From the NCBI GenBank assembly GCA_018897105.1, contig JAHILF010000014.1:1-46252 (forward strand): a stretch of 46,252 nt of DNA, written 5' to 3'. Source of the DNA: Pseudomonadota bacterium (GTDB lineage Bacteria; Desulfobacterota; Desulfobulbia; Desulfobulbales; SURF-16). The notes under the pieces are model-generated. The model did no database searches, was not told the DNA's origin, and saw only the letters and a list, made by a program, of their open reading frames with translations. Positions within the stretch are counted from its first letter, which is position 1. Every line of letters starts with the position of its first letter. The translations under genes and the position numbers were made by a program. Below are positions 1 to 46,252 of the stretch, piece after piece.

Positions 1-37
1 CTTAAGAGTGGATTTATAGTCCGCGACGAGGTGTTCA

Positions 38-331
38 ATGAAAAAGAAAAGACAGAAGTATACTCAGGAATTTAAAGAAGAAGCGGTAAAACTAATCACA
101 GAGCAGGGGTATCAGATCACCGAGGCGGCCCGGAATCTCGGGGTCAATGAAAACATGTTGGGGCGCTGGAAACGTGAGATTGAAGGGGGCGGAGAAGAGG
201 CCCCAGGTTTAGCAGGAGGAACGGCCATGCAGGCAGAGCTGAACCGCCTTCGGAAAGAGAACAAGCGCTTGAAAATGGAGCGTGAAATCTTAAAAAAGGC
301 AGCGGTCTTCTTCGCGAAAGAAACGAGCTGA
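38..331 (+). CDS. IS3-family transposase OrfA (DNA-binding subunit)
   Basis: This 97-residue protein begins [19 protein letters not shown] and continues with the [21 protein letters not shown] helix-turn-helix typical of IS3 OrfA, at about residues 26-46. The C-terminal half ([21 protein letters not shown]) is a leucine-zipper-like coiled coil, which in the family mediates OrfA/OrfAB multimerisation on the inverted repeats. Length is normal for the family. The reading frame is intact and ends just past a slippery heptamer that would allow -1 frameshifting into OrfB. Only OrfA remains potentially functional. In IS3 elements OrfA alone can repress or modulate transposition, but that is family knowledge, not something shown here. 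Confidence 0.88.
292..298 (+). promoter_or_regulatory. programmed -1 frameshift heptamer A_AAA_AAG of the IS3 element
   Basis: In the OrfA frame the codons are TTA AAA AAG, giving the canonical slippery heptamer A AAA AAG. OrfB is open in the -1 frame from here ([15 protein letters not shown]), so slippage would produce the OrfAB fusion. This site is separate from the mutational frameshifts further downstream. Confidence 0.75.
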
Positions 332-1221
332 GGTATCAATTTATTGATACTGAGAAGAAGGCCTATCCGATAGCTCTTATATGCAAAGTCATGCAAGTAT
401 CCCGGAGTGGATATTATGTTTGTCTCAAACGCATTAAATCGTCAAGACAGATAGAGAATGACAGACTCATTCCCGTTGTCCTTGCGGCCCATAAAAAATC
501 AAAAGAGACCTATGGTGCCCGGCGAATTGCAGAAGAAATAAAAGCACACGGCAGTCCTTGTGGCCGCTTCAGAGCAGGGTCACTGATGAAGTTGGCCGGT
601 GTCGCAGCGAAGCAGAAAAAGAAATTTAAAGCGACCACGGACAGCAAGCATAATTTGCCGGTTGCTCCGAATTTATTGAATCGTCAGTTTGAAGTGAAAG
701 AACCGGATACTGTGTATGTTTCGGACATCACATACAGTGCTGGACCAATGAAGGCTGGCTATATCTGGCCGTGGTCCTTGATCTTTTCTCACGCCAAGTT
801 GTGGGCTGGTCATTGAGCAATCGGATGACCAAAAAGCTGATCATGGATGCCTTGCGTATGGCAATCTGGCGTCGTCGCCCAGCACCAGGCCTGATATTTC
901 ATTCGGATCGGGGAAGCCAGTATTGCAGCAACGATTTTCAGAAAATGCTGAAAACTCATAAAATGATCAGCAGCATGAGTCCGGTAAGCGAAGACTCCGA
1001 GAAGGAAACTGCTGGGACAACGCAGTGGCGGAGAGTTTTTTTGGCAGCCTCAAGACCGAAAGGGTCTTTTTTTCAAGCTATAAGACCCGAGAGAGGAGGC
1101 CAGGAGAGACATCGTTGATTACATAGAAATGTTTTATAACAGCAACAGGCGACATTCCTATCTGGGTTATGTCAGCCCAAAAGAATTCGAGAAACTGTGG
1201 CTTTTGAAAAAAGCCGCTTAA
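298..1221 (+). pseudogene. IS3-family transposase OrfB, broken by three frameshifts
   Basis: Joined across frames, this is the IS3 OrfB/DDE integrase-like transposase: [10 protein letters not shown] (HTH_21 region), the first catalytic Asp in YVSDITYS, the second in HSDRGSQY, and the Glu in [15 protein letters not shown], ending with [19 protein letters not shown]. The frame is lost near 745 (after DITYS), near 1005 (before CWDNAVAE) and near 1095 (after YKTRE, apparently a 2-nt AG duplication). The three shifts run in the same direction and return to the starting frame. The catalytic residues are all still encoded but cannot be in one polypeptide. I call it inactive. Confidence 0.85.
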
Positions 1222-1386
1222 CAAAAGTGTCCATTTTTACTTGACCAGGTCATTCTCCTTTTTACACGTTTGAGTTGTTCGATATTCTATCTTTGCCAAC
1301 ATCAGAATATCATATGAACAACCAGGATTACCCTTTCCGGACATAGGCCTAATCGGAAATATTTGTAAAATACTTAGGAACCATCA

Positions 1387-2463
1387 ATGACTATTCTTTT
1401 AGTGGATGACGACCCAAGCAATCTAGATATTCTGAGCAGGCTGCTTCAGCCATACTACGAAGTACTGGCCGCTCCTTCGGGAGAACGGGCGTTAGAGATT
1501 GTCGCTCGAGAAAAGAAGCCGGAACTGATTCTGCTCGATGTCTTGATGCCGAACATGAACGGCTATGACGTGCTCGCTATCCTACGAAAGGATCCAGCCA
1601 CCCAAAATATCCCGGTCATCTTCGTCACCGGGATGGATTCCTCCGAAGACGAAAAATGCGGCCTCAAGCTTGGTGCGGCGGATTATATCACCAAGCCTTA
1701 CCGCCCGCCGATTATTCTGGCCAGGGTACACGCCCAGCTTGAACTGAAGCGTGCCCGCGACTGGATGCGCAACCAAAACGCCTATCTGGAAGCCGAGGTG
1801 GCGCGACGTATGCACGACATTCAGCTCACCCAGGACATCACCATCAAGGTCCTCGCCGAACTCGCCGAAACGCGCGACAACGAGACCGGCAACCACATCC
1901 GCCGCACCCAGGAGTACGTCCACATCCTGGCCGCTCGATTGCAGTCCCATCCCCGGTTTTCAGACTACCTGACCGACGAGGTTGTCGAACTGTTAGCCAA
2001 GTCCGCGCCGCTTCATGACATCGGCAAGGTCGGTATCCCCGATCATATCCTGCTCAAGCCCGGCAAGTTGACGGTCGAGGAATGGACCATCATGAAGACC
2101 CATAGCCTGCTGGGCGCCCAGGCCATTGAGCGGGCTTTGCGCCATGTCGACCGCCGCATCGATTTTCTCGATATGGCCAAGCAATGCGTTCATTTTCACC
2201 ATGAAAAATGGGATGGCAGCGGCTATCCGGAAGGACGAAAAGGGGATGATATTCCCCTCCCTGCCCGACTGATGGCCCTGGCCGACGTGTTCGACGCCCT
2301 GATCTCGCGTCGTGTCTATAAGCTGCCGATGCCGGTCGAGCAAGCGCAGGACATCATTGCCGCTGAGCGCGGACGCCATTTCGACCCCGATATTGTTGAT
2401 GTCTTTCTTGCCGGCTTTACTGAATTTGTAGCCGTTGCCCGGCAATATAATGATGAAGAATGA
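1387..2463 (+). CDS. response regulator with HD-GYP c-di-GMP phosphodiesterase domain
   Basis: The 358-residue protein has an N-terminal receiver domain (about 1-120; acidic pocket D7-D9, phospho-acceptor D51 in LLDVLMP, T81, K103 in TKP), a helical linker, then an HD-GYP domain (about 145-345). The metal-binding HD pair is H210-D211 in LHDIGKVGIPD, and the signature motif is G279-Y280-P281 in WDGSGYPEG. HD-GYP proteins hydrolyse c-di-GMP to pGpG or GMP; phosphorylation of the receiver usually controls this. It is the first gene of the chemosensory operon and overlaps cheR by 14 nt, so it is the likely output of the CheA homologue, in the place where Wsp systems have the GGDEF protein WspR. 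Its ATG follows a roughly 140-bp spacer after the IS element, the probable promoter region. Confidence 0.92.
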   Translation: MTILLVDDDPSNLDILSRLLQPYYEVLAAPSGERALEIVAREKKPELILLDVLMPNMNGYDVLAILRKDPATQNIPVIFVTGMDSSEDEKCGLKLGAADYITKPYRPPIILARVHAQLELKRARDWMRNQNAYLEAEVARRMHDIQLTQDITIKVLAELAETRDNETGNHIRRTQEYVHILAARLQSHPRFSDYLTDEVVELLAKSAPLHDIGKVGIPDHILLKPGKLTVEEWTIMKTHSLLGAQAIERALRHVDRRIDFLDMAKQCVHFHHEKWDGSGYPEGRKGDDIPLPARLMALADVFDALISRRVYKLPMPVEQAQDIIAAERGRHFDPDIVDVFLAGFTEFVAVARQYNDEE

Positions 2464-3565
2464 CACGGCACCGCGCGTTACTGGTGAGACCTATTTCTTC
2501 CGCGACCATGGCCAGTTTGACTTGTTGCGCCTTTGTTTACTGCCTGAGTTGATCAAGCGTCGTCGTGGTGCAAAGATGCTGCGCCTGTGGAGTGCCGGCT
2601 GTTCCAGCGGCGAGGAGGCCTATTCCCTCGCCATGCTGGTTGACATGCTGCTGCCGAAGCGTGACGGCTGGGACATTCTCATCCTTGGCAGCGATATCGA
2701 CCAGACTGCGCTGGAAAAGGCGCGGCGGGGACGCTATGGACAATGGTCTTTCCGCATGGTGTCGCCCTCTTTGCAACAGCAGTATTTCAAGCGACAGGGA
2801 GACGAATGGGTGCTTGATGAGCGCATCCGCCGCATGGTGACGTTTCGCGCCGGGGACCTGATCGGCGAGGTGATCTCCGGTGGGGAATTGCGGGACATGG
2901 ACCTGATCGTGTGCCGTAACGTCTTCATCTACTTTGCTGCCGACGCCGTGGCCGCTGTGGCGGAAAAGCTTGCTGGCGCCCTGAGCGAAGGAGGTTATCT
3001 TATGACCGGTCACACCGAGCTCATCGGCCATCGTGTGCCGAATCTACAGTGCAGATTGTTTGTCGAGGGAGTGGTGCACCAGCGCGGTTCTCCAAGGCCT
3101 GCGGCCCCTTCTCCTCTCATCCGCATCACGCCGTCTTCCCCTGCCGTGGCACAACACATGCCATGCCTGTTGCCACCGGTCATCCCGACCGGAGAAGAAC
3201 TGCTGGCGACGGCTCGGGAGGTCGCCGACCGTGGAGAATACGATCAGGCAGAGCAGATCTGTCATCAAGCGCTGGCCGTCGCCCCGCTGGCAGCGGGGTC
3301 GCATTTCCTGCTGGCCCAGTTGGCCCAGCTCAGGGGGGATTTCAAGCGGGCCGAGGAGTTGTTGGACAAGACCCTTTACCTTGATCCCGGTTGCGTGGCC
3401 GCCTACCTCGAACTGGCAGCCCTTTGCGAACGCGCCGAAAACCTGCCTCGGGCGCAGAGCATGCGCCGTGCGGCCCTGGACATTGTCCGCGCGCTGCCCG
3501 GCGATGCGGCAATCGAGCCCTATGAAACCACCGCAGCAGAGATGGCGCAGTGGCTCGTTCGATGA
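2450..3565 (+). CDS. cheR: CheR-type receptor methyltransferase with C-terminal TPR repeats, lacking the CheR N-domain
   Basis: This SAM-dependent glutamate methyltransferase (371 residues from the ATG at 2450; another ATG follows at 2453) methylates the receptor of the same operon. The catalytic domain is clear: ETYFFRD, the SAM-binding LRLWSAGCSSGEEAYSLAM, ILGSDID and MDLIVCRNVFIYF, ending GGYLMTGHTELIG. Residues about 245-355 form TPR-like helices (AEQICHQALAVAPLAAGSHF, then AEELLDKTLYLDPG), as in WspC- and FrzF-type CheRs. The family normally begins with a roughly 70-residue all-helical domain before ETYFFR; here the protein starts only about 10 residues before it, and no upstream in-frame extension supplies it. 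The start overlaps the end of the HD-GYP gene, implying translational coupling. Confidence 0.88.
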   Translation: MMKNDTAPRVTGETYFFRDHGQFDLLRLCLLPELIKRRRGAKMLRLWSAGCSSGEEAYSLAMLVDMLLPKRDGWDILILGSDIDQTALEKARRGRYGQWSFRMVSPSLQQQYFKRQGDEWVLDERIRRMVTFRAGDLIGEVISGGELRDMDLIVCRNVFIYFAADAVAAVAEKLAGALSEGGYLMTGHTELIGHRVPNLQCRLFVEGVVHQRGSPRPAAPSPLIRITPSSPAVAQHMPCLLPPVIPTGEELLATAREVADRGEYDQAEQICHQALAVAPLAAGSHFLLAQLAQLRGDFKRAEELLDKTLYLDPGCVAAYLELAALCERAENLPRAQSMRRAALDIVRALPGDAAIEPYETTAAEMAQWLVR

Positions 3566-3596
3566 GAAACCGTGTTCACTTACGGAGGATGACGAC

Positions 3597-4610
3597 TTGG
3601 ATTCCCTCTCTTTGCTGATTTTTGATCTTGACGGTGTGCGCTTTGGTCTGGACGCGACCAAGGTGCGTGAATCCGTCTGGCTGCCCGAGCTGACGCCGAT
3701 AGAGGAAGCACCGCCTTGGGTCGTCGGTCTTTTCAGCCTGCGCGGCCGGATTGTGCCGGTTGTCGATCTTCATCTGCGCTTCGGCCATCCGACGCGGCTT
3801 TATACCACCAGCGATCAGGTCGTGGTCCTGGAAGGCGAGCAACAGGCGATGGGGCTGATCGTCAGCGAAATACGTGAAGTGATCGAGTTGTCCAGTGAAG
3901 CCGTCCAGCCGCCTCCCCAATTTGAGTTCGCGGCCTCCGGCCCGCCCCCGCCCTACCTGGTTGCGGGAGAGGCCCGCGTGGGCGACGACCTGGTGACCCT
4001 GCTTGATATCTTTCGGCTGACCCACCTGCCCGAGGTGGCGGCACTTGTGGAAGCGGAGGAGCGGCCGGCGCCCTCCAGTCATTTCTGCCCGGAAGCCACA
4101 CATGAAGAACGCCTGCTGTTTCGCAAACGGGCCATGATGTTCAGGGAAGCCGTCGTCGAGGAGAAAGACGCGCTCCTGGGGCTGGCGGTGGTGGAACTGG
4201 GCGGCGAATATTTCGGCGTCGAGTTGGCGGCCGTACAGGAATTCTGCGACATCATCCAGCTGTGCCCGATCCCCTGTTGTCCGCCCCATATCCTGGGCGC
4301 CATGAACCTGCGCGGCGACCTACTCACCCTGATTGACCCACGCGCCGCGCTCAACCTGCCGCCTGCCGCCAGGGGTGGCAAGGCCGTGGTCGCCCGCCTT
4401 GGCGAACAATCGGTAGGGATTGCCGTGGATGCGGTGCATAATGTCCTCTACCTGCGGGGTGAAGAGGTGCAGCCCCCCCCCCCGGCGCTCCGCGAGCGGT
4501 GCGGCGCGGAGATCACCGGCACCGCACCCTATGCCGACAGGATGATGACCATAGTGGATCTACCCGCGCTGCTGGCGCGGGAGGAGTGGATAGTCAACGA
4601 AAGCGTGTAA
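3597..4610 (+). CDS. cheW: tandem double CheW coupling protein
   Basis: I choose a TTG start at 3597, because a GGAGG ribosome-binding site lies 8 nt upstream (3584-3588) and the CheW fold begins at once (LDSLSLLIFDLDGVRFGLD). The ATG at 3589 is in another frame and closes after a few codons. The 337-residue protein holds two CheW domains. The first is at about 1-140 (VVGLFSLRGRIVPVVDLHLRF). The second is at about 175-335 (LLGLAVVELGGEYFGVELA and HILGAMNLRGDLLTLIDPR). CheW links receptors to the CheA P5 domain. Wsp systems encode two separate CheW proteins (WspB and WspD); this gene looks like their fusion, with a Pro/Glu-rich linker. It follows cheR by 31 nt. Confidence 0.9.
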   Translation: MDSLSLLIFDLDGVRFGLDATKVRESVWLPELTPIEEAPPWVVGLFSLRGRIVPVVDLHLRFGHPTRLYTTSDQVVVLEGEQQAMGLIVSEIREVIELSSEAVQPPPQFEFAASGPPPPYLVAGEARVGDDLVTLLDIFRLTHLPEVAALVEAEERPAPSSHFCPEATHEERLLFRKRAMMFREAVVEEKDALLGLAVVELGGEYFGVELAAVQEFCDIIQLCPIPCCPPHILGAMNLRGDLLTLIDPRAALNLPPAARGGKAVVARLGEQSVGIAVDAVHNVLYLRGEEVQPPPPALRERCGAEITGTAPYADRMMTIVDLPALLAREEWIVNESV

Positions 4611-4617
4611 TCGATTG

Positions 4618-4745
4618 CGGGATGAATCGAATACGGAATGCGGATTGCGAAGTGCGGAGATTGAAGCAGTGGTGTTCAATCCGCATCCCGCATTCAAAAA
4701 TCTGCATTCGACCGGTTCCGTAGTCAGAATTCCGTATTTGACCGG
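4618..4745 (+). repeat. heptanucleotide repeat cluster between cheW and the receptor gene
   Basis: The spacer is largely made of degenerate units of the GGAATGC/GGATTGC/GGAGTGC type in plus orientation (about 4633-4662) followed by the reverse complement (TCCGCAT, CCGCATTC; about 4679-4712), so the RNA could fold back on itself. The same units recur at 6555, 8035, 8494, 8950, 10000, 12968 and 13118. No gene lies here. Confidence 0.75.
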
Positions 4746-4754
4746 GAGAATGCC

Positions 4755-6206
4755 ATGTTCAAGAAAATGAAGCTGCGCCAGCGTATCTTGTTGGGATATC
4801 TGGCCCCATTGATGTTGCTGCTGGGCGCCATGAGTCTGGTATTTGTCAACCTACAGAAGGCTACACACGTCTCGGCGGCGGTAGAAGCTTCGCACCTCAC
4901 TATGGGCGAAGCCAGAGACCTCGCTTTTACATTGGCCAAGATGCAGCGAGCCGCGCGCGGTTATCTGCTGGTGAAAAATCCGACCTCGCGCCAGACTTTC
5001 CTGGACAGTGAAAAAGAGTTCATTTCTCGGGGCGAGAAACTCACCAGTCTGGTGCAAGACCCGCAACAGCTAGAGAATCTGCGTAGTATGCTGAGCCGAG
5101 GCCAAGACCTGATCAAACTGGACAACCAGTTCCTGGTCTTGGTGGACGAAGGCAAGCAGGCAGAAGCCCAGGCTCTTTTCAGTAGCGGCGAGGGCATTAA
5201 GGAATCAACAGAGGTGGATGCGCAATGGGATCGTTTCAGACTGCGGGAGATCGAAATCGTGAAGGAGCGCCAGGACGCCTACGATGCGGCCATACGCACC
5301 GTCACTAATTCGATCATCTACGGCATGCTGGGCGCCATCGTCTTGGCAATCGCCACCGCCTTCTGGCTCGCCGCGTCGGTGAGTCGTAATATCTCGGCCA
5401 ACGCCTCCCAGCTTTCCGCCGCCGCCAGCGAAATTGCCGCCACCATTGCCCAGCATGAGCGCACTGCCAGCCAGCAGGCGGCTGCGGCCAACGAGACTTC
5501 CGCCACCATTGAGGAGTTATCCGCCTCCTCTTGCAAGTCGGCCGAGCAGGCGGCAAACGCGGCTGCGGTGGCGGAAAAGGCGGGCGTCGCTACGGTACAG
5601 GGCGACGAGACTACCCGTCAGGCGGTGCTGGCGATGAGCAGCTTAAAAGACAAAATCGGCGCCATGGCCGACCAGATCTTGCATCTGGGCGAGCAGACCG
5701 GGCAGATTGGCAGCACCGCCACCGTGCTCAAGGATTTGGCCGGGCAGATCAACATGCTGGCCTTGAACGCCGCTGTGGAAGCCGCCCGCGCCGGCGAGCA
5801 CGGCAAGGGGTTCGCCGTGGTGGCCAGCGAAATACGTAAGCTCGCCGACGAGAGCAAGAAATCGGCGGAACAGACCGCCGTGCTGGTGGCCGATATCCAG
5901 AAAGCCACCAACTCCTCAATCATGATGACGGAAGAAGGCACCCACACCGTGATTGAGGTGACCCAACTGGTGCAGAAGGTCGCCGAACTGTTCAACAATC
6001 TGGCGAGCCTCGCCGGCAGTGCCAACGAAAACGCCCAGCAGGTGATGCTCAACGCCAGGCAGCAATCCGCCGCCTTCGGCCAAGTGGTGGAGGCGACCAA
6101 TAGCATTGCCTCCGGCGCCAAAGAGACCGCTGCCGGCATTAGCCAGACCAAGGAGGGCGTACAGAGCCTGAACGAGGCGGCGGCAAATCTCAAGGCGATC
6201 GCGTGA
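4755..6206 (+). CDS. methyl-accepting chemotaxis protein (transmembrane receptor)
   Basis: This 483-residue receptor starts with a short basic tail and a first membrane helix ([21 protein letters not shown], about 11-31). A periplasmic helical sensor domain follows (about 32-188, four-helix-bundle/CHASE3-like, no recognisable ligand motif), then a second membrane helix ([20 protein letters not shown], about 195-214). The cytoplasmic signalling domain carries the highly conserved hairpin tip [18 protein letters not shown] and [19 protein letters not shown] see no clear HAMP domain between TM2 and the signalling helices, and no C-terminal CheR-binding pentapeptide. It would seat CheA and CheW at the membrane. 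The start has GGGAG about 8 nt upstream. Its architecture resembles WspA, but the stimulus cannot be read from sequence. Confidence 0.93.
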
Positions 6207-6228
6207 CCGATCAGGCAGGGGACGTGTT

Positions 6229-8496
6229 ATGATCGAAGACCAGGAGATGTTTCAACTGTTTAAAGTGGAGAGCACGGAGCATCTCGCCCGCCTTGACGAC
6301 GGCTTGTTGCGCCTGGAGAAGACGCCTGCCGATCAATCCTTGCTGGAAGAGGTGTTCCGCGAGTCCCACAGCTTGAAAGGCGCGGCGCGCATGTTGGGAC
6401 TCGCTCGGGTCGAGGCCACTGCTCACGGCCTGGAAACCATCCTCAACTCGGCGCGCAAGGGTGAGGCGCCGCTGACGCCGGAAACGATAGCACACATGAA
6501 CGCCGGGCTGGACGATCTGCGCCAGCGAGTGCAAGAGGCGCTATCGAATGTCGCTTCCGGAATGCGGCATGCGGAGTGCGGAGTGAAAAGCGAAGCGGGT
6601 GCGGACGAAGGGATGGAGGGTATGAAATCCGCTGTCTCTCAAACCGAAATTCCGCACTCCCCACTCCCCACTCCGCAATCGAATATTCCGCAATCCGCAC
6701 TCCCCATTCCGCATTCGAATACTCCGCAATCAGCTCTGCCCTTTCGCATCGAGACCGTGCGCGTGGAAACCCGTAAGCTCGACGATCTGTTGACCCAGGT
6801 GGGCGAACTCTCCGTGGTCCAGGGGAGGGTGCAGCACCGATTGGGGTTGATGGAAGAGCTGCTGGCGCAGTGGACGACCCTGGAACGCGACCGCCGCAAG
6901 CGCAGCCCAATCACCCGGCTACGACACGGAGCGGAAGCCGGGGAGGACGGTGGGGCGGCACTTCGTTTCGGCGGCCTGCTCAAGCAGGCACGCGATACGT
7001 TCTTCGACGACAGCGCGCGCCTGGAGTCCATCGGCAAGCTGCTGGAAGACCAGGTGCGCAGCATCCGCCTGCTGCCGCTTTCCACGGTATTCGCGCTGTT
7101 TCCGCGCACGGTGCGTGACCTCGCCATGGAACAGGGCAAGGAGGCGGAACTAGTGCTCGAAGGCGGTGACATCACCGTGGACAAACGTATCCTTGAGGAA
7201 ATGAAAGATCCTTTGATGCACTTGATCCGCAACGCCATCGACCACGGCATTGAGTCGCCTGCCGAGCGCGAGCAACTGGGGAAGCCGCGTCATGGTATGG
7301 TGCGATTGCGAGCGGTGCGCGACAATGCCTACGTGCGACTGGAGGTGCAAGACGATGGCCGCGGGTTGGATCCGGCGGCGATTCGGCAGGAGGCGAAGAA
7401 ACGCGGCCTCCACGACGAGGCGGCGCTAGCCGCCATGACTGCGGCCCAAGTGCAGCAACTGGTCCTGATGCCCGGTTTTTCCACCAGCACCTACGTCACC
7501 GAACTCTCCGGGCGCGGCGTTGGGCTGGACGTGGTACGGGTCAATGTCGAGCACATGAAGGGCAGTATCCGTCTGGAGTCCGCCACCGGCCAGGGACTGA
7601 CGGTGCAGTTGCGTTTGCCCTTGAGCGTCACCGCCACGCGGCTCCTGCTGGCGAGTGTCGGCGGTCGGCTATATGGACTGCCGGTCGAATTCGTCCATAC
7701 CTCGCGGCGTGTGCGCGAAGCGGATGTCTTCACTCTTGAAGGTCGTTGCGCCGTCATGCTCGACGGCCAGCCGGTGATCATCGCTCGCCTTACCGACCTG
7801 CTGGAGTTACCGGGCGAGGAGCGACCGGCAACTCCCGACATCATGGCGTGCATTGTGCTCCAAGTGGGGGACGAGCGGCTCGGCCTGCTGGCGGACGATC
7901 TGCCGGCAGAGGAAGAAGTGATACCCAAGCCGCTTGGCGCGCCGCTCACGCGGGTACGTAACGTTTCCGCCCTGGCCATGCTGGGCAGCGGTGAAATCTG
8001 CCCGGTGTTGAACCCCGCAGACTTGCTGCGCACAAGTCGAATGCGGAATTCGGAATTCGGAGTGCGGAGTGTATCGAATGCGGAATTGGGATTGCGGAGT
8101 GCGGATTCTATTCCGCACTCCGCAATCCGCAATCCGACTTCGATCTTGTTGGTGGAGGATTCGGCCTTGATCCGCGCCATGGAAAAACGCATACTTGAGG
8201 ATGGCGGCTACGAAGTGGTCACGGCGGTGGACGGCGTGGACGGGCTCAACAGCCTCGACAGCCGCCCCTTTGCCGCGGTGGTCTCAGACATTATGATGCC
8301 CAACATGGATGGCCTTGCCCTTACGGCGCGTATTCGCGCTGAGCCACGCTACCAGGATATGCCGGTGATCCTGGTGACGTCCCTCGCCTCCGACGAAGAC
8401 AAACGGCGTGGCCTTGACGCCGGCGCCAACGCCTACATCCCCAAACCGTCGTTTGATCAGCGGATCTTGCTGGATACTCTAAAAAGGCTCATTTGA
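6229..8496 (+). CDS. cheA: CheA-type histidine kinase fused to a C-terminal receiver (CheA-REC)
   Basis: The 755-residue kinase has an Hpt (P1) domain with phospho-accepting H47 in ESHSLKGAARMLG, a repeat-derived linker (about 105-167), a dimerisation helix pair (LDDLLTQVGELSVVQGRV), a GHKL ATPase domain (N box LMHLIRNAIDHGIE, G1 DDGRGLD, G2 SGRGVGLDVV), a CheW-like regulatory domain, a second repeat-derived linker (about 604-637), and a receiver with D687 in VSDIMMPNMDG and a KP motif near the end. No P2 domain is evident; the repeat linker sits in its place. CheA-REC hybrids are typical of Wsp/Frz-type systems, where the receiver acts as a phosphate sink or target. It starts 22 nt after the receptor gene with a GGGG-type ribosome-binding site. 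The two linkers read like translated repeat DNA (IPHSPLPTPQS, VRSVSNAELGLRSAD). Confidence 0.93.
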   Translation: MIEDQEMFQLFKVESTEHLARLDDGLLRLEKTPADQSLLEEVFRESHSLKGAARMLGLARVEATAHGLETILNSARKGEAPLTPETIAHMNAGLDDLRQRVQEALSNVASGMRHAECGVKSEAGADEGMEGMKSAVSQTEIPHSPLPTPQSNIPQSALPIPHSNTPQSALPFRIETVRVETRKLDDLLTQVGELSVVQGRVQHRLGLMEELLAQWTTLERDRRKRSPITRLRHGAEAGEDGGAALRFGGLLKQARDTFFDDSARLESIGKLLEDQVRSIRLLPLSTVFALFPRTVRDLAMEQGKEAELVLEGGDITVDKRILEEMKDPLMHLIRNAIDHGIESPAEREQLGKPRHGMVRLRAVRDNAYVRLEVQDDGRGLDPAAIRQEAKKRGLHDEAALAAMTAAQVQQLVLMPGFSTSTYVTELSGRGVGLDVVRVNVEHMKGSIRLESATGQGLTVQLRLPLSVTATRLLLASVGGRLYGLPVEFVHTSRRVREADVFTLEGRCAVMLDGQPVIIARLTDLLELPGEERPATPDIMACIVLQVGDERLGLLADDLPAEEEVIPKPLGAPLTRVRNVSALAMLGSGEICPVLNPADLLRTSRMRNSEFGVRSVSNAELGLRSADSIPHSAIRNPTSILLVEDSALIRAMEKRILEDGGYEVVTAVDGVDGLNSLDSRPFAAVVSDIMMPNMDGLALTARIRAEPRYQDMPVILVTSLASDEDKRRGLDAGANAYIPKPSFDQRILLDTLKRLI
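6555..6741 (+). repeat. heptanucleotide repeats translated in frame inside the cheA P1-P3 linker
   Basis: Plus-orientation units (GGCATGC, GGAGTGC) at 6562-6590 are followed by some 12 reverse-orientation units (TCCGCAC, TCCCCAC, TCCGCAA, TCCGCAT) at 6648-6732. All are in frame and encode Pro/His/Ser/Gln-rich peptide such as IPHSPLPTPQSNIPQSALP. This forms the flexible linker between the phosphotransfer and dimerisation domains. Confidence 0.85.
8035..8140 (+). repeat. in-frame heptanucleotide repeats with a perfect 17-bp inverted repeat in the cheA CheW-REC linker
   Basis: Units such as ATGCGGA, GGAGTGC and GGATTGC run in plus orientation to 8105 and in reverse orientation from 8112. The arms 8089-8105 and 8112-8128 are perfectly complementary over 17 bp around a 6-nt loop (ttctat). 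All of it is translated, giving SRMRNSEFGVRSVSNAE and IPHSAIRNPTS just before the receiver domain. Confidence 0.88.
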
Positions 8497-8569
8497 ATGC
8501 GGAATGCTGAATGTGGAATGCTGAATGCTGAATGCGGAGTGGGGAATGCGGAGTGGGGAGTGCTGAATG
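8494..8569 (+). repeat. heptanucleotide repeat array between cheA and the four-helix-bundle gene
   Basis: This is a nearly pure run of GAATGCG/GAATGTG/GAATGCT/GAGTGGG units. The last units supply the ribosome-binding site (GGAG, 8557-8560) and the start codon (ATG, 8567) of the next gene, six bases apart. Confidence 0.85.
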
Positions 8570-8932
8570 GGGAATAACTTGAAAGAGCGGAGCAAGAAGT
8601 TTGCCTTGGATGTTATTGGGCTGGTTGATGGGTTGCTGGCGGGCAGGACTGCTGCAGTAATCGGCAAGCAATTGCTCCGCTCTGGGATGTCAGTTGGGGC
8701 GAACTACCGTGCTGCTTGTCGCGCCAAGTCGCCTGCGGATTTTATCGCCAAGATGGGAATCGTTGAAGAAGAGGCCGACGAATGTATCTACTGGATGGAA
8801 CTGCTGGCCGAGGCAAATATTCTGCCGTTGACCAGATTACAACCGCTCATGGCGGAAGCTGACGAACTCGTAGCCATCACGGTTTCATCAATCAAAACAG
8901 CCAAAGCCAATAAGATGCGGAGCGCGAAATGA
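8567..8932 (+). CDS. four-helix-bundle protein (23S rRNA intervening-sequence/S23 family)
   Basis: The 121-residue, nearly all-helical protein matches the widespread four-helix-bundle family (TIGR02436-type). It shows the core ELSKKF-like start (NLKERSKKFALDVIGLVDGL), the middle signature LLRSGMSVGANYRAACRAKS, and the helix SPADFIAKMGIVEEEADECIYWMELLAEA. Members occur in rRNA intervening sequences and, as divergent relatives, as accessory proteins of diversity-generating retroelements; most have no known function. No reverse transcriptase or rRNA lies nearby. It is not a normal chemosensory gene: it interrupts cheA-cheB, starts inside a heptad array and ends in ATGCGGAGCGCGAAATGA, which itself resembles the repeat. 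Its stop overlaps the cheB ATG by 4 nt, so cheB translation is probably coupled to it. Confidence 0.82.
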   Translation: MGNNLKERSKKFALDVIGLVDGLLAGRTAAVIGKQLLRSGMSVGANYRAACRAKSPADFIAKMGIVEEEADECIYWMELLAEANILPLTRLQPLMAEADELVAITVSSIKTAKANKMRSAK

Positions 8933-10011
8933 TTCCCCAATCGACAGGTTCCGCACTCCGCACTCCGCATCCGCCAATCCACGTTCTGTTGGTGGACGAC
9001 TCCCCCATTGCGCTGCACATCCTGCAACGCCTGTTGTCCCGCTCCCCCGACATCCAGGTGGTGGGCACCGCCGGTAACGGCAGGGAGGCATTCGATCTGC
9101 TTCCGGCGCTGAATCCCGATGTTATCTGCACGGATTTGCACATGCCGGTGATGGATGGCCTGGAGTTCACCCGCACGGTGATGGACAAGTATCCGCGCCC
9201 TATCCTGGTGATAAGCTTGTCGGTGGAACCGGGCTCGCCCAATATTTTTCGGTTGCTGGAGGCGGGGGCGCTGGATGTCTACCCCAAGCCGCGCGCCATC
9301 CTCGATGCGAATCAGGATACGCTGGCCCGGGAACTCACCAGTAAGATTCGCATCCTTGCCGGCGTGCATGTGTTCCGTCATCGCACCGCAGCAGCGATAC
9401 GCGTAACCCTGCCGCCTCTTTCGCTGCCTCCCCACGCCCTCGTGCGCATCGTGGCGATCGGCGCCTCCACCGGCGGGCCCCAAGTTCTGCGAGAAATTCT
9501 CTCCCGCCTGCCAGCCGATTTTCCGGTGCCGGTGGTGGCAGTGCAGCATATCGGCAACGACTTCCTCTCCGGGATGGTGGCATGGCTGGCCGAAGTCAGC
9601 CCGCTGCCGGTGCGCAAGGCAGTTCAAGGCGAGTTCCCACAAACCGGGGTGGTCTATTTTGCGCCCGAAGGCGCCCATCTGGAATTCAACAACAGCGGAC
9701 GATTTGATCTCACACAGGCTCCTCCTTGCGACGGCCACCGGCCCTCGGCGACCGTCACCCTGCGCGCGACGGCGCGCAGGTTCGGCGCCGGCACGGTGGG
9801 TGTCCTGCTCACCGGCATGGGCCGCGACGGCGCCGAGGGTATGGCCGACATCGCCGCCGCCGGTGGCGTCACCATCGCCCAGGACGAGGCAAGCAGCGTG
9901 GTTTACGGCATGCCCAAGGCGGCAGTGGAACTGGGGGCGGTGCAATACGTGCTGCCCCTCGAACAAATTGCCCCGGCGCTGGTGGCATTGGTGAAACGGA
10001 ATGCGGAATGA
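8929..10011 (+). CDS. cheB: CheB-type receptor methylesterase (REC + CheB catalytic domain)
   Basis: The 360-residue protein demethylates or deamidates receptor glutamates. After a 16-residue repeat-encoded N-terminus ([15 protein letters not shown]) comes the receiver (about 17-135; D23-D24, phospho-acceptor D69 in [12 protein letters not shown] in YPKP). The esterase domain occupies about 165-355, with the Ser-His-Asp triad visible as S in IGASTGGP, H in [10 protein letters not shown] and D in [13 protein letters not shown]. The start overlaps the previous stop (ATGA), and GGAG lies exactly 6 nt before it. It is the adaptation partner of cheR and the WspF equivalent. The repeat seems to have replaced or extended the original N-terminus ahead of [10 protein letters not shown]. 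Confidence 0.93.
8950..8978 (+). repeat. heptanucleotide repeats inside the first codons of cheB
   Basis: Reverse-orientation units (TTCCGCAC TCCGCAC TCCGCAT CCGCC) are translated as SALRTPHPP between the cheB start codon and the first beta strand of its receiver. Together with the array at 8494-8569 they flank the four-helix-bundle gene on both sides in opposite orientation. Confidence 0.8.
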
Positions 10012-10062
10012 CTGGAGTGCGGATTGCGGAGTGCAGAATGATTGGAGGTGGAATGATGAATG
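9999..10062 (+). repeat. heptanucleotide repeats between cheB and the first hybrid kinase
   Basis: GGAATGC, GGAGTGC, GGATTGC and GGAGTGC units span the end of cheB and the start of the next gene. GGAGG at 10044-10048 and the tandem ATGATG at 10053-10058 look like repeat-derived initiation signals. Confidence 0.75.
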
Positions 10063-12968
10063 AAAACGAATCGAAAGCGGAATCCGGAATTAACCAGCCA
10101 GGGGCAAATCGTGCCGTTCCCGTAGCTGAAGCTACGACCACTCCACACTCCGATATTCTGATTGTCGAGGACAGCGCTGTGGAAGCGGAAGTGCTCCGCC
10201 GCCTCCTCGTCAAGGCAGGTTACGCGGTGAGCGTGGCCCAAAACGGCGAGGACGGTCTGCACATGGTGCATGGATACCGTCCTGCCCTGGTGTTGAGCGA
10301 TATCAACATGCCGGTGATGAACGGCTACCAGTTGTGCAGTGCGATCAAGTATGACGATGACCTGTGGAATATCCCGGTAATCCTGCTCACGGTGCTGTCG
10401 GAACCGGAAGACATCATCGAAGCGATTAATTGCGGCGCTGATGCTTACATCGTCAAGCCTTTCGCCGAGGCCAACCTGCTTAACCGCATCCGTTCCCTAC
10501 TGAAGAACCCGACCGAGAGCCCAAGGATCAAAGAGCGGCGCAAGGAAGTGGTGGCCTACGACGGCAAGCGCTTCGCTATCGCTAGTACCAGCAAGCAGAT
10601 CCTGAACCTGTTGCTCTCGGTGTACGAGAACACTCTCCAGCAGAACCGGGAGTTGGAGGCCACCCAGGCCCAGCTCAACCTGCTGAACGAAAGCCTTGAC
10701 CAAAAAGTGCACGAGCGCACCGCAGCGGTACATGATTCCGAGGTACGCTATCGTCGTCTTTTTGAAGCGGCTAAAGACGGCATCTTGATCCTGAATGCCG
10801 AAACAGGCAGGGTCGTGGATGTGAATCCGTTCTTGATCGAGATGCTGGAATACTCCCACGAAGAGATCCTTGGTAAGTACATCTGGGAGTTGGGCTTCTT
10901 GAAAAATGTCGCGGCGAACAAGGAAAAATTTCTGGAATTGCAGCGGCAAGAGTATGTGCGCTATGACGATCTTCCCTTGGCAACCGCGACGGGAAACATG
11001 CTACATGTGGAGTTCGTCAGTAATGTCTATGTGGTGGATGACACTAAGGTGATCCAGTGCAATATTCGTGATATCACCGAGAAAAAACGCCTCGCCATGG
11101 AACTTGATGGGCACCACCATCACCTGGAGCAACTGGTCGAAACCCGGACCCACGAACTGGCCCAGGCCAAGGCCTCTGCCGAGGCGGCGAACATGGCCAA
11201 GAGCGCCTTTGTCGCCAACATGAGTCACGAGATACGCACGCCCCTGAATGCCATTATCGGGCTTACGCACCTGCTGCGGCGCAGGAACAGCGATCCCGCG
11301 CAGCAGGAGAAGCTTGGAAAGATCGTCGATGCCTCGCGCCACCTGCTCTCGGTGATCAACGACATTCTCGATTTTTCCAAGATCGAGGTAGGCAAACTGA
11401 CGCTCAATAACGACGACTTCGTCTTCGATCGCATGCTCGACAACGTCATCTCCATGATCGGCCCCAGGCTACGCGACAAAGGCCTGGAACTCGTCGTGGA
11501 GCGGGACGATTTGCCGCCCGTGCTGGTGGGTGATTCCACCCGGCTGGCGCAAGCCCTGCTCAACTATCTTTCCAATGCGGTGAAATTTACCAAGCGTGGC
11601 AGGATTACCGTGCGTTTTTGCATGACAGAGGAGAGCGCAACCGACCTGCTGCTGCGCTTTGAAGTGACGGACACCGGCATCGGCATTGCTCCTGAGAAGT
11701 TATCTTGCCTGTTCGCCGCCTTTGAGCAGGCCGATGCTACCACCTCGCGTCGCTACGGCGGCACGGGTTTGGGGCTCGCCATCAACCGGCGGCTGGCGCG
11801 TATGATGGGCGGGGATAGCGGCGTAGAGAGTGTGCCAGGCCAGGGCAGTACCTTCTGGTTCACCGCCCGCTTGGGCAAGAGCCAACTCAGCCTGGAAGAA
11901 TTGACCGAGGCACCCTTTGTGACCGAGCAGAGCTTGAAAACATTGTCAGCAGGTGGGCACATCCTGTTGGCCGAGGACAACCTGATCAACCAGGAGGTGG
12001 CGGTGGAACTCCTGACCGAGGTCGGACTGAAGGTGGAGGTCGCCAACGATGGCTTTGAGGCCTTGGAAAAAGCCAGCAAAGGCGACTATGACCTGATTTT
12101 GATGGATATGCAGATGCCGGGTATGGACGGCCTGGAGGCAACCCGCGCTATCCGCGAACTGTCCAACGGCGCGACGCTGCCTATCGTGGCGATGACCGCT
12201 AACGCCTTTGACGAAGATCGCGAACACTGCCGGGCGGCTGGCATGAACGACTTCATCACCAAGCCAGTCGATCCCGAGCAGCTGTTTGGCACGCTGTTGC
12301 GTTGGCTACCCGCAACAACGATGGTTATGCCCGCCGTCTCCGGCGCAACGGAGACGCTGCCCGCTGCCCTCGCTGCCATCCCCGGCCTGGACACCAAGCA
12401 GGGACTCAAGGTGCTGAACGGCAACGTCGAAGCCTTCCTGCGTCTGCTGCGCCTCTATGCGGTCGATCATGCCGACGACATGGCCCGACTGCTTGAGCTG
12501 ATTTCTTCGGAAGATTGGGACGAGGCCAGGCGGCTGGCCCATACCCTGAAAGGCAGTTCGGGCAATCTGGGTGCGACCGGCGTACAACAACTGGCCGCCG
12601 AATTGGAGGTCGCGATCAAGGAGGGCCACGATGCGACGGATATCGAACGATTGGTGCGCACACTTGAAACCGCCTTACAGCAGTTGGTTGCGAGGATACG
12701 CACTGCCCTGCCGGAGGAGGCTGCCGCCCCTTACGTGGGCGAAGTGGACTGGACGGTGGTGCGGCAGGTGCTGGCCGAACTGGAGCAGATGCTGGCGGCT
12801 TCCAGTGCGCAGGTCAACCAGATCATCGAGACCCACGCTGCGCTGCTCAAAGTCGCGCTCGGCCCCTTGGGCGCGGAACTGGAACAGCAGATTGGTCATT
12901 TCCTCTACGCCGAGGCTCTGGAAACCGTAAAGCAGGCGCGGCAGGAACACCCGGAGTTGGCAGGATAA
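10053..12968 (+). CDS. hybrid histidine kinase REC-PAS-HisKA-HATPase-REC-Hpt
   Basis: This 971-residue multistep phosphorelay protein starts at tandem ATGs (10053, 10056) after GGAGGT. Domains: a low-complexity, repeat-like N-terminus (1-33); receiver 1 (about 34-155; D83 in [11 protein letters not shown]); a coiled linker; a PAS domain (about 228-350, [19 protein letters not shown]); HisKA with H392 in [15 protein letters not shown]; HATPase (N box [11 protein letters not shown]2 [10 protein letters not shown]); receiver 2 (D685 in [13 protein letters not shown]); and Hpt with H830 in [13 protein letters not shown] helical C-terminal tail of about 85 residues follows, shared with its paralogue. 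No membrane segment is present, so it is cytoplasmic and may receive input from the CheA homologue through receiver 1. It is followed after a 42-nt repeat-rich gap by its larger paralogue. Confidence 0.92.
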
Positions 12969-13020
12969 ATGGGGAATGCGGCGTGGGGAATGAGGAATGG
13001 GGAGTGCGCAATGATGAATG
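12965..13020 (+). repeat. heptanucleotide repeats between the two hybrid kinase genes
   Basis: Units GGGGAATGC, GGCGTGG, GGAATGA, GGAATGG and GGAGTGC run up to the tandem start codons of the second kinase. The last unit places GGAG (13001-13004) six bases before ATG (13011). Confidence 0.8.
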
Positions 13021-16000
13021 AAAATGAATCGGATACTAAACCCGGAATTCACCCGCCAGGGGCAGGCCGTGCGCTTCCCGGGGCTGAGGCTCCGACCGCT
13101 ACGCGCCGGAGCACCGGTTCCATTCCGCATTCCGCAATCAGCACTCCGCAATCGGATACTCCACAATCCGAGATCCTGATCGTCGAGGATAACCCAGTGG
13201 GGGCGGAGTTGTTGCGCCGCACCCTCGCCCGGGCGGGCTACGTGGTGAGCGTGGCGCACAACGGCGAGGAAGGCCTGCAAGCGGCGCATACGCGCAGTCC
13301 CGCCCTGGTGATGAGCGACATCAACATGCCAGTGATGAACGGTTATCAGTTGTGCCGCGCCATCAAGGGTGACGATGAGCTGTGGAACGTCCCGCTGATA
13401 CTGCTCACGGTGCGGTCGGAGCCGGAAGACATCATCGAGGCGATCAACTCCGGTGCCGACGCGTATATCGTTAAGCCCTTCGCCGCAGCCGACCTGCTGG
13501 GCCGCATCCGTTCGCTGCTCGACACCCCGATCGAAAGGCGGCATGCGGAAGAGCGGCGAGACGAAGTGGTGTCCTACGGCGGTAAGCGTTACATCATTGC
13601 CGCTGGCGGCAAGCAGGTTCTGAACCTGATGCTCTCGCTGTACGAGAACATGCTCCACCTGAGCCGGGAACTGGTGGCCATCCAGACCGAACTCTACCTG
13701 CTGAACGGGAGCCTCGACTCGCAGGTGCGCGAGCGAACCGCCGCACTGCAGGAAAGCGAGGCACGCTTCCGCAATCTGGTGGAAACCACGAGCGACTGGA
13801 TTTGGGAGGTTGACGAGCAGGGCGTCTACACCTACGTGAGTCCGAAAATCCACGACCTCCTCGGCTATCTGCCCGAGGAGGTGATCGGCAAGACGCCTTT
13901 CGACTTGATGCCCGCCGAGGAGGCGCAACGGGTGGCGGATCTGTTTGGCGCCAGCATCTCGGCGCGCCAACCCCTGGTCAACATCGAGAATGTCAATTTG
14001 CACAAGGACGGCCATCGGCTCGTGCTTGAAACAAGCGCTGTCCCCGTCATCGACCGGGATGGCAAACTCTGCGGCTATCACGGTATCGATCGCGACATCA
14101 CTGGGCGTAAGCAGGCCGACGCGGCACTGGCCCAGGTCAACCGCGCCCTGCGCGTACTGTCGACGGGCAATCGCTTGCTGGCGCGGGCGACCAGCGAGGA
14201 TGAGTTGATCCAGACCTCCGTGCGCAATATCGTCGACAAGGGGGGCTATGGTCTAGCAGGAATCTGCTATGCCGATGACGACCCGGAAAAGACGCTCACG
14301 CCCGTGGCCTCGACTGGCGCCGGGGAAGACTTCCCTCCGACGGAGTGCCGCACCTGGGCCGATACCGACGCGGGCCAGACGCCGATTGCTCGTGCCATCC
14401 GTAGCGGCAAGGTGCAGGTTTGCTGCGACATCGTCAGCGCCCCGGGATTCGCACCCTGGAAAGACGCCACGCTGGCCCACGGCTATACCGCGAACATCAC
14501 ACTGCCCCTCTGCGACGGGGGTAGGGTCTTCGGCGCCTTGAGCATCTATTCGTCAGGGACGACTGCCTTTGATGATGAGGAAACCACGCTCCTGGGAGAG
14601 ATGGCCGAAGATATTGCTTACGGCATCATCAGCCAGCGGGCACGGGTTGCGCTCAAAGCCGCCGAGCAGGCGCTACGTGATAGCGAGGAAAGATACCGGG
14701 AGCTGTTCGAGAGTTCGCGCGATGCCTTGATGGTGCTGAAGCCTCCGTCCTGGCGCTTCACTGACGCCAATCAGGCAACGCTGCAAATGTTTGGGGCCGC
14801 CAGCAAGGCCGAGTTCGCCTCCCTTGTTCTATGGGACGTTTCGGCCGAGCGGCAACCCGACGGACGCCCCTCGGTGGAGGTGGCACCGGAGATGATCGCG
14901 ACCGCCCTGCGCGATGGTTCGCTTCTTTTTGAGTGGGAACACCGGCGCCTGAACGGTGAAACCTTTGCCGCCGAGGTGCTGCTGACACGCATTGAGACGG
15001 GGGGGCAGATATTCATGAAGGGCACAGTACGCGATGTCAGCGCGCGTAAGCGGGCAGAGCAGGCACGGGCGGAATCCGAAGTTCTACTCAGGACCATTTT
15101 CGACTCCGTCCAGGACGGAATCGTCCTGGTGGACGCCGAAACCAAGCAGTTCAAAATGGGCAACACCTCGCTTCACCGCATGCTCGGATATAGCTCCGAT
15201 GAGTTTCTCGAACTGAGGGTGGATGATATCTATCGCAAGGAAGACTTCGCCAACGTCAACCGTCAAATCGAGCGTCAGCTCGAAGGCAAAATCAGTCTCG
15301 CGCAGAATATGCGGGTGAAGAGAAAGGACGGCACGATTTTCTATGCGGATATCAATGCCACTCCAATGATGGTGAGGGGAGATTCCTATCTTCTTGCCGT
15401 TTTCAGAGACATCACCGAACAAAAACACCTGGTGCTGGCGCTCCAGGAACAAAATATCCAACTGGAGAAGGCCAAGGTAACGGCCGAGACGGCGAATGTG
15501 GCTAAGAGCGCCTTTATCGCCAACATGAGCCACGAGATACGCACGCCCCTGAATGCCATCGTCGGCCTCACCCACCTGTTGCAGCGCGGCAATCCCGATC
15601 CGGCGCAAACGGAGAAGCTGGGCAAAATCGTTGATGCCTCCCGACACCTGCTCTCGGTCATCAGCGATATACTCGATTTTTCCAAGATCGAGGCGGGCAA
15701 GCTAACGCTGTGTGTCGGCGCTTTTGCCGTCAGCCCCATGCTGGACAACGTCATCTCCATGATCGGCCCCAAGGTACGCGACAAGCGTTTGGAACTCGTC
15801 GTGGACCGGGATGATCTGCCGCCGGTGCTGGTGGGTGATTCCACCCGGCTGGCACAGGCCATGCTCAACTATCTTTCCAACGCCATCAAATTTACCGAGC
15901 AGGGCAAGATCAGCGTGCAACTTTCCAAGATGGAGGAAACGCCAACCGACCTGCTGTTGCGCTTCGAAGTGACGGACACCGGCATCGGCATTCCGCCTGC

Positions 16001-17303
16001 CAAGATTGCGGACTTGTTCGCCGCCTTTGAGCAGGTCGATGTCAGCACCTCGCGCCGCTACGGCGGTACGGGCTTGGGTCTCGTCATCACCCGGCGGCTG
16101 GCGCAGCTTATGGGGGGCGAGGCGGGAGCCCAGAGCGTACCAGGCCAGGGCAGCAGCTTCTGGTTTACCGCCCGCCTCGGCAAGAGCAATCTCAGGCCGG
16201 AAGAACTGGCAGGTGAGATGGCCGCCGTCGCCGAATTGAGTCTGCAAGCCATGCCGCCTGGCGTCCGCATTCTGTTGGTCGAAGACAACAAGATCAATCA
16301 GGAAGTCGCGGTAGAGTTGCTGGCTGAGGTCGGGCTGCTGGTGGAGATCGCAGGCGACGGTTTTGAGGCATTGGCGAAAGCTCGTGATGGCGGTTATGAC
16401 CTGATCCTTATGGATATGCAGATGCCGCGCATGGACGGTCTGGAGGCAACCCGCGCCATCCGTGCGCTGCCCGGCTACGCGACGCTTCCCATCCTGGCGA
16501 TGACCGCCAATGCCTTCGATGAGGATCGCGAACGCTGCTATGCCGCCGGCATGAATGACTTCATCGCCAAGCCGGTCGATCCGGCGCAGCTTTTCAGCGC
16601 CTTGCTGCGCTGGCTGCCAGGCGACACCGCGATGATTCCTCCTTGCGGCCATGTCGAGGGAAGGGCGCTTCCCGCCGCACTTGCGGCTATTCCAGGTCTG
16701 GAGACCGAACGAGGTCTCAAGATGCTGAACGGCCACTTGGCCACCTACCTACGCTTGCTACGTCGCTATGCGGTTGACCATGCAGCTGACATGGCCCGGC
16801 TGCAGGAGCTCATAGACCAGGACGATTGGGATGGGGCCAAGCGCCTTGCCCATACCCTGAAAGGCACCTCGGGTATGCTGGGGGCGACCGGTATGCAGCA
16901 TCTGGCCGCCGAACTGGAGACAATGATCAAGGAGGACGGCCACGACCTGGCTGTCATCGAACGGCTCTCCAACTCTGTGGGAAGCGAGCTCCATCGACTG
17001 ACAGCGGCAATCCTCTTGGCCCTGCCGGAGGAGGCTACGGTCACCTATGAAGGCGAAGTGGACTGGGCAGTGGTACGGCAGGTGCTTACCGAACTGGAAG
17101 CAATGCTGGCGGTAGATAGTAGCCACGCCAACCAGATACTTGAACAACACGGCGCGCTGCTTAAGGCCGCCCTTGGCCCTCTAGGCATGGAATTGGAACA
17201 GCGAATCGAACATTTCCGCTACCCAGAGGCTTTGGAGACCCTACAGCGGGCACAAAAGGGGCACCCGCAACTGGCGATCCGTAACATGGAGAATGAAACG
17301 TGA
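13011..17303 (+). CDS. hybrid histidine kinase REC-PAS-GAF-PAS-PAS-HisKA-HATPase-REC-Hpt
   Basis: This very large (1430 residues) paralogue of the preceding kinase shares the same N-terminal MMNENES start, receiver (D103 in [11 protein letters not shown]), kinase core (H841 in [16 protein letters not shown]2 [10 protein letters not shown]), receiver 2 (D1135 in [13 protein letters not shown]), Hpt (H1281 in [12 protein letters not shown]) and C-terminal tail. Between the receiver and the kinase core it has gained extra sensors: PAS ([20 protein letters not shown]), GAF ([18 protein letters not shown] onward), PAS ([17 protein letters not shown]) and PAS ([19 protein letters not shown]). In-frame heptad repeats at 13118-13172 encode [18 protein letters not shown] ahead of the first receiver. 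No membrane helices are seen. The pair likely arose by tandem duplication followed by sensor-domain insertion. Confidence 0.92.
13118..13172 (+). repeat. in-frame heptanucleotide repeats in the N-terminus of the second hybrid kinase
   Basis: Reverse-orientation units (TTCCGCAT TCCGCAA, CTCCGCAA, CTCCACAA) are translated as [16 protein letters not shown] directly before the receiver strand EILIVED. The first kinase has a shorter version (TTPHSD) at the same place, so the repeat has grown or shrunk since duplication. Confidence 0.8.
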
Positions 17304-17430
17304 CCCCCTGAAGGAGAAAGGGAAAAAGTTCTATGACCTGGTTCTCTGCTCTTCCGAGCAGGTAGCAGCTCTTGCGGACAAGATCAATCTGTATATCTCG
17401 GCCAAGGAGCAGTTAATGCAGGGTCAGTAA
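17293..17430 (+). CDS. small protein of unknown function (45 residues)
   Basis: An ATG overlapping the end of the kinase gene by 11 nt opens a 45-codon frame ([20 protein letters not shown], then [20 protein letters not shown], ending MQGQ). It is basic at the start and helical throughout, with a single Cys. It has no recognised family. The overlap and the operon position suggest coupled translation, but the frame is short and could be a remnant of a longer gene. The upstream GGAG is only one base from the ATG, a poor spacing. Confidence 0.35.
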
Positions 17431-17655
17431 AAATGAACGAATTGCCGCAAATGCCGCCGCCGGTCGGTTGACCAACTGTTCCGTATGATCACATGCTTCG
17501 CAGAGGATAGTGCTATCCGTACTGACACCGACCAACTGCCACCTGCCGGCCTGGATCTTCTCTATATTTGTTTCCCGACAGTCGGCACAAAGCCAGGTCT
17601 TCTCCTCGGGTGGGCAATTTTTACTGATATACTGATATTTCATATATGGCCCCAT
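17413..17655 (-). CDS. small protein with two CxxC pairs, possible zinc ribbon
   Basis: The frame encodes 80 residues with two CxxC pairs 28 residues apart (TWLCADCRETN and TILCEACDHTE), the spacing of a zinc-ribbon-like knuckle pair. The start may be the second Met (MKYQYISKNC). It is convergent with, and overlaps by 18 nt, the 45-codon frame on the plus strand. No ribosome-binding site is obvious, and I do not recognise the family. The regular Cys spacing is the main reason to think it is real. Confidence 0.45.
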   Translation of the reverse strand: MGPYMKYQYISKNCPPEEKTWLCADCRETNIEKIQAGRWQLVGVSTDSTILCEACDHTEQLVNRPAAAFAAIRSFLLTLH

Positions 17656-17756
17656 GCTGTTAATCTTGATGAGACTTTATTATAGAAATAGATCGTTAGA
17701 ATGGGGTTAGGAATTGATGAGGATTTGGATAACGGATTTTAAAGAGATGGAGGCAG

Positions 17757-17870
17757 GATGGGTCATTCCGATTGGCTGTGCCGTCATGCCAGCATGGTTC
17801 CAGCCGACATCCGGGGGAGGACCTGGATTCCTCCTGGACTTGATCCAGGATCTACCGGAATGACGGACGA
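17757..17870. repeat. intergenic palindromic repeat (GTCATTCCG...CGGAATGAC type)
   Basis: The gap 17656-17911 holds no gene. Its middle is bounded by a 9-bp inverted repeat (GTCATTCCG 17762-17770; CGGAATGAC 17856-17864) and contains CCTGGAT...ATCCAGG (17822-17828 and 17843-17849). This is the look of the dispersed CTGGATTCC...GGAATGACG elements found between genes in many proteobacteria. Copy number elsewhere cannot be seen here. Confidence 0.6.
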
Positions 17871-17911
17871 TTCGAGACTTGGTGATAGGCAGTCAATAAT
17901 TGCTGAACCTC

Positions 17912-18502
17912 TTACAGGGAAGGAGACTCAGTGGTCAGTTCATCCCGGGTGAAGATGACCTTGACCGGCACATCCAACATGTTGGTACGCAGGAACTGAT
18001 GAATTTTTTCGATCCCGTCATCCTCCTGTGTGTCGATGATGATGACGATTTTCTTGATCTCGCCTCCTAGCTGCATGACCTGTTGCACAGCGCGGATAAT
18101 CTGGCTGCCGGAGAATACCACATCCCCCACAATGGCCACCCTGTCGCCGCCCTTGATGCGTGATTCTATCCACTTGGGGGCATGGATGTTTCCTTCCTTC
18201 TTGATACTGTCCCGGATGTAGAATACACCGATTTCCTTGAGAAAAGCAGCCCGGCACAGGATGGATACGATCCCGTGGGACGGGCCGCCGACAGCATGAA
18301 TGTCAAGATCGTTGATCTCATTGTATACAACTTCGCCGGCCAGCTGTATCCCCTTGTGCTTGAGGGAAACTTCAAGGAAATCAAAAAAAGTGCTCACCAC
18401 CCCTGAGGGCGTTTTGAAAACGCTGTTTTTTTTATAGGCGCGTTGTTGAATGAGTTCCTTGAGTTGTTGTTTCACCGCAGGTAAATTTGTGTCCTCAACC
18501 AT
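17912..18502 (-). CDS. pyrE: orotate phosphoribosyltransferase-like protein
   Basis: The 196-residue protein follows the PyrE plan: an N-terminal part with FKTPSGVVSTFFDF, the flexible-loop region IRDSIKKEGNIHAPKWIES, and the PRPP-binding loop VAIVGDVVFSGSQII. OPRTases convert orotate and PRPP to OMP in pyrimidine synthesis. The PRPP loop differs from the usual VEDVITTGGS: the first acidic residue is Gly (VGDVV) and the loop reads FSGSQ, so activity on orotate is not certain; it could be a paralogue acting on another base. AVGGPSHGIVSIL agrees with the PyrE active-site strand. The ATG has GAGGAGA 8 nt upstream. It appears to be a single-gene unit on the minus strand with mscL upstream. Confidence 0.72.
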   Translation of the reverse strand: MVEDTNLPAVKQQLKELIQQRAYKKNSVFKTPSGVVSTFFDFLEVSLKHKGIQLAGEVVYNEINDLDIHAVGGPSHGIVSILCRAAFLKEIGVFYIRDSIKKEGNIHAPKWIESRIKGGDRVAIVGDVVFSGSQIIRAVQQVMQLGGEIKKIVIIIDTQEDDGIEKIHQFLRTNMLDVPVKVIFTRDELTTESPSL

Positions 18503-18646
18503 GTTTCTCCTCTGATAGCTCTGCCTGCTGGATCAAAGCTGTGCTGCCACAGAATAATCTCATGCCTCTGCTGCCGATCGATATGGTCACGGATGGTGAA
18601 AAGCAGCCGGCAGCATCTGCGAAGGCCGGTGATACAGGGCTATTTC

Positions 18647-19048
18647 CTATTTCTGTTTGAGCAGGTCTCTGATTTCTGCCAGAAGAACTTCCTCCTTTGA
18701 CGGCGGGGGAGGCGATACCGGTGCTTGCTCTTCCTTTTTTTTCATGGAATTCATTACCTTAACAGCCACGAATATGGCAAAGGCGATGATGAGAAAATCC
18801 ACTATAGACTGGATAAATTTTCCATAATTCAAGGTGACGGCCGGTGCGTCGCCGATAGCGTCTTTTATTGTTATTGCCAGGTTGGTAAAATTAACGCCGC
18901 CGACGAGAAATCCGATGGGCGGCATGATAACATCGGCAACAAAAGAGGAAACGATTTTCCCAAAGGCACCGCCTATAATGATACCAACTGCCATGTCAAC
19001 CACATTGCCTTTCATGGCAAATGTCTTGAATTCCTGCATCATGCTCAT
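18647..19048 (-). CDS. mscL: large-conductance mechanosensitive channel MscL
   Basis: The 133-residue inner-membrane protein opens under membrane tension to release solutes during hypo-osmotic shock. The family signature is intact: the amphipathic N-terminal helix [22 protein letters not shown]1 [20 protein letters not shown], the [16 protein letters not shown] turn, a short periplasmic loop, TM2 [20 protein letters not shown], and a charged C-terminal bundle ([16 protein letters not shown]). Length is normal. The start has GGAGTGA at a suitable distance. Confidence 0.96.
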
Positions 19049-19385
19049 CGAATCACTCCATTGTCATTTGTTTTCATTTGCAGCCATCCGCAGGAACTGT
19101 GGCACGCTGACTGTGCTGCGGATGATTCCCAATTGTCGCTGCGAATATCCGTGTACACTGTTCTTTGCTGTTACAACATGATCTGAAAATACTTTTCTAC
19201 AACATCTGTTGTATATGATTTTTTTTGATTTTCAAATCATAAAAACATTTACTTTCAATCAATAGCCGTTTTACCTGTTCAGTTGCGGCAGGAGAGGCGG
19301 ATAAAGAACGATGCAGTGATGAAGGGGTCTGCCCCCAACGTGGGAGAAGACGCAAGCGCTGATCAGCAAAATTGCACCTCAGCGC
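19049..19385. other. intergenic region upstream of mscL, with a 7-bp hairpin
   Basis: No gene is supported here. The right part must hold the tail of the next minus-strand gene. A short inverted repeat (GCGCTGA 19354-19360; TCAGCGC 19379-19385) lies immediately after that gene's stop codon and could act as a weak transcript end, but no T-run follows. The AT-rich stretch 19190-19260 is a plausible mscL promoter area; no boxes were assigned. Confidence 0.35.
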
Positions 19386-19730
19386 CTATCCCTTGTCCTG
19401 TTTGTCCAGCACATCCTTGCTCCACGAGAAAGCGGCCGTGACTTTGGGGAAGCCGATCGTTGAAACAAGCAGCAGCAGGGCATGATAGATCTCCTCCCGG
19501 GTGGCTCCTGCCTCCAGTGCTCTGCGGGTGTGGGAATGGACGGAACCTTCTGATTGGGCTGCCGCAGCTCCGGCAAGCTGGATCAGATGTGATGTCTTTT
19601 CATCGAGGGGGCCCGAACTGCGGAGGGTTGAGCCGAGGTTTTCCAGGGCGGCCATGGCCTCGGGGAAGAGATTGGCAAGTTCCTGATAGTGCCTGCTTGG
19701 TATGTTGGGTTCTGACATGGCAATACTCAT
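19386..19730 (-). CDS. carboxymuconolactone decarboxylase/AhpD-like protein without the CxxC pair
   Basis: The 114-residue protein has the CMD-family helical core: HYQELANLFPEAMAALENL, the conserved LDEKTSHLIQLAGAAAAQSE helix and HTRRALEAGATREEIYHALL. AhpD-type members use a CxxC pair just before the conserved His; here the equivalent segment is SEGSVHSHTRRAL, with serines and no Cys. Thiol peroxidase-coupled activity is therefore unlikely. A decarboxylase-like or purely structural role is possible. The start is uncertain: MSIAMSEPN at 19730 is preferred to a longer frame whose first 41 residues have no family similarity. Confidence 0.75.
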   Translation of the reverse strand: MSIAMSEPNIPSRHYQELANLFPEAMAALENLGSTLRSSGPLDEKTSHLIQLAGAAAAQSEGSVHSHTRRALEAGATREEIYHALLLLVSTIGFPKVTAAFSWSKDVLDKQDKG

Positions 19731-19914
19731 TGTGCGGCAGCTTGCGCTGACCTTGATAAAGGTTTGTTGCAGGTGATGTGTTGGCAACTGCAGGAGAGGA
19801 TGATGATGGGATCGTTTAACACGGTTTATCCGCGAAAAGCGAATGTGGCGCATTCCCTGATCTCAGTTATCAAGCCATCCCGGATTACTGAACTTGAGCA
19901 AGCAGCAGGGGAGA

Positions 19915-20499
19915 TTATATCAGCAGAGAGTCCAGGTTCTCCAGAGCCTTTCTGCCGGCTGCTTCAAGCTCTTTTTTGTTCTCCTTGCCGTTGGGATTCC
20001 CTAATCGTATCGTGATATAAAAGTCGCCTTTTAGAATATGCAGGGCGATTGTGCCGATGAAGGCCTCATCGCCGAGTCCTTTGAGATCGATCCGGCCCTC
20101 GGAAAGAATTTTCTTGGTATGGTCAAAGATGTTTTTTGGGGTCTGCCCTGATTCCAGGGCGGTTTGCGGCATAAATAGTGATTGTTGGATACTGATCTGA
20201 AAAAAATTGGCGGAATCCGCGTTGGTGGATCCGTAGAAGCATTTTTTCATACCCACCGCAGTTTTCTCATCACAGAGGCCTTCCTTCAGTTTTTCCCCGG
20301 TAAAGGATTCTGCCTCCGTTCTGCTGATAAGCTGCCCGGGTTCAATAATTTTTTTCACGGCCGCATAGGCCTTACCAGCCCCGGCCTCGGATTTTTTATC
20401 CTGACTGGTATTATTGGTCTGCAAGTCGCCTCCGCACCCGGCACAACAGACCAGGGTGATGAGGATGATTAATATGAGGCCTAAGGATTTTTTTCCCAT
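19915..20499 (-). CDS. putative lipoprotein of unknown function
   Basis: The start at 20499 is chosen because AAAGGA lies 8 nt upstream and a lipoprotein signal follows directly: MGKKSLGLILIILITLVCCAGC, with a lipobox-like CAGC and Gly-Gly-Asp after it. Asp near the +2 region might matter for sorting in other bacteria. The mature part (about 170 residues) has two Cys (GLCDEKTAVGMKKCFYG) that may pair, and an Asn/Asp-rich spacer. A related sequence elsewhere could not be recalled. It is probably an envelope protein. It stands alone between the CMD-like gene and the DUF3365 sensor. Confidence 0.72.
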   Translation of the reverse strand: MGKKSLGLILIILITLVCCAGCGGDLQTNNTSQDKKSEAGAGKAYAAVKKIIEPGQLISRTEAESFTGEKLKEGLCDEKTAVGMKKCFYGSTNADSANFFQISIQQSLFMPQTALESGQTPKNIFDHTKKILSEGRIDLKGLGDEAFIGTIALHILKGDFYITIRLGNPNGKENKKELEAAGRKALENLDSLLI

Positions 20500-20616
20500 T
20501 TTTTTTCCTTTCTTTTTCCTGGTTTTTATCTTTCCATTTTCAACAAAGCCCAGCGGCGCTACCAATCCGCGGGGGGGGAATTAGTAAATAATGCTCTATT
20601 AGATAATTTTCAAGTA

Positions 20617-21855
20617 TTAATCATCCACAAGGTCCGGATAATGTTCTTTCAGACATACAGGGCAGATGGCATGACTGAATTCTGCCTGGGTGTGCTTTTG
20701 CACATAGGCCTCGACCTGGCTCCAGTACCCTTTGTCATCACGGATTTTTTTGCAGAATGAACAGATGGGGATAATGCCATGCAGGGTTTTGATTTCAGCC
20801 AGGGCCTGGTGCAGTTGTTCAATGAGTTTCTCTTTTCCTTTTTCAGTCTGTACACGCTCGTGGATTTCATTCTGTAGCTGTTGGTTGGACTCCATGAGTT
20901 CTGAGGTCCTCTCATGCACCTGATGTTCCAGGTTATCCATGCTGCGGCGTAACTTTATGGACATTTTATTGAAGGATTGGGCGAGGATGTTCAATTCTCT
21001 GGCATAGGGCAGGGGAATTTCTTCGCCGAGGTGTTCGTCGCTATTGTTGATCTGCAGGGCCTTGTCGCGGAGTCTTCCCAAGGGTTTACCGACAAATAGC
21101 CGGTAGATAAAAAACTGAGCGATAAAAAGGCCTATCAGGAAGACTAAAAGTATCAGGGAAAGACGTTGTGAAAAACGATCGGCATTGGCAAAGGCTGAAG
21201 AGAGAGGCACTCTGATTGAAATTGCCGAAACAATCTCGCCGACGTTGCGGCCGAAACTTCTCTCCGGGCCATAAACCTGCACCAGGCCCTGGGGTGCTTG
21301 CTCAGGCGTATTGTGGCAGCGCATGCAGGATTCTTCCATGGCCTCGCCCCGGCGCATGGTGGCATAAAAATTTTCACCATGTATCTCCCGGACAAAGGAA
21401 CGGATATTGAGCTGCGGGTTGTGGTTGAGTTCAAGCAGAAATGATTTTTCAATTTCATCAGCCTCGTTGCGTGGGCTGCGGGCATTTATGGCGCACTCTT
21501 TGTAGTAGTATTTTTCACCACTCAATTCTTGCGAGTATTTGTCGATTTCCCGGACGGCAAAGGTTGAAGACATCCAGCTTGGTTCAAAATAATTTTGAGG
21601 CCGGCAGGTCTCCGTCAGTTCGAAAACCTTTGGTTTGAGATTGTCTGAAAAATACCTGTGAATTGACAGGTTGCGGTCAAGAATGAGCTTTGCCTTGTCA
21701 GCTGCCTCAAACATGGCCTGCTCCCGCATAGAAATTCTGACATTATAAACGAGAAAAAACGCCACCAGAATAAAAATGATTCCCTGGCCGATATTGAGAC
21801 ACCAGCCGATACTGATACCCGGCTTATTGCTGTTTTTTCCCGGCAAGCTGCTCAC
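20617..21855 (-). CDS. membrane DUF3365 (haem-type) sensor with HAMP, coiled coil and C-terminal double-CxxC module
   Basis: The 412-residue protein starts with a GTG codon and lacks a strong ribosome-binding site, so the exact start is open. TM1 is GIIFILVAFFLVYNV (about 25-39). The periplasmic DUF3365 region carries the c-type haem motif C177-MR-C180-H181 in EESCMRCHNTPEQAPQG. TM2 (LILLVFLIGLFIAQFFIYRL, about 234-253) leads to a HAMP-like segment (PLGRLRDKALQINN) and a long coiled coil. The C-terminal module GIIPICSFCKKIRDDKGYW, ending AICPVCLKEHYPDL, has two CxxC pairs and is a recurrent tail on Desulfobacterota sensors. No kinase, cyclase or MCP domain is present, so how the signal leaves the protein is unclear. 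A redox or gas-sensing role is inferred from the haem motif. Confidence 0.8.
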   Translation of the reverse strand: MSSLPGKNSNKPGISIGWCLNIGQGIIFILVAFFLVYNVRISMREQAMFEAADKAKLILDRNLSIHRYFSDNLKPKVFELTETCRPQNYFEPSWMSSTFAVREIDKYSQELSGEKYYYKECAINARSPRNEADEIEKSFLLELNHNPQLNIRSFVREIHGENFYATMRRGEAMEESCMRCHNTPEQAPQGLVQVYGPERSFGRNVGEIVSAISIRVPLSSAFANADRFSQRLSLILLVFLIGLFIAQFFIYRLFVGKPLGRLRDKALQINNSDEHLGEEIPLPYARELNILAQSFNKMSIKLRRSMDNLEHQVHERTSELMESNQQLQNEIHERVQTEKGKEKLIEQLHQALAEIKTLHGIIPICSFCKKIRDDKGYWSQVEAYVQKHTQAEFSHAICPVCLKEHYPDLVDD

Positions 21856-22172
21856 CCGTAAGGAGACAATAAGAGCTGGCTGCAGGAGTTGTTGCCATCA
21901 GAAAACATAATTTCCCTTTTTTCTTGCGGGTGTGCCTGCCGCGACATGTTGCCCAGCTTCTCGCATGATGGGTGCGAAGAGTTCTGCAAAGGAATAGAGT
22001 CATACCTCCTATACGTCTGATAATATTCTAGCAGAAATTTTCCGGTAAATCTGCAGCTTTTTACAGCGGTTTGTTTGTGTTTCCGTGGCCTGTCAAAGGG
22101 ATGTGTTTTTTTTGTGGTGGGCCGAACCGGCCGGCGGAAGGTGCCGGCCGGGATTTTTCAGGTGTGGAGCTG
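21856..22172. other. intergenic region with a strong GC hairpin at 22127-22151
   Basis: No gene is supported. A perfect 9-bp hairpin (CCGGCCGGC 22127-22135; GCCGGCCGG 22143-22151; loop ggaaggt) is followed on the plus strand by ATTTTT. That would be a terminator for a plus-strand transcript, yet the flanking genes are on the minus strand; on the minus strand no T-run follows it. Otherwise the stretch looks empty. Confidence 0.4.
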
Positions 22173-22964
22173 TCAGTCGGAAAGTTTTTCAACTTCCTGC
22201 TGCAGTATCGCAAGCTGATCTTCATTGATCTCAGCGGTGACCGGCAAACCTTGCTGTTCCAGAAATTCGTTCAAGGCTGAGCGGGTAAAGCGGCCTGATA
22301 CGCCATCAACGGAACCGGGATGATAGCCCAGATACATGAGGTAAATCTGGACGGCGCGGACAACCAGATCCGGCAGCGGTCCCAGGGTGTATTTCTGGTA
22401 GGCGGCGGCAAGTCGGGTATCATAGCTGTTTTTGGCATATTCAGGGCCGTTGTATCCACGGGCAAAGGCGGCCCAGTCATGGGCGCGCAGGGCACGGTCA
22501 AGCCTGTTGCTGGTGATCTCACCCGCCATGCCGAGTAGCTGATGATTTTCGGAAATTGTCATGGCTGTCACCATTTCCTCCACTCCTGCGTACCCGGAAA
22601 TTTCCGCATTAAACCCCATGAGCTGTCCGATACCCCAGGAGGTGCTGCGCAGGGCGGCTTTACGGTCCAGGGCCAGGGCGCGGTACAGGCGTTCATACTG
22701 GGCGCCGCCACCGGCCCCGTAGCCACCGGACTTCCGGTTGCTGATGTCCGGATAAGAAATATCAAATTGATGGTCGGTTTCGCGGCTGAAAATATGGCGT
22801 TCAAACAGAATCATCGGGCGCCGGTCGGCCAGAAAGCCGCAGCCTCGTGTCTCGACATTGAGTACGGCCCACAACTCTGCAACCGTGACTTGCATGCGAT
22901 CGACAACCTCGGCCACGCCTTCTTGGTTTAACGGTAAAGCTTTATCTCTGAATTGTTCTGGCAT
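22173..22964 (-). CDS. N-acetylmuramidase (DUF3380 family) with peptidoglycan-binding domain
   Basis: The ATG at 22964 has AAGGAG 8 nt upstream and is preferred to the in-frame GTG nine bases earlier. The 263-residue protein has the DUF3380 muramidase domain (about 10-180): catalytic Glu E38 in NVETRGCGF, followed by the conserved ILFERHIFSR, and later TSWGIGQLMGFNAEISGY and FARGYNGP. A C-terminal peptidoglycan-binding module (about 185-255, VRAVQIYLMYLGYHPGSVDG) follows. Such enzymes cut the glycan beta-1,4 bond after MurNAc; many are phage endolysins. No signal peptide is seen and no phage genes are adjacent, so it may be a stray phage-derived lysozyme or an export-associated one. Confidence 0.85.
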   Translation of the reverse strand: MPEQFRDKALPLNQEGVAEVVDRMQVTVAELWAVLNVETRGCGFLADRRPMILFERHIFSRETDHQFDISYPDISNRKSGGYGAGGGAQYERLYRALALDRKAALRSTSWGIGQLMGFNAEISGYAGVEEMVTAMTISENHQLLGMAGEITSNRLDRALRAHDWAAFARGYNGPEYAKNSYDTRLAAAYQKYTLGPLPDLVVRAVQIYLMYLGYHPGSVDGVSGRFTRSALNEFLEQQGLPVTAEINEDQLAILQQEVEKLSD

Positions 22965-23270
22965 GGGTTTCACTCCTTATGCTGGTATCAATGAGACATG
23001 CTCAGGGATGGATATGATGTGAAAGATCACAGGGGAAAAATGTTTCTGTGGGTGAAGGGAAATGTTTGTTTTTACCACGGCAATCCTTTTATTGAAGTAA
23101 AACAATTTTAACGTATATTCCCGATGAAAATATAATGAAATGGTAATTTTTTTTAGTTTTATTTTCAGGCGCAAACTTGATATCAGCCGGAAGTCATCGC
23201 AGAGCAAAGTGAAAGGGCATGATTTTCCCTGGTGGTTCCGCCTTGTTGCCGGCAATTCATTGTGCTTGCG
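22965..23270. other. AT-rich intergenic region between muramidase and corA genes
   Basis: No gene or terminator is supported. The stretch 23090-23165 is very AT-rich and would hold the promoter of the muramidase gene, but no reliable boxes can be assigned. Confidence 0.3.
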
Positions 23271-24200
23271 TCAAAACCACTTCTTGAAGAAGAACACAGT
23301 GATTGCGATGGCTGATAGAACAAACGAGAGTACCATCGGAATCAGGAAAGCATGGGGCGAGTGCTGCAATGGAAGTTCAACGTTCATCCCATAGATGCTG
23401 GCAATGAGGGTCGGCAACATCAGTATGATGGTAATTGACGTCAGCAGCTTCATTACCACATTGAGATTGTTTGCTATAACCGAAGCAAAGGCATCCATCA
23501 TCCCGCTCAGGATATTGCTGTATATGTCAGCCAGTTCCTGGGCTTGGCGGAATTCAATTTTAATATCATCAATCAGATCCTTTTCGTCCTCAGTCAAGTC
23601 ACGGCCGTGAATTCGTCTGAAGCGGTCCCAGAGCGGCTCGTTGGCCCGAAGTGAGGTGGTGAAGAAGACGAGGCATTTCTCCAGATTGAGCATGCGGATC
23701 AGCATTTCGTTTTTCATTGAGCCGTGAATGGCGTTTTCCGCGGCGTCTGCCTGGTCACGAATCTGCCGAAGCAGAACGAGGTACTGCCGTGCTACCTGCA
23801 GGAACAAGGCGGAGAGAAAGGAAACGCGGTCTTCAGGGGGCGGGAGACGATGGCGAACGGTGAGCAGGTCCCGCCACAACATGGACTCTTGCGAACATAC
23901 GGTTATGATGTGGGTGGGAGTCAGGATGAGAGCCAGGGCCAGGGTGACGTATGGGGTATCTGATGATTCGTCATGGTGGGGGATGCGAAGGATTACCAGG
24001 CGGCATGGATCATCAATCTCAATGCGGGGACGTTCGTCACGGTCCATGGCTGCCATAAGGAAATCTGCCGGGATGTGGAGCGTGTCCTGGAGGAGGGAAA
24101 TTTCCTGCTGTGTGGGGGCAACAACTCTCACTATCTGGCATCCCTCAAGAGTATCGACGTTTTCGAAGCGGCCAGCCTGGTGTTTCATATATGTGAGCAT
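23271..24200 (-). CDS. corA: CorA-family divalent metal ion transporter
   Basis: The 309-residue protein ends with the two-helix membrane anchor of the CorA family. TM1 contains IILMLPTLIASIYGMNVELP with the signature Gly-Met-Asn selectivity motif, and TM2 is IPMVLSFVLSAIAITVFFF, followed by a basic tail KKWF. The N-terminal soluble funnel domain has the usual beta-rich start and long helices (VSFLSALFLQVARQYLVLLR). CorA pentamers carry Mg2+ (also Co2+ or Ni2+) into the cell. Length is normal. Nickel uptake for the nearby hydrogenase is conceivable, but nothing in the sequence points to it specifically. Confidence 0.92.
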   Translation of the reverse strand: MLTYMKHQAGRFENVDTLEGCQIVRVVAPTQQEISLLQDTLHIPADFLMAAMDRDERPRIEIDDPCRLVILRIPHHDESSDTPYVTLALALILTPTHIITVCSQESMLWRDLLTVRHRLPPPEDRVSFLSALFLQVARQYLVLLRQIRDQADAAENAIHGSMKNEMLIRMLNLEKCLVFFTTSLRANEPLWDRFRRIHGRDLTEDEKDLIDDIKIEFRQAQELADIYSNILSGMMDAFASVIANNLNVVMKLLTSITIILMLPTLIASIYGMNVELPLQHSPHAFLIPMVLSFVLSAIAITVFFFKKWF

Positions 24201-24954
24201 TGGGATTCCCTTTGTGTCATTGTGGTTTGGGCGAATCTGCAGAGCAAATCTGTTTGACCGGCAAATACTGCCAATCGATCATTTCCCATGAAAACGTCAT
24301 CTGACTCTTTTAAAAAAAAATCTGTTGATCCGTGCTGGTGTAAACATCTGATAGACTCTGATTGCTGCCTGGTGCATGAAGGGACTGTGAAATTTCTTTT
24401 TTGTTCCCCCAGGAATTACTGTAATCAGGGTTGTTTAGAGAAGACTTACCAGCCATGCCAGAAAGCATAAACCGACAATGCCGATTATAATAGGTTTTAC
24501 CGCGTGCCAAATATTTTTTATCCCGCCCGGAGATAACGGCTGATTCTGTTTTCAGGTACCCATGGGTTCCTCCCGTGCTAAATGGTGGAAAGGACGATCA
24601 TTTTCTGTCGTGCCTGCCCCAAGTGCCCTCGGCCATGACAGTATCATCATAATATAGTCCATACAGCTTCTCTTCGCATCATGGATACGATGCCTTCCTC
24701 AATTTTTTTGCGGGTGTTCTTGAAATAATCAAGACTTTAGTAAAGTGGATGACAATGATGGTGCCGGGATTCCCTCAGGCAAAAGACTAATCGCCACCAT
24801 ATGCTCCTTCTGTGTGTCATGGGCGACATTTTACCTCAGTGAAGCAACTTGCAAAATTTGTGAAAAAATGCTTTATTTCCCATAAATCGCGCTCTTTTTT
24901 TTAAAATAGATATTGCGGTGGCAATATCCCATAGCAAGCGGGGGTCCTGACAAG
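24201..24954. other. 754-bp intergenic region between divergent genes, one doubtful Cys-rich frame
   Basis: This is the divergent promoter region of corA and the regulator at 24955. A plus-strand frame at 24288-24470 (60 codons) is rich in Cys (VDPCWCKHLIDSDCCLV, then PRNYCNQGCLEKTYQPC) and could be a tiny metal-binding protein, but it lacks a ribosome-binding site and a recognised family. No sigma-54 promoter consensus or clear terminator was found. Confidence 0.35.
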
Positions 24955-27063
24955 ATGATTCAAGACGACAAACTCTCGAATGTCATCAGTACATTACAGC
25001 GCCTGTCCTCAGCCATCTTCAGCGATGCCATCCAACGTAAGCTCATTCTCGATAACCTTACGGAAGGGGTGTTTACCGTTGACCCTGCTCTCAAAATTAC
25101 CTCCTTCAACAAATCCGCTCAAAGCATCACCGGTATCAGTGAAGACGAAGCCCTGGGCAAAACATGCCGTGATCTTTTCGCTTCATCCTTGCGTGAGGAA
25201 TTCTGCATCGTCGGTCATGTTCTGGAAAAAGGACAACCGCTGCTTAAATTGACCCGCCACCTGAAGGTGGAAGACAGGTTGGTGCCGGTACTGGTCAGCG
25301 CCTCGCCATTGGTGGACAACAGCGGGGATATTGTCGGAGGAGTGCAGTCTTTTCAGGAAATTACGGAGATTTTTCATCGCCAGCTGATTCTGGACAGTGT
25401 TTTTGATGGTGTCTTGACCGTGGACATGGATTTCAAGATCACCTTGTTCAACAGGGCCGCAGAGCTGATAACCGGCTTCAAGCAGGAGCAGGTGCTTGGC
25501 AAATTCTTTGCCGATGTTGTTCGGCAGGAAGGAGCCAATATTGCGGTGGACAAAATGGCACTGGCCAAGGCGATCAATACCGGCAAGCCTTACGTGGAGG
25601 AGTGTTTTTATATCGAGACGGCGGACCATCGCGTCCTGCCCGTAAGTGTCAGGGCGGCTCCCATGCTGGATGCAACTGGAAAAATTATCGGCGGAGTTGA
25701 GAGTTTTCGTGACAACACCGGTGCCATTCAGAGACAGTACATTCTGGATAGTGTTGGGGATGGCGTTTTTACGGTAGACCATGCCTTTAAGATAACCTCA
25801 TTCAATAAGGCCGCGGAAACCATCACGGGATACAGGAGCGCAGAGGTTCTCGGCAAAAGGTGCAGGGACGTCTTTGACGGGAGCGTATGCGAGGGAAACT
25901 GCCCTCTGGCCAAGGCGATGAAGTCCCAGTCAAAGGTCGATGTGTTCGACATTATCATCCATGGCAAGAATGCCAAAGAGATTTCCGTGAGCATCAGCGC
26001 CACCGCTCTCGTTGACGAGTTCGGTAAAATCATCGGCGCAGTGGAGACCTTCAGGGATCTCACGGAAATTCACAGTCTGCGCAGCCATCTGGCGGCGGAA
26101 AGGGAACAGACCGGCATCCTCGCCAACAGTCCCCTGATGCAGAATATCCTGGCGCTTCTCCCTGAATTCGCCAGAAGCGATAGTAATATCCTGATCGTCG
26201 GCGAGAGTGGAACCGGCAAGGAGTTGATCGCCAGAGCCATTCACAAACAGAGCAACAGGAATATGATGCCCTTTGTGGCAGTCAACAGCGGCGCCCTGCC
26301 GGAAAAGCTGCTGGAGGCCGAGCTTTTCGGTTACAGGGCAGGGGCCTTCAACGAAGACCAGAAAGACAAGAAGGGTTATTTTGCCGCCGCTGAAAAGGGA
26401 ACGCTTTTTCTTGACGAGATCGGTGATATCTCCTCCACCATGCAGGCCAAGCTTCTCCAGGTCCTGCAGGGTAAGACCTATGTGCCCCTTGGTTCGGACA
26501 TGCCGGTCAGGACCGATGCACGCATCATCGCCGCCACCAACGAGAATCTTGAAGAGCTGGTTGAAGATAACGAGTTCCGGGAGGATTTTTATCGTCAGCT
26601 CAATATCGTCAAAATCCAGGTTCCACCCATGCGGGACCGCATGGAGGATCTGCCCCTGCTGTCTGAACATTTCATCAGGAAATTTAACCGGCAGCGCGGC
26701 AAGGAAGTGGAGGGTCTTTCCGAAGAGGCTCTGGAAATCCTCATGCACTATGATTATCCAGGCAATGTCCGTGAACTGGAAAATATCATCGAATACGCTT
26801 TTATCCTCTGCAGCAAGGGATTGATCTTCCCCCGGCACCTGCCGACGAAATTCCAGAGGAAATCGGAGACCGATCAGGCACTGGTCAACCCCGAGACCGG
26901 AGAGCCCATGACCCTGGAGGAAATTGAAAAACACTCCATTATGGCGGCATTGACCCGGAATAATTTCAGAACAATGCAGACCTGCCGCGAACTTGGGATT
27001 TCCAAAGATACCCTGCGCCGTAAGGTCAAGGCTTACGGAGACATTATCCAGCCGATAACCTGA
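24955..27063 (+). CDS. PAS-PAS-PAS AAA+ enhancer-binding-type regulator with a non-canonical GAFTGA loop
   Basis: The 702-residue protein (ATG at 24955; the frame also opens at an upstream TTG) has three tandem PAS domains (about 25-140, 145-255, 260-370; each begins LDxLTEGVFTVD-like or LDSVGDGVFTVD). The AAA+ domain shows Walker A GESGTGKE (416-423), Walker B GTLFLDEIGD and the Arg-finger region FREDFYRQLN. A Fis-type helix-turn-helix ends it (TMQTCRELGISKDTLRRKVK). The L1 loop that contacts sigma-54, normally GAFTGA, reads GAFNED (463-468) in LFGYRAGAFNEDQKDKKG. Related Desulfobacterota proteins often carry GAFTDA variants. Either its sigma-54 contact is altered or it works on another polymerase form. 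The next gene, a sensor kinase, starts 26 nt downstream, but this protein has no receiver. Confidence 0.9.
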   Translation: MIQDDKLSNVISTLQRLSSAIFSDAIQRKLILDNLTEGVFTVDPALKITSFNKSAQSITGISEDEALGKTCRDLFASSLREEFCIVGHVLEKGQPLLKLTRHLKVEDRLVPVLVSASPLVDNSGDIVGGVQSFQEITEIFHRQLILDSVFDGVLTVDMDFKITLFNRAAELITGFKQEQVLGKFFADVVRQEGANIAVDKMALAKAINTGKPYVEECFYIETADHRVLPVSVRAAPMLDATGKIIGGVESFRDNTGAIQRQYILDSVGDGVFTVDHAFKITSFNKAAETITGYRSAEVLGKRCRDVFDGSVCEGNCPLAKAMKSQSKVDVFDIIIHGKNAKEISVSISATALVDEFGKIIGAVETFRDLTEIHSLRSHLAAEREQTGILANSPLMQNILALLPEFARSDSNILIVGESGTGKELIARAIHKQSNRNMMPFVAVNSGALPEKLLEAELFGYRAGAFNEDQKDKKGYFAAAEKGTLFLDEIGDISSTMQAKLLQVLQGKTYVPLGSDMPVRTDARIIAATNENLEELVEDNEFREDFYRQLNIVKIQVPPMRDRMEDLPLLSEHFIRKFNRQRGKEVEGLSEEALEILMHYDYPGNVRELENIIEYAFILCSKGLIFPRHLPTKFQRKSETDQALVNPETGEPMTLEEIEKHSIMAALTRNNFRTMQTCRELGISKDTLRRKVKAYGDIIQPIT

Positions 27064-27089
27064 GGAGGCTGGGGGGAAATCTGTCAGGT

Positions 27090-29249
27090 ATGCGGGATAT
27101 GAATCCACTAAAATACAGAGGGTTGTTTTATCTGATGATCATCGTCCTGCTGGGTAATCTCAGCTCGCTGACGGACCTGATCATCCATCCGGATATCCAT
27201 TATTTTGACGTGGAGCATTTCATTGTCGGCGGCACCACCTGTCTCTTTACTCTCCCTCTTTTCATCGTCATCGAGCGCTATCTGCGCACACATCATGAGA
27301 TCAAGGTTGAAAGAGAGATCAACTACGAGGGGATCGGTCGTTACGGTTGGCAGCTGGCCGCCATCTGGACGATTATTGTCTTTGCCTCCCTGGCGTGGAA
27401 TATCACCCTGCACAAACAGAGAACAACCAAGATAGCCCTGGTCGAGGCTGCCACGGTTTTTGACGAAGACTTGGTGTTTTATAACTGGGCCGCCAGCCAT
27501 CAGGGAGTCTTTGTGCCGATAGATGATAAAACACAACCGAACCCATATCTGAAGAACATCCCCGCCCACCGGGGCACCACGGACGCGGGCAAGCGTCTGA
27601 CCCTGGTCAACCCGGAGCAGTTGATCCGCCTGGTCTATGAGAAGCGCACTAAGGGGAACGGTCCATACGGCCATATGACGAGTCTCGACCCGCTCCGTCC
27701 GGAAAACGCCCCGGATCCATGGGAGGCGGCTGCCCTGAAAACCTTTGATGACGGCGGTGATGACGCGCATACCATTGAGGAAATCAACGGAGAAAAGTAT
27801 CTGCGTCTCATGCGTCCCATGCCTGCGGACCCAAGCTGCCAGGAATGCCATCCCACTGCCCAGGGCTACAGAAAGGGCGACATCGGCGGCGGGATCAGCG
27901 TCTCCATTCCCATGGCACCGTTGCTGGCCATGTCCAAGCAGGATATTTTCACCTTCTGCATGGCCCATGGCACCCTCTGGTTTCTTGGCCTGATGGGCAC
28001 ATTTCTCGGCGTCAAGCGCCTGTCGGAATCCATTCGCGAACGGGAGCAGGCTGAGATCCGGGTGCGGTCAATCATTGAAAACATGTTCGACGGCCTGATT
28101 ACCTTAAATGAACAGTGGCGGATTGAATCGTGCAACTCATCTGCTTCGAGGATGTTCAATTATTCCCAGGCGGAGATGCTGGGACGGCATATCGGCACCC
28201 TGGTGAAGGCTTCTGACGATGAAAAGAAGGCGGAAATAATGGACCAGATTGTTACGCCTCTGCTGGTGAAGGCCATGGGCACCCCCATCGAGCTGACCGG
28301 AGAAAGAAAGGACGGCTCAAATTTCGCCCTGGAAATCTCCTTGAGCGAGATGTTCCGCGGCCCGAAACATCTCTTTATCGCCATGGTCAGGGACATCACC
28401 GAACGCAATATGGCCAAGGATGCCCTGCTGGAAAGCCAGGCTCGTATTATCAAGCAGGAGAAGCTTGCCTCGCTGGGTACCATGGTTGCCGGAATCGCCC
28501 ATGAGATCAACAATCCGTCCCAGGCTATCAGTTTTTCCATGGACGGGTTGAAGATGAATATCGAATATGTGAAAAAACTGCTCAAAGAGCTGCAGAAATA
28601 TCTGCAAGCCGATCCGTCCCAACTGCCTGAGGAGAGAGAACGTATACGGCGCCTGATGGCCGAACTTGATATGGATCTTGTCCTGGAAGGGATCGATGAC
28701 ATCGCCAACCGCAACATTCAGTCGGTTGAGCGGATCGACCACATCGTCAAAAGTACCAAGCGCATGGCCCACAGTGAGGAGGTTTTCAGTTCCTGCGATC
28801 TGAATACCATTGTCAGCGATGCTGTGGTGCTCACCCATAATCAGGTCAAATACGATCTGGAGATCGTCAAGAATCTGGCCCCCCATTTGCCGCCCTTTCA
28901 GGGACTGGCGCAGGAAATGGGCCAGGTGTTCATGAATCTCATCATGAATGCCCGGGATGCCATCAAGGAAAAGGGTTTGTCCAAGAAAGAAGGACGAATC
29001 GTCATTACCACCTATCACAACGTCAAGAGAAAATGCATCGAGGCCCGTTTTGAGGATAATGGCATCGGCATCAACAAGGAATTCATCAATAAGATTTTTG
29101 ACCCGTTTTTCACCACCAAGGATATCGGCAGCGGCACCGGCCTTGGTCTGAATCTGTGCCACCGGATCATTGATACCCACGGAGGGGAGATTGTTGTTGA
29201 AAGTGAGGCAGGCAAGGGGGCATGCTTTACCGTGCGTCTTTTTGTGTAA
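27090..29249 (+). CDS. membrane DUF3365 sensor histidine kinase with PAS domain
   Basis: The 719-residue kinase has two N-terminal membrane helices (GLFYLMIIVLLGNLSSLTDL; IVGGTTCLFTLPLFIVI), a third near 90-108, and a periplasmic DUF3365 domain with the c-type haem motif C250-QE-C253-H254 in DPSCQECHPTAQGY. A further helix (about 289-310) precedes the PAS domain (about 325-440, VRSIIENMFDGLITLNEQW). The kinase core carries H471 in MVAGIAHEINNPSQAI, the N box FMNLIMNARDAI, G1 FEDNGIGI and G2 GSGTGLGLNLC. The HEINNP H-box is typical of NtrB-like kinases. It should autophosphorylate in response to a redox or ligand signal at the haem site. The following gene encodes a receiver, a natural partner. 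Haem attachment is inferred from the motif only. Confidence 0.9.
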   Translation: MRDMNPLKYRGLFYLMIIVLLGNLSSLTDLIIHPDIHYFDVEHFIVGGTTCLFTLPLFIVIERYLRTHHEIKVEREINYEGIGRYGWQLAAIWTIIVFASLAWNITLHKQRTTKIALVEAATVFDEDLVFYNWAASHQGVFVPIDDKTQPNPYLKNIPAHRGTTDAGKRLTLVNPEQLIRLVYEKRTKGNGPYGHMTSLDPLRPENAPDPWEAAALKTFDDGGDDAHTIEEINGEKYLRLMRPMPADPSCQECHPTAQGYRKGDIGGGISVSIPMAPLLAMSKQDIFTFCMAHGTLWFLGLMGTFLGVKRLSESIREREQAEIRVRSIIENMFDGLITLNEQWRIESCNSSASRMFNYSQAEMLGRHIGTLVKASDDEKKAEIMDQIVTPLLVKAMGTPIELTGERKDGSNFALEISLSEMFRGPKHLFIAMVRDITERNMAKDALLESQARIIKQEKLASLGTMVAGIAHEINNPSQAISFSMDGLKMNIEYVKKLLKELQKYLQADPSQLPEERERIRRLMAELDMDLVLEGIDDIANRNIQSVERIDHIVKSTKRMAHSEEVFSSCDLNTIVSDAVVLTHNQVKYDLEIVKNLAPHLPPFQGLAQEMGQVFMNLIMNARDAIKEKGLSKKEGRIVITTYHNVKRKCIEARFEDNGIGINKEFINKIFDPFFTTKDIGSGTGLGLNLCHRIIDTHGGEIVVESEAGKGACFTVRLFV

Positions 29250-29352
29250 CTGCCAGGCGGATTTTTCCGTGCCGGTTTTTATTGGCGTAAACAGGATAAA
29301 TTTCTGCGCCGGGTGACCGCAACCCGTGCCGACAAGGAGGGGAAAGATCCCT

Positions 29353-30444
29353 ATGAATTTTGAAATAATGTCTCGGGACAACAACGAGAAATATACCGTG
29401 GTGATTGTGGACGACGAACGTCCTATTCTCACTGAGCTCAAGATATTGCTCAAGCGCAGGTATAACGTTCATACCTTTGAAAACCCGGAAGAAGTCGAGG
29501 ATTTTGTTGACAACAATCAGGTGGATCTTATTATCTGCGATGAGCTCATGCCGGAAATGCGCGGCAGCGTGCTGCTCAGTCGGCTGCATAAGAAACATCC
29601 GGATGTGTGCAAGGTTGTCCTGTCCGGCCAGGCGGAGAAAAACGATATTGTCCGGGCCATCAACGAGGGTCACATCTTCAATTTTCTTTTCAAGCCCGTC
29701 AACCAGCAGCAGCTGCTGAATGTCATTGAGAAGGGTATCGAAAACAGGATGCTCAAGCTGACCCTGGAAAGGCAGAATGTTGAGCTGAAAAATTACAGTG
29801 AAAACCTCGAGAAAATGGTCCAGGAGAGGACGGCCCAGCTGGTCAAGGCCCATGAGCGGGTGAAACAGCTGGACGGCAACAAGATGTCCTTTCTTATCTA
29901 CCTCACCAACGAAATCAACTCGCCGCTCGATCGTATCCAGAAACTGGCGGAGACCCTGCTGACCTATTTCGGGCTGGCGGGCAGCAACCTCAAGCCAGAC
30001 ATGCGGCAGATCGCTCTGCAGGACACCATCTCCGGCCTGCTTGCCGGCAGGAAGAGTGCGATGGCCGCGCGTCCGGTCACGGTTGATAACCGCATCAGCC
30101 CGGAGATGACGGTCAAGGCGGATCCTGAATATCTGGAGCGGGTGCTGGGAGCCTTTATTGACAATGCCGTCAGCTTTTCAGATCCCGGCGGGAAAATCGT
30201 CCTTGAGGCCGTGCGCCATAACGGCAAAACAAGAATATCCGTAGCCGATGCCGGCAAAGGCATTGACGCGGGGGATCTGGAAGATATTTTCAAGGCCTTT
30301 GTCCTGGAGCCTGAAAAACGTCGTCCGGCCGGTTTTGGCCTCAACCTCCCGGTGGCAGGCATCCTGGTGAACGCCCTGGGCGGTAAGCTGTGGGCCGAAA
30401 GCCCCGGGCCGGGCAAGGGAGCCACTTTTTATCTGGAATTATGA
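29353..30444 (+). CDS. response regulator fused to a kinase-like module lacking the phospho-acceptor His
   Basis: The ATG at 29353 lies 12 nt after AAGGAGG; an upstream GTG (29326) precedes that site and is rejected. The 363-residue protein has a receiver (about 14-135; D20-D21, D63 in LIICDELMPEM), a coiled coil (ENLEKMVQERTAQLVKAHER), a dimerisation-helix region and a GHKL ATPase domain (N box AFIDNAVSFSD, G1 DAGKGID, G2 GFGLNLPVA). The H-box reads LIYLTNEINSPLDRI: the His expected in (S/T)HEIxxPL is Asn186. ATP-binding motifs are kept, so it may bind ATP without autophosphorylating at the usual site, or work as a phosphatase or allosteric partner of the kinase encoded just before it. The order kinase-receiver supports a functional pair. 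Confidence 0.85.
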   Translation: MNFEIMSRDNNEKYTVVIVDDERPILTELKILLKRRYNVHTFENPEEVEDFVDNNQVDLIICDELMPEMRGSVLLSRLHKKHPDVCKVVLSGQAEKNDIVRAINEGHIFNFLFKPVNQQQLLNVIEKGIENRMLKLTLERQNVELKNYSENLEKMVQERTAQLVKAHERVKQLDGNKMSFLIYLTNEINSPLDRIQKLAETLLTYFGLAGSNLKPDMRQIALQDTISGLLAGRKSAMAARPVTVDNRISPEMTVKADPEYLERVLGAFIDNAVSFSDPGGKIVLEAVRHNGKTRISVADAGKGIDAGDLEDIFKAFVLEPEKRRPAGFGLNLPVAGILVNALGGKLWAESPGPGKGATFYLEL

Positions 30445-30556
30445 GGCGGGAGGGAAAGGGGGGCGGTTTTTTTCATATACAGGCATTGCCTTCTCAAGGA
30501 CGGATAGATAGAAATATTCCCATTTTTTGTGATGAAGGGCAAGGAGGAGTTCAGGC

Positions 30557-32689
30557 ATGATGCAACACACTTTTCATATTACCTTTCCCTTGACCAACCC
30601 GGTACAGATTTTTCTCCTGATATTGCTCATTATTTTGTTTACCCCCCTGATTTTCCGCAGGATGAGAATTCCCGGCATTGTCGGGCTGATCCTGAGCGGC
30701 ATGCTGGTAGGTCCCTATGGTTTGAATCTTTTATCGGGGGCGATCAATTTCAGCATATTCAGCACGGTCGGCGTCATCTACCTCATGTTTCTTGCCGGCC
30801 TCGAACTCGATATGCAGGGCCTGCTGAAGTATCGGTATTACCTGGTATTCGGGCTGGCCACCTTCTTCATTCCCCTCTTTTCAGGTTTTATTACCTGCTA
30901 TTACTGGCTGGAATATCCATTTTACAGTGCCCTGCTGATGGCCAGCATGTTTTCAACGCATACCTTGCTCGCCTACCCGATTGCCAGCAGGCTGGGCATC
31001 AATAAAAGCCTGGCGGTTTCCATAACCGTTGGCGGCACCATCATAACCGACACGGCGGTGCTGCTGCTGCTCGCCTTTATCGCCAATCTGGCGCAGCATA
31101 AATCGAACAGCGATTTATGGCTGATGTCGATTTTGTTCATAGTGCTTATCTTTGCAATTCTGTTTGGCTTACCCTGGATTTCCCGCTGGTTTTTCCGGAA
31201 TTACAAGGGAGAGGGAAGTGCCCAGTACCTTTTTGTCCTGGCCATGGTGTTTCTGGCGGCTTTTCTTTCGGAACTGATCGGCATCGAGGCCATCATCGGG
31301 GCCTTCCTGGCAGGGCTTGCCCTGAACAGTCTGATTCCTGAATCATCGGTGCTGATGAACCGTATTGTTTTCATCGGTAACACCCTTTTTATCCCTTTCT
31401 TCCTGATAAGCGTGGGGATGGTCGTTGACCTGGGGGTATTGTTTGAGGGCTGGTACGTTCTTTATTTATCCGCGGTGCTCATCGGGGTCGCATTAACGAC
31501 CAAGTTTCTGGCTGCCTGGGTAACGCAGCAGGTCTTCCGGCTGACCGCCATTGAGCGGAACGTCATATTCGGTCTCAGCAGCGCGCATGCCGCAGCCATC
31601 CTGGCGGTTGTTTTGGTTGGTTTTAAAGTCGGCCTGGTGGATGCGAATGTATTGAACAGTACCATATTACTCATTCTGGTGACCTGTCTGGTGAGTTCAT
31701 TCGTCACGGAAATCTATGGCCGCAAGCTGGCCGTGAGCAGGGAAAACGGTAAATGCGAGCAGACAAACCAGGACGAGAAAATCCTTGTGCCTGTTGCCAA
31801 CCCTGAGGAGATAGAAAAGCTGTTCGATTTTGCCTCCTGCCTGCGCGACTGCCATTCCCACGAGCCAATTTATCCCCTGACGGTCATTCCGGATAGCCAG
31901 ATGACCGATCATAATATCAAGGACAAACTCGATATTATCGAAAAGGTCATTAAGCAGTCAGGGAAAAACAGAGATCTCTTTTTCCCTTCCTCCCGGGTTG
32001 ATGTCAATGACGTGAATGGCATTGTCAGCGCGGCAGGGGAGATGATGATCACCAAGATCATCATCGGCTGGAGAGGCAGGCAATCGACGCTTGACTATTT
32101 CTTTGGTGACACCCCCAACAGCCTGCTTACGAAAATCGACCGGCTGATCATACTGGTGCATCTGAATAACCCCCTGAATGCCGGGGTGAATATTGTCGTA
32201 ATCATGCCGCCGTTTTCAGAGTTCGAATATGGTTTCAACGAATGGGTGAAATCCGTCAATACGCTTGCCTGCAATTGTAAGCATGCGGTTTTGTATGTGG
32301 GCCAGCAAAAATCCATTGACCAGCTGCAGCAGGTGTTAAAGGGATGTGAATGTAATCCGGATTACCGGGTGAAAATAATCGACTGTTATCCCGAGATAGC
32401 TGAAATCGGCGCTTACCTCGCCGGCAGCGATCTGTTGATTATGGTAAGTGCAAGACCGCGGTCTCTTTCCTACCTGGGCGCCTTTGATAACCTGCCGCGC
32501 AAAATCGCCGGCGCGTTACCGGGCAGAAATTTTGCAGTGATCTATCCTGCCCAGCGGCAAATTGATCCAAGCAGTCTGAGTTCCCAGTTGGAAGGCATGG
32601 ATCTTTCCCCCATACAGGAAAACATTGATCGTTTTAAGCGGATCAGCTGTAAGGTTCGAAAATTTTTAGGCAGCAAGGAGATGCATTAA
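30557..32689 (+). CDS. CPA2-family cation/proton antiporter with a C-terminal cytoplasmic domain
   Basis: The 710-residue integral membrane protein has about 11-12 membrane helices in the first 395 residues, with the KefB/NapA-type pattern IPGIVGLILSGMLVGPYGLN, MFLAGLELDM and the later helix ISVGMVVDLGVLF. These proteins exchange Na+ or K+ for H+. The cytoplasmic part (about 410-700) looks like one or two universal-stress-protein-like units (ILVPVANPEEIEKLFDFA; IVVIMPPFSEFEYGFNEW). No TrkA-N nucleotide-binding motif was seen. The start has AAGGAGG about 10 nt upstream. It follows the REC-kinase gene by about 110 nt and may belong to the same regulon; no terminator was seen between them. Confidence 0.9.
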   Translation: MMQHTFHITFPLTNPVQIFLLILLIILFTPLIFRRMRIPGIVGLILSGMLVGPYGLNLLSGAINFSIFSTVGVIYLMFLAGLELDMQGLLKYRYYLVFGLATFFIPLFSGFITCYYWLEYPFYSALLMASMFSTHTLLAYPIASRLGINKSLAVSITVGGTIITDTAVLLLLAFIANLAQHKSNSDLWLMSILFIVLIFAILFGLPWISRWFFRNYKGEGSAQYLFVLAMVFLAAFLSELIGIEAIIGAFLAGLALNSLIPESSVLMNRIVFIGNTLFIPFFLISVGMVVDLGVLFEGWYVLYLSAVLIGVALTTKFLAAWVTQQVFRLTAIERNVIFGLSSAHAAAILAVVLVGFKVGLVDANVLNSTILLILVTCLVSSFVTEIYGRKLAVSRENGKCEQTNQDEKILVPVANPEEIEKLFDFASCLRDCHSHEPIYPLTVIPDSQMTDHNIKDKLDIIEKVIKQSGKNRDLFFPSSRVDVNDVNGIVSAAGEMMITKIIIGWRGRQSTLDYFFGDTPNSLLTKIDRLIILVHLNNPLNAGVNIVVIMPPFSEFEYGFNEWVKSVNTLACNCKHAVLYVGQQKSIDQLQQVLKGCECNPDYRVKIIDCYPEIAEIGAYLAGSDLLIMVSARPRSLSYLGAFDNLPRKIAGALPGRNFAVIYPAQRQIDPSSLSSQLEGMDLSPIQENIDRFKRISCKVRKFLGSKEMH

Positions 32690-32751
32690 AAGAAGCCGGT
32701 CGATCAGGGCGCAGACCTGCCAGCGCACCGCTGCCGGCCCTCTCCTTTGCT

Positions 32752-33732
32752 TTAAAAGAAGACCCGGGCCCGGTGCTGGTCGGACAGCGAGGCGAAATTC
32801 GGCAGCGGACCCACCAGATAATCAATGTCTTCGGAAGACATGATCGCCTGACTGGCGTGAAACGGATCATAGTAATGAATGATGCCCACATTCAGGAAGG
32901 GGAACTGTGATTTCGGGGCATAGCGGTTTCCCATGGAGCTGGTCAGGTCGACCCCGGTAACCAGCAGCCAGTGGTTCCACAGGTGCAGATAGCTCATGAC
33001 GTTGACCGCCAGCGGCCGTCTGGCCCAGGCCAGCAGGCCCATCCAGGAATAGGCCCCGCGGAAGCAGTTGAACGGGTCGGAAAAGCGGCTCATGGGCGGG
33101 GTGAACTTGGTGAATTTGAGTCCCTGCACATAAAGCAGTTCGTTGTCGTCGGTGCGCAGCCCTCTCTGTCTTCGGAATTCCTTGACAAAATAATCCGGGG
33201 GCCGGCCGTTGACGCTCTTGCCCGCCTCGGTCAGCACCAGCTCGATCTGTTCCGGCACCGGCCATTCATTGATATACTTGTTGAATTTTCCCGGATGATT
33301 CCATTTTTCCAGGAGAGTGGCCGAGGTGGCCCAGCACGACGCCCCGTCGGGCTGCCGCAGGCGCTCCACCGGCCGCGGAATATAGTAGCTGGTCGGCAGT
33401 TTCAGATCCGGGTTGGTCGGCGGATCGGGGAGAATGTTCGCCACCTGGCCATCCATTCTGCTTACGGTATTCTTGCCCACCACCCCGTCGGCGGAAAGGC
33501 CGTTTTTCTGCTGATAGGCCACCACGCCCTTGTGGGTTTCCGCGCCGAAAATGCCGTCAAGCGTGCCGTTTGGTTTAGTGGAGCGCGGCATGGGGTGGCC
33601 CAGGGCCACCAAGGCCATCTGAATGAGCCGCACCGCCTGACGGTCCATGGACCCCATGGCAAGGGCCGGGGAATTCAGAGCTGCCCTGGTCAGACCGTCA
33701 TTGCCGGCAAAAAAACGGGAAGCGAAAACCAT
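32752..33732 (-). CDS. peptidoglycan-binding protein with papain-like cysteine protease domain
   Basis: The 326-residue protein starts with a peptidoglycan-binding_1 module (about 30-95; VRLIQMALVALGHPMPRS, then LDGIFGAETHKGVVAYQ). A papain-like domain follows with candidate nucleophile C133 in QPDGASCWATSATLLEKW and catalytic His H254 in LWNHWLLVTGVD, then an Asp in HYYDPFHAS. The layout resembles the AvrRpt2/C39-like papain fold family. No N-terminal signal peptide is visible. Possible roles are cell-wall remodelling, a phage-type lysin, or a secreted antibacterial effector; no immunity gene is evident next to it. The start has AGGAGG about 8 nt upstream. It converges with the antiporter gene. 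Confidence 0.75.
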   Translation of the reverse strand: MVFASRFFAGNDGLTRAALNSPALAMGSMDRQAVRLIQMALVALGHPMPRSTKPNGTLDGIFGAETHKGVVAYQQKNGLSADGVVGKNTVSRMDGQVANILPDPPTNPDLKLPTSYYIPRPVERLRQPDGASCWATSATLLEKWNHPGKFNKYINEWPVPEQIELVLTEAGKSVNGRPPDYFVKEFRRQRGLRTDDNELLYVQGLKFTKFTPPMSRFSDPFNCFRGAYSWMGLLAWARRPLAVNVMSYLHLWNHWLLVTGVDLTSSMGNRYAPKSQFPFLNVGIIHYYDPFHASQAIMSSEDIDYLVGPLPNFASLSDQHRARVFF

Positions 33733-34228
33733 GGGCGCAACCTCCTGGACAGCGACTGTCCTGGTAAAAGAAAAGTGCGGGTGCAGACTCTGTTTTCAGT
33801 GCTGTCCGCCGTTGCCGCGCCGGTAAGCCACAACCCGGCAATGTTAAAATCTCAACTTTCTGACTTGATCTATTTTGTCGAAATAACGGTATTTTTTTGT
33901 AACATAATTGCCGCTCTGATCTCCGTCATGGGAATTTGGAAGACAGGAGACAGAATTCAGAACGATTGATTTTATTACGTTTTATTCTGGCTTCTGACTC
34001 CTGTCTGCTGAATTCTCTGAAAACAAGCTTCGGGCAACCTGAAAATATCTATTTAATTTTAACATGTCACCACAACTCAGAAAGTTAAATTAAAATAATT
34101 GATCCCCTCAGCGCTATCAACAAATTTGGCAGGGAAGAGGCGAAAATAATTCGTTTTTTTGCAGCCACTGGCATGAACTGCCTGATGAGGCAAAGTTTGC
34201 GGCGGATGGGTAGTGATGAGAGACGAAA
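33733..34228. other. intergenic region with an inverted repeat at 33941-34015
   Basis: No gene is supported. Two pairs of arms face each other: AGACAGGAG (33941-33949) with CTCCTGTCT (33998-34006), and GAATTCAG (33953-33960) with CTGAATTC (34008-34015). The arms cannot all pair at once, but the element resembles dispersed GACAGGAGACAGAATTCAGAA-type repeats. A second small dyad (GGACAG/CTGTCC) sits at about 33748-33762 in the leader of the papain-like gene. Confidence 0.5.
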
Positions 34229-34251
34229 AAAGGGGGCATAAAGCCCCCTTT
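34229..34251 (-). terminator. rho-independent terminator of the hydrogenase operon
   Basis: A 9-bp stem (AAAGGGGGC 34229-34237; GCCCCCTTT 34243-34251) with loop ataaa is followed, on the minus strand, by a T-run from 34230 to about 34226 and then CGTC. It lies 73 bp past the stop of the last gene of the operon. Confidence 0.85.
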
Positions 34252-34323
34252 CCCCGTTTACTGCATGCGGTGCACCTGACAGCACCCCTTTTCAGGAAAC
34301 TGCCGCGTAAAGCCGAGACAATG

Positions 34324-34569
34324 CTACGCCTCGGCTTCCTTGGTTGTATCCTTGTACTCCTTGCTGTCGGTGACCTTTTCGCCTTCGATTTCCTCTATCT
34401 CCTCTCTGGTCAGATGAATCTGGCCACAGGTTGGACAGGCGCCATCGAAATTATTGCCTACAGTAACCTTTCTTAATTCATCAACAGTCATATGGCCCAC
34501 ATAGCCACAGGCGCTGTCTGTCCTGGTGACACGTATTTGATGTCGCTTCTTCTGGGTCGTATCAGTCAT
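34324..34569 (-). CDS. small CPTC-containing protein at the end of the hydrogenase operon
   Basis: The start at 34569 has AAGGAG at good spacing and gives 81 residues beginning MTDTTQKKRHQIRVTRTD. One CxxC (GACPTCGQIHLTREEIEE) and an earlier Cys (SACGYVGHM) could bind a metal. The C-terminus is highly acidic and lysine-rich. I do not recognise the family. It is the last gene before the terminator and is separated from mvhA by a MITE-like insertion, so it was probably closer to mvhA before the insertion. Function unknown; a hydrogenase-linked role is an inference from position. Confidence 0.7.
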   Translation of the reverse strand: MTDTTQKKRHQIRVTRTDSACGYVGHMTVDELRKVTVGNNFDGACPTCGQIHLTREEIEEIEGEKVTDSKEYKDTTKEAEA

Positions 34570-34591
34570 CACCAAGTTCTCCTTATATATT

Positions 34592-34767
34592 GAGCCTCTT
34601 GCAAAATGAACATCTACTCCGATCGCTAAAAATAACCTGTGCGGCGTCTTCCTGGTGAAATCGTCCACAACGGAGCACTGCTATGCTTCCGGGCGATTTC
34701 ATCACTCATCCTGGCCCAGAATATTTTTCTCTCGATCTCGCTACGACGTTCATTTTGTAAGAGGCTC
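34592..34767. mobile_element. MITE-like element, 176 bp, with 20-bp terminal inverted repeats
   Basis: The ends GAGCCTCTTGCAAAATGAAC (34592-34611) and GTTCATTTTGTAAGAGGCTC (34748-34767) are inverted repeats with one mismatch in 20. The interior has no transposase; a minus-strand frame runs through it but looks incidental or like a transposase-terminus relic. No clear target duplication was found. It lies between mvhA and the last operon gene, inside the transcribed unit. Confidence 0.75.
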
Positions 34768-34775
34768 TGTTGTAT

Positions 34776-34805
34776 GCAGCAATTCCTTTGACAAGGAATT
34801 GCTGC
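34776..34805 (-). other. perfect 13-bp hairpin just after the mvhA stop codon
   Basis: GCAGCAATTCCTT (34776-34788) and AAGGAATTGCTGC (34793-34805) pair fully around a 4-nt loop, six bases past the mvhA TAA. There is no T-run on the minus strand. It may slow 3' decay, reduce read-through to the last gene, or be a former terminator cut by the neighbouring MITE. Confidence 0.6.
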
Positions 34806-34810
34806 GTTCA

Positions 34811-36262
34811 TTATTCCAGGTTGGTCAGAACGTCAATTTCTTTTCCCTGGGCATTAATGATAGATACGGTCAAAGGCATACCACCATCCAGGTGGTGCGT
34901 GGCGCAGGAAATTCAGGGGTCATAGGCGCGCACCGCCATTTCCACCTTGTTAAGCATGCCCTGATCATAAACGCCGTCTTTAATCAGCATGGTTGCCGCC
35001 TGTTTGACGCTCATATTCATGGGCGCAATATTGTGGGTGGTGCCCACAATCAGATTGGCGCTGACAATGCAGCCGTTATCATCGGTTGTGTAATCATGGA
35101 TAAGAGAGCCGCGGGGAGCTTCCACACAGCCCACCCCTCGTCCTGCCTTCGGTTCGACCTTGGCCCTGATGTTGGGATCAGTGATGCTTTTATCCTGCAG
35201 CAACTCGATGGTCCGTTCACAGGCGTAAACAAGCTCAATCAAACGGGCCCAGTGATAGAGCAAGGTGAACTGGGCCGGTCTGCCGAATTTTGCCCGGAAC
35301 TCTTCCAGGGCTGCCTGTGCCTTGGGGGTGCCAATGTGATCGCACACATTGATCCGGGCCAGGGTATTGGAACGGTAGATGCCTTTGGGATGGTCCAGAT
35401 CCATGGAGAATCCCTCCTTCCATGACTTGGCATAGGGCATTTTGGCATAGGCCCATGGTTCCACATGCTCGGCAAGGTAGTCGGTGTATTCGGAACAGGG
35501 GAAGTCGACGTACTCGCCGGTGGGCTGCATGAGCCGCAGTTTACCGTCATAAATCCTCAGCGCGCCATTGTCGTCCACTGTGCCGAGGAACCCGGTGGTG
35601 ATCGTGCCCAGTTTGGAAATGACGTCCAGGTACTTGTTAAAGACATTGTTTTTGGCAAAGTCCAAGGCGTAGACGGCAAAATCAAGCAATGTCTCCGTGT
35701 CCCTGAGCAGACCGACGCGTTCCGGTTCGGTCATGGGTTTGGCAAATCCGCCGGTAACGCCGGCGATGGGATGAATCGCCTTGCCGGCAAAACGCTCCAA
35801 CATCATCTGGCCCAGCTGGCGCATCTTGACCACCTGTTGGGCAAGCTCCGGTGCGGCTTTGACGATGCCGATAACATTACGCACTGCATAGTCGCTGTCC
35901 GGACCAATGACAAAATCAGGTGCGGCCAGGAAAAAGAAGTGCAGAATTTTATCGTTGATATGGGCCATCACCTGGCAGAGTTCGCGCAGCTTATGACCGG
36001 CCGGGGTCGGGGTGACGCCGAAACAGGCGTCCACCGCCTTGACCGAGGCCAGGTGATGCATCCACGGACAGATGCCGCAGATGCGGTTGACGATACGTGG
36101 TACTTCCTCTGCCGGACGTCCCTCAATGAATTTCTCAAATCCCCTTAGAGACATGAGATGCAGTTTTGTGTCTTTGACATTGCCGTTATCGTCGAGTTCA
36201 ATGGCAATGCTCGCATGGCCCTCGATCCTGGTAACTGGCTGAATAGTTAATACTTTTCCCAT
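34811..36262 (-). CDS. mvhA: [NiFeSe] Mvh-type hydrogenase large subunit, selenoprotein
   Basis: This 483-residue catalytic subunit reads through a UGA at 34913-34915 as selenocysteine 450. The N-terminal nickel motif is RICGICPWMHH (L1). The C-terminal motif is DPU-IS-C-ATHH, where families have DPCxxCxxH; the frame goes on for 33 more residues (LDGGMPLTVSIINAQGKEID, ending LTNLE) to TAA at 34811. Stopping at UGA would remove two of the four nickel ligands. A hairpin at 34880-34896 fits a bacterial SECIS. The residues after ATHH would be the peptide removed by the maturation protease encoded first in the operon. Mvh oxidises H2 and passes electrons through MvhG and MvhD to HdrA. The ATG follows mvhG by 11 nt with AAGGAG before it. 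Confidence 0.92.
34880..34896 (-). promoter_or_regulatory. candidate bacterial SECIS hairpin of mvhA
   Basis: Read on the minus strand, 16 nt after the UGA a 6-bp stem ACCACC/GGTGGT encloses the loop TGGAT. Bacterial SECIS hairpins sit just downstream of UGA within the coding region and have G in the first positions of the apical loop. The same spacing and loop occur in mvhD. Confidence 0.75.
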
Positions 36263-36273
36263 ATTTGGCTCCT

Positions 36274-37197
36274 TTACTCTGTAGGCCGTTGCTGTCTGAT
36301 CAGGCCGTGGGCGCCAGAGAATCGCAACAGGTTTTTACGGTCTATGACAGATTTGAAATCAATGCCGTTGCTGGCAAGAGCGTTCATCATATCAAGCATC
36401 TGATTGCCGCCTTTTCTGACAGGGCCGAAACAGCCGCGGCAGGGTACCCGGGCGATGATGCAGCTCGGTGCTCCGCGTTTGGCGCATCCGGCCAAGGTCA
36501 CCGGTCCCATGCACATGAAGCCCTGCTCAAGCAGGCAGCGCATTTTGTCGATGGGTTCCTCGGCAATATAGGCCGCATTTTCCAGAAAACGCCTGACCTT
36601 CTTGACATCGCCTTTACCTTTTCTCACGGTGGGACAGGTGTCGCAGACGCTTTTAGTCGGCAGTTTGAACTCTTCGCCGTTGAGCAGGGAGAGAATTGCC
36701 CCGGCAATATGCTGGGAATTGGGCGGGCATCCGGGAATCATCAGATCGATCTTGACCTTTTCATCCAGCGCATAAACCCGGTCAAGGGGTTTCGGCACGT
36801 TCTGATCCGGTACCGTGCATGCATCAGTGGTGACAGTCTGGTAAATCTGTTTATGGGCTTCGCCGACGTCCCAGTTATTCATCAGGGCGGGCAACCCGCC
36901 GTGGGTGGCGCAGGTGCCCAAGGCAATGAGGATCTTGCATTTCTTGCGCATTTCCTCAAGAACTTCCAGATGTTCTTCGTTGGCGACACCGCCGGAAACA
37001 ATGCCCACATCCGCTTCAGGGATGTCAAGCTCTTTTCCCTCGCCGGTCTGGCCGTAATACTTGTGGTCCATGAGCACGGGTATGTGAACAAACTCAAGGA
37101 CCGACAGCAACTCAACAAGGGGTTCACCGATATTGAGTATGGCAATCTCGCAGCCGGAACACGAGTGCAGCCATTCTTCCGCAATTCGAACAGCCAT
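36274..37197 (-). CDS. mvhG: Mvh-type hydrogenase small (electron-transfer) subunit
   Basis: The 307-residue Fe-S subunit shows the family start EEWLHSCSGCEIAILNIGEP with the proximal-cluster CxxC, the middle ALGTCATHGGLPALMNN and MIPGCPPNS, and C-terminal cysteines for further clusters (KSVCDTCPTVRKGKG, RCLLEQGFMCMGPVTLAGC, CIIARVPCRGCFGPV). It carries electrons from the NiFe(Se) site to MvhD. It has no Tat signal, so the complex is cytoplasmic, as expected for Mvh. It lies 14 nt after mvhD with AAGGAGG before its ATG. Cys is used normally throughout; it is the only catalytic-core gene of this set without a UGA. Confidence 0.93.
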   Translation of the reverse strand: MAVRIAEEWLHSCSGCEIAILNIGEPLVELLSVLEFVHIPVLMDHKYYGQTGEGKELDIPEADVGIVSGGVANEEHLEVLEEMRKKCKILIALGTCATHGGLPALMNNWDVGEAHKQIYQTVTTDACTVPDQNVPKPLDRVYALDEKVKIDLMIPGCPPNSQHIAGAILSLLNGEEFKLPTKSVCDTCPTVRKGKGDVKKVRRFLENAAYIAEEPIDKMRCLLEQGFMCMGPVTLAGCAKRGAPSCIIARVPCRGCFGPVRKGGNQMLDMMNALASNGIDFKSVIDRKNLLRFSGAHGLIRQQRPTE

Positions 37198-37211
37198 ATC
37201 AACCTCCTTTA

Positions 37212-37631
37212 TTACGCTGCATGCGCAGCTTCGCTTTTGTGTGGGCCGAGTTTTTTGACTCGTTCCGTCACCTGCTTAACCGCTGCAACGAATTTGTCCG
37301 GTTCTGCCGACGATACCCAGTTTATTTGAAACCGCTGCGGATCAACTCCGAAATCCTCCAGAAGAGAGGTGATCATCTCCGAGCGGGCCATAGCCTTATA
37401 ATTACCATCCAGGTAATGACATTCACCAAGGTGTCAGCCAAGGACCATGATGCCGTCGGCCCCCAGATTAAAGGCCTCCACCACCGTTTCCGGATGGACC
37501 ATACCCGAGCACATTACCCGGATAATACGGATATTGCTCGGATACTCCATACGGGATATCCCGGCCAGGTCTGCTGCGGCGTAAGAACACCAGTTACAGC
37601 AAAAGGCAATTATTTTTGGTTCATAACTCAT
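37212..37631 (-). CDS. mvhD: MvhD [2Fe-2S] electron-transfer subunit, selenoprotein
   Basis: The 139-residue protein links the hydrogenase to HdrA. It begins [19 protein letters not shown] with the conserved Cys cluster, then [16 protein letters not shown] at 37434-37436 falls in [18 protein letters not shown], exactly at the first Cys of the family motif GCHxGxCHY, and is read as selenocysteine 66. The rest ([20 protein letters not shown] and on to TAA at 37212) is the normal C-terminal half; without read-through the protein would lose more than half its length. A SECIS-like hairpin lies at 37401-37417. VhuD of Methanococcus is a known selenoprotein at the same place (family knowledge). AAGGAG precedes the ATG. 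Confidence 0.93.
37401..37417 (-). promoter_or_regulatory. candidate bacterial SECIS hairpin of mvhD
   Basis: On the minus strand, 16 nt after the UGA, ATTACC/GGTAAT form a perfect 6-bp stem around loop TGGAT. Spacing, stem length and loop sequence equal those in mvhA although the coding sequences around them are unrelated. Confidence 0.78.
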
Positions 37632-37697
37632 GATTGACTCCTTATTTCAGTAATCTCATGATATGTGATTTGAGCAAATAGCATATTCTCACCCTGC

Positions 37698-40600
37698 TTA
37701 CACCGCCAGGGCGGCTGCGACCTGTTTGTTGATCTGATCAAGGGAGAAACCGGCGACAAAGACACCCCGTTTCGGGCACGTGCCCTGGCAGAGTCCGCAA
37801 CCCTTGCACTGGGCCTTGTTGATCTCAATGCGGCGGGAGATTTTGCCTTCATTATCCTTGTATTCCATCAAGCTGATGGCTGAAAAGGGGCAGACATCCA
37901 GACAGAGGGCGCAGCCGTCGCAGTTATCCTCAACCACGGTTGCCTTGATTGCCTCAAGGGTGATCGATTCCTTGGAGAGCAGGGTTGCGGCCCGCGCGGA
38001 GGCGGCCATGGCCTGGGCAATGGATTCTTCCACCGGTTTGGGATAATGGGCCAGACCGGCGACAAACAAACCGTCGGTGACAAAATCCACCGGCCGCAGC
38101 TTGGCATGCGCTTCCTGGAAGAAGCCGTCAGAGTCAACAGGAATCTTGAAGAGCTGGGCAATCTTCTTGCCATCCTGGTTGGCCAGAATCGCCTCCGCCA
38201 GAATCACTACATCGGCACTGATGAACAGGGGACGGTGCAGGACATGATCCCATACCTCCACCTGAATGCCGGCCATGTCATGCTTGACCAGGGGTTTGCC
38301 GTGGAGCTCGTAATTGATGAAAATAACACCCAGCTGCCGGGCCTCCTTGTAGAGAAGTTCCCGTTCGCCGTATGTCCGCATATCCCGATAGAGGATATAA
38401 ACCTTGCGGGTTGCATCCTCCTTTTTCAGTCTGATGGCCGACTGGACGGAATGGGTGCAGCACACCTTGGAGCAATATGGTCTGTCTTTCTGGCGGGAGC
38501 CGACACATTGGATAAAGACAAAGGTTTTACCTTCTTTGACATTGATGTCACCTGCTTTACGCAGGGTATCGAATTCAATGCCGGTGTAGACACCCTTGAT
38601 TTCACCGTAGCCGTATTCCTTCAGGGGACGGAAGCGTTTGCCGCCGGTGGCGATAATGCCCGCTCCGTGTTCGATCACGGTCTTGTCGCCCGCCTTGTTC
38701 TGCACCGTGGTGCGGAAATTGCCGACATATCCCTCAACCTCTTTTATCTCGCTCTGCAGATGCAGGGTGATATTGTAGTGGTTCTCGATCCGGGCGGTCA
38801 TGTTGGCCAGCTGTGGTTTGATCTCGTCACCCTTCCAGGTATGGTCCAGCATGCGGGCAAAGCCGCCAAGCTGGGCGCTCTTTTCAACAAGATGGACCGG
38901 GAAACCCTGGTCAGCCAGGTTGAGCGCCGCAGTCATACCGGCCAGACCGCCGCCGACAACCAGCGCCGCCCGGGTGACCGGCACGGAAAGCTGATGCAGG
39001 GCAAACTGGGGCGATACCTTGGCCACGGCCATGCGGATCAGGTCTTTGGCCTTGGCTGTGGCCTTGGCCGGTTCCTTGGCATGCACCCAGGAATTCTGGT
39101 TGCGGATGTTGGCCATTTCAAAGAGATACTCATTGATGCCTGCAGCTTTGAGCGTTTCCCTGAACAACGGTTCATGGGTGCGTGGTGTACAGGCCGCGAC
39201 CACAACCCGGTTCAGGCCTTTTTCCTTGATCAGGTTTACCATGAGATCCTGGGTGTCCTGGGAACAGGTGAAGAGGTTGCGTTCCACATGGGCAACTCCG
39301 GGCAGGGTAGCTGCGTAATCCGCTACACTCGAAACGTCGACCACGCCGGCAATATTGGAACCGCAGTGGCAGACAAAAACGCCGATCTTTGGCTCCTCGC
39401 AGGAGATATCCCGTTCAGTGGGGAAGATTTTGTCCCGGGTCAGGGTGTGGCGGCTCGTTGCCAGCAGGTTACCGGCACCAGCCGCGGCCGCCGATCCCTC
39501 GATAACCGATTGGGGGATATCCTTGGGTCCGGCAAAGGCGCCACAGGTGAATATGCCGGGTTTGGAGGTCAGAACAGGCATGAAGTTTGAGGTAGCGGCA
39601 AAATTACCGCTGGTGAGCTGGATGCCGAGATTCTTGGCCAGTCTGACCACGGGTTTCGGGGTTTGCAGACCAACCGACAGGACCACCATGTCATAATATT
39701 CTTCAACCTGGCGACCTTCCTCATTAATATAATGCAGACGCAGATCGCCGTCCGTACCGTGGGGTTCAACGCCATGTACCCGGCATCTCATGAAGCGAAC
39801 GCCGGATTCTGATTTGGCCCGCTGGTAATAGCGGTCAAAGTCCTTGCCGTGGGTCCGCATGTCCATGAAGAAGATCGTGGTCTGCAGTCCTGGGACATGG
39901 TCCTTGGCGATGACCGCCTCTTTGATGGCATACATGCAGCAGACCGAGGAGCAGTAGCCGTTGCCGCACTTGTTTTCATCACGGCTGCCGACACACTGCA
40001 GAAAGGCGATTTTCCTGGCCGATTTACCGTCGGAGGGGCGGATGAGATGCCCCTCTGTCGGACCCGTGGCCGAACAGTAGCGCTCAAGCTGCATGGAGGT
40101 GATGACGTTGGGCAGGGTGCCGTAGCCCCAGATGCCCGCATCTTTGGGATCAAAGGCTTGGAAGCCGGGGGCAAGGATAATCGAGCCCACGTTTATTTCA
40201 TGATTCTTTTCCGTATCCTCGAAATTGATGGCGCCAGCCGGGCACACCTTGGCGCAAAAACCGCATTTGCCCGGTTTCTGCAGATAAATACACTGATCGG
40301 CATCGATCTGGTATTTGAGGGGCACTGCCTGGGAATATTTGACGAAAATCGCTTTGCGTTTTTTTGTGGAGGCGTTGTAGTCATCATCTACTTTTTTGGG
40401 ACATTTTGCCGCGCATTCACCACAGGCAATACATTTAGTCATGTCCACATAACGGGGATGTTCCTTGACCGATACGATAAAGTTGCCTTCGCTGCCGCTT
40501 ACTCCGGTGACCTCGCTTAAGGTCATCAACTGTATATTTAAGTGCCGACCGCACTCAACCAATTTTGGCGCGATGATTCACATCGAGCAGTCATTGGTGG

Positions 40601-40760
40601 GAAAGGTCTTATCCAGCTGGGCCATGGCGCCGCCAATGGCGCCGCTGCGTTCCAGCAGATAGACATAGTAACCTGAGTTGGCGAGGTCCAGGGCTGACTG
40701 CATACCCGCAATACCGCCGCCGACAACCATTACCGATCCTATTGTTTGCTCTCTTGACAC
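37698..40760 (-). CDS. hdrA: double-length HdrA flavoprotein, selenoprotein
   Basis: This 1020-residue HdrA starts at GTG (40760) with AAAGGAGG 8 nt upstream. It has a first FAD domain (VMVVGGGIAGMQSALDLANS) and UGA at 40578-40580 in TNDCSM-U-IIAPKLVECGRH, where HdrA has Cys; I read it as Sec61. Ferredoxin motifs follow (CIACGECAAKCPKK; CGFCAKVCPAG), then a second HdrA-like half (VFVCHCGSNIAGVVDV, RVVVAACTPRTHEPLFRETL, ALVVGGGLAGMTAALNLADQ). C-terminal 2[4Fe-4S] sites are DNCDGCALCLDVCPFSA and CKGCGLCQGTCPKRG. HdrA is the flavin site where H2 electrons are bifurcated, one branch to ferredoxin and one to HdrB. Long HdrAs of this type are common in Desulfobacterota. A naive caller would split it at the UGA. 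Confidence 0.93.
40538..40558 (-). promoter_or_regulatory. candidate bacterial SECIS hairpin of hdrA
   Basis: On the minus strand, 19 nt after the UGA, TTGAGTGC and GCACTTAA form an 8-bp stem (one G-U pair) around loop GGTCG. The loop resembles the GGUC core of the E. coli fdhF SECIS. It is slightly longer and 3 nt further from UGA than the other three. Confidence 0.68.
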
Positions 40761-40805
40761 GGTTTGTTCCTCCTTTACATAGGAAAGTGAGAGAAGAGAT
40801 TTTTG

Positions 40806-42263
40806 TTATTTCTTAGTGGGAATTACCACTGAATCAGAAACAAGCTCCCAGAGATATTTTACCTCAATGCCGAGATCGAATTCTTTATTAAGTGATTTTT
40901 TCAGCTGGTCGCGGCAGTTATGGCAGGGGGCGATGACCATTTTCGCCTCACACTCCTGGATCTGCCGGGCCTTTATGCGGCCGTAGAAGACCCTCTCCGG
41001 GGCATAGGGCATGGCCCAGGCGCCGCCGCCAGCACCACAGCAGTAGTTGCCGTTGCGGTTAGGCTCCATATCGACAAAGGAGGGACAGCAGGCTCGTGTG
41101 ATAATTCTGCCTTCCTCGAAATAACCGTGGCCAAAGGCTTTCAGCGATTTGCGGCCATAGTTGCACGGGTCGTGGTAGGTAGTGAGTTTGGTATGGATGG
41201 TGTTGTCAAGGGTGATGCGGTTTTCCCGCATATATTCGAGCAGAAGATCAAATACGGAATAAATTTTTATTTTCTTGAGTACTTCAGGAAACCATTTGTT
41301 CAACCCGAACCGGGTTGCATAATATGCGTGGCCTCATTCGGGTAGGAGCAAGGCCTCGCAGTGCAACCTCTCCAGGTTGTCGACAATCCGGCCGACAATG
41401 GTCTTCATGGCCTCGTCGTCACCGGAAAAGAGACCCCAGTTGACTCCCTCCCAGTTGTCGGCAGAGACTGTCCAGGATTCATTGGCGGCATAGAAGATCT
41501 TCCACCACCATTTCATATCATCCGGTTCGGCAAAAGGCTCTTTTGAATTGACGGTAATCAACAGTCTTGAGCCGCGCACTTCCAGCGGGGTCGTGAACCC
41601 GGGGCATGTGTCCGCGGCAAGTTCTTCACCAAGATCCTGCAGCAGAAAGGCAAAATCATCCTTGGGGATGCCGAGATTGTTGCCGCGCTCAAGACACATG
41701 GCGACACCCTTGTGGATGGGGCCGGGCACCAGATTTCGCGGACGTCTTGAACGAAGACGACGCATGAGCTTGACGATCTCAACGTTCATGGGGCAAGCCT
41801 CTTCGCATTTGCCGCACATGGTGCATTTCCATGGCCAGCTGCTTTCAATCAGCTCCTCTTCCAGCCCTAAAACAGCCATGCGCACAATCTTGCGCGGGTC
41901 AAGGCCGTTGACCCCGGCGATGGGACAGGCGCTGGCGCAGGTGCCGCAGGTCAGACAGACATCACCCCAGGATGGATCGTCAAAAAGGGTATTGGTTTTT
42001 TCGCCGAGTTGAAGAACCGGTTGACCGGCTTGGGCAGTGGTGATCGTTTTCAGCTCCTCGATCTCAACTGCCATTTCCATATTGACTTTAGGAATGATGC
42101 CGAACTTGTCACATAAGGCTACATAATCTGACACCTTCATAGCATAACGCTTGCCAGGCCCCTCCTGCGCAGGCAAGGTTCCCGAGTTAATCCAATTGCG
42201 AATGGTGTTTCGGTGGACACCAAACTCCTCCGCCAGATCAGCAACTTTAAACTCATACATCAT
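40806..42263 (-). CDS. HTH-ferredoxin-HdrB-like fusion Fe-S protein (HdrC/HdrB type), selenoprotein
   Basis: The 485-residue protein combines parts rarely seen together. Residues 1-60 are a MerR/excisionase-like helix-turn-helix (FKVADLAEEFGVHRNTIRNW, then INSGTLPAQEGPGKRYAMKV). Two [4Fe-4S] motifs follow (CLTCGTCASACPIAG; CTMCGKCEEACPMN), as in HdrC. The C-terminal half has HdrB/HdrD-like cysteine-rich modules: LLLPE-U-GHAYYATRF, where UGA at 41334-41336 replaces the Cys of PECGHAY (Sec310), and YHDPCNYGR, ACCPSF, NYCCGAGGG, APCHNC. The frame stays open on both sides of UGA. It probably supplies the HdrBC function of the complex, since no separate hdrB or hdrC is present. The HTH could make it a redox-responsive regulator or be a structural relic. 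It overlaps the protease gene by 11 nt. Confidence 0.88.
41301..41317 (-). promoter_or_regulatory. candidate bacterial SECIS hairpin of the HTH-Hdr fusion gene
   Basis: On the minus strand, 16 nt after the UGA, CAACCC/GGGTTG form a perfect 6-bp stem around loop GGTTC. The geometry is the same as in mvhA and mvhD. Confidence 0.75.
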
Positions 42264-42777
42264 GAACAGTCACCTCGCTTTGGGTTGTGGATAGAATATC
42301 CATTATCTTCTGACAGGCTTTGGGAACGGCAGCTGCCATTGCCGGGGAAAGACCAAGTGAAACCTCTTCTGGCAACGATTCAACCTGTGCCACAACAATC
42401 GTTACTTTCATGTCGGTGAATTGCTGCAGTTCCTGCAGCATATTTACGGTTGGAAACTGATGAAGAGAAAAATCGTGGAGTTTTTTTGCAGGAACGGCTG
42501 ATGGGTCAATTTCAAAGACTTCGCCGGGGTTTTTATCATCTCTGTCTATGGCATCGACAATGATCAGATGTCGCGGCCTGTCTTTTTCCGACAGGAGGTA
42601 ATCGAAGAGATATTCGCGGACTCCGGTCCCCACATCGGCGACACTCACCCCAAGGGGCAGGTGCATTTTGCGCTGCAGTAGCTGTTCGATCACTGCAGGC
42701 CCGAATCCGTCATCCCCGATCAAGGGATTTCCGCATCCGAAAACAACAGCAGTAGGTGCTTTTTCTTGGTTTTCCAT
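42253..42777 (-). CDS. hydrogenase maturation endopeptidase (peptidase M52/HyaD-HycI family)
   Basis: The ATG at 42777 (MENQEKAPTAVVFGCGNPL) gives 174 residues; a longer frame upstream lacks family similarity. The family signature GCGNPLIGDDGFGPAVIEQL holds the nickel-sensing acidic residue. DVGTGVREYLFDY, LIIVDAIDRDD and HDFSLHQFPTVNML continue the usual fold and give the metal-binding His. These proteases trim the C-terminal peptide of the NiFe large subunit after nickel insertion, after the His of DPCxxCxxH. The substrate is very likely MvhA of the same operon, whose extension follows DPUISCATHH. It is the first gene of the operon and overlaps the next by 11 nt. Confidence 0.9.
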   Translation of the reverse strand: MENQEKAPTAVVFGCGNPLIGDDGFGPAVIEQLLQRKMHLPLGVSVADVGTGVREYLFDYLLSEKDRPRHLIIVDAIDRDDKNPGEVFEIDPSAVPAKKLHDFSLHQFPTVNMLQELQQFTDMKVTIVVAQVESLPEEVSLGLSPAMAAAVPKACQKIMDILSTTQSEVTVHDV

Positions 42778-43113
42778 TTTGTGCCTCTTGTGCAAATTGT
42801 GCATAATGAAATTCAGAATGGTAAAACGCCTCATAATAGGTATTTATACTTATTAAATACTAACTCCCTAGAATTGTGTCAATATATAATTATAACTTTT
42901 TTTGTATCGAATATGTAACAGATTGAAAGCGTTAGAGAATTTTGTTCACATTGCACAAGGTGAACAAGGCGCACAAGGTGCAAGTGAAGAAGCATTCAGT
43001 ATTTTGGTTACTGATGTCTGCTTGAGAGCCGTTTTAACAGCTGTAAAGGAGAATGTATGGTTTATCCCGTTCAAAGAGAAAGAGGGGGATATACAGAATC
43101 GGTCAAGCCCTTA
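42778..43113. promoter_or_regulatory. promoter region of the hydrogenase operon, with a dyad at 42840-42860
   Basis: The AT-rich stretch holds a 7-7-7 dyad, GTATTTA (42840-42846) and TAAATAC (42854-42860), a candidate operator for the operon. Further right, GCACAAGGTG is directly repeated at 42953-42962 and 42971-42980. A plus-strand frame across the direct repeats (42902-43117) looks spurious. No -35/-10 or sigma-54 boxes could be assigned with confidence. Confidence 0.4.
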
Positions 43114-43512
43114 TTAATCCAAATCAATGCCGTTTATATCAATTTGCAGCCATGCTATGGCATCATTGATATTTTTGAATACCATCGTCTCGATAGCCGA
43201 GTCAAAGCTCTGTTCCTGAAAGGCGCGGTTTGAGCCGTAGAGTAAGTTGCTTGGGGCCACGATGGCGCAACGTTCATTGATGAATTTGTCGGCAAAAACC
43301 TCCTTGAGACTGGCAAGTTTTTGTTCTTCCGCCGTGGATACCTGGTAATCGTCGCAGAGCCGGCAATCCACCAGTTTTTTCATCGGCGAAACGTATCGCT
43401 CATCCTGGCTCAGTTCTTTAAAATGGCGGGCAAGAGCGTTAGCATCCACTGTACCGATCAGTCTGGTATAAACCAGTTGCAGTCTATCTATGAACTGATA
43501 AACAACGGCCAT
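43114..43512 (-). CDS. SpoIIAA/STAS-like small protein of unknown function
   Basis: From the Met at 43512 the protein has 132 residues (MAVVYQFIDRLQLVYTRLIG, then TVDANALARHFKEL). The alternation of strands and helices and the motif KLVDCRLCDDYQV resemble the SpoIIAA-like/STAS-SEC14 superfamily, which often sits in signalling contexts or binds lipids. It has no phosphorylatable Ser motif that I can point to. The start is uncertain because no clear ribosome-binding site is seen; the frame also opens at 43545. It is on the same strand as, but upstream of, the hydrogenase promoter region. Confidence 0.55.
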   Translation of the reverse strand: MAVVYQFIDRLQLVYTRLIGTVDANALARHFKELSQDERYVSPMKKLVDCRLCDDYQVSTAEEQKLASLKEVFADKFINERCAIVAPSNLLYGSNRAFQEQSFDSAIETMVFKNINDAIAWLQIDINGIDLD

Positions 43513-43921
43513 GATCATCTTTATATATTTTAAGTTAAGCGGCATAGCGCTGAAGGGGAGAAGTTGGTTGGATTTCTCGACTGATAATTATTCTTGCACA
43601 AACAATCTGCACAAAGCAAAGTTTTTTTCAGCACAGGAGTAAAAAAAGGAAGGTGGCTATTTAGAAAATCGTTCAGCGATCAGGGGAGGACTAAGGCCGG
43701 GAAACAGATTTAATTTTTCCACCAGATGAGAGGGCTGAATTTTTTTCGTGGTTTTTACGGGAATCATTCAGTTCCCGGCTTTGGTAAAGGAAAAATAAAA
43801 TTTGTCCCCTCTGGCGCTCGGTCTTAAGTTGGAGACATTTTATGATAATCTAGATAGTGCTCAAGGCAGGCCCCATTTGCATGCTTCTGTCGCCGTTCAA
43901 AAGATGATGGGGAGCTTTATC
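43513..43921. other. intergenic region with short dyads, no gene seen
   Basis: A small inverted repeat (CGGGAA...TTCCCG) at about 43759-43779 lies downstream of the minus-strand gene at 43922-44461 and might end its transcript, but no T-run follows. Several A/T tracts occur. A plus-strand frame at 43802-44086 is a shadow. Confidence 0.3.
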
Positions 43922-44461
43922 TCAGGCAGTGGTATCCACAACTGCACCGCCCAGCTCTTTTATTTTGTCGTCAATGTTGGAAAGGGCCTGGTCGATGGTC
44001 TTGTAGCTTATGTCCGGCAGTTTACCGCCCCACAGCTTTTCCGCTTCTTTGAATCCTTGGAGGATTCCTTCCCTCCCGGCTCGTAGTTTGTTCAAATCTC
44101 CGCCGGAACCGTTTAAGACAAAATCAGCCAGTCTCTGCGATGTTTTGTCGATTCCCCAATAGCCATCCTGGCTTACCAGCTTGGTCGCCTCTTCCGGGCT
44201 CAATTCCAGTATGGATTTGTTATTATATTGTAGTTGGGAGATGTCAAAATCAGTCTGGTTTATAAGATGGGAAAGGCCGTTTTGGGCCTCGAAACTTGTA
44301 GCTGATTCCTGCTGGGTCTCCAGGCGGAATTGGGCAAAACGGGATGTTTGCAGACTCGCTTGTGTCATCTCGATGGTCTGCGTCTTGTCCTTCTGTTTTC
44401 CCTGCTGGGCGGTAAATTGCTTCATCTGCCCCAGGATCGAACTTGTTTTCTTGATATCCAT
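43922..44461 (-). CDS. conserved-looking helical protein (often labelled hydrogenase-4 component G)
   Basis: The ATG at 44461 has GGAGGT 6-7 nt upstream. The 179-residue protein is Gln/Thr/Ser-rich in its first third (MDIKKTSSILGQMKQFTAQQ). The conserved-looking C-terminal part includes LELSPEEATKLVSQDGYWGI, KTSQRLADFVLNGSGGDLNK, LRAGREGILQGFKEAEKLWG and LPDISYKTIDQALSNIDDKI. I recall related proteins from marine and sulfate-reducing bacteria carrying the label hydrogenase-4 component G; nothing in the sequence is hydrogenase-like (no Cys, no metal motif, no membrane segment), so that label is doubtful. No function is proposed. Confidence 0.65.
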   Translation of the reverse strand: MDIKKTSSILGQMKQFTAQQGKQKDKTQTIEMTQASLQTSRFAQFRLETQQESATSFEAQNGLSHLINQTDFDISQLQYNNKSILELSPEEATKLVSQDGYWGIDKTSQRLADFVLNGSGGDLNKLRAGREGILQGFKEAEKLWGGKLPDISYKTIDQALSNIDDKIKELGGAVVDTTA

Positions 44462-45369
44462 CGTGCTACCTCCATTGCAAATATCGAGGAAAGAAAACAT
44501 CAATCTGAATCTGGAAGTGTTCGTCCGCAGGCCGGATACGCAAAGGCGATTGTGCGGTAATAACGCGCTATAGAGTTGCTGCCCCAGCTAAGCGAACGAA
44601 GTAATGCTCCGAGTTCTGACTCGGGTTTGAGTAGTAAGAAACCTATCGGCAATAAACCAGAGAAACTGAAATGGTTCCGGGGAAAGCGTATTATTGGAAA
44701 TCCTGAATATTGATCCTTCAGTTTTTCTGGGAATTTTTTTCATGGCGGCTATCTCTTGAAATATTTGACAAACTATTCCCGAGAATGTTTCCTGTTAGCT
44801 GCTGAGAGTCATTGATTCTCCATTCCTTATCAATTAAAATTCAAGTTGATTTGGTGTGTTGACTCATTTCGGCCAGGCGGCGGAGTGATAGTTTTTTCTT
44901 TGCTTAGGGAAAGTCCATATCGTTTAATTCGTTGATGAGCATGAAGAACCAATCTGACAAAATCAGTAAAGGTAAAAAATGTAACCCATTATTGCCGTAT
45001 TCTATGCTTTTCTTTGGGTAAGCCGCCAAGAGTTGATTTTTTATAGACGCTAAAATTATACTCCTCTATACTTTTTTCTGGGCAGCATTTTTTCTTTGTA
45101 AGATCATTTCGATCCTTAATTGCTAACCCCCATCTCCGCAAGCGGGAACAACGAAGCATGAAAGTTCGCGGGGTAGAAGCGGGCCTTGCCCGCGACCTTT
45201 GGCATTGCCAAAACTCCGTTATCGCGGGCAAGGCCCGCTCCTACTGCAGGATGCATTACGCTCTGGGCAAAGGACTTTCATATAAATAACAGGTGTAATC
45301 GCTTATGCCATGAAAGCATTCCATGAGCTGTTACGCTAACCATTTTGGCTACTGACAAGGACGGTAAAT
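44462..45369. other. 908-bp stretch without a supported gene
   Basis: It contains an imperfect 14-bp inverted repeat (44657-44670 and 44717-44730, one mismatch) and the REP pair at 45173-45244. Reading frames here are short and lack codon-usage or family signals. It gives the impression of decayed or purely intergenic DNA. Confidence 0.4.
45173..45244. repeat. REP-like inverted pair (GTAGGAGCGGGCCTTGCCCGCGA type)
   Basis: The arms 45173-45195 and 45220-45244 are inverted copies of a GC-rich palindromic unit (GTAG-A-AGCGGGCCTTGCCCGCGA; one mismatch between them) with a 24-nt centre. Each unit is itself a hairpin (GCGGGC/GCCCGC). The consensus is like the REP/REPIN elements known from Pseudomonas and some other gammaproteobacteria. 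REP elements of this type depend on a RAYT transposase encoded elsewhere in a genome. Confidence 0.8.
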
Positions 45370-45498
45370 ATGGGCAGCAATAACTTGATTTTTCTTGAAG
45401 TCATTGAATGGATGGATGAAAGCGGCAAAGAACTGCTGCATCGCATCCCGGAAAGGGGTTCAGCAGAGATAAAACTGGGATTCGGGGCCAGGTCTTGA
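45370..45498 (+). pseudogene. possible N-terminal fragment of an SPFH-domain protein
   Basis: An ATG with AAGGAC upstream opens a 42-codon frame whose FLEVIEWMDESGKELLHRIP followed by GSAEIKLG resembles the start of YdjI/SPFH-type proteins (xxVIEWxDxxxxxLVxRxPxxxxEIKxGAQL). The similarity stops where GAQLxVRE would be expected, and a stop follows. No continuation in the other frames was recognised. This is either a truncated relic or chance. Confidence 0.35.
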
Positions 45499-46025
45499 AA
45501 AATCAGTTTTTGCGGTCTTTCACGGCCTTACTCGGGGAGCTTAACAGCATAAGCTGTTGCCCGATAACCGCGGTTCGCTTACCCTGCAGGCACGCACCGG
45601 ATTAAGGACGATATATCGGCATAGTTCAAGCAAGTGTTCATTTTTTTTCAATGACATGTCCCAGTATTTCCAGAAATACCTGCCGAGCATTGCCACGGGA
45701 CGTGACATGATATACCGCACCGGGATATTCTATTCTTAGTGGTCTTGCCATAAAATAAACTTACGCCAGATAATCCATAAAAAATGCATAGGTTTGTTAT
45801 GGATTTAGAAAAGAATCTACATTTTCCTGGAAAATAGATACTGTATTCCGGAAATAGGGAAATAAGGAGTGACCTTCATCGGATTGATATAATCGTAATC
45901 TTTTGAAATTAAAAAGAAAAAAAATAAAGATTTAGCTGGTAAGAAAATTGCTAGTTATTATCAAAATCAAATTTGGCCACCTAACCGATAATAGCATTTT
46001 TTTGACGAGTATGGGAGGAGATTCC
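45499..46025. other. 527-bp stretch with no supported gene
   Basis: A 60-codon plus-strand frame at 45557-45739 has no recognised family. The remainder is AT-rich (especially 45740-46010) and could include the promoter for the small signal-peptide frame that follows. Confidence 0.35.
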
Positions 46026-46118
46026 ATGTCCCGCTCCGGACAACTCTGTACAATATTTCTGCTTGGCTTTTTTCTGTTATTTTTTCCCGCTGTCTGTTTT
46101 TCTTATACCCTTTCGTAA
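46026..46118 (+). pseudogene. orphan signal peptide, probably the start of a disrupted secreted protein
   Basis: The frame encodes 30 residues that are almost purely a Sec signal peptide (MSRSGQLCTIFLLGFFLLFF, then PAVCFSYTLS) and then stops. GGGAGGAG lies 5-12 nt before the ATG, an excellent ribosome-binding site for such a short product. The likeliest reading is a secreted or outer-membrane protein truncated at 46116 by a mutation or by an insertion whose end begins near GTAACTACTCAGG. The window ends too soon to decide. Confidence 0.45.
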
Positions 46119-46252
46119 CTACTCAGGTCAGGTTTCAAATGTGAATCCCCAGCAAAAATAAAACTGGACTCACAATCCATTTTCTGGCATAACAGACTCA
46201 TGCCAGAATCCTTCACATGCCAAGGCCGTTTGCTTCAGCCCGCCGATATTTC

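Follow-up and report, generated by a model that had tools for sequence, protein, structure and literature searches.

A gene cluster of a desulfobacterium, apparently of the sulfate-reducing type, probably encodes a cytoplasmic Mvh-Hdr complex with four selenocysteine (Sec) proteins, one of which, HTH-Hdr, is also a putative DNA-binding autoregulator. The cluster was found in a window of 46,252 nucleotides (contig JAHILF010000014.1, assembly GCA_018897105.1). Clusters of this kind, with selenium at the reactive sites of four proteins, are known from sulfate reducers. The helix-turn-helix (HTH) domain of HTH-Hdr is matched by a conserved repeat in the control region of the cluster, so that HTH-Hdr may be an electron-carrying part and a genetic switch in one. 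It would be unusual, if true, for a redox enzyme with Sec to regulate itself.

Organization of the Gene Cluster

All genes of the apparent operon are located on the minus strand. The first one is hycI (42253–42834), coding for a hydrogenase maturation protease (Pfam PF01750, E 6e-22). Its true start is probably the ATG at 42777 (MENQEK), with a GAGG shortly before it. HTH-Hdr (40806–42263) combines a BldC-like HTH (residues 3–53) with an HdrC-like part for two [4Fe-4S] clusters and an HdrB/EtfD-like CCG part, and carries Sec310 in the motif PEUGHAY (TGA at 41334–41336). The gene hdrA (37698–40760) encodes a double-FAD HdrA with Sec61 in NDCSMUI, and mvhD (37212–37631; PF02662, E 9e-54) contributes Sec66 in LGUHLGECHY. 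No in-frame TGA was found in mvhG (36274–37197), the gene of the hydrogenase small subunit (PF01058; closest NCBIfam model VhuG, under its cut-off). Finally, mvhA (34811–36262; PF00374) codes for the large subunit of a [NiFeSe]-type hydrogenase with Sec450 in DPUxxCxxH (DPUISCATHH); its NCBIfam matches were VhuA and VhuU, both under cut-off. The reading frames of a first-pass annotation were retained, while its layout was corrected in two points, namely the two FAD domains of HdrA and the position of hycI as first gene of the apparent operon.

HTH-Hdr, MvhA, MvhG, MvhD and HdrA all scored under the NCBIfam equivalog cut-offs (bits/cut-off: VhuA 492/800, VhuG 210/450, VhuD 148/215, HdrA2 963/1100). 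Because of these scores the Mvh and Hdr proteins are regarded as relatives of the named equivalogs and not as members. Within the window, Rfam at gathering scores gave no RNA family and ARAGORN no tRNA.

In-Frame UGA Codons and Selenocysteine

Each of mvhA, mvhD, hdrA and HTH-Hdr was confirmed to contain one in-frame TGA at the residue named above, with coding sequence beyond it. Alignment bore out the annotation's view that each UGA falls on a family cysteine: orthologues with Cys at these positions were found, TGC/TGT being the main alternative codons. Counted as distinct sequence contexts, the ratio of Sec to Cys was 70 to 2 for mvhA, 55 to 39 for mvhD and 76 to 28 for hdrA; for HTH-Hdr 77 Sec stood beside 29 Cys, 4 Ser and 1 NNN. 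As TGA is retained at each homologous codon across orthologues, with TGC/TGT as the main alternative, the four TGAs are not due to chance. Of the five structural proteins, four are predicted to contain Sec, decoded from UGA.

The same annotation had named missing selB or selC as evidence against Sec. The host genome was found to possess selA (616 bits), selB (373 bits), selD (380 bits; this gene, too, contains a single in-frame TGA) and tRNA-Sec (71.5 bits, also called by ARAGORN), all over the curated cut-offs. SECIS-like hairpins 3' of the UGA were near-universal in Sec orthologues and far rarer in Cys orthologues, with 64/70 versus 1/2 for mvhA, 51/55 versus 4/39 for mvhD, 76/76 versus 11/28 for hdrA and 75/77 versus 12/29 for HTH-Hdr, in a test that 829 of the 2,354 codons of the five genes passed. 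Stem positions were paired in 91–98% of cases in Sec and 51–64% in Cys orthologues, the Cys sequences of mvhA being too few. The SECIS prediction suggested earlier was thus supported by the contrast between orthologues and not by single-sequence folds, which gave no significance by shuffling (z −0.35 to −1.50); compensatory changes (covariation) were almost absent from the stems among orthologues. That the UGAs are genuine stops, caused by gene decay or assembly errors, is hardly credible. No support was found for it, and the codon is kept in distinct genomes whose HTH-Hdr shares 63–98% identity, which together with the complete Sec machinery and the SECIS contrast argues against it.

Domains and Predicted Fold of HTH-Hdr

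The HTH domain was detected by the Pfam model HTH_17 with 32.9 bits (cut-off 27). In the predicted model, residues 3–53 show the wHTH fold of BldC-type regulators and aligned with DNA-bound BldC (6amk) over 51 of 51 residues at an rmsd of 2.3 and a Z score of 6.4, a value within the range also reached by small common folds. HTH residues such as H17–N23 were nearly invariant across 37 aligned sequences. BldC is reported to bind direct repeats of 9 bp (PMC5859096); HTH-Hdr is predicted to share its wHTH fold, and candidate repeats of 9 bp are described below. BldC is, however, a free-standing protein of 68 residues, whereas the HTH of HTH-Hdr is fused to an Hdr part of about 430 residues; HTH-Hdr may work like a BldC-type regulator and, being such a fusion, is not counted as a member.

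Like EtfD (9ojn) and HdrB (5odc, 8rvu), the Hdr part is predicted to comprise an HdrC-like ferredoxin domain and a CCG fold, with Z scores of 24.3 for EtfD, about 18–19 for HdrB and 11.4 for HdrC. Its C-terminal CCG motif is complete (C367, C408, C409, C447, C450). In contrast to EtfD and HdrB, the N-terminal CCG is degenerate and reduced to C302 and U310, so that the two complete CCG motifs of HdrB noncubane-cluster proteins are not present in HTH-Hdr, although the predicted fold still matches HdrB and EtfD. The stretch U310-G-H312 resembles C581-x-H583 of EtfD by motif only. Sequence and profile alignments begin after this motif and gave no residue match between Sec310 and Cys581; an ungapped count-back from the alignment start would leave the two about four residues apart.

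A Candidate Operator Upstream of HTH-Hdr Operons

The first-pass annotation mentioned the HTH and missed the more interesting part, a candidate operator. Candidate operator cluster 1 (42779–42802, minus strand) consists of three direct GCACAAnnn repeats of 9 bp that immediately precede the probable start of hycI, and its repeat is conserved in relatives. Candidate cluster 2 (42953–42976, plus strand; GCACAAGGT GAACAAGGC GCACAA) has the opposite orientation and lies farther upstream, at a distance of about 150 bp from cluster 1. Between both, a weak, tentative promoter TTGACA-17-TATTTA (42854–42882, minus strand) was read from the sequence; it was absent from the consensus matches of a promoter scanner, whose 2 sites versus 1.3 in shuffles were no more than chance.

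Using a threshold of at least 11 of 12 bases, 56 of 95 HTH-Hdr operons had the 9-bp direct repeat GCACAANNNGCACAA in their upstream region, compared with 0 of 25 Hdr operons without HTH; the HTH profile was present in 95/95 and 0/25, respectively. The 25 loci serving as controls represent different operons and mostly belong to other families, hence the HTH is not the sole difference. At the same threshold the reversed pattern occurred in 2 of the 95 HTH operons, and 11 of 2,000 shuffled sequences contained a site. The spacing of GCACAA pairs peaked at 9 bp (33 pairs). In the 4.95-Mb host genome the exact GCACAANNNGCACAA was present in only two copies, both in cluster 1 of the operon leader. 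Exact sites outside the operon were found at 12 loci in 17 genomes. Four of these are intergenic and all four precede hdrA or a [NiFe] hydrogenase; they stem from three related genomes plus one further genome and were noticed after the fact. HcpR was considered as owner of the repeats and rejected on shape, since its published site TTGTGAnnnnnnTCACAA is an inverted repeat (PMC545781).

Proposed Function and Alternative Readings

H2 would be oxidized at the NiFeSe site of MvhA. The electrons would then travel over MvhG and MvhD, and the double-FAD HdrA would probably bifurcate them to ferredoxin and HTH-Hdr. In the complex HTH-Hdr would replace HdrC and HdrB. We infer that HTH-Hdr is an autoregulating redox protein: it would bind the GCACAAnnn 9-bp repeats head-to-tail at the two clusters around the operon start region and adjust the expression of its own operon. 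The signal may lie at its Fe-S/Sec site, either in the load or in the redox state, or in the extent to which HTH-Hdr is occupied in the complex. That a Sec-containing transcription factor and terminal electron-transfer subunit senses electron flow at this site and sets operon expression through such assembly, in some relatives also that of a second Sec-bearing hdrA-mvhD locus or of a hydrogenase, possibly membrane-linked, is plausible and put forward tentatively.

Alternatively, HTH-Hdr might be an electron-transfer subunit only, its HTH a relic or docking domain, with another regulator of hydrogenase/Hdr operons acting on the GCACAA repeats. The 39 of 95 HTH operons without a site at the threshold are in line with this, and association with the operon type is not fully separable from association with the HTH. 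The near-invariance of H17–N23, the 9-bp direct repeats as target of a BldC-type HTH and the sites at HTH-Hdr loci without detected hycI (7 of 12 at the same threshold) argue against it, and we regard it as unlikely. Since the repeats extend over the start of the first gene in many genomes, they could also function in the RNA, as a leader or as an element of the ribosome site, with control at the level of translation. Cluster 1 within 26 bp of the ATG at 42777 and many sites near the hycI start would fit. Such control appears quite improbable in view of cluster 2 and of the sites in several relatives, which lie about 80–200 bp further upstream in opposite orientation.

Nested Sec States Across Operons

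Comparing 93 operons, the Sec states of HTH-Hdr, hdrA and mvhD (in this order) were nested: UUU in 55, UUC in 9, CUC/SUC in 5 and CCC/SCC in 24, with four of the eight possible Sec/non-Sec combinations absent. The pattern looks as if Sec was lost first from mvhD, then from HTH-Hdr, then from hdrA. On a quickly built tree with long branches flagged, at least 7 Sec/non-Sec changes were counted for mvhD, at least 7 for HTH-Hdr and at least 4 for hdrA, counts which carry no direction and hence by themselves no order of loss. Phylogenetic pair tests all pointed in one direction (median p 0.125–0.25) and fell short of significance because of only four hdrA changes. The first 60 loci had suggested that the three sites switch together or not at all, an idea ruled out by mixed states in named loci. 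Desulfogranum marinum DSM 2058, a culturable relative with this operon, has one Sec and one Cys copy. MvhA carried Sec in 71 of 72 complete operons with the site aligned. Together, mvhD, HTH-Hdr, hdrA and the almost always Sec-bearing MvhA offer a natural series on the benefit of Sec per electron-transfer step.

The Sec residues of MvhD and HdrA are presumably cluster ligands. The first-pass annotation had proposed that the serial Sec residues serve faster turnover or oxygen resistance. Retention of Sec in MvhA favors this, as does a 2026 review, which states that the Sec located at the Ni site is protective (PMC13188914). We nevertheless consider it rather doubtful, given the repeated changes on the tree, Cys at three of the four sites in some lineages and Ser at one in a few, the latter in 4 distinct sequence contexts of HTH-Hdr.

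Relation to Known Systems

A four-selenoprotein operon glpC-hdrA-frhD-frhG-frhA was published in 2006 for Syntrophobacter fumaroxidans and Desulfotalea psychrophila (PMC1794560); its five genes, gene order and four Sec-bearing families are identical to the present operon. The review lists UGH as the motif of an Fe-S oxidoreductase-like selenoprotein (PMC13188914), and PEUGHAY of HTH-Hdr contains this GlpC Sec motif. With operon and motif already in print, the four selenoproteins as such are not new. The earlier suggestion that Sec in PECGHAY may be undescribed does not hold as worded, given this entry and two HTH-less host paralogues with TGA at E-U-G-H. The DNA-binding side of HTH-Hdr appears new: the portions of the 2006 paper available to us mention neither a DNA-binding domain on GlpC nor an operator ("helix-turn-helix", 0 occurrences), and the literature searched, mainly titles and abstract openings with few subscription papers, described no HTH-Hdr fusion, regulon or double role.

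In the H2-driven Hdr complex of Methanococcus (VhuU/VhuA-VhuG-VhuD-HdrA), the subunit with the Ni site, the D subunit and HdrA are likewise described as Sec proteins. In contrast to it, the present system has a double HdrA, a bacterial-type SECIS position, scores under the Vhu equivalog cut-offs, and, in place of HdrB and HdrC, a single HdrC/B-like fusion that also bears Sec and the HTH. HdrR of Methanosarcina barkeri also is an HTH regulator of an hdr operon; it is a separate archaeal protein, for which the parts of the report consulted mention no Hdr domain (PMC11218639), whereas HTH-Hdr is a fusion. How FrhA and FrhD interact with the remaining two selenoproteins is still described as unclear in the review (PMC13188914), and the DNA-binding domain with its candidate operator provides a direct handle on the role of the GlpC-like protein and on the tuning of hydrogen metabolism. 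One other Sec-bearing putative regulator, of the FmdB family, is listed there by name only.

The Operon and Its Selenocysteine Codons

On the minus strand of the window, the genes hycI, HTH-Hdr, hdrA, mvhD, mvhG and mvhA follow one another. Upon translation, HTH-Hdr, hdrA, mvhD and mvhA contained exactly one TGA apiece, with frames that were continuous once TGA was read as Sec, so that the single in-frame UGA proposed for each in the first-pass annotation was confirmed at U310, U61, U66 and U450, respectively. As that annotation had suggested, the host genome was searched for sel genes, using an assembly of 4.95 Mb and 177 contigs (completeness 100%, contamination 2.29%) in which the window makes up all of contig C9. 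tRNA-Sec, SelB, SelA and SelD were all found above the cut-offs, with a TGA in the coding sequence of SelD itself. Both the four Sec codons and the Sec machinery are present in the host. For Syntrophobacter fumaroxidans and Desulfotalea psychrophila, PMC1794560 describes this operon of five genes, four of which encode Sec. PMC13188914 terms it a four-selenoprotein-gene operon, with UGH as the Sec motif of the Fe-S oxidoreductase, and PMC2702500 lists Sec in HdrA, HdrD4, HdrL, HdrF2 and MvhD of Desulfobacterium autotrophicum. Among the best 80 of 344 named loci, the nearest genus-named relative was Desulfurivibrio sp. SURF_16 (HTH-Hdr identity 95%), with a Proteobacteria bacterium genome closer still (98%). 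Elsewhere in the host genome an additional Sec-bearing hdrA/mvhD pair was found. Two HTH-less HdrD-like paralogues, L253 (2040-3206, minus strand) and L254 (3643-4779, plus strand), lie on host contigs C119 and C50; both have a TGA at the E-U-G-H site and hdrA genes nearby.

SECIS Elements and Sec/Cys States in Orthologues

Searching 193 genomes of the order, an HTH-Hdr relative was detected in 77 (E<=1e-30, paralogues included). Neighborhoods were covered for 60 loci, for the top 80 of 344 named ones and for 20 loci from the wider phylum; as named and unnamed loci overlap in many records, later counts use distinct sequences. Using a loop 16-37 nt after the codon with G within its first two bases as criterion, bSECIS-like hairpins were observed in Sec versus Cys orthologues at 64/70 versus 1/2 for mvhA, 51/55 versus 4/39 for mvhD, 76/76 versus 11/28 for hdrA, and 75/77 versus 12/29 for HTH-Hdr (Ser 0/4), although we are aware of the fact that this loose criterion is satisfied at 829 of the 2354 codons that make up the five genes in the window. 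The first-pass annotation had proposed a comparison with Cys homologues; Cys orthologues exist, and hairpins are far commoner in the Sec set. None of the four single-sequence SECIS folds in the window was significant. In Sec orthologues, 91-98% of the cells in stem columns were paired, compared to 24-42% with partners slid by 2-4; for Cys orthologues of mvhD, hdrA and HTH-Hdr the figure was 51-64%, with the window, a Sec sequence, as stem reference and hence a bias toward the Sec set. The stems were conserved, not covarying. The weight of the SECIS case lies on the Sec-versus-Cys contrast and the stem-column pairing.

In 93 distinct operons all three of HTH-Hdr, hdrA and mvhD were long enough for states to be assigned. 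In this gene order, with U, C and S for Sec, Cys and Ser, 55 were UUU, 9 UUC, 5 CUC or SUC, and 24 CCC or SCC. None of the 93 paired Cys in hdrA with Sec in HTH-Hdr or mvhD, and none kept Sec in mvhD alongside a loss at another site. MvhA carried Sec in 71 of the 72 operons with the site aligned (unaligned in 21). The tree required at least 7 state changes for HTH-Hdr, 4 for hdrA and 7 for mvhD. Phylogenetic pair tests agreed in direction, with too few events for significance. Some genomes (G123, G162, G183) have two copies, one UUU with hydrogenase and one CCC in which mvhG/mvhA were undetected, similar to the paired Sec and Cys hydrogenases that PMC2702500 cites for Methanococcus voltae. At two loci (L156, L163) mvhD showed Cys for Sec plus an altered neighboring motif, GCHLDECR versus GUHLGECH. 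Ser replaces Sec at the HTH-Hdr site of four loci (L086, L124, L141, L171; PESGHAY or PESGHSY), hence Sec is not strictly needed there.

The HTH-Hdr Protein

HTH-Hdr contains the Pfam domains HTH_17, Fer4 and CCG, and it matched the DsrK, HmcF and TmcB models, all under their cut-offs. The AlphaFold2 model, built from 37 sequences (pLDDT 83.4, pTM 0.74), resembled EtfD (Z 24.3, 364 residues), HdrB (Z about 18-19) and HdrC (Z 11.4). Residues 3-53 of the model matched BldC on whiI DNA (Z 6.4, rmsd 2.3, 51/51 residues), giving a predicted BldC-like domain at the N-terminus. For EtfD, PMC13083937 assigns C637, C672, C673, C709, C712 and His583 to the noncubane cluster; C503, C538, C581 and C584 bind the linear one. 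The five C-terminal cysteines are retained in HTH-Hdr, and H312 is invariant. Of the N-terminal CCG, C302 and U310 are retained, with nothing at the C503/C538 spacing. U310-G-H312 may correspond to C581-x-H583, a resemblance by motif and not by alignment.

Operator Repeats

Three GCACAAnnn units at 42779-42802, on the sense strand of the operon, lie 5' of the probable hycI start, and a second cluster (42953-42976) has the opposite orientation. In the whole host genome the exact double repeat occurred twice, both at this operon; 25 more copies had one mismatch, two of them at the operon, compared to 8 in total for the reversed control pattern at the equal mismatch limit. Distinct 1500-bp upstream stretches were compared, excluding duplicates and those below 900 bp except one 307-bp HTH-less control. 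In the HTH set (n=95), 25 had a site at 12/12 bases and 31 at 11/12, versus 0/25 at 11 or more in the HTH-less set, one stretch of which was only 307 bp. The reversed pattern reached at least 11 in 2/95 and 1/25, respectively. Using 570-bp stretches, excluding those of differing length and duplicates, 57/95 attained 11 versus 11/2000 first-order shuffles. Same-strand GCACAA pairs were spaced by 9 bp (n=33), 8 bp (n=8) or 18 bp (n=6) in the HTH set; the HTH-less set had none. A profile built on residues 1-55 detected the HTH in 95/95 versus 0/25. Judged by sequence, the repeat travels together with the HTH domain. For BldC, PMC5859096 gives 9-bp repeats, AATTXXXX(C), recognized head-to-tail.

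In 17 HTH genomes selected for an exact site at their operon, 20 of 33 exact sites lay there; the other 13 formed 12 loci, 8 within ORFs and 4 intergenic. In three related genomes (G396:C12, G514:C9, G496:C18, as genome:contig), an intergenic exact site precedes a second Sec-bearing hdrA-mvhD pair (hdrA identity 54-56%; one in-frame stop in each hdrA and mvhD). Another, at G186:C129:6341, lies ahead of a [NiFe] hydrogenase set (small subunit, large subunit, cytochrome b). In nine genomes lacking a full-length HTH-Hdr match, 7 exact sites were counted.

The operon would encode an autoregulated, probably bifurcating Mvh-Hdr complex, within which HTH-Hdr would stand in for HdrB and HdrC and additionally control transcription. 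DsrC, encoded in the host genome, is a candidate electron acceptor purely by analogy.

Surroundings of the Operon

Downstream of mvhA, an inverted repeat (34592-34767; 23-nt arms, 91%, 130 nt between) is perhaps a small mobile element. The adjoining 18-nt hairpin (34771-34810), directly after the mvhA stop, may be a terminator. Two small minus-strand ORFs without Pfam match flank the operon, one of 114 aa containing Cys (34324-34668) and one of 143 aa (43114-43545). A plus-strand run of chemotaxis and hybrid histidine-kinase-like ORFs (1387-17303) was read by eye; by eye alone, we take it to include CheR, CheW, MCP, CheA and CheB.
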